Below, piece by piece: positions 1 through 64,000 of a stretch of 64,000 bases of DNA. Below the pieces are notes generated by a model. The model saw nothing but the letters and a program-made list of their open reading frames with translations. It was not told the origin of the DNA and made no database searches. Position 1 is the stretch's first letter. Every line of letters starts with the position of its first letter. The translations under genes and the position numbers were made by a program. The stretch lies in NCBI GenBank assembly GCA_948567375.1, contig OX419761.1, forward strand, positions 8,098,243-8,162,242, given 5' to 3'. This DNA comes from Lunularia cruciata. Taxonomy: Eukaryota > Streptophyta > Marchantiopsida > Lunulariales > Lunulariaceae.

Positions 1-170
1 TATTTTGACTCATACCATGTAAGGGTAGTATCCTCAAAGAAATCTGGTAATAGTGAGACCCACTTGTTCTTCCTCATCTCATTGCTTAGTATCCAAGCTC
101 TCTTGAAGTCTCTCACAAATGTCTCTATATCTTTTCCATCCTTGCCAAAGGAAATCGGAAGTTTTCCCAT
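1..170 (-). pseudogene. Gag N-terminus of element D (partial, runs off the window)
   Basis: The start codon is at 170-168 on the minus strand and the frame reads MGKLPISFGKDGKDIETF onward, closely matching the N-terminus of the 339-residue Gag of element C (MGKLPVFFGKDGEDVEAF). Gag is the structural protein that assembles the cytoplasmic particle in which reverse transcription occurs. Only the first roughly 57 codons are in the window, so its integrity cannot be judged. Confidence 0.75.
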
Positions 171-1737
171 CTTAGCCTCTCACTATCTTTCTCTTTTCTC
201 TCAATCTTTTTTTCTTTTCTTTTCTCTCACTCTACAACTAATAGAGTATATACATGACTAATACCATTTTAGAGTGATCCACCCTAGAGAACACAAAAGA
301 TTCAAGTTACTCCAAGATTTCTATAGTAAAATCCAATTCTAGAGTGCATATTAATCAAACTCTCATAGATAGTTTATCCATAAGTTGAAAGGTTATCTCC
401 ATCATTAATCGTGAGAACTAGTTGATGAAAATGATAGTTTTTATGTAGTTATACTAAGACTCTTTCCAAGATATTTCACCAAAGCCTCCAAAATTTCTAT
501 TAATCCACTACACTCATATCCTTTTGGAAGTCCTTCCACTCCACAAATGTCACACAACTCCTTGGTCTTAGATCTCCTCCATTCCAATCTTGGAGAAGAA
601 GGACCGACATATAATCCTAAGTCAAGTAAGCCTCTCCATTTGCTCAATCTCTTACTCTCAATGGTCAATGGACATGAACTTGCCTTATGTTCCTTCTCTT
701 CACATAAAAATAACTTAGAATCACTTGTTCATCCAAGTAATCTATCATTTATGATTATCTCAACACTCTCTTCAAATTCTATTCTAAATTTTTTTTTCTG
801 CAAATTAACCCCTAAAGTCACCTCAAACTCTTAAGGAACCTTAAATAACCTCAAATTCTACTCTTGGTGACCCTCCATGTTCCCAAAATGAGTCTTAACA
901 CTCAAACATGCTTTTGGTTGCTTTCACATTCCTCACGCATGACATCTCAACTCTCCAAAATTGACCCTCCTCACAATGTCACTAAATTCTCTCAACTAGT
1001 ACCTCATAGTACTTAGAAAATTTTCACACCTTATCAAGACCCAAGGGTGTCTTCTTGTGCAAAATTTCAAATCATTTTGTTAAGCCATTTGGCCTAGAAA
1101 TGTGTCTTTTTAGCACACATATTTTAGATTTGGTTGGAAAACCACCCCCTAACTTTAAAAACTCATAACTTTGTGTGCAAAGATAATCTCTCTCTAATTG
1201 TTAAGGAAAAAGGTAGGACACTATGCACTCAATTTTTTTGGAAAGTTTCAAAGAAATCCAATAAAAAATGGAGAAATATAAACTCTATAAAACATTCTAA
1301 AGAGCGTGTAGTTTATGGGAACAATTCACCCTACCACCTTCCAAAAGTTCTAGATCAAAGAGTGTAGTAGTCCTTACAATAATTTCAACTGTCCCATCTA
1401 AATAAATAATTCAAGCTATACTTTGTGAAAATTTCAAGTCCTGATCTCAAACTTGAGGTTTTGATCCAAAATCTTCATATTGCCAAAAATCTTCATAATC
1501 CCCAAAATCTGCAGTCCACCTCACATAATCTCTCCAAATCCTCTCATGTATATAGTATATACAATATCACCTCAAAATATCATAATGAACTATAGGGTAT
1601 ACAAATGGGTCCAAGTTCTCTGACATAAGCTCAACACTCTCTTCCACTAATGTTCTCTCCAAGTGAACTCTCATAGCCTCATTCTATCTTCTATAGAATT
1701 ATACACTAAAAATTATCTTGCATTCTAGAGAGGTCTT
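171..1737 (-). other. Leader of element D, with relic of an upstream zinc-knuckle ORF
   Basis: This is the untranslated leader between primer-binding site and gag, about 1.57 kb. Most of it shows no open frame, but 441 to about 840 (minus strand) retains coding-like sequence. It reads a degenerate zinc knuckle (FLCEEKEHKASSC) followed by ESKRL, GLLDLGL and VGPSSPRL blocks and a second Cys/His cluster, CDICGVEGLPKGYEC. The same blocks occur in the leaders of elements C (about 32830-33280) and K (about 57672-57974). The frame ends at 441. The 841-1737 part resembles the C and K leaders, and I see no further ORF in it. Confidence 0.6.
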
Positions 1738-1750
1738 GGCAATGGAACCA
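1738..1750 (-). other. Primer-binding site of element D
   Basis: The minus strand reads TGGTTCCATTGCC, 4 nt inside the LTR end at 1755, identical to the site in element C at 31924-31936. The sequence resembles the complement of a plant tRNA 3' end ending GGAACCA, tentatively tRNA-Glu. That tRNA assignment is from memory. Confidence 0.65.
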
Positions 1751-1754
1751 AAAA

Positions 1755-2387
1755 TGTGAGCCAACCTATCTCTCACTCAAGATGAACCTTTGATGTATAC
1801 TATGGTAGTACATCATGGACCAAGAAGGCAACAAACCCCAACTCCATCATACTCTTCCGAGGCTAACACTCCAAGACCAAAACCATTGCTCACTACAGAA
1901 CTAACTGAAAGAGAGATAGTTATAAATGAAAGGATAATAAGTACCTCCTCTACCCTAGTTTATATATTTGTGAAATAGTTAAGCACCAAAGTTACTATTT
2001 ACTAGAGTAACTCAAGTTACTATGCTAAAGGTCAAATAAAGTCAAAAGTCTAAAGGAATATCCATACTCATGGGAATATTTTCCTAAGCATGTGGTCTTA
2101 TCTTGACCCAACCACTAAGTCAAGGATTCCTTCACATGGGCTATCCTTGGACTATAGAAGAATCCAAAACAAAAAGGCTTGTGGGTCCAAGAATTTTCAA
2201 CTCTTCCCTCAAAGCCAAACACCTAAGAATAATACCAAGTCAATACACTAGAATCCAAAATAGTGATGCTCATCTTTTCCATTTCCTCTAAAGTCTTCTC
2301 TCTCTTAGCTATGACTAAGTTTAGCTAATCATGACTAATGTAGAATCATCTTTTATCTCTATATAAATAATATTTCTCAAGTATTTG
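1755..2387 (-). repeat. 5' LTR of element D (truncated at its outer end)
   Basis: This is the minus-strand LTR of the C family; its inner end reads TGTGAGCC on the plus strand. It aligns along its length with the C LTRs at 31228-31919 and 38358-38984. A TATATAAA box lies at 1966-1959 (minus strand), the same place as in C. The outermost roughly 70 bases are absent. Confidence 0.8.
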
Positions 2388-3091
2388 CTCATTATCTTGT
2401 ACTTCTTCTTCAAAAACAAGACAAGAAGCATACATGGTGATATATTAGGTTGGATAAAACTTTTTTGGAGCATATCCTCAATTTGAGCTTTACATTCTTG
2501 AGGTGATAGTCAATATAGGGCATTACAACAAAGTGTCTTCCAAGGAACTTTCTTGATTTTATGATATATTCTCTTTTTTGGTGGTAATCTTGAGGGTAAA
2601 TCATCCAAAAAGACATATTGAAACTCATTGACCACATCTTTCAATTTCTAAAGAATTTGTCTATTGAGTTGTATGTTCTAGACTTATCTTATTAAACCCA
2701 TGAAACATTTATCTTTCTTACCAATAGAGGTTGTCCTTATGACGTAGAGAGGTAATTCTTATCTTTGTGATCTTTCTTTATTCCAAATGATCTTCCATTG
2801 GCTAGTTCTTGCTATCTTTGTTCTCCAATCGACCATGAGGTTGTAGTGCTCAATCCATGGTATGCTTAAGATCACATCTTAACAAGCTAACCATATCACT
2901 TGCCACTCAATTTCTTCTTGATACTCTCTTATAGAGAATGCTACCATTTTAAACAATGATTCAAACCTCTCTATTTGACCATTAGGTAACTCTACTTCTT
3001 TGTTCTCATCCTTCTTTAGTTCCATCCCTAACCTTATTGCAAAAGAGCAAGATAAGAAATCCTATATTGCTCTAGAGTCTATCAATACTCT
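2388..3091 (-). pseudogene. Protease and start of reverse transcriptase, remnant of element F
   Basis: On the minus strand, 3091 to about 2700 resembles a retroviral-type aspartic protease. It has the active-site block VLIDSRA, where DSG is usual, and further on a segment like the conserved DVILGMPWL tail (here DVILSIPWI) followed by a VDWR-like motif. From about 2610 to 2390 it reads LPPKRE and then ISP and LFLKKK, as in the region leading into Gypsy reverse transcriptase. Stops and frame changes are present, so this is dead. The frame runs into the solo LTR E at 3091 and resumes at 42787, where gag lies, showing that E interrupted F. Its left end is lost at the junction with element D. Confidence 0.65.
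3087..3091. repeat. Target-site duplication of solo LTR E (left copy, ACTCT)
   Basis: ACTCT directly precedes the LTR start at 3092 and an identical ACTCT follows the LTR end at 42782-42786. The perfect 5-bp duplication nearly 40 kb apart proves that everything between is one LTR plus later insertions. Confidence 0.85.
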
Positions 3092-3475
3092 TGTGGTTCC
3101 TACATTTTTTGGTTTCGGATAGTTTTAGGAAAATTTGAAGAAGAAGTACATGAGTAAACCCTAAAGAGGGCTAAAAAAGAAAGAAATAAGAAGAAGCGTG
3201 TGTTTGGGGCAAACCCAAAGTTGGCCTTGGGTCAAGATCAAAGGACCTAGGAAAGATGGAGATACAAAGACAAGAAGGCAAGACTTTGTATTGGGCGGTG
3301 TGGTCTGATCCAAAGAACTTGTAACAAAATTCTTTGGAGTCAGCCCAATCAAGAAAGTACATGGGAAGTAATGGCCTTGGGATCAAGAACTTCTTGATAG
3401 TGATAGTAAACCAATCACACAGAATCGGTGACTAGAGAGGAGAAACAATTGAAGAATGACCGATCAGCATAGGAC

Positions 3476-3483
3476 TATAAAAT
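3476..3483 (+). promoter_or_regulatory. TATA-like box upstream of the LTR ORF (copy E)
   Basis: TATAAAAT sits at the place corresponding to TATAAAAA in the A, B and L LTRs, with an ATG at 3510. Its survival in the most diverged LTR suggests it matters. Promoter activity is inference. Confidence 0.45.
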
Positions 3484-4221
3484 CAAGAGTTGTGCAAGGA
3501 AGCAGCTCAATGTCCAGTTGCTACCCTATCCCTGTTCAGAGTTGACCTAAAGTAATGCAAATTGCAAATCTACAGGAAGAGGAGTGGGTTAGGATCTCAG
3601 AAACCATCTTCCACAAGAAGAAGTTGAGGACCAAGAAGTTAAAGAAGTTGATGACCCCAAAAGTGAGTAAGCATAGTGTGGTGAGGGGACTTGCAATTCG
3701 TAGATTCAAAGTAATAGTGCGGATTGAGGTCTTGGCGAGACTTTGTATCACATTCTTGGCCTGGAACTAAAACTTCAGTTTTCCGGGTTTCATGGTAGAA
3801 ATTGCAGCAAGCAATTGCAAGGATGGACCAAAGTACAAGGAGAAGAAAGGAAACCAAGCTCAATGGATGGAGTCGGATTGGAGAGTAGTCCTAAGGGAAG
3901 AGGCAGGAGAGGTAGGAGGTACCACCTTCTATCAGAAGTATGATGCTTCAAAAGAGACAGCCAAAGTAAGGAATTTGTTCAATCAACCTCAAACCAATCT
4001 CAAACCAAGAATAGGTATAAGGTGGATAGTTATAGAGACCCCAAGCGGAGAGGGATTGTAAGCGTGATGACGAAAATGTTTAAGCTAGAGCAAACCACCT
4101 ATGTTATGATGCAACAGGTGGTGTTCTTTCACCAAATGTTTGTAGGAGCGGCAGTAGATTGGGCAAAATGTCTGCATCAGAGAGTGGTGCAAATGATTTT
4201 GGGGTGGAGAATGGATATGCC

Positions 4222-4866
4222 ACCGCATAACATCATAACCACATACCATCACAAACTCTATGTTATAATTCCTTGTCCAATATCCCATACTAAAATTGGA
4301 TAGCCTGGGCCTCAATAACTCCTTGAGTGAAACTGATCAACCATCTCATACAAGAGTATATCTTATATAAGCTCTTGCGAACCTTCTATTGGAACTCCTA
4401 AAAGCTCTTCAACTTATCAATCTACACATTCTTAGTAGTTTTGCCTCAAGCACTAGAAGAATTATACCATGGGATTAAAGCTTGGTATTGTATCACCTCT
4501 TGCATCCGTACTTCCACTTGTAGTGGCACCATCTCCATCTAGTACACCTCCATTGGATACACCAATGATACTAGAGTTACAACTCATTGAATATTGGTCT
4601 ACTTTTGGAAACCTAGTCTAAAGTGATGGAAATGTAATTCAAAGATCAATATTATCTCTACAAATCAATCTCCTCTAAGTGTGCTATCCTGAAATTGTGG
4701 CAGCCATTCATAAGTGGACTCTTCACGTGTCAAAACAACCCTTTTTACATCACAAACTATGTGAACAAAGTCTAGTTCTATGTTTGCTACATATCACACT
4801 AACTATCAAACTCTTGGATGAAATCATCCAACTTAATGATACCATTGTACCAAAGTAAAACCATTA
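4222..4866. other. Unclassified insertion of about 0.64 kb in solo LTR E
   Basis: The LTR alignment breaks at about 4222 (after CCGCATAACATC) and resumes at about 4866. The inserted text has no equivalent in the other LTRs. I see no terminal repeats. Minus-strand frames near 4690-4850 give a faint Gag-like phrase (LDDFIQEFD), so a retroelement fragment is possible but weakly supported. Boundaries are within about 15 bases. Confidence 0.4.
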
Positions 4867-5583
4867 TTTTGTGCCCTTTGCATCACACTTTTACTTTGGG
4901 TTGAACTTGCTGACTTTGGAAGAAAGAAATCAAATGCGCTCACACTTTCATCCGGATCTGCGGAAGGAGGCAGATATAGATGAATGATATAATATGGAGA
5001 GGGTGCGAGACAGGGATGAGTACTACAAGAAAAGTGAAAAGGAGAAATTGTAGCAATTGATGTTCCGAGGGCTAGAAAGAGAGCCAAGCCTGAGAGTTGC
5101 CTTGCAATAGTCCAGCCCCAGAAGGTGCCAGAGCTTAGCCAAATGGCAATGATGGTGAAGGTGAAAGAAGCCACACCAAAATCCAAAGAAGAGTTGGAAG
5201 GAGAAACTAAATCAAAGGAAGAAGCATCAAGAGAAGAAGAAGAGTTCACTCTATGAAGTGAAGAATCAAGTAGTGGTAGTGAAGGCAAGGCGGAGGTTCA
5301 GCAAACATGAAGGTCGATGGGGGATTTAGTGAATCCGAGTCCAGAAGTCACTTTGATTGGACGAGGAGGTGAAGAGAAGGAAGAAGAAGTTGTAGCATGA
5401 CCACAAACTGCCAAATGGAAGAAAAATGTGCACGTAGCCAAGGTGGGGTCCAGTCAAGTTGTCATGGAAGAGGAGGAAAGTTTGATAGGTAAAAACCTTG
5501 AAAGTACAAAGATCACAACTTCGAGGTAATTTGCAAGAAGTAGAGTTGCTGGAAGACAAAGGCTAAGCCGATGACAAGAAATG

Positions 5584-5588
5584 CATAG
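5584..5588. repeat. Target-site duplication of element B (left copy, CATAG)
   Basis: CATAG precedes the B 5' LTR at 5589; CAAAG follows its 3' LTR at 40842-40846. One mismatch in five is acceptable for an old insertion. Confidence 0.65.
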
Positions 5589-5975
5589 TGTGGTGCCCAC
5601 ATTTTTTGTTTTTTTTCAAAATAAAGAAGAAGAAGTGTATAGAGAAGTCAGATTGCGCATGTATGGCTAAAGAAGGCAAAGAAAAGAGTCTTTGGGATGA
5701 AACCCGAAGTAAAGTGACTTCGGGTCATAAGGTGGAGTACTCGGAAATGCCCTATCAGCATACAACCCCAAGTAAAGTGTCTTTGTATCAGGGGGAGCTC
5801 AACTTGAGGTGAAGATAGTCTAACAACCTTTCGTCGAGGCAAGAAATTCAAGAAGGGACCCTTGAAAAACCGGCGGCTCATATGCGCAAAGGTTGATTGA
5901 CAGTGACAGGTGCATGCAGGAGGTGTGATTCTTGGTAGAAACTCAAAGTGAAGAAAGACGAAGAAAGTGCAACTC

Positions 5976-5983
5976 TATAAAAA
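5976..5983 (+). promoter_or_regulatory. TATA box upstream of the LTR ORF (B 5' LTR)
   Basis: TATAAAAA, with its first T exactly 27 nt upstream of the ATG at 6003. The same spacing occurs in the other four copies with this box (6938, 16869, 29676, 58393). Confidence 0.6.
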
Positions 5984-6002
5984 TTGAACTCGCAATGACA
6001 AA

Positions 6003-6550
6003 ATGTCGAGTAATTTTCCTTTGCCGTTGAGAAGTTGTCTTGCAGGTGATCGTGGGAAGGGAAATAGAAATGGAATCGCGTTAGTGTGTAAGGGAGAAGT
6101 CGCGAGAGTGAAATCAAGAGATAGTGAGAAGGCAAAAGAGATGGGAGGAAGAAAGAAGAACTCTGAATTCACAGTGAGAAATCATGCAATTTGGAGGTTA
6201 GATGTGATCGCTAGGATCAAAGTCTTGAGCCGACTTTGGATCACTTTCTTGGCATGGAAGTGGAATGTGAGCTTTCCAGGTTTCATGACAGAAATCATCA
6301 AGAGCAAGTGTCTCAATGGACCCAAGGGAGAAGAGAAGAGAGGAAATCCGGCTCGCTGAACAGAGTCGGATTGGAGACTTGTACTCGGGAAGGAAGCAGG
6401 CTCAGAGCAGGGGGCCATGTTCTTGGGGAAGGGAGAGATAGCTCAAGAAACTCAAGAGGTAAGAGATGCATTCTCGTCAAAGCGGACGAAGAATGGGTAC
6501 AAAATTGAGAGCTTCAAAGACCTTGTGAAGAGAGAAATTGTGAGTGCGCT
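6003..6550 (+). pseudogene. LTR-resident ORF, B 5' LTR copy, N-terminal part
   Basis: It begins ATGTCGAGC (MSSNFPLPLRSCLAGDRGKG) and runs through MGGRKKNSEF, a conserved WITFLAWKWNVSFPGFM block and GNPAR, where TGA at 6357-6359 replaces the TGG seen in A. The same frame goes on through ESDWRLVL-type sequence to the insertion of element A at 6550, then resumes at 20268. Known protein families do not come to mind for this part. Confidence 0.7.
6546..6550. repeat. Target-site duplication of element A (left copy, GCGCT)
   Basis: GCGCT immediately before the A 5' LTR is repeated exactly at 20263-20267 after the 3' LTR. Joining the flanks restores the B LTR alignment. Confidence 0.92.
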
Positions 6551-6937
6551 TGTGGTGCCCACATTTTTTGTTTTTTTCCAAAATAAAGGAAAAGAAGTGT
6601 ATAGAGAAGTCGGATTGAGCCTGTATGGCCAAAGAAGATGAAGAAAATTGTCTTCGGGGTGAAACTCGAAGTAAAGTGACTTTGGGTCATAAGGCAAAGT
6701 ACTCTGAAATGCCGTGTCAGCATACAATATGAAGTAAATTGTCTTTGGCTTGGGGGGAGCTCAACCCGAGGCAAAGACAGTCTAACAACCTTTCGTCGGG
6801 GCAAGAAATTCAAGAAGGGGCCGTTTCAAAATTGGCGGCTCATACGTGCGAAGGTGGGGTGACAGTGACAGGTGCATGCCGGAGGTGTGATTTCTTGGTA
6901 GAAACTCAAAGCGACAGAAGACAAAGAAGTGCAACTC

Positions 6938-6945
6938 TATAAAAA
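6938..6945 (+). promoter_or_regulatory. TATA box upstream of the LTR ORF (A 5' LTR)
   Basis: TATAAAAA, 27 nt before the ATG at 6965. Plant TATA boxes usually lie about 25-35 nt upstream of the transcription start. A transcript from here would therefore start at or beside that ATG, and translation might begin at the next in-frame ATG (near 7102, MGGGKKNSEF). Confidence 0.6.
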
Positions 6946-6964
6946 TTGAAACTGCAATGACGAA

Positions 6965-9529
6965 ATGTCGAGCAATTTTCCTTTGCCGTTGAGGAGTCGT
7001 CTTGCAGGTGATCGGGGAAAGGGAAATAGAGTTGGACTCGTGTTAGTGCGTAAGGGAGAAGTCGAGAGAGAGAAATCGAGAGACCAAAAGAAAGCTGAAG
7101 AGATGGGAGGAGGGAAGAAGAACTCCGAATTTGCCATGAGAAATCATGCAATTCGGAGATTAGATATAGTAGCAAGGATCAAAGTCTTGAGCCAACTTTG
7201 GATCACTTTTTTGGCATGGAACTGAAACGTAAGTTTTCCAAGATTCATGATAGAAATCATCGAGAGTAAATGTCTCGATGGTCCCGAGGAAGAAGGGAAG
7301 AGAGGAAATCCGGCTTGCTGGACAGAGTCGGATTGGAGACTTGTACTCAAGAAGGAGGCAGGCTCGGAGCAGGGAGCCACGTTCTTGGGGAAAGGAGAGA
7401 TAGCCCAAGAAACGCAGGAGGTGAGAGATGCCTTCTCGTCGAAGAGGACAAAGAATGGGTATAAAGTTGAGAGCTATAAGGACCCAGTGAGGAGAGGAAC
7501 TGTGAGTGCACTAATGGCACTCCTGAAGCCGGAGAGAACTACCTATGTGATGAAACACCAAGCGGTGTTCTTTCACAAGTTATTTGCAGGAGAACCGATA
7601 AATTGGCCAAGGTGCTTTCACGGAAGAACGAGGCAGATGGTGTGGAATCTGCGGGATAAGTTGCCTCCACACTACATCGTACCATTTGCAGCCCATTTTT
7701 ACCTCGGGTTAAATCTGCTCAATGTGGCGGAGCGTAATCAAATGGTGTCTCATTTCCATCCTGATTTGAGAAGAGAAAGTCGACACGGAGGAGCAGCAAT
7801 ACATTCTCCAAATCCGGAGCACAGACGATTACTACGCGAAGACAGGGAAGAATGTGGAGGTCGTTGAAAGTACCCCGACGAAGAAGAGAACTGGGCAAGC
7901 AGAAGCCAAAGAAAACAAGAAACCTCGGAAAATGTAGAAAAATAACCCGAGGCGAGGAATGGTGGTGATTGAGTCGGAAGATGAAGACTCAGAAGGCGAA
8001 GCCGAGCTCAAGACGGAGGACTCGGACCGTGAGGAGGAACCTGAGCTGACATTGCAAAGTGGAGATACAAGCAGTGACAGTGAGGAAGGAGGAGAGATGA
8101 CATCGGTACCAGCGGCTGAAGAATACGAAGAAGAAATGCAAGCCGAAGTAGAAACCGAAGACAATGCGGCGCTGGAAGACGAAGTACCAGTGTGCAAGGA
8201 GAAGAATATCGCAGTACAGCGAGGAATTTGCTCGAGACGTAAGGCGAAGTGTGAAGCGGGACCGAGTAGAGTGAAGGAAGATGTAGAAGGAAGCTCGGGC
8301 AGTGAGGCATCGATTCCGATACAAAGACTCCAGAGAAGAAGGCGAGTATCAGGAGAACACGAGGAAAGAAGAGAGACCACTCCGCGGGAGGACGAAGTTG
8401 TCAGTAATGGAGTAGATTACCTGCAGATGGTAGTATGCCCGCTGTTGGTGAAGATGGAGAAGAAGAAGAAGGAGATGCAGTCTACTTGCCCAGAGGTAAA
8501 GACTGTGTTGCAGGTCTTATCAAGATTGGAAGAAGAAAACTCGGAGTTAAAGAAGAGTATAACCCGAGGAGAGGAAGAGAGAGAAGTATTGCGAGCAGAA
8601 GCAGTCAAGAGGAGCCAGGTAATCAAAGACCTAAAGAGAGAAGTGAGTTATCAAGAAGATCTTGCGAGGAAGAGTGACATCGCAAAGGAGAGACATGTAG
8701 CGGAGCATGAAATCTTGAAGTAGCAATTTGCTGATTCAAGAGTCGAACTCATCCATGTTATGGCGAGGGTAGCATCAAAGTATCAAGAGCTCAATTGAGT
8801 AATGGAGAGTATGGAGGAGAAGAAGCAACTTTGGCAACAAGAGTTGGCTGTGAGATATAGAGAAGAAGAGAGATTACGAGACTAACTTCGTAATCAGGAA
8901 GAGAAGGTTGCACAGAAGGAGAAAGAGAAGGAAGCGGTGAAGGCCGAATTTGAAGAAGAATTGGTGACGTACAGAGAAGAATGGCTCGCAGATCGGGAAC
9001 GCGAACGCAAGACAAGATTGGAGCCATTGAAGGAAATCATTCTCAGATGTTGAGTACAGAGGCCAGCGTTTGAATTGAGGAGACAAGATTGCACGAGTTA
9101 AAACTGTTGGTGCAGGAAACAAGGCGAAGACAAGCAAAAGATATAGATTTGAATGCCTTGTTGATTAAATTGAGAACTCGTGTAGATAGGAAGATCTTAG
9201 AAGTAGAAGACATTATCGCGATTAGATTAGACTTAGTGAGAATAGAGTTAGAAAAGCTTCGGCAGGATGTTAAGGCCAAACCTGAAGTAGATAACATCGG
9301 GATCCAAATGTCTTCGGAGTTGCCCTCAGAGACATTAGAGAAGAGTGGGTCGAAGGATGAGGAGTTAGATAGATTACCCACTAGTGCAATTTCAGATCAG
9401 GAAAGAGAATTGCTGGATCTGGTAGAAGATGTAGGAGATGTGAAACTCGAGGAAAATGTAGTAGGAAGTAAGATTACTTTGGGTTTGGGTTTGAAAGCTG
9501 AGGAAGAAGTAGACATCGGATCGGATTAG
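6965..9529 (+). pseudogene. LTR-resident ORF, A 5' LTR copy
   Basis: This is the same protein as at 16896-19468 but more damaged. It starts MSSNFPLPLRSRLAGDRGKG. Lesions visible against the other copies are TGA at about 7223-7225 (TGG elsewhere), an extra A near 7778, TAG at 8721-8723 (CAG elsewhere), further stops near 8797 and 8882, and a small deletion near 9050. The longest open stretches are 7247-7867, 7959-8723 (acidic segment and start of the coiled coil) and 9089-9529 (C-terminus, ending VDIGSD). No catalytic motif, signal peptide or membrane segment is evident. Confidence 0.75.
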
Positions 9530-9646
9530 TAACCAATTTGAGATTTGAAGGGGCAGATATGAAGAGGTGCATTGTCATTTCGGATCTACAGGTTAGAACA
9601 GTTGTTGTAGAAACGGTATAGTTGTTAGAATTGTCGATTTGTTCAC

Positions 9647-9654
9647 TATTTAAG
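9647..9654 (+). promoter_or_regulatory. Weak TATA-like box downstream of the LTR ORF (A 5' LTR)
   Basis: TATTTAAG, about 120 nt after the ORF stop; counterparts are 19586-19593, 22415-22422 (TACTTAAG), 40175-40182 and 61080-61087. If it drives the genomic RNA, the ORF lies in U3. If the 6938 box does, the ORF lies in R/U5. The sequence alone does not decide. Confidence 0.4.
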
Positions 9655-10330
9655 AGTGGCATTCGCATGAAATTGTTGTTCAATGCTCATTATTTCTGAG
9701 AATAGATAAAGCAAAGTGCTGTGAAGCAGTGCTCGTCGCTTGAGCTTGATTCCGAGTATCAACTTTGTAATTGTGTTTGTGAGTGTTTGGAGAAATTCGA
9801 AGTGCAAGTCAGAGTGCTTGTTGGATGTTGGATTCCACAGCCTTGATCTTCGTTCTATGTGTTTGATCCTAAGTGAAGTGCAATCAAAGCAATGCCTTGA
9901 CAGATCTGAGAGGAATTGTAGTGTTGGTAGTATTCTGCATTTGTGAGTGCAGTGCAAAGTTGATGTGAAGCAATTTTGATCGAGGAAGTTGTGCCTTCAG
10001 TGGAAGGGTAGAACACAATTCTGAGGCAAAGTCGTTTTGCAGTGAAGTGCCATTTTTGGGAGAGCCTGAATCATCACAATCAAGATTGTTTGGAAAGATT
10101 TGATGAAGTTGCGATTATGGAGTGTTAATTTGTGAGAAGACTGCGAGTCACTGCTTGTTACTCTCTTCTGGGTGTGGTTTCTTCCTGAGAGACTAAAGAA
10201 GAACTCAAGAAGAACTGAAATTGTTACTTTGCTTCGTATTTGGACATTTCTGACTTGTATCTCTGCGGGAATGAACTTTACTTACCCGATTACCGCAAAA
10301 GTGATATTTGCCGGGTTGTCACATGATTTT

Positions 10331-10347
10331 TGGCGCCCCTGCCGGGG
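10331..10347 (+). other. Primer-binding site of element A (tRNA-Asp type)
   Basis: TGGCGCCCCTGCCGGGG lies 7 nt after the LTR end. It matches the complement of the plant tRNA-Asp 3' end (TGGCGCCGTTGCCGGGG) except for two bases in the middle. Athila/Tat-type plant elements commonly use this primer. Confidence 0.8.
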
Positions 10348-10411
10348 ATACAAATCTCAGAAGTGGAAGAATAAAAAGCCAAATTGGAAACTGGGTATCA
10401 AGGCAATATGA

Positions 10412-12415
10412 ATGTCTGGATTGAAAGAACAACGGGAAGAGAGAGCTCGAAGACGAGCACTTCAACATGAAGAAGACGAACGTCTGAACGTCCCATCCAT
10501 CGTTGACGAAACTGAGCGAGAGGCATTGGAGTTTCAACTCCTTCATGAAGTGCAAGAAGCCCTGCGAGAACTTGATCACAAGAAACACGAAGGCGGTTGG
10601 CAAGGCTACTTCGCATCTCCCTGTTCTTCCAAGAAGAAGAAAGAATCGAGTGGGCAAACATATGCATTGCGGCCCAGTACACCAACTTCCCCTAGAGCTG
10701 TAAAGGAAATTGTTTCCTTGAAGACCTTTGTTCGAGAAAAGACAGCACGCACACTTACTAAAGACGAGTGTCAACATCTTCTACGAACGATTCCTTGGTT
10801 GTCCCAAAGGAATTTGGAAGAACCTATTGAAGGTGTTGATCCTGAATCTTCCACTCGGGTTGAAGTCGACCCTCTCAGAGTAGAAATTGTCGAAGAAGAC
10901 CCTGCATTGAATTTGACGAATTGGAATCCCTGAGCTGACAACACGACGTCAATTCCAGCCAATTCTTCCGTTCCGTCAAGTTCTACATTACCTCAGCCGA
11001 TCCCAGTGCATCGAACAATGACTTCGCTTCCTGTCACCCGACATGCCTATCAGAAGTATAAGGGGATGGAATAAAACAAAGACCCCGATGAATTCATCGA
11101 AGAATTCGAAGTCATCTCCTTTGCTAACAAGGAGCATGACTCGGCGGATCGACTAAGAGTTTTTCCAAGTCTGCTTCGCAAGAAAGCTCGGAGCTGGTAC
11201 ACTCATGTGACTCAGAAGGGGTTTGTACCATCGGACTGGGCAGACTTGAGAAACAACTTCCTAGAACGATTCCGGGAGGTTGACTATGATACGAGTGTCT
11301 TCGCGGCACTAAACGATTTGGATCGGGGCAAGAAGGAGAAGTTGAGAGACTACTCTGAGTGGTTCATGGCATTATTGAACCGAGTTCCCAAGCAATCGGG
11401 GGTGGTGGGATACTCCGATGCCCAAGCCATTACCTGGTTCCTCGGGGGCCTGTCACCAGAGATATGAATCTTTGCCAGGGAGAGGAACATAACTTCCCTC
11501 GATAAAGTACTCAAACATGTTGCTCGTTATGAAGCGGCCCACTCTCACTCTGCCGGTAACCAGAGAAATCGGGAGAAGAAGGGCAAGAAGCCCAGAAGGA
11601 GAGCTTCACGCAGCACCTCCCCTTCTTCGGACGAATCCTCTACGTCTTCAAGCTCTTCTTTGGAATCCGAAGAAGAATCAAAGCCAAGACGAGTTAGAAG
11701 ACGTGGAGGCAAGAAACCAGTGACTCCACCAGCCAAGAGTGTACATAAGGCAGATACGAAGCTGGATGCCCTCATCAAGGATTTTTTGGATTTCAAGATC
11801 CAGATGATTGGGGCTAAGGACCAAAGAAAGGCCCTAGCATTTGGACGATCTAATGTGTGGTGCACCGCATGTGGCAAATCCAGCCACGCCAACACAGAAT
11901 GCAATACTCATAATGCATTCCCGATGCAGCAAATTAATTGGGTTCCGGGATGGAACCAAGACGATGACAAAGAGGCGGTGTACCAAACTCAGGAGGTACA
12001 GCCTCAACCGAGCACATCGTATCAAGGTCCAAGGTTTGGACCCAGGGAGTATAACCCCAATGCTCCTGCACGAAGACCACCGATCAGCAACCAAAATTGC
12101 CCTCAGAATGTTGCGCTCGGAGCCTGTTATAATTGTGGCTCGATGGGACATTGGTCTCCAAATTGTCCCGAGCCAAGAAGGAAAATTGGGTACGTTCCCC
12201 TGTGTCGAAATTGTAAAGGATCGGGGCAAACGGGCAACCAATGCCCTCACCCGCCAAACCCAAAGCCTCCTATAAAATATGTACGGACCCCCGCTGAGCG
12301 TGCAACACTTCAGCCGAAGGGAGATACAAATGTAAATTGTATAACTCTTGAGGAAGAAAGACCTCACGAAGGGAATCCGGCCTCAGAAGGAGAATGGCCA
12401 GACCTTGAATTTTGA
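10412..12415 (+). pseudogene. Gag of element A, three zinc knuckles (broken)
   Basis: One frame from ATG 10412 (MSGLKEQREERARRRALQ) to TGA 12413-12415, with in-frame stops at 10931 (TGG in B), 11072 (CAA in B) and 11465. The middle (about 11090-11460) is the retrotransposon Gag core: KKARSWYTHV, then WADLRNNFLERF and LRDYSEWFMALL. A Ser/Glu-rich, then Arg/Lys-rich stretch follows. Three Cys/His boxes come next at 11861-11902 (CTACGKSSHANTEC), 12125-12166 (CYNCGSMGHWSPNC) and 12203-12244, where the His of the third is Gln; in B it is His. In B this frame continues into pol. In A one A is missing just before the stop, so the separate pol frame is probably a lesion. Confidence 0.85.
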
Positions 12416-13380
12416 AAGTTGAGACACGCTCCACCAAGAAGAAGCGTGATCCCAAAGAACTGAGTACGACCTCGTCGTCTTCCCAAAAGGCGAAGAGACA
12501 GCGCCCAAAAGAAATTCTTTTGGCCAAGGAGGAAAAGATCCTTGCAAAAGCTAAAGCTAAAGCCTTGCAGAAAGAATTAACGGAGGCATTACTCAGGACT
12601 CGGGAACTGAGTTTGGAAGAAGAGACGAAGACAAAGTCTCCAATTTTTCCGGCGGACATCCGATCCGAAGTAAAGGGTCTGATTCAAGCCAAGGTAGGCC
12701 AACCCAAGGAAGCTCGGGTTAAGGCCATCAGCAAGCCCGTCACCATTTTGAAGCATCCCGAAGTCAAGAGGGAGCATGGAGAGTCCTCGGACTCAAAGCC
12801 GAAGACGAAGATGGTCAAATTGGGAGGAGTTCCCCAATATGATATTGTAGCCGACTTGGCCACCACAAATGCCAATGTTACATTTAAGCAATTGTGGGAA
12901 GATAACAAGCTGTACAAGAGACAGCTTAATTCGGCCCTCAAGAAGGTGAGGTCGATGTCAAAGAAGGACCTGCCTGCTATCTATCATATTGAACAAGAAG
13001 ATTTGGGATCTCCCGAGGTAGATGCGGAGATTGCAGGTTGCATGATCACATCGATACCCATTGACTCTGGGTCCGGTGTGAATGTCATGACTGAAGATAC
13101 TGCGAATCGACTCGGGTATCATACGTTTGAACCAACACCCCGAGTTTTGAAGTTTGCAGACCAAACCAGGAGACGGCCCTTGGGCATGCTGTCGAACATT
13201 ACCACAATCATTGGAGGGGTACCCTTCAAGTTGAATTACATCGTGTTGCGGCCAATGACAAAAACTGGTTACCCTCTGTTGATCGGCAGACCCTGGTTGT
13301 ATAGTGCCCAAGTTGTAGTGGATTGGCATCAGCAGAAGTTAAGATTCAAGGACATTTCGACCGAGGATCAGAAGCTGTGA
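12412..13380 (+). pseudogene. Gag-pol linker and aspartic protease of element A
   Basis: A 322-codon open frame. The first 190 or so residues are a Lys/Glu-rich linker. The protease follows at about 13020-13330: IPIDSGSGVNVMTEDTANRL carries the D-S-G active site (Asp at about 13062), with the conserved tail YPLLIGRPWLYSAQVVVDWH. The enzyme cuts Gag-Pol into mature proteins in the particle. It ends at TGA 13378-13380 because A lacks several bases that B has at this point. The frame continues in 13323-14117. Confidence 0.8.
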
Positions 13381-14117
13381 GTTGGATGAAGGTTCCCCAT
13401 CTCGGGGAAACAAGTTTGTCAGGAGAGGAGGATGAGTCCGAAGATTCATCGTCTTCGTCTTCAGATGAATCCGAAGAAGAAGTCCAAGTTAATTACTTGG
13501 AATGCTACGAGGTAGAGGCTGACGACAAAGATCCATATGACCTCGCCTCGGGTGAACCTGACTTGGAGGGAGGGGGTTTGATGGCCGCTCACCTTGGGAT
13601 AAGCCAAGTAAGCCACGTTGAAGGAGTCATCAACCCCAATGACTGTCAAGAGGTGTTACTTACTGAAGGAAAAATTTTAAAAATCTTGAAGACAGTAACT
13701 TCGGAGGAGTTGGCAAGATACACTGCCCTGTTTATAGAATTCCATTCCATGTTTTCCTGGTCGATTGATCAAATGCCGGGTATTCCACGAGAATTTGGAG
13801 AACACCGGATTGATTTGATTGAAGGTGCAGTTCCGGTTCGGCAGCAAGAATACCTCCTGAACCCGAAGTACTCGCTCTTGGTAAAAGATGAAATCGATAA
13901 GTACTTAGGGGCCGGAATCATCTTCCCTGTCTTAAGCAGTGAATGGGTCTCCCCCATTGTCATTGTCCCGAAGAAGAAAATAGGGAAGATCCGAGTGTGC
14001 CAAGACTACCGAAAATTGAATGCAATCACAAGGAAAGATCATCATCCCTTGCCTTTTATCGATACAATTTTAGATCAGGTAGCTGGGCATCCTTGTTATA
14101 GTTTTCTCGATTTTTAG
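13323..14117 (+). pseudogene. Protease-RT linker and N-terminal reverse transcriptase of element A
   Basis: The open frame holds an acidic Ser-rich linker (DESEDSSSSSSDESEEE at about 13430-13480), a conserved pre-RT region (FSWSIDQMPGIPREFGEHRI) and the first RT motifs (SEWVSPIVIVPKKK, RVCQDYRKLNAITRKDHHPL). It stops at 14115-14117 because about four bases present in B are missing, shifting the frame just before GYNQV. Confidence 0.85.
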
Positions 14118-15316
14118 GGTACAATCAAGTATCCATTCAAGAAGAAGACAAGGATAAAACTACATTCACGACCGATTGGGGCACTTTCACTTACAATCAA
14201 ATGCCCTTTGGGTTGTGTAATGCTCCCGCTACTTTCCAGCGGATGATGAATTTGATCTTCAAAGATTTCCTGCGCAAATTTGTTGAAGTTTTTATTGATG
14301 ACTTTTGTGTGTTTGGACGACGGGATGTACATAGAGATTACCTTTGCCAAACGTTTGAAAGGTGTTGTTTTGCCGGCTTGTCATTACACCCGGAGAAATG
14401 CTTCTTCGCAATGAAGGAGGGAATTCTTCTGGGGCATCGGGTGTCAAGCCGAGGTATTGAAGTCGATGTTGAGAAGGTTAAAATAATTGCAGCTTTGGAA
14501 TCCCCGAAGAACATCCGGGAGCTGAGAGCCTTCTTGGGACATGTCGGATATTACAGACGCTTTGTATCAAACTATGCAGTGCTTGCTGCACCACTTACAA
14601 AGCTTATGAAGAAATCCAAAGACTATCCGTGGGAAGCACATCAAGAAGAAGCATTCCAGGTGTTGAAGAAGAAACTGGTTGAAGCACCAGTCATGAGGGC
14701 CCCGAATTGGGACGTCCCTTTTCATGTGTATGTGGACACTTCGTCCATGGCCATCGGGGTTGTCTTAAGTCAGAAGGACGAGAAGAAGAAGGACTACCCG
14801 GTGTATTATGCCAGCCGACAACTTTCAGTTTCTGAAAAGAATTATTTGACGACTGAAAGAGAAGCACTCGGAATGGTGTATGCCTGCAAGAAATTTCGGC
14901 ATTATTTGTTGGGGTATGAGTTTGTCTTCTATGTTGACCATTATGCATTGCAACATCTGGTCAAGAAGGCAGATTTATCGGGACAAATTGCAAGATGGAT
15001 CTTGTTATTACAAGAGTTCACGTATACTGTACAAGTGAGGAAGGGAGCTTTGCATTCAAATGCGGACTTCTTGTCCAAGTTAGACACTCAAGACCAGGAG
15101 TGGGAAATTGACGATCGGTTCCCTGACGAAGAGTTGTATCACTTATCAGCAATGAGAAGTACGAGGTATGCAGATGAATATAATTATCTGAATACTCTCC
15201 ATTGTCCTGAGGGGATGGATCCGGAACAGCGGGCAGTCTTTCTCCAAAAAATGGGGCCATACCAACTTAAACACAACATTTTATTTAAGATGGGCAAAGA
15301 CGAAGTACTTTGGTGA
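14118..15316 (+). pseudogene. Reverse transcriptase core and RNase H of element A
   Basis: An in-frame piece that includes MPFGLCNAPATFQRMM and the catalytic FIDDFCVFG (14291 onward, the YxDD box with Phe). Next come the RT thumb and connection (LRAFLGHVGYYRRFVSNYA) and RNase H (VYVDTSSMAIGVVLSQ, YASRQLSVSEKNYLTTEREA, YVDHYALQHL, NADFLSKL). RT copies the element RNA into DNA and RNase H removes the template. The frame is closed by TGA at 15314-15316, where B has CGA, and integrase follows in the same frame. Confidence 0.9.
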
Positions 15317-15319
15317 TGC

Positions 15320-16470
15320 TTGGAGTCATACGAAGTAGGAGGAGTAATTGAATCTTTACACTCCGAGGCATCGGGAGGACACTATGCTCTGAAGAATACT
15401 GTAAAGAAAATTCTTTTGGCAGGGTATTGGTGGCCTACAATGTACAAAGATGTACATGCTCATATCCAAAGCTGTGATGCGTGTCAGAGAACGGGGAAGC
15501 CGACGGCCACTTCTCAATGGCCTTTGAAACCAATTTTGCCTTTGGCCCCCTTTGATAAATGGGGGATTGATTTTGTGGGTCCCATTCAACCAGTGACCCG
15601 AGTCACAAGAAAGCGCTATATTTTGGTTTGCACTGATTACGCTACCAAGATGGTTGAAGCGGAAGCAACTCGCAGAGATGATGCTGAAACTGTGGCGGAA
15701 TTTTTCCTTCGAAACATCATCTCCCGATATGGGTGTCCTCTGGAATTTTTTTGTGACCGAGGAACACATTTTTTGAACTCTGTAATGGAGGAGTTAACCA
15801 AGTATTTTCAGATTAAACATCCGAAGATGACTCCTTATAACCCAAAAGCAAATGGCTTAACGGAAAAAGCGAATGGGTTACTTTGTAAAATTTTGAATAA
15901 GGTGACTATCAATTATGCCTATGACTGGGATACAAAATTACCAGCGCGTTATGGGCCTATCGGACGACAGAGAAGATTACAACCAAACAAACCCCATACT
16001 TCTTGACATATGGCTTGCATCCCATACTGCCAGTTGAATTTGAAGTTCCGACTTATCAAGTCCTGTGCGAAGAACGAATGTCGGAAGAGGAAAGTCAGGA
16101 TCTTTGGATTCATCAACTGATGTGGTTAGAAGAGAAGAGAGACGATGCAATGCAAACCACGAAAGAAGTACAAGCACAGAGGAAAGTCAGGCACGATCAG
16201 AGAATCAAGCCTGTGACTGTACCAGAAGGGGATTTGGTTTTGTTATATGACAATCACCGAATATGTTTTCCAGGCAAGTTGCATTTGAGATGGATGGGTC
16301 CCTATCAAGTTCGTCATCTTTACGAAAATGGATCCATGCAACTCGTCGATTTGGAAGGTAATCCTTTTGCCACTCGAGTAAACGGGTGGAGAGTTCGGAG
16401 ATATTGGACCATAGACTCGGAAGTTTCTAAGACACCCGAGGTCTATGTTCGCGGGGACGCTCACATTTGA
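15320..16470 (+). pseudogene. Integrase of element A
   Basis: The His/Cys zinc-binding part is at 15340-15490 (LHSEASGGHYA, then SCDACQ). The catalytic core has Asp in GIDFVGP (about 15568), Asp in CDRGTHF (15755) and Glu in NGLTEKANG (15863). The last two are 35 residues apart, the DX35E spacing of retroviral integrases. A frameshift near 15950-16006 moves the end to the next frame. There a GPY-type C-terminal module is seen (LHLRWMGPYQVRHLYENGSM) before TGA at 16468-16470. I see no chromodomain. It catalyses insertion of the cDNA into the genome. Confidence 0.88.
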
Positions 16471-16480
16471 GGGAGGGGGT
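16469..16480 (+). other. Polypurine tract of element A
   Basis: GAGGGAGGGGGT directly before the 3' LTR at 16482; the purine run primes plus-strand DNA synthesis. B has the same tract at 29279-29288. Confidence 0.8.
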
Positions 16481-16868
16481 ATGTGGTGCCCACATTTTTT
16501 GGTTTTTTCCAAAATAAAGGAGAAGAAGTGTATAGAGAAGTTGGATTGAGCCTGTATGGCCGAAGAAGACAAAGAAAATTGTCTTCGGGGTGAAACCCAA
16601 AGTAAAGTGACTTCGGGTCATAAGGCAAAGTACTCTGAAATGCCGTGTCAGCATATAATACGAAGTAAATTGTCTTCGGCTCGGGGGGAGCTCAACCCGA
16701 GGCAAAGACAGTCTAACAACCTTTTGTTAGGGCAAGAAATTCAAGAAGGGGCCATTTCAAAATTGGCGGCTCATACGCATGAAGGTGGGGTGACAGTGAC
16801 AGGTGCATGCCGGAGGTGTGATTTCTCGGTAGAAACTCGAAGCGACGGAAGACAAAGAAGTGCAACTC

Positions 16869-16876
16869 TATAAAAA
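16869..16876 (+). promoter_or_regulatory. TATA box upstream of the LTR ORF (A 3' LTR)
   Basis: TATAAAAA, first T 27 nt before the ATG at 16896, identical in spacing to four other copies. Confidence 0.6.
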
Positions 16877-16895
16877 TCAAAACTGCAACGAGGAA

Positions 16896-19468
16896 ATGTC
16901 AAGCAATTTTCCTTCGCCGTTGAGGAGTCGTCTTGCAGGTGATCAAGGAAAGGGAAATAGAGTTGGACTCGTGTTAGTGCATAAGGGAGAAGTTGAGAGA
17001 GAGAAATCAAGAGACCGAAAGAAAGTAGAAGAGATGGGAGGAGGGAAGAAGAACTCCGAATTTGCCGTGAGAAATCATGCAATTCAGAGATTAGATATAG
17101 TAGCAAGGATCGAAGTCTTGAGCCGACTTCGGATCACTTTTCTGGCATGGAACTGGAACGTAAGTTTTCCAAGATTCATGACAAAAACCATCAAGAGTAA
17201 ATGTCTTGATGGTCCTGAGGAAGAAGGGAAGAGAGGAAATCCGGCTTGCTGGACAGAGTCGGATTGGAGACTCGTACTCGAGAAGGAGGCAGGCTTGGAG
17301 CAAGGAGCCACGTTCTTGGGGAAAGGAGAGATAGCCCAAGAAACGCAGGAGGTGAGAGATGCCTTCTCGTTGAAGAGGACAAAGAATGGGTATAAAGTTG
17401 AGAGCTATAAGGACCTAGTGAGGAGAGGAATTGTGAGTGCACTAATGGCCCTCCTGAAGCCGGAGAGAACTACCTATGTGATGAAACACCAAGCGGTGTT
17501 CTTTCACAAGTTATTTGCAGGAGAACCAATAAATTGGGCAAGGTGCTTTCACAGAAGAACAAGGCAGATAATGTGGAATCTGCGGGATAAGTCGCCCCAC
17601 ACTACATCGTACCATTTGCAGCCCATTTTTACCTTGGGTTAAATCTGCTCAATGTGGCGGAGCGTAATCGAATGGTGTCTCATTTCCATCCTGATTTGAG
17701 AAGAGAAGTCGACGTGGAAGAGCAGCAATACATTCTCCAAATCCGGAGCACAGATGATTACTACGCAAAGATAGGGAAGAACGTGGAGGTCGTTGAAAGT
17801 ACCCCGATGAAGAAGAGAACTCGGCAAGCAGAAGCCGAAGAAAACAAGAAACCTCGGAAAATGCAGAAAAATAACCCGAGGCAAGGAATGGTGGTGATTG
17901 AGTCGGAAGATGAAGACTCAGAAGGGGAAGCCGAGCTCAAGACAGAGGACTCGGACCGTGAGGAGGAACATGAGCTGACATTGCAAAGTGGAGATACGAG
18001 CAGTGACAGTGAGGAAGGAGGAGAGATGACATTGGTACCAGCGGCTGAAGAATACAAAGAAGAAATGCAAGCCAAAGTAGAAACCGAAGACAATGCGACG
18101 CTGGAAGACGAAGTACCAGTGTGCGAGTAGAAGAAGATCGCAGTACAGCAAGGAATTCGCTTGAGACGTAAGGCAAAGTGTGAAGCAGGACCGAGTAGAG
18201 TGAAGGAAGAGGTAGAAGGAAGCTCGGGCAGTGAGGCATCGATTCCGATACGAAGACTCCAAAGAAGAAGGCAAGTATCAAGAGAACACGAGGAAGGAAG
18301 AGAGACCACTCCGCGAGAGGACAAAGTTGTCAGTAATGGAGTAGATTACCTGCAGATGGTAGTATGCCCGCTGTTGGTGAAGATGGAGAAGAAGAAGAAG
18401 GAGATGCAGTCTACTTGTCCAGAGGTAAAGACTGTGTTGCAGGTCTTATCAAGATTGGAAGAAGAAAACTCGGAGTTAAAGAAGAGTATAACCCGAGGAG
18501 AGGAAGAGAGAGAAGTATTGCGAGCAGAAGCAGTCGAGAGGAGTCAGGTAATCGAAGACCTGAAGAGAGAAGTGAGTTATCAAGAAGATCTTGCGAGGAA
18601 GAGTGACATCGCAAGGGAGAGACAGGTAGCGGAGCATGAAATCTTGAAGCAGCAGTTTGCTGATTCAAGAGTTGAACTCATCCATGCTATGGCGAGGGTA
18701 GCATCGAAGGATCAAGAGCTCGATCGAGTGATGGAGAGTATGGAGGAGAAGAAGCAACTCTGGCAGCGAGAGTTGGCTGCGAGATATAGAGAAGAAGAGA
18801 GATTACAAGACTTACTTCGTAATCAGGAAGAGAAGGTTGCACAGAAGGAGAAAGAGAAGGAAGCGGTGAAGGCCGAATTCGAAGAAGAATTGGTGATGTA
18901 CAGAGAAGAATGGCTTGCAGATCAGGAACGCGAACGCAAGACAAGATTGGAGCCATTGAAGGAAATCGTTCTCAGAGTAAACACGATGTTGAGTACAGAG
19001 GCCAACGTTTGAATTGAGGAGACGAGATTGCACGAGTTAAAACTGTTGGTGCAGGAAACGAGGCGAAGACAAGAGAAAGATACAGATTTGAATGCCTTGT
19101 TGATTAAATTGAGAACTCGTGTAGATAGGAAGATCCTAGAAGTAGAAGACAATATCGCGATTAGATTAGACTTAGTGAGAATAGAGTTAGAAAAGCTTCG
19201 GCAGGATGTTAAGGCAAAACCCGAAGTAGATAACATTGGGATCCAAATGTCTTTGGAGTTGCCCTCAGAGACATTAGAGAAGAGTGGGTCGAAGGATGAG
19301 GAGTTAGATAGATTACCCACTAGTGCAATTTCAGATCAGGAAAGAGAATTGCTGGATCTGGTAGAAGATGTAGGAGATGTGAAACCCAAGGAAAATGAAG
19401 TAGGAAGTAAGATTACTTCGGGTTCGGGTTTGAAAGCTGAGGAAGAAGTAGACATCGGATCGGATTAG
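16896..19468 (+). pseudogene. LTR-resident ORF, best-preserved copy (A 3' LTR), coiled-coil protein of unknown function
   Basis: From the conserved ATG (MSSNFPSPLRSRL) to TAG 19466-19468, about 857 codons if three lesions are discounted: a 1-base deletion near 17592, TAG at 18128-18130 and TGA at 19010-19012 (TGG in other copies). Residues about 1-300 look globular, with conserved ITFLAWNWNVSFPRFM, TESDWRLVL, TTYVMKHQAVFFHKLFAGEP and EEQQYILQIRSTDDYYAK blocks. Residues about 330-420 are very acidic (IESEDEDSEGEAELK). A Lys/Arg-rich stretch follows, then a long charged coiled coil from about 480 to 780, ending RLPTSAI and VDIGSD. No zinc knuckle, signal peptide or membrane segment is seen, so it is not an obvious Gag or Env. 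Whether it is expressed is unknown. Confidence 0.78.
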
Positions 19469-19585
19469 TAACCGATTTGAGATTTGAAGGGGCAGATATG
19501 AAGAGGTGCATTGTCATTTCGGATCTGCAGGTTAGAACAGTTGTTGTAGAAACGGTATAGTTGTTAGAATTGTCGATTTGTTCAC

Positions 19586-19593
19586 TATTTAAG
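19586..19593 (+). promoter_or_regulatory. Weak TATA-like box downstream of the LTR ORF (A 3' LTR)
   Basis: TATTTAAG at the same place as 9647-9654, in a well-conserved non-coding tail (19469-20262) that holds no ORF. Confidence 0.4.
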
Positions 19594-20262
19594 AGTGGCA
19601 TTTGCAGGAAATTGTTGTTCAATGCTCATTATTTCTGAGAATAGATAAAGCAAAGTGCTATGAAGTAGTGCTCGTTGCTTGAGCTTGATTCCGAGTATCA
19701 ACTTTGTAATTGTGTTTGTGAGTGTTTGGAGAAATTCGAAGTGCAAGTCAGAGTGCTTGTTGGATGTTGGATTCCACAGCCTTGATCTTTGTTCTATGTG
19801 TTTGATCTTGAGTGAAGTGCAATCGAAGCAATGCCTTGACAGATCTGAGAGGAATTGTAGTGTTGGTAGTATTCTGCATTTGTGAGTGCAGTGCAAAGTT
19901 GATGTGAAGCAATTTTGATCGAGGAAGTTGTGCCTTCAATGGAAGGGTAGAACACAATTCTGAGGCAAAGTTGTTTTGCAGTGAAGTGCCGTTTTCGGGA
20001 GAGCCTGAATCATCACAATCAAGATTGTTTGGAAAGATTTGATGAAGTTGTGATTATGGAGTGTTAATTTGTGACAAGACTGCGAGTCAGTGCTTGTTAC
20101 TCTCTTCTGGGTGTGGTTTCTACCCGAGAGACTAAAGAAGAACTCAAGAAGAACTGAAATTGTTACTTTGCTTTGTATTTGGACATTTCTGACTCGTATC
20201 TCTACAGGAACAAACTTTACTTACCCGATTACCGCAAAAGTGATATTTGCCGGGTTGTCACA

Positions 20263-20267
20263 GCGCT
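20263..20267. repeat. Target-site duplication of element A (right copy, GCGCT)
   Basis: Exact repeat of 6546-6550. The B 5' LTR resumes after it. Confidence 0.92.
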
Positions 20268-22301
20268 GATGGCCATCCTGAAGTCGGAGAGAACCACTTA
20301 TGTGATGAAACACCAAGCGGTGTTCTTTCACAAGTTATTTGCAGGAGAATCAATAAATTGAGCGAGGTGTTTCCATGGGAGAACATGACAAATGGTGTGG
20401 AATTTGCGGGATAAATTGCCTCCACACTACATTGTGCCATTTGCAGCACATTTCTACCTCAGGCTGAATTTGCTGAACTCAGCGGAGCAAACTTGGATGG
20501 TGTCGCACTTGCATCCTGATTTGCAAAAGGAGGTCAATGTCAAGGAGCAGCAATACATCTTGCAAATCAGGAGCACCGATGACTACTATACGAAGACAGG
20601 GAAGAAGGTGGAGATCAAAGTGAGTTCTCCGAACTCAAAGAAGAGAAGTCAGCAGGGGGAAGCCAAAGACATGAAGAAACCTTGGAAGACCAGGGGAGGC
20701 AACCTGAGGTGAGGTATGGTGGTGATCAAGTCGGAGGATGAAGACTCAAAAGGTGATGCTGAGCTTAAGACCGAAGACTCGGAACACGAGGAGGAGCCTG
20801 AGCTAACGCTACAAAGTGTAGATACAAGTAGCAATAGCAATGAAGGAGGAGAAATGGCATTGGGGCCGGCGGCTGCAAAAGAAGAAGAAGAAGAAGTGCA
20901 GGCAGAAATCAAAGCCGAGGACAACACACAGCTGGAAGATGAAGTAATTGTGCCCAAAGAGAAGAAGATCGTAGTGCAGAGAGGAGTTCGCTCAAGACGT
21001 AAGGCAAAGTACAAAGCAGGTCCGAGTACGGTGAAGGAAGAAGCACCTAGAAGCTCGGGAAGTGAGGCATCTATTCTTATACAAAGACTGCAGAGAAGAA
21101 GGCAAGTATCGGGAGAAGAAGAGGTAAAGAAGGAGATCACTCCATAGGTTGAAGTAGTTGCCAGTGATGGAGTGGAGTACCTGCATGAAGTTGTGTGTCC
21201 GTTGTTAGTAAAGCTAGAGTACAAGAAGAAGGAGATGCAGTCGACTTGTCTTGAGGTGAAGACTGTGTTGCAGGTATTAGCAAGACTGGAAGAAGAAAAC
21301 TCGGAGTTGAAGAAGAGTAAAACCCGAGGTGAGGAGGAAAGAGAAGTACTGCGAGCGGAGGCAGTAGTGAGAAGTCAGGTAATTGAAGACCTGAAGAGAG
21401 AAGTGCATTATCAAGAGGATCTTGTGAAGAAGAGTGACATAGCAAGGGAGAGACAAGTAGCTGAGTACGAGATCTTGAAGCAGCAGTTTGCTGATTCAAG
21501 AGTAGAGGTTATCCATACTATGGCAAGAGTAGCTGCAAAGGATCAGGAGCTTGATAGGGTGATGGAGAATGTCGAGGAGAAGAAGCAACTCTGGCAATGA
21601 GAGTTGGCAGCACAATATAGAGAAGAAGAAAGATTACGAGAGTTACTTTGTAATCAGGAGGAGAGAGTTGTACAGAGGAGAAGGAGAAGGAGTTGGTGAA
21701 AGCCGAGTTTGAGGCAGAGTTGGCAATGTACAAGGAGGACTGGCTTGCGGATTGAGAACATGAAAGGATGATGAGATTGGAGCCATTGAAGGAGATTGTC
21801 CTCAGGATGAACGCAATGTTAAGTACAGAGGCCAGCATTTGGATTGAAGAGATGAGGCTGCACGAGTTGAAGTTGTTGGTGCAAGAGACAAAGAGAAGAC
21901 ATGTGAAGGACATGGATTTGAATGCCTTGTTAATTAGTCTCAAAACTCGTGTAGACTGGAAGATCTTAGAGGTAGAAGATAACATTTCAATTAGATTAGA
22001 CTTAGTGAAAATAGAAATAGAAAAACTTTGGAAAGATGTTAGAGCAAAAGCCAAAGTAGATAACATAGGAGTGCAAATGTCTTTGGAGTTACCGGTGGAG
22101 ATATTAGAGAAGAGTGGGTCGGAAGATAAAGAGTTAGATAGATTACCCACTAGTGCAATTCCATATCAGGAAAGAGAATTGCTGGATCTGATAGAAGAAG
22201 TAGAAGATATGAAACCCAAGGATAGAGTAGTAGGAAGTAAATTTACTTTGGGTTTGGGTTTGAAAGCCGATGACAAAGGAGACATCGGATCGGATAAGTA
22301 A
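20268..22301 (+). pseudogene. LTR-resident ORF, B 5' LTR copy, C-terminal part
   Basis: It resumes within the block preceding TTYVMKHQAVFFHKLFAGE and continues through PPHYIVPFAAHFYL, the acidic segment (20716-21147), the coiled coil (21172-21600 and 21768 onward) and the C-terminus ending DIGSDK at 22301. Stops occur at 20359, about 20710, 21145 and 21598, and a base is lost near 21680. The protein pattern is well kept although the nucleotide sequence differs noticeably from A. Confidence 0.7.
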
Positions 22302-22414
22302 CAGTTTTGAGATTTGAAGAGGTAGATATGAAGGGATGCATTGTCATTTTGGATTTACAGGTTACAAGAGTTGTTGTAGAACGGTATAGTTGTTAGAACT
22401 ATCGATTGATTTAC

Positions 22415-22422
22415 TACTTAAG
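22415..22422 (+). promoter_or_regulatory. Weak TATA-like box downstream of the LTR ORF (B 5' LTR)
   Basis: TACTTAAG, counterpart of TATTTAAG in element A. Confidence 0.35.
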
Positions 22423-23098
22423 AGTGGCATTTGCAGTATCATGTTGTTCAGTGCTCATAATTTTTGAGAATAGATAAAGCAAAGTGCTGTGAAGCAATGC
22501 TCGTCGCTTGAGCTTGATTCCGAGTATCAACTTTGTACTTGTGTTTGTGAGCGTTTGGAGAAATTTGAAGTGCAAGTCAGTGTGCTTGTTGGATGTTGGA
22601 TTCCATAGCCTTGATCTTCATTCTGTGTGTTTGATCCTGAGTGAAGTGCAATTGAAACAATGCCTTGACAGATCTGAGAGGAATTGTAGTGTTGGTAGTA
22701 TTGTGCATTTGTGAGTGTAGTGCAAAGTTGATGTGAAGCAATTTTGATTGAGGAAGTTTTGCCTTCAGTAGAAGGGTAGAACATAATTCTAAGGCAAAGT
22801 CGTTTTGCAGTGAAGTGTTGTTTTTGGGAGAGCCTAAATCATCACAATCAAGATTGTTTGGAAAGAATTGAAGGAGTTGTGATTAAGGAGTGTGAATTTA
22901 TGACAAGATTGGGAATCAATGCTTGTTACTCTCTTTTGGGTGTGGTTTCTACTTGAGAGACTAAAGAAGAACTCAAGAAGAACTGAAATTGTTACCTTGC
23001 TTTGTATTTGGAAATTTCTGACTCGTATCTATGCGGGAATGAACTTTACTTACCCGATTACCACAAAAGTGATATTTGCTGGGTTGTCACATGATTTT

Positions 23099-23115
23099 TG
23101 GCGCCATTGCTGGGG
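23099..23115 (+). other. Primer-binding site of element B (tRNA-Asp type)
   Basis: TGGCGCCATTGCTGGGG, 7 nt after the LTR end. It is the same site as in A with different mutations away from the tRNA-Asp complement. Confidence 0.8.
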
Positions 23116-23179
23116 ATGCAAATCTTGGAAGTGGAAGAATATGAAGCCAAATTTGAAACTGAGTATCAACGCAATATGA

Positions 23180-25170
23180 ATGTCTGCATCGAGAGAACAA
23201 CGGGAAGAGAGAGCTCAAAGACGATCACTTCAGCTTGAAGAAGACAAACGTCCAAAGGTTCCATCCACTATTGACAAAACCAAACGAGAGGCATTGGACT
23301 TTCAACTCCTTCACAAAGTGCAAGAAGCCCTGCAAGAACTTGACCACAAGAAACACAAAGGCGGTTGGCAAGGCTACTTTGCATCTCCCTCTTTGTCCAA
23401 GAAGAAGAAAGAATCGAGTGGGCAACCATATGCATTGCAGCCGAGTACACCGACTTCCCGTAGAGCTGTAAAGGAAGTTTTGTTCTTGAAGAACTTTGTT
23501 CAAGAAAAGACAGCACAAACACTTACTGAAGACGAGTGTCAACATCTTCTACGAACGATTCCTCGATTGTTCCAAAGGAATTTTGAAGAACCAATCAAAG
23601 GTGTTGATCCTGAATCTTCCACTTGGGTTGAAGTCGACACCCTCATAGCAGAAATTGTCAAAGAAGACCCCACCTTGAATTTGACAAATTGGAACCCTTG
23701 GGATGACAACACGGTGTCGATACCAACCAATCCTTCAATTCCGTCAAGTTCAGCACTACCTCAGCCAATCCTAATCCATCAAACAATGACTTTGTTGCCT
23801 ATCACCCAACAGGCCTATCAGAAGTACAAGGGGACAGAACAAGATAAAGACCCCGATGAATTCATCAAAGAATTTGAAGTCATCTCCTTTGCTAACTAGA
23901 AGCATGACTTGGCGGATTGACTGAGAATTTTCCCAAGTTTGCTTCGAAAGAAAGCTCGGAGCTGGTACACCCATGTGACCTAGAAGGGGTTCGTACTAGC
24001 GGACTGGGCAGACTTGAGAAACAACTTCCTGGAACGATTCCAAGAGGCTGATTACAACACGAGTGTCTTTGCGGCACTCAACAATTTAGACCGAGGCAAG
24101 AAGGAGAAGTTGAGAGACTACTCTGAGCGGTTCATGGCACTATTGAACTGAGTTCCCAAGCAATCGGGGGTGGTGGGTTACTCCAATGCCCAAGCCATTA
24201 CCTAGTTCCTCAGAGGACTTTCACCAAAGATACAAATCTTTGCAAGGGAGAGGAATGTAACTTCCCTTGACAAAGTACTCAAACATGTCGCTTGTTATGG
24301 GCGGCCCACTCTCACTCTGCCGGTAACCAGAGAAATTGGGAGAAGAAAGGCAAGAAGCCCAGAAGGAGAGCTTCACGTAGCACATCCCCTTCTTTGGACA
24401 AGTCCTCCACGTCTTTGAGCTCTTCTTCGGAATCCGAAGAATAATCAAAGCCAAGACGAGTCAGAAGACGTGGAGGCAAGAAACCAGTGACTCCTCCAGC
24501 GAAGAGTGTAAATAAGGCAGATACCAAGCTGGATGCCCTCATCAAGGAGTTTTTGGATTTCAAGATCCAGATGATTGGGGCCAAAGACAGAAGGAAGGCC
24601 CCAGCATTTGGGAGATTGAATGTATGGTGCACCATATGTGGCAAATCAGGCCACGCAAACACAGAATGCAATACTTGTAATGCATTCCTGGTGTAGCAAA
24701 TTGATTGGGTTCCGGGATGGAACCAAGACGAGGACGAAGAGGCTGTGTACCAAACACAAGAAGTACAGCCTCAAGCGAGCACATCGTAGCAAGGTCTGAG
24801 GTTTGGACCAAGGGAGTATAACCCCAATGCTCCTCCACAAAGACCACCAATGAGCAACCAGAATTGCCCTTAGAATGTTGCACCCAGAGCCTGTTATAAT
24901 TGTGGCTCGATGGGACATTGGTCTCCAAACTGGCCCGAGCCAAGAAGGCAAATCGGGTACGTTCCCTTGTGCGGAAATTGTAAAGGATCAGGGCATACGG
25001 GCAACCAATGTCCTCACCCACCGAACCTAAAGCCGCCTGTAAAGTTTGTACAGACCTCCGTTGAGCATGCAGCAATTCAGCCAAAGGGGGATACTAATGT
25101 AAATTGTATCACTCTTGAGGAAGAAAGACCTCAAGAAGGGAGTCCGGCCTCAAAAGGAGAATGGATGGAC
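23180..25170 (+). pseudogene. Gag of element B (broken)
   Basis: It begins MSASREQREERAQRRSLQ and is open to a TAG at 23897-23899 (239 codons), longer than in A. A one-base loss near 24299 changes the frame and several stops follow. The Gag core (KKARSWYTHV, LRDYSERFMALL), the Ser-rich stretch and three zinc knuckles are readable. The third knuckle is intact here (CGNCKGSGHTGNQC), while the second has lost its last Cys (NWPEP). Unlike in A, the end of gag runs straight into pol (MDLEILKVETRSGKKKRDP), showing that gag-pol was one frame ancestrally. Confidence 0.8.
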
Positions 25171-26832
25171 CTTGAAATTTTGAAAGTTGAGACACGCTCT
25201 GGCAAGAAGAAGCGTGATCCCAAAGAACTGAGTACAACCTCATTGTCTTCTAGAAAGGCAAAGAGACTGCACCCAAAGGCAATTCTTTCTGCCAAGGAGG
25301 AAAAGATCCTCGCAAAAGCCAAAGCTAAAGCCTTGCAGAAAGAACTAAAGGAGGCACTACTCAGGACTCGAGAATTGAGTTTGGAAGAGGAGACAAAGAT
25401 GAAGACAAAGTCTCCGGTTTTTCCGACGGACATCTGATCCAAAGTAAAGGGTCTGATCTAAGCCAAGGTGGGCCAACCCGAGGAACCTCGGGTTAAGGCC
25501 ATTAGCAAGCCCGTTACCATTTTGAAGCGTCCCGAAGTCAAGAGGGAAGATGGAGAGACTTTGGACCCGAAGCCAAAGGCAAAGACGGTCAAATTGGGAG
25601 GAGTTCTCCAATATGATATTGTAGCAGATCTGGCAGCCACAAATGCCAACGTTACATTCAAGCAATTGTGGGAAGATAACAAGCGGTACAAGAGGCAGCT
25701 GAATTTGGCACTCAAGAAGGTGAGGTTGATGTCAAAGAAGGACCTGCTTGCTATCTATCGTATTGAACAAGAAGATTTGGGATCTCCTGAGGTAGACGCG
25801 GAGATTGCACGGTGCATGATCACATCGATACCCATTGACTTTAGGTCCGGTGTGAATGTCATGACCAAAGATACTGCAAATCGACTTGGGTATCACACGT
25901 TTGAACCAACTCCCCGAGTGTTGAAGTTTGCAGACCAAACCAGGAGATGGCCTTTGGGCATGCTGTCAAATATCACTACAATCATTGGAGGGATACCCTT
26001 TCAGTTAAACTACATTGTGTTGCGACCTGTGACAAAGATTAGTTACCCTCTGTTGATTGGAAGACCCTAGTTGTATAGTGCCCAAGTTGTGGTGGATTGG
26101 CACCAACAGAAGTTAAGATTCAAGGCAATTTCGTCCAAAGATCAGAAGTTGGTGACTATAAGTTGGATGAAAGTTCCCCACCTTGGGGAAACAAGTTTGT
26201 TGGAAGAGGAGGACGAATCCAAAGACTCATCGTCTTTGTCCTCAGATGAATCCGAAGACGAAGTCCAAGTTAATTACTTGGAATGCTATGAGGTGGATGT
26301 CAAAGACGAAGACCCATATGACCTGGCCTTGGGTGAACCTGACTTGGAGGAAGGGGGTTTGATGGCAGCTCTCCTCAGGTTAAGCCAAGTAAGCCATGTT
26401 GAAGGCATCATCAATCCCAATGATTGTCAAGATGTTTTATTAACTGAAGGAAAAATTTTGAAAATCTCAAAGATAGTTACTTCGGAGGAGTTGGCAGGAT
26501 ACATTGCCCTGTTTATAGAATTCCAGGATGTATTTGCCTGGTCTATTGATCAAATGCCGGGTATTCCACGAGAATTCGGAGAACACCGGATTGATTTGGT
26601 TGAAGGTGCAGTTCCGGTTCGGCAGCGGCAATACCGCCTGAACCCGAAGTACTCGCTGTTGGTGAAAGATGAAATCGATGAGTACTTAGGGGCCGGAATC
26701 ATCTTCCCTATCTTAAGCAGTGAATGGGTTTCCTCCATTGTCATTGTCCCAAAGAAGAAAACAGGGAAGATCCAAGTGTGCCAAGACTTCCGGAAGTTGA
26801 ACGCAGTCACAAGGAAGATCATCATCTCTTAA
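25171..26832 (+). pseudogene. Protease and N-terminal RT of element B
   Basis: Frame pieces 25171-25437, 25468-26070 and 26071-26832, separated by TGA (CGA in A) and TAG (TGG in A). The protease active site is destroyed: A has PIDSGSG, B has PIDFRSG at about 25835. RT motifs WVSSIVIVPKKK and VCQDFRKLNAVTRK end where one A is missing near 26815. Confidence 0.82.
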
Positions 26833-27848
26833 CTTTTACTGATACAATTTTAGATCAGGTAGTTGGTCACCCTTGTTATCATTTTCTCAATGGATTTTTA
26901 GGGTACAATCAAGTATCTATTCGAGAAGAGGACAAGGATAAAACTACATTCACGACCAATTGGGGCACTTTTGCTTACAATCAAATGCCCTTTGGGTTGT
27001 GTAATGCTCCCGCTACTTTCCAGCGGATGATGAATTCAATCTACAAAGATTTCTTACGCAAATTTGTGGAAGTTTTCATTGATGACTTTTGTGTGTTTGG
27101 GCAAAGAGATGTACATTTAGATTACCTTCGCCAAACTTTTGAAAGGTGTCATTTTGCCGGCTTGTCATTACACCCGGAGAAATGCTTCTTTGCAATGAAG
27201 GAGGGAATTTTTCTGGGGCATCGGGTGTCAAGCCGAGGTATTGAAGTCGATGTTGAGAAGGTCAAGATAATCGTAGCTTTGGAATCCCCAAAGAACATCC
27301 AAGAGTTGAGAGCCTTCTTGGGACATGTCGGATATTACAAACGCTTTGTGTCAAACTATGCAGTGCTTGCTACACCACTTACAAAGCTTCTGAAGAAATC
27401 CGAAGACTATCTATGGGAAGCAAATCAAGAAGAAGGTTTCCAAGTGTTGAAGAAGAAGCTGGTTGAAGCACCAGTTATGAGAGCCCCAAATTGGGATGTC
27501 CCTTTTCATGTATATGTGGACACTTTGTCCATGAACATCGGAGTCGTCTTAAGTCAGAAGGACAAAAAGAAGAAGGACTACCCGATGTATTATGCCAGCC
27601 GACAACTTTTAGTTTTAGTTTCTGAAAAGAACTATTTGACGACTGAGAGAGAAGCACTCGGAATGGTGTATGCCAGCAAGAAATTTTGCCATTATCTGTT
27701 GGGGTACGAGTTTGTCTTCTATGTTGACCATTACGCGTTGCAAAATTTGGTCAAGAAGGCAGATTTATCCGGGCGAATTGCAAGATGGATCTTGTTGTTA
27801 CAAGAGTTCACGTATATTGTACAAGTAAGGAAAGGAGCTTCACATTGA
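26833..27848 (+). pseudogene. RT core and RNase H of element B
   Basis: In the shifted frame the sequence reads GYNQVSIREEDKDKTTF, MPFGLCNAPATFQRMM, the catalytic FIDDFCVFG, FLGHVGYYKRFVSNYA, and RNase H with VYVDTLSMNIGVVLSQ and YLTTEREALGMVYASKKF. It ends at TGA 27846-27848. The RT active site itself is intact. Confidence 0.85.
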
Positions 27849-29280
27849 ATGCAGACTTCCTGTCCAGGTTAGAAACTCAAGACCAGGAGTGGGAAATTGA
27901 CGATTGGTTCTCTGACGAAGGGTTGTAACACTTATCAGCAATGCAAAGTACGAGGTATGCAATTGAATATCATTATCTGCATACTCTTCATTGTCCTGAG
28001 GAGATGGACCCGGAACAGCGGGCAGTCTTTTTCAGGAAAATGGGGCCGTACCAGCTTAAACACAACAATTTATTTAAGATGGGCAAAGGCGAAGTACTTC
28101 GGCGATGCTTGGAGTCATATGAAGTAGGAGGAGTGATTGAATCTTTACACTCCAAAGCATTGAGAAGACACTATGCTCTGAAGAATATTGTAAAGAAAAT
28201 TCTTTTGGCAAGGTATTGGTGGCCTACAATGTACAAAGTCGTGCATGCTCATATCCAAAGCTGTGATGCTTGTCAGAGAACGGGGAAGCCGACGGCTACT
28301 TCTCAATGGCCTTTGAGACCAATTTTGCCTTTGGCCCCATTTGAGAAATGGGGGATTGATTTTGTGGGTCCCATTCAACCAATGACCTGAGTCACAAGAA
28401 AGCAATACATTTTGGTTTGCACTGACTATGCTACCAAGATGGTCGAAGCTGAAGCAACTTGCAGAGATGATGCTAAAACTATGGCGGAATTCTTCTTTCA
28501 AAACATCATCTCCTGATATGGGTGTCCTTTGGAATTGGTCAGTGACCGAGGAACACATTTTTTGAACTCTATAATGGAGGCATTAACCAAGTACTTTTAG
28601 ATTAAACATCGGAAGACGACTCCTTATAACCCAAAAGCAAATGGCTGAACAGAAAAAGCAAATGGCTTAACAGAAAAAGCAAATGGGTTACTTTGCAAAA
28701 TTTTGAATAAGGTGACTGTCAATTATGCCTATGACTAAGATACAAAATTACCAGCCATGTTGTGGGCATATCAAACGACATAAAAGATTACAACCAAACA
28801 AACTCCATACTTCTTGACATATGGCTTGCATCCCATACTGCCAGTTGAATTTGAAGTACCAACATATCGGGTTCTTTGCGAAGAACGAATGTCGGAAGAG
28901 GAAAGTCAGGATCTTTGGATTCATCAACTGATGTGGTTAGAAGAGAAAAGAGACGATGCAATGCAAACCATGAAAGAAGTACAAGCACAGAGGAAAGTCA
29001 GGCATAATAAGAGAATCAAGCCTGTAACTATACGTGAAGGGGATTTGGTTTTGTTATATGACAATTGCCGAATATTTTTTCCAGGCAATTTGCATTTGAG
29101 ATGGATAGGTCCCTATCAAGTTCTTCATCTTTACAAAAATGGGTCCATGCAGCTTGTAGACTTGGAAGGTTATCCTTTTGCGACTTGAGTAAACAGGTGG
29201 AGAGTTCGGAGATATTGGACCATAGCTCGGAAGTTTCTAAGACACCCGAGGTCTATGTTCACAGGGACGCTCACATTTGA
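27849..29280 (+). pseudogene. Integrase of element B (broken)
   Basis: The best open piece is 27941-28390, with the zinc-binding part and the first core Asp (WGIDFVGPIQ). Later parts are split by stops near 28388, 28515, 28600 and 28647. A short tandem duplication of AATGGCTTAACAGAAAAAGC lies near 28640-28685. The C-terminal GPY-like module is at 28814-29188 (RWIGPYQVLHLYKNGSM). The last codon is at 29278-29280, next to the polypurine tract. Confidence 0.8.
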
Positions 29281-29288
29281 GGGAGGGG
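29279..29288 (+). other. Polypurine tract of element B
   Basis: GAGGGAGGGG, three bases before the 3' LTR start at 29292. Confidence 0.78.
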
Positions 29289-29675
29289 TTATGTGGTGCC
29301 CACATTTTTTTTCTTCAAAATAAAGAAGAAGAAGTGTATAGAGAAGTTGGATTGTGCTTGTATGGCTGAAGAAGGTGAAGAAAAGAGTCTTTGGGATGAA
29401 ACCCAAAGTAAAGTGACTTTGGGTCATAAGACAAAGTACTCGGAAATGCCTTGTCAGCAAACAACCCAAAGTAAAGTGTCTTTGTATCGGGGAGAGCTCA
29501 ACCCGAGGCGAAGACACTCTAACAACCTTTCATCGGGGCAAGAAATCCAAGAAGGGACCATTCAAAAACCGCCGGCTCATCCGCACAAAGGTTGATTGAC
29601 AGTGACAGGTGCATGCAGGAGGTGTGATTTCTTGGTAGAAACTCGAAGTGAAGAAAGATGAAGAAAGCGCAACTC

Positions 29676-29683
29676 TATAAAAA
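29676..29683 (+). promoter_or_regulatory. TATA box upstream of the LTR ORF (B 3' LTR)
   Basis: TATAAAAA, 27 nt before the ATG at 29703. An ATG at 29658 upstream of the box is in the same frame but is absent from the A copies. Confidence 0.6.
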
Positions 29684-29702
29684 TCAAACTTGCAATGACA
29701 AA

Positions 29703-31227
29703 ATGTCAAGGAATTTTCCTTCGCCATTGAGAAGTTGTCTTGTAGGTGATTGTGGGAAGGGAAATAGAGTTGGAATTGCATTAGTGTGTAAGGGAGAAGT
29801 CGCGAGAGTGAAATCAAGAGATAGTGAGAAGGCAAAAGAGATGGGAGGAGGAAAGAAGAACTCTAAATTTGCAGTAAGAAATCATGCAATTTGGAGGTTA
29901 GATGTGATCGCTAGGATCGAAGTCTTGAGCCAACTTTGGATCACTTTCTTGGCGTGGAATTGGAATGTGAGCTTTCCAGGTTTCATGATAGAAATCATCA
30001 AGAGCAAGTGTCTCAATGGACCCGAGGAAGAAGGGAAGAGAGGAAATCCGGCTCGCTAGATAGAGTCGGATTGGAGACTTGTACTCGGGAAGGGAGCAAG
30101 CTCGGAGCAAGGAGCCACGTTCTTGAGGAAGGGAGAGATAGCTCAAGAAACTCAAGAGGTGATGCATTCTCGTCAAATCGGACAAAGAATGGGTACAAAG
30201 TTGAGAGCTACAAAGACCTTGTGAAGAGAGGAATTGTGAGTGCTCTGATGGCCATCTTGAAGCCAGAGAGAACCACGTATGTGATGAAACACCAAGCGGT
30301 GTTCTTTCACAAGTTATTTATAGGAGAACCGATTAATTGGGCTAGGTGTTTCCATGGGAGAACAAGACAAATGGTGTGGAATTTGCGGGATAAATTGCCT
30401 CCACACTACATTGTGCCATTTGCAATGTATTTCTACCTCGGGCTGAATTTGTTGAACTCAGCGGAGCAAACTTGGATGGTGTCGCACTTCCATCCTGATT
30501 TGCAAAAGGAGGTCGATGTTGAGGAGCAGCAATACATCTTGCAAATCAAGAGCACCGATGACTACTATATGAAGACATGGAAGAACGTGGAGATCAAAGT
30601 GAGTACTCGAAACTCAAAGAAGAGAAGTCGGCAGGGCAAAGCCGAAGACACAAAGAAACCTTGGAAGACCAAGAGAGGCAACCCGAGGTGAGGTATGGTG
30701 GTGATCAAGACGGAGGATGAAGACTTCGAAGGTGATGCCGAGCTTAAGACCAAAGACTCGGAACACAAGGAGGAGCTTGAGCTAATGCTATAGAGTGGAG
30801 ATACAAGAAGCGATAGCAATGAAGGAGGAGAAATGACATCGGCACCGGCTGCAGAAGAAGAAGAAGAAGAAGTGCAGGCAAAAATTGAAGCCGAGGACAA
30901 CACACAGTTGGAAGACGAAGTAACTATGCTCGAAGAGAAGAAGATTGCGGTGCATAGAGGAGTTCGCTCAAGACATAAGGCAAAGTACAAAGCAGGTCCG
31001 AGTACGGTGAAGGAAGAAGCACCTAAAAGCTCGGGAAGTCAGGCATTTATTCCGATACGACAACTGCAAAGAAGAAGGTGAGTATCGGGAGAAGAAGAGG
31101 TAGAGAAGGAGATCACTCCACAGGTTGAAGTAGTTGCCAGTGATGGAGTGGAGTACATGCATGAAGTTGTGTGTCCGTTGTTAGTAAAGCTAGAGTACAA
31201 GAAGAAGGAGATGCAGTCGACTTGTCT
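29703..31227 (+). pseudogene. LTR-resident ORF, B 3' LTR copy, N-terminal part
   Basis: It starts MSRNFPSPLRSCL and is open to TAG 30057-30059. It then continues by frame changes to TTYVMKHQAVFFHKLFIGEP, PPHYIVPF, EEQQYILQIKSTDDYYMK, the acidic segment and the start of the coiled coil (GVEYMHEVVCPLLVKLEYKKKEMQ), where element C interrupts it. Confidence 0.7.
31224..31227. repeat. Probable target-site duplication of element C (left, GTCT)
   Basis: GTCT before the C 5' LTR; GTCC follows the 3' LTR at 38985-38988. The uninterrupted LTRs of A read CTTGTCCAGAGG here. The match is four bases with one C/T difference, so it is imperfect. Confidence 0.5.
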
Positions 31228-31919
31228 TGTAACACCTATTTGTGCATGTGGGTGGTATTATGATATTTAGCTTGGTATTACAAGTACTTAAGAGATATTA
31301 TTTATATAGAGATAAAGGATGGTTCTATATTAGTCAAGGTTAGCTAAAGTAAGTCATAGCTAAGATAGAGGGGACTTTACTTTAGAGGAAGTAGAAAAGA
31401 TGAGCACCATTATTTTGGATTTTAGTGTGTTGGCTTAGTATTATTCCTAGGTGTTTGGCTTTGAGGAAAGAGTTCAGAACTCTTGGGCCCGCAAGCCTTT
31501 TTGTTTTGGATTCTTCTTTAGTCCAAGGATAGCACATGTGAAGGAATCCTTGACTTAGTGGTTGGGTCAAGATAAGACCACATGCTTAGGAGAATATGCC
31601 CATGTGAATGGATATTCCTTTCTACTTTTTGACTTTACTTGACTTTTAGTCTAGTAACTTGAGTTACTATGATAATTAGTAACTTTGGTACGTAACTATT
31701 TCACAAGTATATAAACAAGGGGTGAGGAGGTACTCATCATCCTTTCATTTGCAACTATCTCTCTCTCATTGAGTTCTCTAGTGAGCAATGTCTTGAGTCT
31801 TGGAGTGTTAGCCTTGGAGGAGTATGATGGAGTTGGGGTTCCTTGCCTTCTTAGTCCATGGTGCGCTACCATAATAGCCATCAGAGGTTCATCCTGAGTG
31901 AGAGACAGGCCGGCTCACA
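31228..31919 (+). repeat. 5' LTR of element C (692 bp)
   Basis: From TGTAACACCTATTTG to CCGGCTCACA. It has about 65 bases near its start (around 31251-31318) that the 3' LTR lacks. Confidence 0.9.
31708..31715 (+). promoter_or_regulatory. TATA box of the element C 5' LTR
   Basis: TATATAAA, about 210 bases before the LTR end, conserved in the 3' LTR and in D. It is the likely promoter of the genomic RNA. Confidence 0.65.
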
Positions 31920-31923
31920 TTTT

Positions 31924-31936
31924 TGGTTCCATTGCC
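31924..31936 (+). other. Primer-binding site of element C
   Basis: TGGTTCCATTGCC, 4 nt after the LTR end, identical to that of D. A tRNA-Glu-type primer is my tentative reading. Confidence 0.65.
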
Positions 31937-33482
31937 AAGACCTCTCTAGAAGGCAAGATAATGTTCCGCGTTCAATTCTACATTAGGCAGAAGGAGGCTA
32001 TGAGAGTTCACTTGGAGAGAACATTAGGAGAGGAGAGGGCTAAACTTATGTTAGAGAACCAAGATCCATTTGTATACCCTGTAGTTCATTATGATGTCTT
32101 TGAGGTGATTTTGTACATCTTGTACACATGAGAGGAATTGGAGAGATTGTGTGAGGTGGATTGCAGATTTTGGGGATTAAGGTGATTTTGGGCAAAATCT
32201 CAAGTTTGAGATCTGGACTTGAAATTTCTACAAATGATAGCTTGGGTTATCTCTTAGTTAGCACACTTGAAATCATTGTGAGAGCTATTATGCGCGCTGG
32301 GCTAGAATTTTTGAAAGTTGATAGGGTAAAGTGCTCCCGCAACCGCATGCTCTTTGGAAAATTGTACAGAGCCTGCCATTTCTTCAGTTTTCAATGAATT
32401 GTCTTGAAAATTTCCAAGAAAATTCAATGCATTGAATTCTACCTGTTGTCTTAAAAATTAGAGAGAGATCATTTTTGCGCAAGGTATTATGAGTTTTTGA
32501 AGTGAGTGGGGTAGTTTTTAGACAAAATTTGAAATTTGTGTGCTGAATAGAAAGGTGTCTAGGCCAAATGGCTCGATGAAAAGATCTGAAATTTTGCAGG
32601 GAGGATATCCTAGAGTTTTGATCAAGTGTGCAAAATTTCAGAGGAATGTGAAATACTGGTTGGGCAATTTGAGTGACATTGTGAGGAAGGGTCAATTCTG
32701 TAGAGTGGAGATCTCATGCATGAGGAGTTTGAGATCAACAAAAAGCATGTTTGAGTGTTTAGATTCATCTTGGGAACATGGAGGGTCATCAAGAGTGGAA
32801 ATTGAGATTATGCAAGGTTCCCCAAGGGTTTGAGGTGATTGTAGGGGTGGATTTGAGGAAAAGAGAGTTTACAATAGAATTTGAAGAGAGTGTTGAGAGG
32901 ATCTAAAAACCTACACCACTTGGAGGAAAGAGTGAGTCTAAGTGCTTTCTATGTGGAGAGAAGGGACATAAGGCAAGTTCATGTCCATTGACCTTGAGAG
33001 CAAGAGATTGAGGGAAAGGAGAGGCTTACTTGACTTGGGTTTGCATGTTGGACCTTCTTCACCAAGATTGGGAGGGAGAAGATCTAAGACCAAGGAGTTG
33101 TGTGAGGTTTGTGAAGTTGAAGGACTTCCAAAAGGACATGAGTGTAGTGGAGTAAAATCACTTTTGGAGACTTTGGTGAAGGATCTTGGAGAGAGTCTTA
33201 GTACAGCTACAGAATACTACCACCTTCATCAGCTAGTTCTTAAGATTAGTGATGGAGATAATCTTTCAACTTATGGATAAACTATCCATGAAAGTTAGAT
33301 TAATATGCACTCTAGGATTTGATGTTGCTATAGAAATCTTGGAGCAACCTGAACCTTTTGTGTTCCTAGAGTGGATTATTCTCAGATGGTGTTAGTCATG
33401 TATATACTCTATTAGTAATAGAGTGAGAGAACAGAAATGAGAAAACAAAATTGAGAGAAAAGAAAGATAGTGAGGGGTTAAG
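31937..33482 (+). other. Leader of element C with relic of an upstream zinc-knuckle ORF
   Basis: Most of the leader is closed in all frames or shows only short frames. From about 32826 to 33280 coding-like sequence appears: VPQGFEVIVGVDLRKREF, a stop, then a perfect CX2CX4HX4C knuckle (CFLCGEKGHKASSC, about 32942-32983). After a one-base loss relative to K come ERRGLLDLGLHVGPSSPRL and a second cluster, CEVCEVEGLPKGHEC. D and K carry the same blocks. It may be a decayed extra ORF of the family. Confidence 0.55.
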
Positions 33483-34502
33483 ATGGGGAAACTTCCGGTT
33501 TTCTTTGGCAAGGATGGAGAAGATGTGGAGGCCTTTGTGAGAGACTTCAAGAGAGCTTGCATAGGAAAAAATGAGAGGAGGAAGAATGAGTGGGCCTCAT
33601 TATTGCCAGATTTCTTTGAGGATGCAACACTAACATGGTATGAGTCAGAATACCAAAAGAGAGAGAGGAGAGATGGGGAAGAGGAGTCTTGGGAGACTTT
33701 GACTTCAGCACTCATTGAGAACTTTCTTCCTGATGAGAGTTATGAGAGATTGATGAGTGAGGTTACATTTCTCAAGCAAGGAGATGGAGAGAAAGTGAGA
33801 GTCTATGTAGAAAGAGTGGAAAAGTTGGAGTCCAGATTTTGCATAGTGTTGAGGAAGGGTGGAGATGATGTGGAGACTACAATGATTGGCATAGGAGCCA
33901 TGCTCACCAAGAATTTTGTGGGAGGGTTGAGACCACAAATTAGAAGCAAGGTGAGATATGAGAAACCTTCTTCCAAGGTTGAAGCTATCAAGATCGCAAT
34001 TTGTATGGAGGAGAGTTTGGAAGGGGATGAGAGTGATTTGGTGGTGAAGGAGGTTGTGCATCCTCCTCAAGGCTACAAGTATGGTGGAACTTCTGATACT
34101 TTGGTGACAAGGGTTGCACCACAAGTAGTAGTTGCTCCAGTTCTTGCACCTCCACCAAAAGATCCACTCCAAACCATCACAGAACAACTTGCGGATCTCA
34201 AGATCAATGTGGTGCAACTATGGGAGAAGAGAGAGGGGGATCAAAATGTAGGGAGAGGGCCTAGGAGTTATGGAAACTATCCATATAGAGGAGGCCAACC
34301 AGCCAACAATTTCAATGATAGAAATTGTTTTGGTTGTGGAAGAAGAGGCCATATCCAAAGGAATTGCCCAAATTCCACTTACCATGGAGGAAGGGGTTAT
34401 GAGGGAGCCAATAGAGGGAAAGAGGGAGGTAGTGAAACCCAAGTGGCTCCTAATCCCAACAAAGGTAAGGGGATAGCATCCATAGATGTGGTTGAGAGCT
34501 AG
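33483..34502 (+). CDS. Gag of element C
   Basis: A 339-codon frame from MGKLPVFFGKDGEDVEAFVR. The retrotransposon Gag core is at residues about 15-130 (EWASLLPDFFEDATLTWYES, LIENFLPDESYERLM). It is followed by a Pro-rich stretch and one zinc knuckle, CFGCGRRGHIQRNC, at 34326-34367. It forms the virus-like particle and binds the RNA. TAG at 34500-34502 is a single change from AAG, which K has, and the same frame continues into pol. The ancestral form was therefore probably a Gag-Pol fusion. Confidence 0.88.
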   Translation: MGKLPVFFGKDGEDVEAFVRDFKRACIGKNERRKNEWASLLPDFFEDATLTWYESEYQKRERRDGEEESWETLTSALIENFLPDESYERLMSEVTFLKQGDGEKVRVYVERVEKLESRFCIVLRKGGDDVETTMIGIGAMLTKNFVGGLRPQIRSKVRYEKPSSKVEAIKIAICMEESLEGDESDLVVKEVVHPPQGYKYGGTSDTLVTRVAPQVVVAPVLAPPPKDPLQTITEQLADLKINVVQLWEKREGDQNVGRGPRSYGNYPYRGGQPANNFNDRNCFGCGRRGHIQRNCPNSTYHGGRGYEGANRGKEGGSETQVAPNPNKGKGIASIDVVES

Positions 34503-35255
34503 TATGAGAAGGGAGAGTGCTCAAACTCCAAGGGTCTTAATTTGGAGCTTTTGGCACAAGAGAAGAAGAGAGCTCATTTTGCAGAGGATGTTCACTCTTC
34601 TCAAGGATTTACTTCAAGCAAGGATACTCCTATGTCTACTAGGAGCACTCGCACCTCAACACGATCAACAACAAAGACTCCAAGGAAGAAGTTGGGGATG
34701 GAGGATTTCTTGATTTCAAAGCAACAATGGAACTACAATGTGTTGGAGGATGTTGGTAGTCACAAGGCTAACATCACAATGAGCCAATTGATTGCTTTGA
34801 ACCCTACCTTGAGAAAGGAGCTTAGAGGTGGTTTGAGTTCTACAAGGAGCAAGAAGAAGAAGAAGGCAAAAGTTCCAATATCAATGGGGGTGGTGGATGC
34901 CAAGCCAGCACCATGGGAGGCTTGTGAATATGCCTCCAAGATTGATGTGAGAGTGAATGGTCACAACATCAAGGATGCATTGGTTGATGGAGGATCAGCA
35001 ATGAATGCCATGTCAGAAAGGTTGATGAAGAAGTTGGGTATGATACCCTCAAGACCTTCAACATTTGTGGTGAGCATGGCAAACAAGCAACAAGTTCGAC
35101 CAGTAGGAGTGATGGATAAGGTGGTAGTTTCAGTTATGGGAGTTCAAAATCTCATAACTTTCCAAGTCTTGAAGGATTCAAGCTATGACTTACTTCTTGG
35201 GAGGCCATGGTTGAGAGCAGCACACACAACTGATGATGGCACAAAGGGTACTTGA
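34503..35255 (+). pseudogene. Protease region of element C
   Basis: In frame with gag. It has a basic linker, then the conserved MEDFLISKQQWNYNVLEDV block. The protease starts near 34940: DALVDGGSAMNAMSERLMKK with the active-site Asp at 34986-34988 (D-G-G-S rather than D-S-G), ending SYDLLLGRPWLRAAH. TGA at 35253-35255 closes it. The next domain continues in the -1 frame after an AAAGGGT heptamer at 35243-35249. Confidence 0.82.
35243..35249 (+). promoter_or_regulatory. Candidate -1 frameshift site at the protease/RT junction of C
   Basis: Zero-frame codons read ACA AAG GGT ACT TGA. The heptamer A-AAG-GGT fits the X-XXY-YYZ form, and the -1 frame is open downstream into LRIGPSNH and the RT. 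K has the same heptamer and stop. A Y of G is not a favoured slippery base, so an inherited one-base loss is an equal alternative. Confidence 0.35.
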
Positions 35256-35722
35256 GGATTGGGCCATCAAACCATAGAGTCATTGTTCCTGTGACTAACA
35301 CCACCAACACTTCACATTCAGATACACCATCTTCTGATTATTGGGAATCAGATTCTGAAGAAGGAGCTTCAGGTGTGGACACAAGCATGGAGGAGGAGAC
35401 TTCCACGGAGGAGGATAAATCTGAATCTGATTCAGATGTATATCCCTTGTGTGCTATGGATTTCGCGCCTAAGCCAGAGGTTTTGAAGGACCCAGACAAA
35501 TCACCATTGACACTTAAGGAGGTAGAGAGAAGGTTAGCTACCCTCAAGTATGGCCCAAATGTTACCAAGGAGGAGAAGGTGAGATTTGAGGAGATTTTCC
35601 GGAAGTTCATCCATGTGTTTGCTTTTAGTTACAAGGATTTGAAGGAAGTCACCTTGGAGGAGCACAAGATAGAGGTGGAGTCACATGCAAGACCAATCCG
35701 CCAAAAAACAACATCGCATTAG
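35252..35722 (+). pseudogene. Protease-RT linker of element C
   Basis: The frame reads LRIGPSNHRVIVPVTNTTNT, a Ser/Glu/Asp-rich stretch (about 35320-35440) and a pre-RT region (FAFSYKDLKEVTLEEHKIEV). One extra A in an A run near 35702, compared with K, shifts the frame into 35685-36581. Confidence 0.75.
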
Positions 35723-36581
35723 CCCACCAATATCTTTGGTTGTGAAGGAGGAGATTGATAAGCTCAAGGAGGCTGGATTTATCTTTGAGGTAGAGAATTC
35801 AGAATGGGTGTCTCCAATTGTCATTGTGAAGAAAAAGAATGGCAAGCTTCGAGTATGTGTGGATTACAAGAAGCTCAATGCTGTTACCAAGAAGGACTAC
35901 TACCCATTGCCATTCATTGTTGAGATCTTGGAGGAGGTTGCAAGTCATGAGAGGTACAGTTTTGGAGATGGTTATAGTGGATATAACCAAATCAAGATTG
36001 CACTAGAGCATCAACAACTCACCACATTCACCACACCTTGGGGAACTCACGCTTTCAAGGTCATGCCTTTTGGGCTTTGCAATGCTCCAGCCACATTCCA
36101 ACGGTTCATGAACAAGGTATTTGAACCTTTCATTGGGAAATTTGTGAGAGACTTCATTGATGACTTTTGTGTCTATGGAAGCAAGGAACAGCACTTTGAG
36201 CACCTAATCAAAGTCTTGCAACGCTTGGATGAGGCAAATGCATCACTCAACCCAAAGAAGTGCATTTTTGGATGTGAAGAAGGTCTACTTTTGGGGCACA
36301 TCATCTCCAAGGATGGAATAGCAATTGATCTTGAGAAAGTGAGGAAAATCTCAAACCTTCCATTCCCTTCAAGCTTGACAAAGTTACGCCAATTCTTGGG
36401 GATGGTTGGATACTATAGGAGGTTCATCTTCTCATTTTCCAACAAGGCTTATGCATTGACCATCTACATGAAGAAGGGTGTAGATTACATGGTGATTTTG
36501 GAGGACAAGGAGGCTCTCAAAGCTTTTGAGGAGCTCAAGCAATCCCTCGTTGTAGCTCCAATTCTTGCTAAACCTGATTAG
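35685..36581 (+). pseudogene. Reverse transcriptase of element C
   Basis: The 298-codon frame has EEIDKLKEAGFIFEVENSEW, SPIVIVKKKNGKLRVCVDYK, MPFGLCNAPATFQRFMNKVF, the catalytic FIDDFCVYG (36153 onward) and FLGMVGYYRRFIFSFSNKA. It is ended by TAG at 36579-36581, most simply a TGG-to-TAG change because the same frame continues as RNase H. Confidence 0.9.
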
Positions 36582-38309
36582 AGTAAGCCTTTCATCCTCT
36601 ACACTGATGCTTCTTATGTAGCTATAGGATGCACTCTTAGTCAATTAGACCAAGATGGGCATGATCATCCAATAGCTTATGCTAGTAGGTAGATGGTTTC
36701 ATCAGAGAAGAACTACTCTGTCACGGAGAGAGAAGGATTGGCAGTGATCTTTGGCCTCAAGAAGTTTAGACACTACTTGATTGGAGTGAAAGCCACCATT
36801 GTCACGGATCACAAGGCTTTGAAGTACATCTTCAACAAGCCTAATGGTGAAGGGAGACTAGCAAGGTGGATGATACTCTTGTCTGAGTATGACTACACCA
36901 TTGAGGATAGGCTAGGAAAGAAACATGCAAATGCTGATTTGTTATCTAGAGCCTATGATCATGATGGAGATGAGCCAGTGGATGATTCCTTCCCGGATGA
37001 GGAGCTCATGACAATCTTAGTCACTCAAGAGGTTCCAATGGAGTACAAGGAGATTGTGGATTTTGTGACAAGAGGTAACTTTGCAAAAGGGATGCATGCT
37101 AGGGAGAGGAAGGCCCTTGCAGCAAGATCTAGACCTTACACAATGGTGGAGGATATTCTTTTTCACCAAGGAGCAGGTGGTCTACTTCGAAGAGCAGTGG
37201 GTAAGGAAGAGTATATCCTACTCATAAAGGAGTTTCATGAAGGTTTAGTATGTGGAGGACACTTTGCAGGAAAGGTGACTGCTTTCAAGATTCTAGATGC
37301 AGGTTACCATTGGAGAGGGATTTTCAAGGATTGTCTTGATTATTGCAAAACTTGCCATGTTTGTCAAGCTTTTGCTAGAAAGTCTACATCCACTCCACCA
37401 CTTAGATCAATTCCATTGCTAGGACCTTTTGAGAAGTGGGGAATTGATTTTGTAGGTCCTCTCAATAGAACCCCAAGGAACAATCGGTACATTGTGGTAG
37501 TTACTGATTACCTTACCAAGTGGGTTGAGGCTAGATCATTGAGGGACAAGAATGAAGATGAAGTGGGTAGATTTCTTTATGAACGCATTATCACTAGGTT
37601 TGGATGCCCTTTGGAGTTGGTTTTTGATCGAGGAAGAGAGTTTACAGGAAGCATTACTATAGCCATGCTACGACATTTCTCTATCACACATAGAGTAACT
37701 ACATCCTATAAGCCAAATTCCAATGGCTTGGCAGAGAGAACCAATCAGACCTTGTGCATGATGTTGGCCAAAGATGAAGAAATGGAGGGGCCTAAACATC
37801 ATTGGGACAAGAGGATTCATGCAGTTTTATGGGAGTATAGGACAACCATGAAGACTTCCACCGGATATTCTCCATTTCAATTGGTATATGGTATTGAGTC
37901 TACCTTACCTATTCACTTTGATCTTCCTACCTTCCAAAGCATTCATAGGAGATTGAAGAAAGCACAAGGAGGTGATGCAGAGAAGTCAAGGAAGGATCAA
38001 CTCATGGAGTTGGAAGAGGCAAGAGCAGTTGCTACGGTTCGAGTGAAGCAAGCCCAAAGGAAACAAAAGGAGAGCTATGACAAGAGGTAAGGCAAGAAGA
38101 AGGTAGAGCCTTTCAAAGAAGGTGATTGGGTAATGTTGTTTGATTCCATTCGATTCAAGAGAGTGCAAAAGAAGTTTTTGTGTAGGTACTTTGGACCTTT
38201 CATAGTAGAGAAGGTGTGGGGCAATAACACCTATGGTCTCAAGGAGTTGGGAGGAAGACACTTTGATAGGATTAACCATGATAAGTTGAAGATGTACCAT
38301 AGAAGGTAG
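36582..38309 (+). pseudogene. RNase H and integrase of element C
   Basis: One frame with TAG at 36690 (CAG expected) and TAA at 38088 (CAA expected). Its long open part is 36693-38090, 465 codons. RNase H has FILYTDASYVAIGCTLSQ, SEKNYSVTEREGLAVIFGLK and HANADLLSRAY. Integrase has a His/Cys part (GGHFAGKVTAFKIL, CKTCHVCQ) and a core with Asp in WGIDFVGPL (37446), Asp in FDRGREF (37626) and Glu in NGLAERTN (37734), giving DX35E. The C-terminal module (YFGPFIVEKVW) ends at 38307-38309. No chromodomain is seen. Confidence 0.9.
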
Positions 38310-38345
38310 AGAGGCCTTCACTTTGAGGACAAAGTGAAAACTTAG

Positions 38346-38357
38346 TCCGGGGGTAAA
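38346..38357 (+). other. Polypurine tract of element C
   Basis: A short purine run (GGGGGTAAA, after TCC) directly before the 3' LTR at 38358. It is shorter than that of A and B. Confidence 0.55.
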
Positions 38358-38984
38358 TGTAATACCCATTTGTGCATGTGGTGATGGTTCTATATTAGTC
38401 ATGGTTAGCTAAAGTTAGTCATAGCTAAGATAGAGGGGACTTTACTTTAGAGGAAGTAGAAAAGATGAGCACCATTATTTTGGATTTTAGTGTGTTGGCT
38501 TAGTATTATTCCTAGGTGTTTGGCTTTGAGGAAAGAGTTGAGAACTCTTGGGCCCGCAAGCCTTTTTGTTTTGGATTCTTCTTTAGTCCAAGGATAGCCC
38601 ATGTGAAGGAATCCTTGACTTAGTGGTTGGGTCAAGATAAGACCACATGCATAGGGGAATATGCCCATGTGAATGGATATTTCTTTCTACTTTTTGACTT
38701 TACTTGACTTTTAGTCTAGTAACTTGAGTTACTACGATAATTAGTAACTTTGGTACGTAACTATTTCACAAGTATATAAACAAGGGGTGAGGAGGTACTC
38801 ATCATCCTTTCATTTGCAACTATCCCTCTCTCATTGAGTTCTCTAGTGAGCAATGTCTTGAGTCTTGGAGTGTTAGCCTTGGAGGAGTATGATGGAGTTG
38901 GGGTTCCTTGCCTTCTTAGTCCATGGTGCGCTACCATAATAGCCATCAGAGGTTCATCCTGAGTGAGAGATAGGCCGGCTCACA
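38358..38984 (+). repeat. 3' LTR of element C (627 bp)
   Basis: From TGTAATACCCATTTG to CCGGCTCACA. Compared with the 5' LTR it lacks about 65 bases after GCATGTGG. TATATAAA lies at 38773-38780. Confidence 0.9.
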
Positions 38985-38988
38985 GTCC
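38985..38988. repeat. Probable target-site duplication of element C (right, GTCC)
   Basis: Pairs imperfectly with GTCT at 31224-31227. The B LTR text continues as CAGAGGTGAAG. Confidence 0.5.
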
Positions 38989-40049
38989 AGAGGTGAAGAC
39001 TGTGTTGCAGGTATAAGCAAGACTGGAAGAAGAAAACTCAGAGTTGAAGAAGAGTATAACCCAAGGTGAGGAAGAAAGAGAAGTACTGCGAGCAGAGGCA
39101 ATAGTGAGAAGTCAGGTAATTGAAAACCTGAAGAGAGAAGTGCATTATTGAGAGGATCTTGTGAAGAAGAGTGACATAGCAAGGGAGAGACAAGTAGCTG
39201 AGTACGAGATCTTGAAGCAGCAGTTTGTTGATTCAAGAGTAGAGGTTATCCATGCTATGGCAAGAGTAGCTGCAAAGGATCAGGAGCTTGATAGGGTGAT
39301 GGAGAGTGTCAAGGAGAAGAAGCAACTCTGGCAACGAGAGTTGGCAACAAGAGTTGGCAACACGATATAGAGAAGAAGAAAGATTACGAGAGTTACTTTG
39401 TAATCAAGAGGAGAGAGTTGTACAGAAGGAGAAGGAGAAGGAGTTGGTGAAAGCCGATTTTGAGGCGGAGTTGGCAATGTACAGGGAGGACTGGCTTGCA
39501 GATCGAGAACGTGAAAGGAAGATGAGATTGGAGCCATTGAAGGAGATTGTCCTTAGGATGAACGCAATGTTAAGTACAGAGGCCAGCATTTGGATTGAAG
39601 AGACGAGGCTGCACGAGTTGAAGTTGTTGGTGCAGGAGAGGAAGAGAAGATAGGTGAAGGACACGGATTTGAATGCCTTGTTAATTAGTCTCAAAACTCG
39701 TGTAGACAAGAAGATCTTAAAGGTAGAAGATAACATTTTGATTAGATTAAACTTTGTGAAAATAGAGATAGAAAAACTTCGGAAAGATATTAGAGCAAAA
39801 CCCAAAGTAGATAACATATGAGTGCAAATGTCTTCGGAGTTACCGGTAGAGACATTAGAGAAGAGTGGATCGGAAGATAAAGAGTTAGATAGATTACCCA
39901 CTAGTGCAATTTCAGATCAGGAAAGAGAATTGTTGGATCTGGTAGAAGAAGTAGAAGATATGAAACCCAAGGATAGAGTAGTAGGCAGTAAATTTACTTT
40001 GAGTTTGGGTTTGAAAGCAGATGACAAAGTAGACATCGGATTGGATTAG
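38989..40049 (+). pseudogene. LTR-resident ORF, B 3' LTR copy, C-terminal part
   Basis: Coiled-coil and C-terminal portion. Recognisable blocks are ARERQVAEYEILKQQF, LADRERERKMRLEPLKEIV, LHELKLLVQER, RLPTSAISDQERELLDLVEE and the terminal VDIGLD. Several stops (about 39016, 39149, 39368, 39651, 39820) and a small direct duplication near 39338-39362 (CAACGAGAGTTGG units) break it. Confidence 0.68.
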
Positions 40050-40174
40050 TAACATTTTTGAGATTTAAAGAGGCAGATATGAAGGGATGCATTGTCATTT
40101 CAGATTTGCAAGTTAGAGAGTTGTTGTAGAACGGTATAGTTGTAAGAACTATCAATTGATTCACTACTTAAGAG

Positions 40175-40182
40175 TGGCATTC
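40175..40182 (+). promoter_or_regulatory. Weak TATA-like box downstream of the LTR ORF (B 3' LTR)
   Basis: TACTTAAG, as at 22415. Confidence 0.35.
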
Positions 40183-40841
40183 CTAGTATCATGTTGTTCA
40201 GTGCTCATAATTTCTGAGAATAGATAAAGCAAAGTGTTGTGAAGTAGTGCTTGTCGCTTGAGCTTGATTCCGAGTATCAACTTTGTACTTGTGTTTGTGA
40301 GTGTTTGGAGAAATTCAAAGTGCAAGTCAGTGTGCTTGTTGAATGTTGGATTCCACAGCCTTGATCTTCATTCTGTGTGTTTGATCCTAAGTGAAGTGCA
40401 ATCAAAGCAATGCCTTGACAGGTCTGAGAGGAATTGTAGTGTTGGTAGTATTCTGCATTTGTGAGTGTAGTGCAAAGTTGATGTGAAGCAATTTCAATAG
40501 AGGAAGTTGTGCCTTTAGTGGAGGGGTGGAACACAATTCTAAGGCAAAGTCGTTTTGCAGTGAAGTGCCGTTTTTAGGAGAGCCTGAATCATCACAATCA
40601 AGATTGTTTGGAAAGAATTGAAAGAGTTGTGATTAAGGAGTGTGAAATCGTGACAAGATTGTGAATCAATGCTTGTTTCTCTCTTCTGGGTGTGGTTTCT
40701 ACCTGAGAGACTAAAGAAGAACTCAAGAAGAACTGAAATTGTTACCTTGCTTTGTATTTAGAAATTTCTGACTCATATCTCTACAGGAACAAACTTTACT
40801 TACCCAATTACCGCAAAATTGATATTTGCCGGGTTGTCACA

Positions 40842-40846
40842 CAAAG
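40842..40846. repeat. Target-site duplication of element B (right copy, CAAAG)
   Basis: Pairs with CATAG at 5584-5588, one mismatch. Confidence 0.65.
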
Positions 40847-41983
40847 GAGTGGAGTATCTATCAAAGGTAGTATGTTCATTGGTAGTGTTTTTTGCAGCAA
40901 AAGAAAGTAGAGATGGTAAGTGCCAATCTTGATGTGCATGATGAGTTGGCAATAGTGAAGACCTGCGGAAAGTGCGGAAACCTCATTGCTGAAACCTCAT
41001 TGTTGTGAAGTAAGTTAACGAGGATGGAGATGGAAGCCAAAGAACTTTGGGTTGAGGAGATTCTTTGGAGTAAGCACTTTGAAGTGATGAGGGAGGATTT
41101 AGTCAAGTGTTGCAAGGAGGCAAAGGAGATGATGGCCTTGGTTGCGGTGTTGAAGGGAGAAATTGTAGATGCCCAAGTAGAGTTAATACACTCAAAGGCA
41201 AGTACAATAGTGATGGAGCAAGAATTGAAAAGTCTCAAGAAGAAGGCTGCTAAGAAAGATCAAGCCTGGCAACAAGAGTTAGCAGAGCACGATAGAGAAG
41301 AAGATTGATTGCAAGGATTGGTGCAGGTAGTAGAGGAGCAAATCTTTGTGAATTGGAGGGAGAAGGAGGCATTGAAGGCTGAATTTGAAGATGAGCTCTA
41401 GATGTATCGGAATGAATTGGAGGAAGAAAGGAAGAAGGAGAAGCTCAAGATTGTAAGAGAAGCCAATGAGGTAGTTGGTGTAGTAAATGAAATGAAGGCA
41501 ATGCTAAGCATAGAAGTTGAAGGTAAACTTGAGGAAGCAAGATTGCATGAGCTGAAATTATTGGTGCAAGAGACATGCAAGCAAAAGGCACAAGACACAG
41601 ATTTGAACAATTTGTTAATTCATCTACGAGAACGTGTAGATAGGAAGATGTTAGAGGTAGGAGATAGTGTGTGTCTCAGACTAGATCTTGTTAAGACAGC
41701 GATAGACAAAAATTTTAGTGAGGTGCAAGAAGTAAGAAGACCCAAAGTTGTAGAAATAAGAGTACATGTGTCTTCGGAGTTGTCCTTTGAGACATTAGAG
41801 AGGAGTGGGTTGCAAGATAAGGAAGTAGATAGGTTCCCTACTAGTGTAATTGTAGTTCAGTGTGAAGAAGTAGTAGAAATAGTGAAGGACTTAGTAGAAC
41901 TATATATACCCAAAGAAGGAGAGGAAATAGGAAGATCATTGGGTTTGGAAGCCAAAGTCAAGGTTGACATTGGATCGGAGTAG
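40847..41983 (+). pseudogene. LTR-resident ORF, copy E, C-terminal half
   Basis: This is the most diverged copy, yet it still has long open frames: 41024-41308 (coiled coil, EMEAKELWVEEILWSKHFEV) and 41402-41983 (193 codons). The second keeps EARLHELKLLVQETCKQKAQ, DTDLNNLLIHLRERVDRKML and ELSFETLERSG, and ends VDIGSE at the same point as other copies. Stops lie between the pieces. Conservation of the protein pattern over this nucleotide distance argues that the ORF was once under selection. Confidence 0.65.
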
Positions 41984-42781
41984 TAACAGTTTTGAGATAT
42001 GAAGAGGTGCATTGTCATTTCAGATTTGTAGGTTAGAAGAGTTGTTGTGAAATGTTATAGTTGTTAGTAACTATCAATTGCTTTAGTATTTAAGGGGAGC
42101 ATTCATAGTATGATGTTGTTTAGTATTTGCAATTTTTGAAGATCAATAAAGTGAAATGTTGATTTCAGTGCTTGTCGCTTGAGCTTAATTCCGGGTATTA
42201 ACATTGTGTTTGTGTTTGTGTTTGTGTTTGTGAGTTTGTGGAGAATTTCAAAGTGCAAATCATTGTGTTTGTTGGATGTTGAATTTTGTAGCCTTGATCT
42301 TCATTTTGTGTGTGTTTGATCTTGAGTTAAGTGCAATCGGAGCAATGCCTTGACAGATCTGAGAGGAATTGTAGTGTTGGTAGTATTTTGCAATTGTGAG
42401 TGCAACGCAAAGTTGATATGAAGCAATTTTGATTGAGGAAGTTATGCCTTCAATGGAGGAGTGGAACACAATTCTGAGGTGAAGTCATTTTGTAGTGAAG
42501 TGCCATCTTCGGGAGGATCTGAATCATCACAATCAAGATTTGTTTGGACAGAATTTGCTATGTTGTGATTATGGGTGTGTGAATTCATGACAAGTTGTCA
42601 AGATTGTGATCTTTTTACTCTCTTATAGGTGTATTTGCTACCTGAGAGATTAAAGACAAAATCAAGAAGAACTACATTATGACATTTGACTTTGTATTTG
42701 ACCAATTCTGAATCATATCTCCACAAGAACAAACTTTACTTACCTCATTACCGCAAAAGTGATATTTGTTGGGTTGTCACA
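40847..42781 (+). mobile_element. Solo LTR E, right part
   Basis: It continues LTR E from 5588 and ends GGGTTGTCACA at 42781, followed by the ACTCT duplication. It holds the C-terminal half of the LTR ORF and a diverged version of the A/B non-coding tail. That tail includes a short GTTTGTGTTTGTGTTTGTG microsatellite near 42209-42240. Confidence 0.82.
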
Positions 42782-42786
42782 ACTCT
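42782..42786. repeat. Target-site duplication of solo LTR E (right copy, ACTCT)
   Basis: Exact repeat of 3087-3091. Confidence 0.85.
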
Positions 42787-44110
42787 CACTTGATTGCCTT
42801 CTAAGATTCTATTTACAACAATTAATTGTCCATTTATCTTCCTCCACCTTTGCACAATTGTCCTCTTCTTTCCCTTGCTTTTACTCTTCTCTATTGAGCC
42901 AGTATGGCCAAGAGGTACATTTATTGGTGATCTTTGTTTTCCGATGTGATTTCAACATCCTCCTCTAGAATTTGTCTCTCTATGTTGTTCAAAGGGTACC
43001 TATATGGAGATTGAGAACCTTTAGGAAGATGAGCACAACAATTGATGGCTATGTGGCCAACTTGGCCACAATTATAACAACATCATTGTTTTAGAAACCC
43101 TAAACCCTTCCTCTCATGGGATTCTATCTCTCCTTTCTTTGACTCGTCCCTATTCTTGTAAGAGTGGTCATGCTCCTTGGTCTCAAAACCAAACTTTGCA
43201 CAATTCCATAAAAAATGGTCCACCAAGGTGTGGTGTTTCAGCTCAATAATGTGGGGTCAAGACTACTCCTTCACTTACTCCAAGCATCCTTGCTATTCAC
43301 TAAGTGAAAGCAATGGGTTCAAAAACAATGCAAGGATTTTGTACCATTACCTCTTGGTCAATTTTCTCTTTTAATCTGTATTTGAAATTATCACCCTATT
43401 ACCATATTTGAAGAGCTTTTTTTGGACTCATATTAGTTATCACGACTTGTAGATTGAGAAATGCCTCCACATATTCTTGTATGTTATTCTTCTACTTGAA
43501 CCCCATAGGCTTGTTTGTGCTATTTGCACAAAATCCATGGATTGGAAATTCTTAAGCAGCCCTTCTTGCATTGTTGTCCAAGTGATCTCTCTTCCTTTTG
43601 CTAACATTGATTGCTCCAAATTACCATACCATGTGAGGGCTTTATCAATCAAGTACCCACATGCAAACATTCTTGCAGAATGGGTGGTGATCTCAATTGT
43701 GAATAATCAAAAGTATCAATTCATTTTTGAAATCTAGTTTTGACTACTCCCATGGAACATTGTCCCTTGCAAGCCTTGATGTTGCACATTTTCCTCATCT
43801 ATGGTAATAATATGGCTTCATTGTTGACCGGGATTGGTGTCATTGACATGAGTGACTCTTTGGTGCTTTGGCTGCTAGTACTAGGTTTTGGGATGTTTCC
43901 CTTCTTGCATTGCTTGATCATTCCTAAAGGTATATACTTGACTTTGAAAATCCTCCATGGTCATCTTGATCTCCCAAAACTAGTTCAACATCTGTTCTAT
44001 TCCTTACATCAAATTATACAATTGGAGATCCATGATTCTTTCACACGGCAAATACTCAATTGCTACCTCATACTTCAATAGGGAGTTAATATGATCACTC
44101 AAGAGGGAGC
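42787..44110 (-). pseudogene. Gag of element F (remnant)
   Basis: Minus strand. The zinc knuckle CYNCGQVGHIAINC is at 43079-43038. The Gag core is best seen in 43670-43440 (IDKALTWYGNLEQSMLAKG, then ITWTTMQEGLLKNFQ). The 3' side joins the protease remnant that resumes at 3091, beyond solo LTR E. Stops are frequent. Together with the initiator-Met-type primer site at 44790 this suggests a chromovirus-like Gypsy element. That is inference, since integrase and any chromodomain are outside or lost. Confidence 0.65.
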
Positions 44111-44269
44111 ATAAACTATTGGGGCTACTATTATAACCTACTTCAATAGGAAATCAAATTATACAATTGGAGATCCATGATTCTTTCACACGGCAAATAC
44201 TCAATTGCTACCTCATACTTCAATAGGGAGTTAATATGATCACTCAAGAGGGAGCACAAACTATTAGGG
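44008..44269. repeat. 145-bp-period tandem duplication inside element F
   Basis: The segment starting ATCAAATTATACAATTGG at 44008 recurs at 44153 and stays nearly identical for about 117 bases (to about 44124 and 44269). It is a local duplication, not a TSD. Confidence 0.85.
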
Positions 44270-44778
44270 TTTCCATCAAAACCTCAAAGGCAATTACTTG
44301 TTGATAATATTCCTCACTGAAATTATGGATTACAAATTCCCTAAACATCACTTTTGGTTTAACCACATAATGGATTTCTACTTGAGTGTAGAGAGGAAGA
44401 GGATTTGTTACAATCAGATCCATTGGATCATAAAAGAATATAGATTTTCATATCCCACTCTCTATTGTATATCACCCTAGGTAGAAGCAACAAGTTTGGT
44501 GAATTCATCACTATGTCCATGAACTTTGCTCCAAAAATGATAAATGAGATATACTCTCACTTGCTCATGTTGGATAGACATAATCTTGATATGGAATGAA
44601 TTAAAGAATGGAAAGCAAGATGCAAGAAATTGTACTCCAAGAGCCTCTATCTATCCTCTCTTTCTAAAACACACATAATCTATTGATTGCACTATGTTTT
44701 CTCCTCTCAAAATTACTTAGTCTCAATAGCCCGTGTTCCTCCAAGAGAGGTGACCCATTCTTTTAGATCAAAACATAT
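44270..44778 (-). other. Gag start and leader region of element F, degenerate
   Basis: This lies between the readable Gag core and the primer-binding site. Stops occur in all frames and I recognise no further domain. Confidence 0.45.
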
Positions 44779-44790
44779 GCTTTGATACCA
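44779..44790 (-). other. Primer-binding site of element F (initiator tRNA-Met type)
   Basis: The minus strand reads TGGTATCAAAGC, one base from the usual TGGTATCAGAGC, a few bases inside the LTR edge at 44797. Confidence 0.7.
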
Positions 44791-44796
44791 TTATAA

Positions 44797-45544
44797 TGTT
44801 CCAAGGATAGGAGAACCTCTAACAGAAGAAACAAAAGCTTCAATTCCCAATACTCTAATGCTCCAAAAGATCACCTTCTCTTAAGTATATAACAAAGAGT
44901 ATCCGCTCAAAGGAAGCTCCTCCTTGGAAAAGAAATATGGATTGATTATATGTCAACAAGCTCCACCCTTAGATTAGCTGCATGGATGGATGACATGTTT
45001 GTCCTTGTCTTATATGGTTGGTCAAACAAGTTTGACTAGAGTGAATCTTTAGGGAAACTTCTTGTAGGAAGCTCAAAATATCATGGGCAAGGTACCATTG
45101 GAAAGCTCTTGATGAAATGAAAAATGGGAGGAGAAGGCAAGATTTCAATCCAACAAGGATGGATATTTTCCATTTTTGAGGCTTAATTCATCCATTTAGA
45201 CCTCCAAAATTGGCTCTAAAGTTTTTAGGGTATTTTTGTCACTTACCTTATTAGAAGAGTACCCTTTTAGTGACACCTCTATTTGATCTACTTAGTCCAT
45301 TATATAAAATACCCTTCTATATTTACCAAGCCAATTTTCACCTCTAAATAATGTCTAGCTAATGGTATTATAGGTAACTCTTGGCATCTAATATGACAAG
45401 CTCTCGTGCACTCCCTAACAAATGTGTCAAACACCATGTCCATTGCTCCATATAACTCCAAGGCTATAGGAACAACAAGGGAACCTCATTGCATACTCCT
45501 ATACTCGGAGACCTTGCCCACTACTATTGCTTTGCTAACTATCC
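44797..45544 (-). repeat. 5' LTR of element F (cut at its outer side by K)
   Basis: Begins TGTTCCAAGG on the plus strand next to the primer site. About 750 bases without any ORF. Its outer terminus is not identified because element K starts at 45545. Confidence 0.5.
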
Positions 45545-45674
45545 TATGAGCCGGTATGTCTCTCAGTCAAGATGAACCTCTAATGGCTATTATGGTAGCA
45601 CACCATGGACTAAGAAGGCAAGGAACTCCCAACTCCATCATACTCCTCCAAGGCTAACACTCCAAGACCCAAAC
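45545..45674 (-). repeat. 3' LTR of element K, inner fragment (left of solo LTR H)
   Basis: Reads TATGAGCCGG and on, aligning with the reverse complement of the C LTR end (TGTGAGCCGG). It is cut by LTR H at 45675 and continues at 52918. Confidence 0.82.
45670..45674. repeat. Target-site duplication of solo LTR H (left, CAAAC)
   Basis: CAAAC here and at 52913-52917, exact. Confidence 0.88.
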
Positions 45675-46179
45675 TTAGGTACACACATTTTTTGGTATTG
45701 TTATATTTTGAAGAAGTGTACAGTTGAAGTTGTATTGAACCCGAATGGCAACAAAAGAAGGAGAATTGTGTTTTTAGGGTGAACCCAAAGTAATTTACTT
45801 TGTGTCATGAAAGAAGAACTCAGATCAGACTTGTCAGAAAGAAACCCAAAGTAAGGAACCTTGCCTTGGGATGATCACTCTGATGCAAAGATAACATAAC
45901 AACTTTCCTTTGGGGTTATCAACGAAGAAAGTACAACCAAGAAAATGGCTAAGGCGTGAGTGAGATAAACTTGATAGTGCTAGGAGGAACTCATGCAGAA
46001 TGTGTGATTATCGATGAAGGGTGACTGAGAAATGACCACACCCAAAAGGAGTGCATATTTCAAAACCATCCAAGATTTTGATGTTTAACAATCTTGAGGG
46101 AGTTAGGATCTCACATCCAAGATACGCAAGAATTATCTTCTAGCTACTATGAGTAAGAGATTGCACAATGCCAATGAGG

Positions 46180-46666
46180 GGTGAGAAGAAGAGTCCCTCA
46201 CTTGTAGTGAGAAATCCTATGATTTGGAGGTTAGATGTAATAGAAAGGATCACAATCTTGAGTAGCTTTGAATCACTTTTCTAGCCTAGAATTAGAACTT
46301 GAGTTTCCAAGTTTCATGTCAAAAGTAGTTGCAAGTGATTGTGAGGAGGGCCTAGAGGAAGAAGCAAAGAGAGGCAATCCGGCTCAATGGACAAAGTTAG
46401 ATTGGAGATTGGTCATGGGGAGAGAGGCTGGTGAGGAAACTAGAGCAACATTCCTTGGGAAGAGAGAGTCTACAAAAGAGATTGAAGAAATCTGAAAATT
46501 CCTTCAACGCTTCACATACAAAGAATGGGTATAAAGTGGATATCTATTGCAACTCAGTAAGATGAGGTATTATTGGGGTGATGATGGTGCTCTTCAAGCC
46601 AAATAGGACCACATATGTGATGAAGCACCAGGTAGTGTTTTTCCACCAGATCTTTGCAGGGGCACT
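46180..46666 (+). pseudogene. LTR-resident ORF, copy H, N-terminal part
   Basis: The clearest frame is 46268-46495, with KRGNPAQWTKLDWRLVMGRE and ATFLGKRESTKEIEE, matching the ESDWRLVL block of A. After a stop the TTYVMKHQVVFFHQIFAG block is readable to the J insertion. Upstream sequence is too diverged to place the start. Confidence 0.6.
46662..46666. repeat. Probable target-site duplication of J (left, GCACT)
   Basis: GCACT against ACACC at 50135-50139. Both differ by one transition from GCACC, the form implied by the LTR alignment. Confidence 0.5.
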
Positions 46667-47559
46667 TGGGTCGTGGGGATTGTAAGGTCTTGAGATTGCA
46701 CCGGGCACCTGTGCTTAGGCTATCTTGTTTGTCAGAGACTTGATAGTACTTTCATCATCCGACATTGGTGTTGTTCTCTAGTTTGGTGATGGTAGCTCTT
46801 TCTTGGCAACTTGTATGCCATTATTCCGGGTGCTGACCCTCCTCAATGGATATTTGCATGAGGCTTTAAATTATTTTTGCCCTTCTCGTTCCCTCAGCTA
46901 CTATTCCCAATTTGTCATTCCTGACTCTGTTCTTGGTCTATCATTCTTAGGTTTGGTGGGGCTTTTGTTGTACTGGTCTGGTCTGATAGAAACAAATCAG
47001 GTGGGGTTTGTAGATTATTCCATAGGTTATGCAACCAACTCAACCCGGGCAACTTGTTCAATGATCTGATCCACCTAAGTAGGTTGGACTGAGTATTCCA
47101 AAAATCATGTTCTTTCCTCATCATTTTTCACTTATCAAATACACACGCATTCACTCATGGGGAATTTCATTTCCATCACCATACCAAGTCTTCCCAATTA
47201 TAAATCCTTTGGGAAAGGTCAAACAGCTCCTGTCTAAACAGTGTTCACATCAAAGCATTCTAACTAACCAAGCATATAAAGGAAAGAAAGGAATCAGCCT
47301 AGTCCTAATTCCTATCCCTTACAGCTCTTCATCTCCTTGTCTATAGCATCTCCACTTGACATCCCCTCCAAATCTCCACTGCTTAGCAGATTCTCCCTCG
47401 AGGTTTCTCTCTTCTGTCTTAGAAACACACCAAACTTCTTCTCTCCCTCTGTTTGACACAAATCAGCCACTTCAAAATTTCCTGTCCACACTTCACACTC
47501 TCCTTCCAATATTCAAAAAATAGTCTTTGTCCAGCCCCTATCTCTCCTTCTCAGTCCAA

Positions 47560-48480
47560 ACTCCTCCTTTGTGGAAAAGACCTCTCCTGTCCTGCACTCT
47601 CAAGACATACTCCATATGAATTTCTCTTTCTGTCCAAGCCCCAACTCCTGCACTTTTTCCCTATCTCTCTCTCCCTTCCGGCCTTCACACTCTCAAGGCA
47701 TACTTGCAAAAATTCCTCTCTAGCCTGCTCCTGTCCAGACTTCTCCTTAAAAAGAACCTCTCCTCTCTTGCACTCTCAAGGCAACACTTCCTACAAAAAT
47801 CCTCTCTTCTCCGGGCAACACATTCTCTCCTTCCAACACTTTCAGCAAACCCTAGTCCTGCAAAAATTTCTCTTGTCCAGTCTTCACACTCTCAAGACAA
47901 CACTTCCTGCAAAAATTCTCTTTCTGTCCAAGCCCCAGCTCCTGCACATTTGCCCTATCTCCCTCTCCCTTTTGGCCCTCACACTCTGAAGGCATACCTG
48001 CAAAAATTCCTCTCTCAAGGCGGCACACTCCCAAGGCATACCTGCAAAAAGCACTCTCTTTGTCCAACTTCAACCTTTCTCTCAAGCCCTTACATTCAAA
48101 AATGCCCTTCTCTGTCCAGCCTTCCACTATCAATCAAGCCCTTACATTCAAAAATGCACTCTCTTTGTCCAGCCTTCAACCTCCTCTCAAGCCCTTACAT
48201 TCAAAACAAATCTCTCTCCTCCTTGCCTTGTGCTCTCAAGCCTTCATTTGAAATTTCATTCTCCATTCTGTTCTAGCCAGCCCTAATCCACTCTCCTTAG
48301 AGGATTTACCTTTCTCCCCACTCAAACACTCAGTCCTCTTGAAGCATGACTCTCCCAACTCAGACCAGATCAGGCCCTTTCTCTCAAAGTATGACTCTCC
48401 CAGCTCAGACCAGAATAGGCTTTCTATCAAAGCATTACCCTTCATATCCTGCACAACCCTAATCCCATTCAAATTTCACT
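47560..48480. repeat. Degenerate C/T-rich repeats, upstream block in J
   Basis: Older-looking copies of phrases such as CTGTCCAAGCCCCAGCTCCTG (about 47631 and 47925). There are also several copies of a CAAGCCCTTACATTCAAAA phrase at 48093-48210. The spacing is irregular. Confidence 0.6.
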
Positions 48481-48769
48481 TCCCTATCATTGGTTCTCCA
48501 ATTCATGCACAATGCTCACATTCAAAATTCTCATATCCTGGCAACCAACTCCTTCACCTTGAATTTGCCAGCCCTTCACTTCAAAATTGCACTCCCTCTT
48601 CTATATCCAAGCAGGCCTTTTCTCCTTCGTGAAAAATCCCATGTCAATTCTTGTCTGAACCCTCTTTTCAGGTGCTGGTCTTCTCTCAAAACGTTACCTC
48701 TTCCCTATCCAGCCCAGCCCTTTTCCTGTCTTTCCCAAATTTCTCCTCTCTCCCAACAGCCTCCCTCTC

Positions 48770-49735
48770 TCAAGAGCTTACAATCCTGCAAAATTGTCCT
48801 CTCTGTCCAAGTTCCAGCTCCTGCACATCCACACTCTTCCTTTGAGAAAAAAAACCTTCTTCTCTTTGGCCTTCTCTCTCAAGCCCTTACATTCCTGCAA
48901 AATTTGTCTCTCTGTCCCAGTTCCAGCTCCTGCACATCCACACTCTTCCTTCCAGAAAAAACCCTTTCTCTATGGCCTTCTCTCTCAAGCCCTTACATTC
49001 TTGCAAAAATTGTCTCTCTGTCCCAATTCCAGATCCTGCACATCCACACTCTTCCTTTGAGAAAAAACCCTTCTCTCTGGCCTTCTCTCTCAAGCCCTTA
49101 CATTCCATGAAAATTGTCTCTTTGTCCTAGTTCCAGCTCTTGCACATCCACACTCTTTCTTTGAGAAAAGAACCCCTCTCTCTAGCCTTCTCTCTCAAGC
49201 CCTTACATTCCTATGAAAATTGTCTCTTTGTCCTAGTTCCAGCTCTTGCACATCCACACTCTTTCTTTGAGAAAAGAACCCCTCTCTCTAGCCTTCTCTC
49301 TCAAGCCCTTACATTCCTATGAAAATTGTCTCTCTGTCCTAGTTCCAACTCCTACACATACACACTCTTCCTTCACAAAAGAAACCCTTTCTCTCTGGCC
49401 TTCTCTCTCAAGCCCTTACATTCCTACGGAAATTGTCTCTATCCGAGTTCCAACTCTTGCACATCCACACTCTTCCTTTAAGAAAAACTCCTTCTCTTTG
49501 TTCCTCTCTCTCAAGCCCTTACATTTCTGCAAAAATTGTCTCTTTGTCTAAGTTCCAGCTCCTGCACATCCACACTCTTCCTTCAAGAAAAAAACCCCTC
49601 TCTAGCCTTCTCTCTTAAGCCCTTACATTCCTGCAAAAATTGTCTCTTTGTCCTAGTTCCAGCTCCTGCACATCCACACTCTTCCTTCCAAAAAAAACCC
49701 TGTCTCTCTGGCCTTCTCTCTCAAGCCCTTACCCT
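48770..49735. repeat. Minisatellite in J, about nine units of 104-109 bp
   Basis: The phrase GTTCCAGCTCCTGCACATCC starts units at 48811, 48920, 49026, 49130, 49236, 49342, 49447, 49552 and 49656. Each unit also contains TCTCAAGCCCTTACATTCC and a GAGAAAAAA-type run. Because the common period is near 105 (35 codons), stops are rare in some frames and long spurious ORFs appear. Confidence 0.9.
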
Positions 49736-50134
49736 CAAAAGTTATCTCTCTATCCATCTCTTGAACTTTCCCTCCCTCCTATCTCCTGTTTCTGTAAAAC
49801 TCTTTTGCTCTACCACTAAAATGAAAAATACTCCTAAGGCACCAGCAAACATTAAAAAAATCTAGAGCTTGTGTAACATAAATTTAAGCCCCAAGTTGGT
49901 GTAAGCCAAAGAAACTCCTGAGCTCATGCGTCATTTCAGAACCCTTCTACCTTATGAAACATAAACTATTTTTGGGCTTTACAATAATATAGCAAATATC
50001 TCCCGTGACAAGATAGCATAAAAAACTCTCGAGACGTATTGACATAAAATCTGAGGGCATTACAATAGGAAGAAGAGGGAAAAAAACTTTCATACCAAAA
50101 GCATCAAGGGTACACGTGGGCTATTTTCCCGACA

Positions 50135-50139
50135 ACACC
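50135..50139. repeat. Probable target-site duplication of J (right, ACACC)
   Basis: See the left copy at 46662-46666. LTR H resumes after it. Confidence 0.5.
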
Positions 50140-52128
50140 GGTGAATTGAGCAAAGTGTTTTCACCAGTGAACAAGGAAGATGGTCTAGAATTGGAAGGAT
50201 CAATCACCGCCACATTATCTAGTGCTATTTGAAGTGCATTTCTACCTTAGGCTGAACTTGCTGACTGCAAAGGAGAGGAAGAAGATGATCTCACACTTTT
50301 CATCCAGACCTGAGAAGAGAAGCAGACAAAGGAGAGTAGTAGTACATTCTCCAAATCTGGTAGAGCAATGAACACTTTGCAAAGATAGGCCAACATATGA
50401 GAATGCAGCCAAAGATTTTGAGGACAAAAAAGAGAAGTAGTTCCGAGGAGATGGTGTCCCTAGTACAACCAAGAAAGACAAGAAGGCTAGTTCCAAGGCA
50501 CAAGTTTGTCATGAGGGAGCCATTGTTGGCAGAAGAATCAAAAGGAGAAGCTGAGATAAAATCAGAGGACTTGGAAAATGAAGAAGAGGCAACATGCACT
50601 TTGAAGAGTGGTGAATGAAGTAGTGGAAGTGATGGAGAACCTGAAGTGCAATAGTTGGTAGAAGAAGTGGCTGAGGAGGAAGATCAAGAGTTTCATGAAA
50701 CAATTGATCACCTGGAAGGAGGAGACGTGCCATGTCTAGAGTTGCTTGCGGTGGAGATCTAAGAGCAAAGAGATGAAGAGCCAAGGTTGGGCATTCTCTA
50801 AGGAACAAGAACAAAGAAGCCTATGCAAACCAAAGTTGCAAGTTCTAGTCAAGCACAAAGCACAAAGGAAGAAGATGCCAGCTCAATGGAGGTTACTCTT
50901 AAGGTATGAAGATTGAGACTTTAGAGTAAGGTGCCAATGGAAGAGGCATCAATGCAAGTCATGAACAAATATGAAGACAATGCAAAAGAAGACAATGGGG
51001 GTGAAGTTGCATACTTATATAAGATTTTTTGTCCTTTGTTAACAATGTTGAGGAAGAAGAAAGTAAAACTAGGGAGGGATCATCTGGAGGTAAAGGATGA
51101 ACTGCATGTCGTGAAGTATTTGAATGAAGAAATCATTCAATTGAGGGAGAAGCTACATGAAGGTGAGAAGCGTGCAGAGGAGCCTTGGGTTGATGAAGTT
51201 CTATGAGAGAAAATATTTGCAAACTTGCAAGAGTCTTTTGGGAAGCAAGGAGTTGAGATGGAAGTGAAGGATGAGTAATTAAGGAAGCAAAAGATAATTA
51301 TGGAGAAGTTGAAGGTAGAATTTGATGAAGCATGCATTGAGGTAATACATTCAAAAGCAATTGCTATGGTGATGGAGCAGGAGTTAGAAAGCTTGAAGGT
51401 GATGGCAATGCAAAAAGATGAAGCTTTGGCAGAGAGAGCTAGCAGGGAAAATAGAGAGGAAGAGTGTTTGCAAGGACCAGTCATCAATGTGGAAGCCCAA
51501 CTTGCCAGATATATGGAGGAGAAGGAAGCATTGAAGGCTATGTTTGAGGATGCAGTAAAGAAGTATTATGAAGAGTTGCAAGTGGAGAGAGCTTGAGATC
51601 ATACATTGGAGCAAGTGGGAGGGGTAGTAGAGAAATCGGTATGAAGTTGAGAGTAGAAGCTAAAGTAAAGATAGAAGAAGTATGTTTGCACGAGTTAAAG
51701 TTTTTAGTGCAAGAGAAGAAGAGGAGAAAGGCAAAGGAGACAGATCTGAATAATCTTTTGATTTGCTAAGAGAAAGAGTAGATAGGAAAGTTGGTGAAGT
51801 AAGAGATAATGTTTGTCTCAGGTTAGAATTAGTGAAATCTGAGTTAGACTAGATTTGTAGTAGTGTGAAGTTAGGAACCCAAGCTAAAGTAAGAGAGGTA
51901 AGAGTACAAGTTACTTTGGATGAGTTGTCTGAGATATTAAAGAGGAGTGGGTCAAAAGGTAAGAAGATAGATAGAATGCTCATGAGTTCAATTTTAGTCC
52001 AGATGGGAGAAGTGATAGACATAGTAGAACGTGTAGAAGTTGTTAGATCCAAAGTAGATGTAGCAAAGGAAGTTACATCAAGGTTGGTAGAGGAAGAAGA
52101 AGTAGACATCGGATTGGATTCACAATGA
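50140..52128 (+). pseudogene. LTR-resident ORF, copy H, C-terminal part
   Basis: Diverged copy. It resumes with GELSKVFSPVNKEDGLELEG-like sequence, equivalent to INWARCFHGRTRQMVWNLRD, followed by acidic pieces (50397-50618). Coiled-coil frames follow at 50931-51206 and 51300-51596, and a C-terminal frame at 51865-52128 ending VDIGLDSQ. CLHELKFLVQEKKRRKAKET is readable near 51690. It has many stops. Confidence 0.6.
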
Positions 52129-52912
52129 ATTTGAGATTTGAATTGATAGATATGAAGAGTGGGTTGTCATTTTGAATTTGGAGATGTTAAGGAATGGTAT
52201 AGTAGTTAAATAACTATTGAAGTGCTTAGCCTATTTAAAGGAATCATTCGTAGTGTTGTGTAGTTCAATATTTATATTTTCAAAGTTGACAAAGTGAAGT
52301 GTTGTGACTCAATGCTTGTCATTTCAACTTAATTCCAAGTATCAATCCTATGTGGGTGTTTGTGAGTGTTTGGAGAATTTTGAAGTGCAGTTAGCATGCT
52401 TGTTAGATGTTGGATTCTATAATGCTGATCTTCATTCTATGTGTTTGATCTTGAGTGAAGTGTAATCAAAGCAATGCCTAGATAGATCAGTGAGGAATCG
52501 TAGTGTTCATAGTATTCTTCATTTGTGAGCATAGTGCATAGTGTGAGTTGATGCAAAGCAATTTTGATTGAGGAAGTTGTGCCTTCAATAGAGTGGTGGA
52601 ACACAATTTTGGAGTATTTTCATTTTTTAGTGAATTAACCTTCTTTGAGAAAATCTGAATCATCACAATTGAAGGTTGTTTCAAAAGAATTGGAAGTATT
52701 GTGATTATGGAGTGTTAATTTTTGATGAGTCTACAAGTCACTACTTATTACTCTCTTTTGGGTATGGTTTCTCCTTGATGATTAAAGACACAATCAAGAA
52801 GAACTGAATTGTCACTACTTACTTTGTACTTGACCATTTCTGACTCATATCTCTATGAGAACAAGCTTTTACTTACTGATTACCGCAAAGGGATACTTGC
52901 CAAGTTGTCACA

Positions 52913-52917
52913 CAAAC
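52913..52917. repeat. Target-site duplication of solo LTR H (right, CAAAC)
   Basis: Exact repeat of 45670-45674. Confidence 0.88.
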
Positions 52918-53090
52918 CTTTGCTCACTAGATAACTCAATGTGAGAGAGACATTTGGAAATGAAAGGATGATGAATACCTCCTCATCCCTAGTTTATATA
53001 ATTGTGAGATAATTACACACCAAAGTTACTAATTACTCGAGTAACTCAAGTTATTATGCTAAAACTCAAATAAAGTCAGAAAGTTAAAGT
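52918..53090 (-). repeat. 3' LTR of element K, second fragment
   Basis: Aligns with D 1888-2060 and with the reverse complement of the C LTR. It stops at about 53090, where integrase sequence begins directly. Confidence 0.75.
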
Positions 53091-53900
53091 TTTGATTGGT
53101 TTTCTTTGCCAAGGCATTGGAGTTTAGCTTATAAGATGTAGTTACTCTATGTGTGATAGAGAAATGTCATAGCATGGATGTATTAATGCTTCATGTAAAC
53201 TCTCATCCTTTATCAAAAACTAAGTCCAAAGGGCACCCAAACCTAGTGATAATGCGTTCATAAAGAAATCTACCGACTTCATCTTCATTCTTGTCCCTCA
53301 ATAGTCTAGCCTCAACCCACTTGGTAAGATAATTAGTAACTACCACAATGTATAGATTGTTCCTTGCGGTTCTATTGAGAGGACCTACAGAATTGATTCC
53401 TCATTTCTCAAAAGGTCCTAGCAATGAAATTGATCTAAGTGGTGGAATGGAAGTAGACTTTGTAGCAAAAGGTTGACAAACATGACAAGTTTTGCAATAA
53501 TCAAGACAATCCTTGAAAATCCCATCCAATGGTAACCTGAATCTAGAACCTTGAAAGCAATCACCTTTCTTGCAAAGTGTCTTCCACAAACTAAACCTTC
53601 ATGAAACTCCTTTATGAGTAAGATAGACCCTTCCTTACCACTGCTCTTTGATGTAGACCATCTGCTCTTTGGTGAAAAAGAATATCCTCCACCATTGTGT
53701 AAGGTCTAGAACTTGCTACAAGGGCCTTCCTCTCCCTAGCATACATCTCTTCTAAATAGTTAAGTCTTGTAAAAAATCCCACAATCTCCTTGTACTCCAT
53801 TGGAACCTCTTGAGTGATTGAGATTTTCATGATCTCGTCATTTAGGAAGGAATCATCCATTGGCTCATCTCTATCATGCTCATAGGTCCTAGATAACAAA
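53091..53900 (-). pseudogene. Integrase of element K (3' end deleted)
   Basis: Minus strand, matching C 37745 back to about 37000: readable pieces are TTSYKLNSNALAKKTN-like sequence near 53100, the region of the second Asp near 53200 and the zinc part (CKTCHVCQPFATKSTSIPPL, 53401-53589). The C-terminal third is deleted. Stops and frame changes are numerous. Confidence 0.78.
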
Positions 53901-54240
53901 TCAACATTTGCATTTTTCTTCCCTAGCCTATGCTCAATGGTGTAATTGTACTTAAACAAGAATACCATTCCACCTTGCTAGCCTCCCTTCCACATAAGGC
54001 TTGTTGAAGATGTAATTCAAATCCTTTTGATCCTTGACAATGGTGGTTTTCCCTCCAATCAAATTGTGTCTAAACTTCTTGAGACCAAAGATCATTGCCA
54101 AACTTTCTCTCTTTGTGACAAAGTAGTTCATTTCTGTTGAAACCATCTGCCTACTAGCATAAGCTATTCGATGATCATGCCTATCTTGGTCTAATTGACT
54201 AAGAGTGCATCTTATAGCTACATTGGAAGCAGTAGTGTAG
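53901..54240 (-). pseudogene. RNase H of element K
   Basis: Minus strand, part of the 198-codon frame 54548-53952: KPFILYTTASNVAIRCTLSQ (the catalytic Asp of YTDAS is changed), IAYASRQMVSTEMNYFVTKR and FGLKKFRHNLIGG, then KNANVDLLSRTY beyond a frame change. Confidence 0.78.
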
Positions 54241-55130
54241 AGGATGAAAGGCTTACTCCAATCAGGTTTAGCAAGATTTGGAGCTAAAACAAAGGATTGC
54301 TTGAGCTCCTCAAAAGCTTTGAGAGCCTCCTTGTCTTCCAAAATCACCATGTATTCCACACCCTTCTTCATGGAGATGGCCAGTGCATAAGCCTTCTTGG
54401 AAAATGAGAAGATGAACCTCGTATAGTACCCAACCATCCCCAAGAATTGGCATAATTTTATCAAGCTTGAAGGGAATGGAAGGTCTAAGATTTTCCTAAC
54501 CTTCTTAAGATCAATTGCTATTCCATCCTTGGAGATGATGTGCCCCAAAAGTAGACCTTCTTCACAACAAAAAATGCACTATTCTGGGTTGAGTGATGTA
54601 TTTGCTTCATCCAAGCATTGCAAGACCTTGATTAGGTGCTCAAAGTGCTCCTCCTTGCTCCCATATACACAAAATTCATCAATGAATCTCTTATAAATTT
54701 TCTAATAAAAGGTTCAAATACCTTGTTCATAAACCATTGGAACATGACTCAAGCATTACAAAGCCCAAAAGGCATGACCTTGAAAGCATATGTTCTCCAA
54801 GGTGTGATGAATGTGGTGAGTTGTTGATGCTTAAAGACAATCTTGATTTGGTTATACCCACTATAACCATCTCCAAAACTATACCTCTCATGACCGACAA
54901 CATCCTCCAAGATCTCATTAATGAATGGCTAAGGGTAATAGTCCTTCTTAGTAACAACATTTAGCTTCTTGTAATCCACACATACCCAAAGCTTGCCATT
55001 CTTTTTCTTCAAAATGACAATTGGAGACACCCATTCTGAATTCTCCACCTTCAAGATAAATCCAACCTCCTTGAGCTTATCAACCTTGTCCTTCACAACC
55101 AAAGATGTTGGTGGACTAATGCGACATTAC
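54241..55130 (-). pseudogene. Reverse transcriptase of element K
   Basis: Minus strand: FLGMVGYYTRFIFSFSKKA and GHIISKDGIAIDLKKVRKIL are clear in 54548-54400. Near 54680 the catalytic FIDDFCVY box is destroyed by a lost base and a GAC-to-GAA change. Pre-catalytic motifs are readable near 54750-55050. It aligns with C 35700-36580. Confidence 0.8.
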
Positions 55131-56330
55131 TTTTGGCAGATTGGTCTTGCATGTGATTCCACTTCAATCTTATGTTCCTCCAAGGTAACTTCATTTAAAT
55201 CCCTGTAACTAAAAGAAAATGCATGGATGAACTTGTGGAAAGTCTCCTCAAATCTTACCTTCTCCTCCTTGGTAACATTTGGACCTTACTTTAGGGAAGA
55301 TAACCTCCTCTCTATCTTCTCAAGTATCAATGGTGATTTATCTAGGTCCTTCAAAACCTTTGGCTTAGGTGCAAATTCATAGCACACATAGGATACACAT
55401 TTGAATCAGATTTAGATTCATCGTCCTCCATGGAAGTCTCGTCCTCCATGCTTGCATCCACACTTGAAGCTCTTTCTTCTGAATTTGATTCCCAATAATC
55501 AGAAGATGGTTTATCCAAATGTGAAGTGTTGGTGGTATGAGTCACATGATGTATGACTATATGGTTTGATGGCCCAGTCCTCAAGCACCCTTTGTGTTAT
55601 TGATCAATTGTGCATGCTACTATCAACCATAGCTTCCTAAGAAGCAAATCATAGCTTGAATCCTTCAAGACTTGGAAAGTCATGAAATGTTGAACTCCCA
55701 TAACTGAAACTAACACTTTATCCAACACCCCTACAAGTGAAACTTGTTGCTTGTTTCAATGCTCACCATAAATGTTGAAGGTTTGGAGGGTATCATACCC
55801 AAGTTCTTCATCAACTTCTCTAACATGGCATTCATTGCAAATCCTCCATCAATAAGTGCATTCTTGATGTTTATCTTGGAGGCATATTCACAAGCCTCCC
55901 ATGATGTTGGTTTGGCATCCGCCAACCAACACCATTGATACAAGAGCTCTTGCTTTCTTCTTCCTCTTCCTCTTCCTCTTCCTTCTTGTAGAACTCAAAC
56001 CACCTCTAAGCTCCTTTCTCAAGATAGGATTTAAAGCAATTAGTTGACCCACAATGATGTGAACCTTGTGACTAACAACATCCTCCAACACATTGTAGTT
56101 CCATTGTTGCTTTGAGATCAAGAAGTCTTCCATCCCCAACTTCTTCCTTGGAGTCTTTGTTGTTGATGTTGTTGAGGTGCTAGTGCAAGCACTCCTAGTA
56201 GTTATAAGAGTATCCTTGTTAGGAGTACATCCTTGAGAAGAGTGTACATCCTATGCAAAACAAGCTCTCTTCTTCTCTTTTGCCAAAAGCTCCAAATTAA
56301 GACCCCTTCTCAAACTTGCTCTCAACCACA
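55131..56330 (-). pseudogene. Protease region and linkers of element K
   Basis: Minus strand. The frames are 56139-55888 (MEDFLISKQQWNYNVLEDVV), 55943-55731 (protease, ALIDGGFAMNAMLEKLMKN, with Ser of the D-G-G-S site changed to Phe) and 55584-55351 (linker, GPSNHIVIHHVTHTTNT and an acidic Ser-rich part). The AAAGGGT heptamer and following TGA seen in C recur near 55595-55581. Confidence 0.75.
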
Positions 56331-57331
56331 TCTATGGATGCTATCCCCTTACCTTTTTTGGATAAGGAGCCACTTGGGTTTTACTACCTCCATCTTCCCT
56401 CTATTGGCTCTCTCTTACTCCTTTCTCCATAATAAGTGGAATTTGGGCAATTCCTTTGGACATGACCTCTTCCTTGACAACCAGAATAATTTTTATCATT
56501 GAAATTATTGGTTGGTTCACCTCCTCTATATGGATAGTTTCTATAAATCTTAGGCCCTCTTCCCATATTTTGATACACTTCTCTCTTCTCCCATAGTTGC
56601 ACTATACTGATCTTGAGATGTGCAGGTTGTTTGGTGATGGTTTGAAGTGGATCTTTTGGTAGAGGTGCAAGAACCAAAGCAATTACTTCTTGTGATAAGC
56701 CTATTTCCACCAAAGTATAAAATTTTCCACCATACTTGTAGCCTTGAGGAGGATACATAACCTCCTTCACCACCAAATCACTCTCATCTCCTTCCAAACT
56801 CTCCTCCATACAAATTTCAATCTTGATAGCTTCAACCTTGGAAGAAAGTTTCTCATATCCCACCTTAGTTCTTATTTGTGGTTTGAACCTTCCTTTAAAA
56901 TTCTTGGTGAACATGGCTCCTATGCCAATCATAGTAATCTCTACATCATCCCCACCCTTCCTCAACAATATGCAAAATCTAAACTCCAACTTCTCCACTC
57001 TTTCTACATAAGCTCTCACTTTCTCTCCATCTCCTTCTTTGAGGAAGGTAACCTCACTCATCAATATCTCATAACTCTCATTTGGAAGAAATTTCTCAAT
57101 GAGTGCTTAAGTCAAACTCTCCCAAGACTCTTCTTGTCCATCTCTCCTCTCCCTCTTTTGATATTTTGATTCATACTATGCAAGTGTTGCATTCTCAAAG
57201 AAATCTAGTAATAATGAGGCCCACTCATTCTTCTTCCTCTCATTGCTTCCTATGCAATCTCTCTTGAAGTCTCTCACAAAGGCCACTACATCTTCTCCAT
57301 CCTTGCCAAAGAAAATTGGAAGTTTCCTTAT
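56331..57331 (-). pseudogene. Gag of element K
   Basis: Minus strand, aligned with C Gag. The start codon has become ATA at 57331-57329. The long frame 57064-56384 (226 codons) has VTFLKEGDGEKVRAYVERVE and ESLEGDESDLVVKEVMYPPQ. The zinc knuckle has lost its first Cys (YSGCQGRGHVQRNC). At the gag-pol junction K keeps AAG where C has a TAG stop. Confidence 0.8.
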
Positions 57332-58000
57332 CTTAGCCCCTCATTATCTTTATTTTTTCTCTCAGTATTTTTTCTTTTCTCTCACTCTATAACTATTGGA
57401 TTATGTACATGACTAACACATTTGAGAGTAATCCACCCTAGGGAACACAAAAGGTTCAGTTGCTCCAAGATTACTTTAGTAGCATCAAATCTTAGAGTGC
57501 ATATTAATCAAACTCTCATGGATAGTTTATCCATAAGTTAAAAGATTATCTCCATCACTAATCTTGAGAACTAGCTGATGAAGGTGATAGTATTTCTATA
57601 GCTATACTAAGACTCTCTCCAAGATCCTTCACCAAAGTCTCTAGAAGTCTTGTTATTCCACTACACTCATGTCATTTTTGAAGTCCTTCTACTCCACAAA
57701 ACTCACAGAACTCCCTAGTCTTAGATCTTCTCCCTCCTAATCTTGGTGAAGAAGGTCCAACATGCAAACCCAAACCAGGTAAGCCTTTCCTTTCTCTCAA
57801 TATCTTGCTCTCAAAGGTCAATAGATATGAACTTGCTTTATGTCCCTTCTTTCCACATAGAAAGCTTTTAGACTCACTCTTTCCTCCAAGTGGTATATGT
57901 TTTTGGATCCTTTGAACACTCTCTTCAAATTCTATTCTAAACTCTTTTTTCCTCAAATCCAACCCTATAATCACCTAAAATCCTTGGGGAATCTTGCATA
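57332..58000 (-). other. Leader of element K, inner part, with zinc-knuckle ORF relic
   Basis: A 100-codon frame at 57974-57672 (minus strand) begins MIIGLDLRKKEFRIEFEESV and contains a knuckle with the last Cys changed to Tyr (FLCGKKGHKASSY). It then reads ERKGLPGLGLHVGPSSPRL and CEFCGVEGL. It is the most continuous copy of the leader ORF. The rest, 57332-57671, has no ORF. The leader is cut by solo LTR L. Confidence 0.6.
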
Positions 58001-58005
58001 GCCTC
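58001..58005. repeat. Probable target-site duplication of solo LTR L (left, GCCTC)
   Basis: GCCTC against GTCTT at 61756-61760, two C/T differences. The flanks rejoin into the C-family leader. Confidence 0.5.
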
Positions 58006-58392
58006 TGTGGTACCCACATTTTTTTGTTTTTTTCAAAATAGAGAAGAAGAAGTCTATAGAGAAGTCTGATTGCGCCTGTATGGCCAAAGAAGGCAAAGAA
58101 AAGAGTCTTTGGGATGAAACCCAAAGTAAAGTGACTTTGGGTCATAAGGCAAAGTACTCGGAAATGCCCTGTCAGCATATAACCCGAAGTAAGGAATCTT
58201 CATATCAGGGGGAGCTCAACCCGAGGCAAAGTCAGTCTAACAACCTTTTGTCGGGGCAAGAAATTCAAGAAGGAACCGTTCAAAACCGGTGGTCCATACC
58301 CATGAAGTATGATTGATAGTGATAGGCGCATGCAGGAAGTGTGATTTCTTGGTACAAACTCAAATTGAAGAGAGATGAAGAAAGCGCAACTC

Positions 58393-58400
58393 TATAAAAA
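58393..58400 (+). promoter_or_regulatory. TATA box upstream of the LTR ORF (solo LTR L)
   Basis: TATAAAAA, 27 nt before the ATG at 58420. Another in-frame ATG lies upstream at 58375. Confidence 0.6.
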
Positions 58401-58419
58401 TTGGGCTTGCAATGAAGCA

Positions 58420-60963
58420 ATGTCAAGCAATTTTCCTTTGCCGTTGAGAAGTTATCCTACAGGTGATTGTGGGAAGGGAAATAGAGTTGAAGATGCGCTA
58501 GTGTGTAAGGGAGAAGTCAAGAGAGTGAAACCGAGAGACAATGAGAAAGCAGGAGAGATGGGAGGAGGAAAGAAGAACTCCAAATTCACAGTGAGGAATC
58601 ATGTGATTTAGAGGTTAGACGTAATCGCAAGAACCAAAGTCTTGAGCCAACTTTGGATTACATTCTTGGCATGGAACTGGAATGTTAGTTTTCCAGGTTT
58701 CATGACTGAGATCATCGAGAGCAAGTGTCTCGATGGGCCCAAGGAAGAAGGGAAGAGAGGAAATCCGGCTTGCAAGACAGAGTCAGATTGGAGATTAGTA
58801 CTCGGAAGAGAGGCAAGCGCAGAGCAGGGTGCCACATTCTTGGGGAAGGGAGAGGTAGCCGAAGAAACTCAAGAAGTGAGTGATGCATTCTCTTTAAAGC
58901 GGACGAAGAACGGATACAAGGTTGAGAGTTACAAGGATCCAGTGAAGAGAGGGATTGTGAGTGCTCTCATGGCCATCCTGAAGCCGGAGAGAACAACGTA
59001 TGTGATGAAACACCAAGCGGTGTTCTTTCACAAACTTTTTGCAAGAGAACCAATAAATCGGGCGAGGTGCTTCCATGGGAGGACGCAACAAATGGTGTGG
59101 AATCTGCAGGATAAGTTGCCTCCACATTACATTGTGCAGTTTGCAACACACTTTTACCTCGGGTTTAATTTTGCTCAACTTGGCGGAGCAAACTTGAATG
59201 GTGTTGCATTTCCATCCCGACTTGAGAAGAGAAGTCAATATAGAGGAGCAGCAGTATATTCTTCAAATCCGAAGCACAGACGAGTACTACAAGAAGACAG
59301 GGAAGAACGTGGAGATAGAAGCAAGTACTCCAAAATTGAAGAAGCGAAGTTGGCAAGCCAAAGCCAAAGACAAGACAAAACCTCAGAAGACTAGTAGAGG
59401 AAACCTGAAGCAAGGCATGGTGGTGATCAAGTCAGAAGACAAAGACTTGGAAGGTGAAGTCGAGTGCAAGTTCAAAGACTTGAAACGTGAGGAAGAACCC
59501 GAGTTAACGCTGCAAAGTGGAGATACGAGTAGTGATAGCGATGAAGGTGGAGAAATGACGTCGGTACCAGCTGCTGCGGAGGAGGAAGAAGAAGTTTAGG
59601 TAGAGCTCAAACCAAAGGACAACACGAAGTTGGAGGACAAGATACCTGAGCCCGAAGAGAAGAAGATTGTAATGCAAAAGGAAGTTTGCTCAAGACGCAA
59701 GGCAAAGTGTGATGCAGGTCCGAGTAAGATGAAAGAAGAAGTGAATGAAACCTCGGGAAGCGAGGCATCAATTTTGATATGAAGACTGCAGAGACGAAGG
59801 CGAGTATCGGGTGAACAAGAAGTGAGAAGGGAGATTGTGACGCAAGAGGAGATAGTTGCGAGTGATGGAGTGGAGTTTCTGCAGGAGATTGTGTGTCCAC
59901 TGTTGGTGAAATTGCAACACAAGAAGAAGGAGATGCAGTCAACATGTCCGAAAGTGAAGACTATTTTGCATGTCTTATCGAGATTAGAAGAAGAGAACTT
60001 GGAATTGAAGAAAATTATAACCCGAGGTGAGGAGGAAAGTGAAGTACTGCGAGCAGAGGCAGTAGTGAAGACTCAGGTAATTGAAGACTTGAAGAGAGAA
60101 GTCATGTGAGGGAGAGACAAGTAGCAGAGTATGAGATTTTGAAGCAATAGTTTGCTGATTCAAGAGTAGAACTTATCCACGCTATGGCGAGAGTAGCAGC
60201 AAAGGAACAAGAGCTCAATAAAGTCATGGAGAGCGTAGAAGAGATGAAGCAAATCTGGCAAAGGGAGTTGGCAGTACAATATAGGGAAGAAGAGAGATTA
60301 CGAGAGTTACTTCGTAATCAAGAGGAGAAGATTGAACAGAAGGAGAAGGAGAAAGAAACGGTGAAAGCCGAGTTTGAAGCGGAGTTGGCAATGTACAGAG
60401 AGGATTGGCTTGCAGATCGGGAGCGAGAAAGAAAAATGCGATTGGAGCCATTGAAGGAGATTGTCCTCAAAATGAATGCAATGTTAAGTACAAAGGCCAG
60501 CGTTCGGATTGAAGAAACAAGGCTGCACAAGTTGAAATTATTGGTGCAAGAGATGAGGCAAAGACAGGCAAAAGACACTGATTTGAACACGTTGTTGATA
60601 AGTCTCAGGACTTGTGTAGATAGGAAGATATTAGAGGTAGAAGATAATATCACGATTAGATTAGACTTAGTAAAGTTGGAGACAGACAAGCTTCAGAAGG
60701 ATGTTAGAGCCAAACCCAAAGTAGACAAAGTAGGAGTGCATATGACTTTGAAGTTAGCAATAGAGACATTAGAGAAGAGTGGGTCATGAGATAAGGAGTT
60801 AGATAGATTACCCACTAGTGCAATTTCAGATCAAGAAAGAGAATTGTTGGATCTGGTAGAAGAATTAGAAGTTGTGAAACCCGAGGACAGAGTAGTAGGA
60901 AGTAAATTTACTTTGGGTTCAGGTTTGAAAGCCGAGGAAGAAGTAGACATCAGATCAGATTAG
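58420..60963 (+). pseudogene. LTR-resident ORF, solo LTR L copy
   Basis: Starts MSSNFPLPLRSYPTGDCGKG. TAG at 58609-58611 is followed by a long open frame, 58642-59394 (250 codons), with WITFLAWNWNVSFPGFM, TESDWRLVLGREASAEQGAT and TTYVMKHQAVFFHKLFAREP. An extra base near 59165 shifts the frame to 59198-59599 (EEQQYILQIRSTDEYYKKTG and the acidic segment). The coiled coil is in 59822-60109 and 60184-60789 and the C-terminus reaches TAG 60961-60963. This copy stands alone with its own TATA box, without gag-pol. Confidence 0.75.
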
Positions 60964-61079
60964 TAACCAGTTTGAGATTTGTATAGGCAGAAATGAAGAG
61001 GTGCATTATCATTTCGGATCTGCAGGTTAGAAGAGTTGTTGTAGAACAGTATAGTTGTTAGAACTATCAATTTGTTCAC

Positions 61080-61087
61080 TACTTAAG
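61080..61087 (+). promoter_or_regulatory. Weak TATA-like box downstream of the LTR ORF (L)
   Basis: TACTTAAG, as in B. Confidence 0.35.
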
Positions 61088-61755
61088 AGTGGCATTCGTA
61101 GAGAATTGTTGTTCAGTGCTCATAATTCTGAGAATAGATAAAGCGTAGTACTATGAAGCAGTGCTCATCGCTTGAGCTTGATTTTGAGTATCAACTTTGT
61201 GTTTGTGTTTGTAAGTGTTTGAAGAAATTTGAAGTGCAAGTCAATGTGCTTGTTGGATGTTGGATTCCACAGCCTTGATCTTCATTCTGTGTGTTTGATC
61301 ATGAGTGAAGTGCAATCGAAGCAATGCCTTGACATATCTGAGAGGAATTGTAGTGTTGGTAGTATTCTGCATTTGTGAGTGCAGTGCAAAGTTGATGTGA
61401 AACAATTTCAAACAAGGAAGTTGTGCCTTCAATGGAAGGGTGGAATACAATTCTGAGGTAAAGTCGTTTTGCAGTGAAGTGCCGTTTTTGGAAGAGCCTG
61501 AATCATCACAATCAAGATTGTTTGGAAAGAATTGATGGAGTTGTGATTAAGGAGTGTGAATTTATGACGAGATTGCAAATCAGTGCTTGTTACTCTCTTC
61601 TGGGTGTGGTTTCTACCTAAGAGATTGAAGAAGAAATCAAGAAAAACTAAATTGTTACTTTGACTTTGTATTTGACCAATTCTGACTCGTATCTCTGCGG
61701 GAACAAACTTTACTTACCCAATTACCGCAGAAGTGATATTTGCCAGGTTGTCACA

Positions 61756-61760
61756 GTCTT
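61756..61760. repeat. Probable target-site duplication of solo LTR L (right, GTCTT)
   Basis: See 58001-58005. Confidence 0.5.
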
Positions 61761-62062
61761 TATTTTCACTCTTGATGAACATCCATGTTTCCAAGATGAG
61801 TCTAAACACTCAAACATGCTTTGGTTGCTTTCACACTCCTCATGCATGAGACTTCAACTCTCAAGAATTCACCTTTGGTCACAATGTCATTAAATTATCT
61901 CAACAAGTATGTCACAATCATCTGAAAATTTTCTCAGCTAATCAAGAGTGTTGGTTGTTCTTCCTTGCAAAATTTTAGGTCTTTTCATTGAACCATTTGG
62001 CCTAGGCACATTTCTATTTAGTAGACATATTTCAGCTTTGATCTGAAAACCACCTCACTCAT
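61761..62062 (-). other. Leader of element K, outer part
   Basis: Minus-strand leader that aligns with D about 870-1150 and C about 32500-32790. No ORF. It is cut at 62063 by LTR M. Confidence 0.7.
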
Positions 62063-64000
62063 TGTGAGGTAATCAGGTAAATAAAGTTTTTTCCCGCAGA
62101 GATACATGTCAGAATTGGTCAAATACAAAGCAAAGTAACAATTTCAGTTCTTCTTGGTTGCGTCTTTAATCTCTCAGGTCAAAACCACACCCAAAAGAGA
62201 GTAACAAGCACTGATTTGCAGTCTTGTCACAAATTAACACTCCATAATCACAACTCCTTCAAATCTTTCCAAACAATCTTGATTGTGATGATTCAAGCTC
62301 TCCCAAAAATGGCACTTCACTGCAAAATGACTTTGCCTCAGAATTGTGTTCCCCCCCTCCACTGAAGGCACAACTTCCTCGATCAAAATTGCTTCACATC
62401 AACCTCGCACTGCACTCACAAATGCAGAATACTACCAACACTACAATTCCTCTCAAATCTGTCAAGGCATTGCTTCGATTGCACTTCACTCAGGATCAAA
62501 CACACAGAATGAAGATCGACGTTGCAGAATCCAACATCCAACAAGCACTCTGACTTGCACTTCAAAATTCTTCACACACTCACAAACACAATCACAAAGT
62601 TGATACTTGGAATCAAGCTCAAGCAACGAGCACTGCTTCACAGCACTTTTCTTTATCTATTCTCAGAAATTATGAGCACTAAACAACATTATATTGCAAA
62701 TGCCACTCTTAAATAGTGAACAAATCGATAGTTCTAACAATCATACCGTTCTACAACAACTTTTTTTAACCTGCAGATCCAAAATGACAATGCACCTCTT
62801 CATATCTGCCTCTTCAAATCTCAAAACTGTTACTAGTCCAATCTGATGTCTACTTTGTCATCGGCTTTCAAACCTGAACCCAAAGTAAATTTACTTCCTA
62901 CTACTTTTTCCTCGGGTCTTGTATCTTCTACCTCTTCTACCAATTCTAGCAATCCTCTTTCTTGATCTGAAATTGCACTAGTGGGTAACCCTTCTAAATC
63001 TTCTTCTCTCGACCCACTCTTCTCTAATGTCTCCATCGATAACTCCAAAGACATTTGTACTCCTATGTTATCTACCTTGTGTTTTGCTCTAACATCTTTC
63101 CGAAGCTTTTCTATCTCTATTTTCACTAAGTCTAATCTAATTGAAATGTTATCCTCTACCTCTAAAATCTTTCTGTCTACACAAGTTTTGAGACTAATTA
63201 ACAAGGCATTCATATCTGTATTCTTTGCTTGTCTTTGCCTCGTCTCCTGCACCAACAACTTCAACTCGTGCAGCCTCGTCTCTTCAATCCGAATGATGGC
63301 CTCTATACTTAAAATTGCATTCATTCGGAGGACTATCTCCTTCAATGGCTCCAATCTCATCTTTCTCTCACGTTCTTGATCTGCAAGCCAATCCTCTTGG
63401 TACATCGCCAACTCCGCCTTGAACTCGGCTTTCACCGACTCCTTCTCCTTCTCCTTCTGGACAACTCTCTCCTCCTGATTACGAAGTAATTCTTGTAATC
63501 GGTCTTCTTCTCTATATCGTGCCGCCAACTCTTGTTGCCAAAGTTGCTTCTTCTCCTTGACACTCTCCATCATCCTATCGAGCTCTTGATCCTTTGCGGC
63601 TACTCTTGCCATAGCATGGATTACCTCTACTCTTGAATCAGCAAAGTGTTGCTTCAAGATCTCTTACTCAGCTACTTGTCTCTCCCTTGCTATGTCACTC
63701 TTCTTCACAAGATCCTCTTGATAATTTACTTCTCTCTTTAGGTCATCAATTACCTAACTTCTCACTACTGCCTCCGCTCGCAGTACTTCTCTTTCCTCCT
63801 CACCTTGGGTTAGACTCTTCTTCAACTCCAAGTTTTCTTCTTCTAATCTCAATAATACCTGCAAAACAGTCTTCACTTCCGGACATGTCAACTGCATTTC
63901 CTTCTTCTTGTGCTCCAACTTCACCAACAATGGGCACACAATCTCCCACAGGTACTCCACTCCATCACTAGCAACTACTTCAACCTGCGGAGTGATCTCC
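62063..64000 (-). mobile_element. LTR M: minus-strand LTR of the A/B superfamily, runs off the window
   Basis: It is the reverse complement of an A-type LTR 3' end: TGTGA, then a gap of about 26 bases relative to A, then GGTAATC and the non-coding tail to about 62830, followed by the LTR ORF. Only the last 1.94 kb of the LTR is present. Whether it is solo or part of an element cannot be told. Confidence 0.82.
62833..64000 (-). pseudogene. LTR-resident ORF, copy M, coiled coil and C-terminus (partial)
   Basis: Minus strand. 63657-62833 is a 274-codon open frame, one of the longest unbroken stretches of this protein in the window. It has ADSRVEVIHAMARVAAKDQE, MRLEPLKEIVLRMNAIL, LHELKLLVQETRQRQAKNTD and the C-terminus VDIRLD. 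A stop near 63663 and one near 63756 separate it from 63960-63754 (CPLLVKLEHKKKEMQ, LRLEEENLELKKSLTQGEEE). The N-terminal half is beyond the window. Confidence 0.75.

What the first reader, a model, noticed from the sequence alone, without database searches (positions are those of the whole stretch)
16896..19468. A large protein-coding frame located inside the LTRs of a Gypsy family
Every LTR of the A/B superfamily here (5' and 3' LTRs of A and B, solo LTRs E, H and L, partial LTR M) contains the same roughly 857-codon frame, about two thirds of the LTR. It encodes an N-terminal globular part, an acidic segment and a long coiled coil, with no similarity I recognise to Gag, Pol or a membrane Env. 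Retroviral genes that extend into an LTR are known (MMTV sag, HIV nef). A whole large gene inside a plant Gypsy LTR is not something I can match to a described family. Each full-length element thus carries two copies, kept identical at each transposition by reverse transcription.
Basis: partly seen in the sequence, partly recalled or inferred. Interest (0 to 1): 0.88.

Follow-up and report, generated by a model that had tools for sequence, protein, structure and literature searches.

The report
A gene inside retrotransposon LTRs
In this plant genome a large family of Gypsy retrotransposons carries a protein gene of about 810 codons inside its long terminal repeats, and natural selection has preserved the protein; I found no paper describing a gene in that position in a plant element.

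Summary
The 857-codon frame lies in both LTRs of elements A and B, but no window copy is open throughout; the copy at 16896-19468 has a 1-bp deletion and two stops. Genome-wide it is a real gene. Among 62 aligned copies (29 A-type, 31 B-type, two others), A-versus-B differences concentrate at third codon positions (dN/dS 0.16; out-of-frame controls 0.91 and 1.06). All 5 widely shared indels are multiples of three. 55 of the 58 copies reaching codon 858 show the stop there. Relatives at 30-60% amino-acid identity lie in older LTRs of the window.

The start is probably codon 47 (811 codons): a TATA box 27 nt before codon 1 is kept in 55 of 56 copies, and codons 1-46 are closed in two distant families. 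12 of 19 fully bounded A-type LTRs are solo LTRs with the full-length frame.

Best reading: an accessory ORF absorbed into U3, with its own promoter, perhaps related to the Athila-type extra ORF. The Pfam Transposase_32 similarity is sub-threshold and the U3 placement is indirect. The protein's function is inferred. No homologue and no published precedent was found in the collections searched.

The parts
6551..10323 (+). 5' LTR of element A, carrying the frame (broken copy, 6965-9529)
16482..20262 (+). 3' LTR of element A, TG...CA, 3781 bp; TSD GCGCT at 6546-6550 and 20263-20267
16896..19468 (+). 857-codon frame as given; here broken by a 1-bp deletion and two stops; stop codon 858 at 19466-19468
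17034..19468 (+). probable coding sequence (from codon 47; 811 codons plus stop in copies without indels)
   Evidence: ATG at the exact offset in 53 of 56 fetched copies, printed window shifted by one base in the other 3; also in distant families N and O
16869..16875 (+). TATA box (TATAAAA) upstream of the gene, candidate promoter of the LTR gene
   Evidence: kept in 55 of 56 fetched copies; TATAAAA also precedes the frame in families N (3476) and O (L060)
19586..19593 (+). TATTTAAG after the gene, candidate promoter of the genomic RNA
   Evidence: 29 of 29 A-type, 14 of 31 B-type, M and N; O has TATTTAAA; 14 B-type and Lx have TACTTAAG, 3 B-type other forms
10324..16481 (+). internal region of A: PBS TGGCGCCCCTGCCGGGGAT at 10331, gag, CCHC, protease, RT, one RNase H, integrase; PPT at 16469-16479
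5589..6550 (+). first part of the 5' LTR of element B (A is inserted in it)
20268..23091 (+). rest of the 5' LTR of element B
29292..31226 (+). first part of the 3' LTR of element B (another Gypsy element inserted at 31227-38984)
38985..40841 (+). rest of the 3' LTR of element B
58006..61756 (+). LTR (Lx) with the frame, read as a solo LTR; flanks GCCTC/GTCTT (two mismatches)
62062..63999 (-). partial LTR (M) with the C-terminal part of the frame
3678..5032 (+). older family N, N-terminal part of a relative of the gene (47-60% amino acids); inferred to be the same LTR as 41087-42781, split by B
41087..42781 (+). older family N, C-terminal part (45%) and LTR end
46156..46679 (+). older family O, N-terminal part; inferred to be the same LTR as 50099-52912
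50099..52912 (+). older family O, rest of the gene (30-60%) and LTR end

Best explanation
The LTRs of this non-chromovirus Gypsy superfamily hold a genuine protein gene of about 811 codons. SHOWN: position in the LTR, coding nature, long purifying selection, a conserved TATA box upstream, survival of the full-length frame (usually with stops) in solo LTRs. INFERRED: the gene sits in U3, upstream of the start of the genomic RNA (candidate TATA at 19586), so the genomic RNA carries it at its 3' end and reverse transcription copies it into both LTRs. It is transcribed from its own TATA (16869) and could end at the poly(A) site of the same LTR, so each LTR, solo LTRs included, would be a complete gene when young. 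It probably arose as an Athila-like extra ORF between pol and the 3' LTR, brought into the LTR when the polypurine tract came to lie upstream of it. The protein (conserved N-terminal part, basic patch, acidic stretch, interrupted coiled coil) is most likely an oligomeric, probably nuclear accessory protein that helps the element's own expression or replication, for example by acting on its LTRs or against silencing; this last step is the weakest.
For: LTR structure and TSD. Coding: A-B dN/dS 0.166 over 899 pairs (0.160 for codons 47-857), out-of-frame controls 0.91 and 1.06; 0.088 and 0.079 in codons 81-160 and 161-290, 0.11 in 481-700. Fixed A/B differences by codon position 52/44/162, against 32/42/46 and 66/58/62 between the two LTRs of single elements. 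Indels shared by 3 or more rows: 5 of 5 in multiples of three, at about 3 separate sites; by two rows 3 of 13; private 11 of 53. TATA in 55 of 56 copies and in N and O. U3 placement: A-B identity is 0.815 in the ORF and 0.861 upstream of it, but 0.905 after it, equal to B-B (0.900) though below A-A (0.943); fixed differences 244 of 2433 columns in the ORF, 5 of 453 after it. This is what strand transfer at R between lineages would give if R lies after the ORF. Solo LTRs: 12 of 19 A-type LTRs with both ends found. Athila link: PF20167 gives 4 sub-cutoff hits in the genome; the 3 that I fetched all lie in this protein's N-terminal domain. A sunflower Athila extra ORF matches PF20167 (PMC11728184, passages). 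No chromodomain or second RNase H found in A.
Against: No RNA data: neither the genomic start site nor the poly(A) site is known. The candidate second TATA is TACTTAAG in 14 of 31 B-type copies and in Lx, and its surroundings are the least conserved after the ORF in N and O. The shared LTR tail could instead reflect constraint. The PF20167 match is weak: 22 members scanned singly gave no such hit; 9 core segments gave none, 3 of them giving Mab-21_C at E 0.11-0.17 instead; the best hit (L061, E 8.8e-5) includes a frameshifted stretch next to the core; and so abundant a family has many chances of a weak match. The fourth PF20167 place and all 5 weak PF04195 places, the natural control, could not be examined. 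No homologue in 3 searches of 5.8 billion proteins (in one search only the 8000 best candidates were scored). The structure model was useless (pLDDT 41). RT lineage was not determined.
Confidence: 0.5

Rival explanations
1. The gene is real but lies in R/U5: the TATA at 16869 is the promoter of the genomic RNA, so the gene is the first cistron of that RNA, ahead of the primer binding site, and the minus-strand strong-stop DNA is over 3 kb long.
For: The TATA at 16869 is the only one kept in nearly all copies (55 of 56) and in both distant families; the second is mutated in about half of B and in Lx.
Against: Gag would sit behind an 811-codon cistron and a leader of about 3.4 kb. The block shared between A, B and Lx begins after the ORF, not before it.
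Confidence: 0.28
2. A captured sequence without function that happens to be open.
For: Every window copy aligned is broken, and 55 of 58 genome places scored carry at least one stop within codons 1-769.
Against: dN/dS 0.16, frame-keeping shared indels and relatives at 30-60% amino-acid identity. The stops differ between copies, although some positions recur.
Confidence: 0.02
3. The pattern comes from nucleotide-level constraint (RNA structure or regulatory DNA), not from protein.
For: The non-coding parts of the LTR are conserved too, more than synonymous sites of the frame.
Against: Differences fall on third positions and out-of-frame dN/dS is near 1.
Confidence: 0.03
4. The gene is in U3 but was captured from a host gene, or made de novo, and is not related to Athila extra ORFs.
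For: No copy reaches Pfam's cut-off and no homologue was found in protein collections. Extra ORFs of plant elements are said to come from many sources (PMC6317226, passages).
Against: 3 of 3 examined weak PF20167 hits of the genome fall in this domain, one of them (L062) only about 33% identical to it.
Confidence: 0.17

Closest known systems
Athila extra ORF (ORF1 PF03078; Transposase_32 PF20167)
   Same: Gypsy element without second RNase H or chromodomain, sense-oriented extra gene following integrase, weak PF20167 resemblance of the N-terminal domain
   Different: In Athila the extra ORF lies between pol and the 3' LTR; here it is wholly inside the LTR, present twice per element and kept in solo LTRs
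Retand/Grande/RIRE2 antisense extra ORFs (Transposase_28, PF04195)
   Same: Extra gene of a non-chromovirus Gypsy; Grande's is reported to have its own promoter (PMC7264820, passages); some Retand antisense ORFs match Smc-type models (PMC11963269, passages)
   Different: Those are antisense and internal; the 5 weak PF04195 hits of this genome were below cut-off and were not examined
Ogre 5' extra ORF (plant mobile domain, PF10536)
   Same: Sense-oriented extra gene of an element with long LTRs
   Different: Ogre's ORF is internal, after the PBS (recalled); no PF10536 match here
MMTV sag and HIV nef (recalled)
   Same: Retroviral accessory genes lying wholly or partly in U3 and so present in both LTRs
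   Different: No sequence relation looked for or found; this is a plant Gypsy element with a much longer gene and a TATA box of its own just upstream

Membership tests
LTR retrotransposon (Gypsy) | paired LTRs, TSD, PBS, PPT, gag-PR-RT-RH-INT order | tested here: met
Chromovirus | chromodomain after integrase | tested here: not met
   no Pfam match in window:15925-16467 or 28784-29185
Tat (Ogre, Retand, TatI-III) | second, archaeal-type RNase H | tested here: not met
   only one RNase H found in A; feature from PMC6317226 (passages)
Athila | RT/INT phylogenetic placement | not tested
   no reference set of plant lineages on hand
Athila | extra ORF between pol and 3' LTR | tested here: not met
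   the last pol frame ends at 16467 and the LTR starts at 16482; the gene is inside the LTR
Athila | PF03078 or PF20167 domain in the extra ORF | tested here: inconclusive
   PF20167 sub-threshold, none in other single copies; PF03078 genome search did not complete
Athila | tRNA-Asp-type primer binding site (recalled) | tested here: inconclusive
   TGGCGCCCCTGCCGGGGAT at 10331 looks Asp-like (recalled); tRNA genes not compared
LTR-encoded accessory gene (sag/nef-like layout) | gene located in U3 and present in both LTRs | tested here: inconclusive
   in both LTRs: met; U3 placement only indirect

The most novel reading that the evidence does not exclude
Every young LTR of this superfamily is a self-contained gene: own TATA promoter, an 811-codon accessory protein and the LTR's own terminator. 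Solo-LTR formation, which deletes the genes of other elements, therefore leaves this one in the genome in large numbers, and reverse transcription makes its two copies identical each cycle. It arose when the polypurine tract came to lie upstream of an Athila-type extra ORF.
Probability: 0.42. Interest if true: 0.82.

Novelty: new variant of a known kind. Interest (0 to 1): 0.74.

Why it matters
LTRs of plant elements are normally treated as non-coding regulatory DNA, and solo LTRs as inert relics. A selected gene inside the LTR means that relics can keep coding, that silencing the LTR promoter and silencing the gene are one matter, and that annotation pipelines which mask LTRs miss proteins. 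It gives a testable case for how an accessory gene moves into an LTR, something otherwise known to me from animal retroviruses (recalled).

Tried and rejected
Protein searches with the N-terminal piece, the 769-residue open frame of L056 (8000 best candidates scored) and a 16-row alignment found nothing at their thresholds. Pfam and PDB sequence searches of the open frame found nothing. Weak Pfam hits of pieces that I took for chance: ELL, YwqJ-deaminase, Fib_alpha and others, ABM, RASSF8-10_RA, zf-C2H2 (one member each of 22), Mab-21_C (3 of 9 cores). Structure prediction of residues 1-300 gave pLDDT 41 and pTM 0.34, so I made no fold search. Transposase_28 (PF04195) gave 5 sub-cutoff hits that I did not examine. 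Organism: the plastid contig has trnR-CCG between rbcL and an ORF that I recognise as accD (recalled); from recall this excludes angiosperms and fits a bryophyte, fern or gymnosperm; eight contigs of 60-85 Mb make up nearly all of the 566 Mb. I did not name the species. Papers: 10 answered searches (two were about the organism, 102 about PF20167). For PMC6317226, PMC11963269, PMC7264820 and PMC11728184 I saw passages only; the rest as listings. Nothing shown describes an ORF inside a plant LTR; most subscription papers are not held.

Full report
Structure. Element A spans 6551-20262, with LTRs 6551-10323 and 16482-20262 (95% identical), the target duplication GCGCT, a PBS at 10331 and a polypurine tract at 16469. 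It sits in the 5' LTR of an older element B (5589-6550 plus 20268-23091; 3' LTR 29292-31226 plus 38985-40841, itself interrupted by another Gypsy element). The internal region holds gag, CCHC, protease, RT, one RNase H and integrase, and its last frame ends at 16467, so there is no room for a further gene between pol and the LTR.

The frame. It covers LTR positions 415-2987. In the given copy it is broken by a 1-bp deletion near codon 234 and stops at codons 412 and 706. I aligned 62 copies: 29 A-type (27 fetched loci and the two LTRs of A), 31 B-type (29 loci and the two LTRs of B), Lx and M. L001 and L009 were dropped because they are the window's own copies. 18 of 29 A-type copies are exactly 2574 bp long. 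58 copies reach codon 858: 55 show the stop there, one (E5) does not, and for two (L018, L021) the printed list was cut. Of 58 genome places scored with the L056 protein, 3 have no stop in codons 1-769, L056 itself among them.

Selection. A-B differences fall 0.248/0.209/0.544 on the three codon positions; fixed A/B differences are 52/44/162 (P about 1e-22 against equality). Between the two LTRs of one element, where no selection is expected after insertion, they are 32/42/46 and 66/58/62, not distinguishable from equal. Nei-Gojobori dN/dS is 0.166 for A-B, 0.160 for A-Lx and 0.155 for B-Lx. It is 0.42 and 0.54 between LTRs of single elements, which shows the bias of the method here, and 0.91 and 1.06 in the two other frames. 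By region (A-B): codons 1-46 0.33, 47-80 0.25, 81-160 0.088, 161-290 0.079, 291-340 0.35, acidic 341-480 0.24, 481-700 0.11, 701-770 0.14, 771-857 0.31. Indels (61 rows, M left out): shared by three or more rows 5 of 5 multiples of three, at about three separate sites; shared by two rows 3 of 13; private 11 of 53.

Depth. tblastn finds relatives at 30-60% amino-acid identity in older LTRs of the window (families N and O). A DNA search with O gave 48 matches from 40 scored candidates.

Start and promoters. CTCTATAAAAATC precedes ATG-1, its TATA beginning 27 nt before it; TATAAAA is kept in 55 of 56 fetched copies, and a TATAAAA also precedes the frame in N and O. The frame of ATG-1 closes after 11 codons in N and O. 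ATG-47 is at the exact offset in 53 of 56 copies and shifted by one base in the other 3, and is present in N and O. ATG-1 itself is also kept in all 56, so a short upstream frame is possible. After the gene, TATTTAAG at 19586 is in 29 of 29 A-type and 14 of 31 B-type copies (14 have TACTTAAG, 3 other forms), in M and N; O has TATTTAAA and Lx TACTTAAG.

U3 or R/U5. A-B identity is 0.861 upstream of the gene, 0.815 in the CDS and 0.905 after it; B-B is 0.908, 0.904 and 0.900; A-A 0.944, 0.953 and 0.943. Lx behaves likewise (A-Lx 0.830, 0.792, 0.895). Fixed A/B differences: 23 of 390, 244 of 2433, 5 of 453 columns (columns beyond LTR position ~3440 had too few B rows to count). Internal regions of A and B are 88.8% identical. 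So the tail of the LTR, and roughly gag-pol, are shared between ORF lineages that are otherwise distinct. In N and O the same tail is not extremely conserved (0.64-0.90), so constraint alone is a poor explanation. Strand transfer at an R located after the ORF is the simplest one. This is indirect, and the non-coding part before the ORF, with 23 fixed differences in 390, lies between the two.

Solo LTRs. Of 27 A-type loci, both LTR ends were recognised in 19: 12 are flanked by a 5-bp duplication (at most one mismatch) without PBS or PPT, 3 have a PBS, 3 have a PPT and 1 has two mismatches; the 8 others were not classified there. They carry the full-length frame, with the stops listed. The sample is the best-scoring copies, not a random one.

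Relatives. Pfam found nothing in the open frame. A genome search with PF20167 gave 4 hits below the cut-off (E 0.04-0.32); the 3 that I could fetch lie in residues ~115-240 of this protein. hmmscan gave E 8.8e-5 for L061, which includes a frameshifted stretch, and 0.058 for L062, but nothing of the kind for 9 cores cut out or for the 22 members of A1. I treat this as a lead. PMC11728184 (passages) reports PF20167 in a sunflower Athila extra ORF related to Athila ORF1. PMC6317226, PMC7264820 and PMC11963269 (passages) describe extra ORFs of plant elements in the internal region; none of the passages mentions one in an LTR.

Function. Not shown. Heptad periodicity in 3 of 9 windows from residue 477 on (z 6.4, 5.7, 5.6; the other six -0.6 to 1.2), an acidic stretch at about 321-400 and a lysine/arginine-rich patch at about 306-329 suggest an oligomer, perhaps nuclear; strong constraint on residues 81-290 suggests that this part carries the activity.

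Noticed in passing
31227-38984: A second Gypsy element with short LTRs (about 602 bp, 98.3% identical) inserted in the 3' LTR of B; older relatives lie on the minus strand at 53087-58000 and at 1-2387.
   Followed up: partly
48765-49755: Tandem array with a period of about 105 bp between the two parts of the old LTR of family O, in a stretch with strong GC skew.
   Followed up: no
window 3476-3530 and L060 (reverse strand): In the distant families N and O the first ATG after the TATA opens only an 11-codon frame (beginning MS, with YP at residues 5-6), which aligns with the start of the 857-codon frame in A and B: a possible upstream ORF.
   Followed up: no
L062 (G000:C6:49178430-49179000): A very distant group of the same domain, 149 further places at 46-68% identity among 150 scored; context not known.
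   Followed up: no
G000:C12:45609366-45609652 and others: Fragments matching rbcL on the nuclear chromosomes, probably plastid DNA insertions.
   Followed up: no
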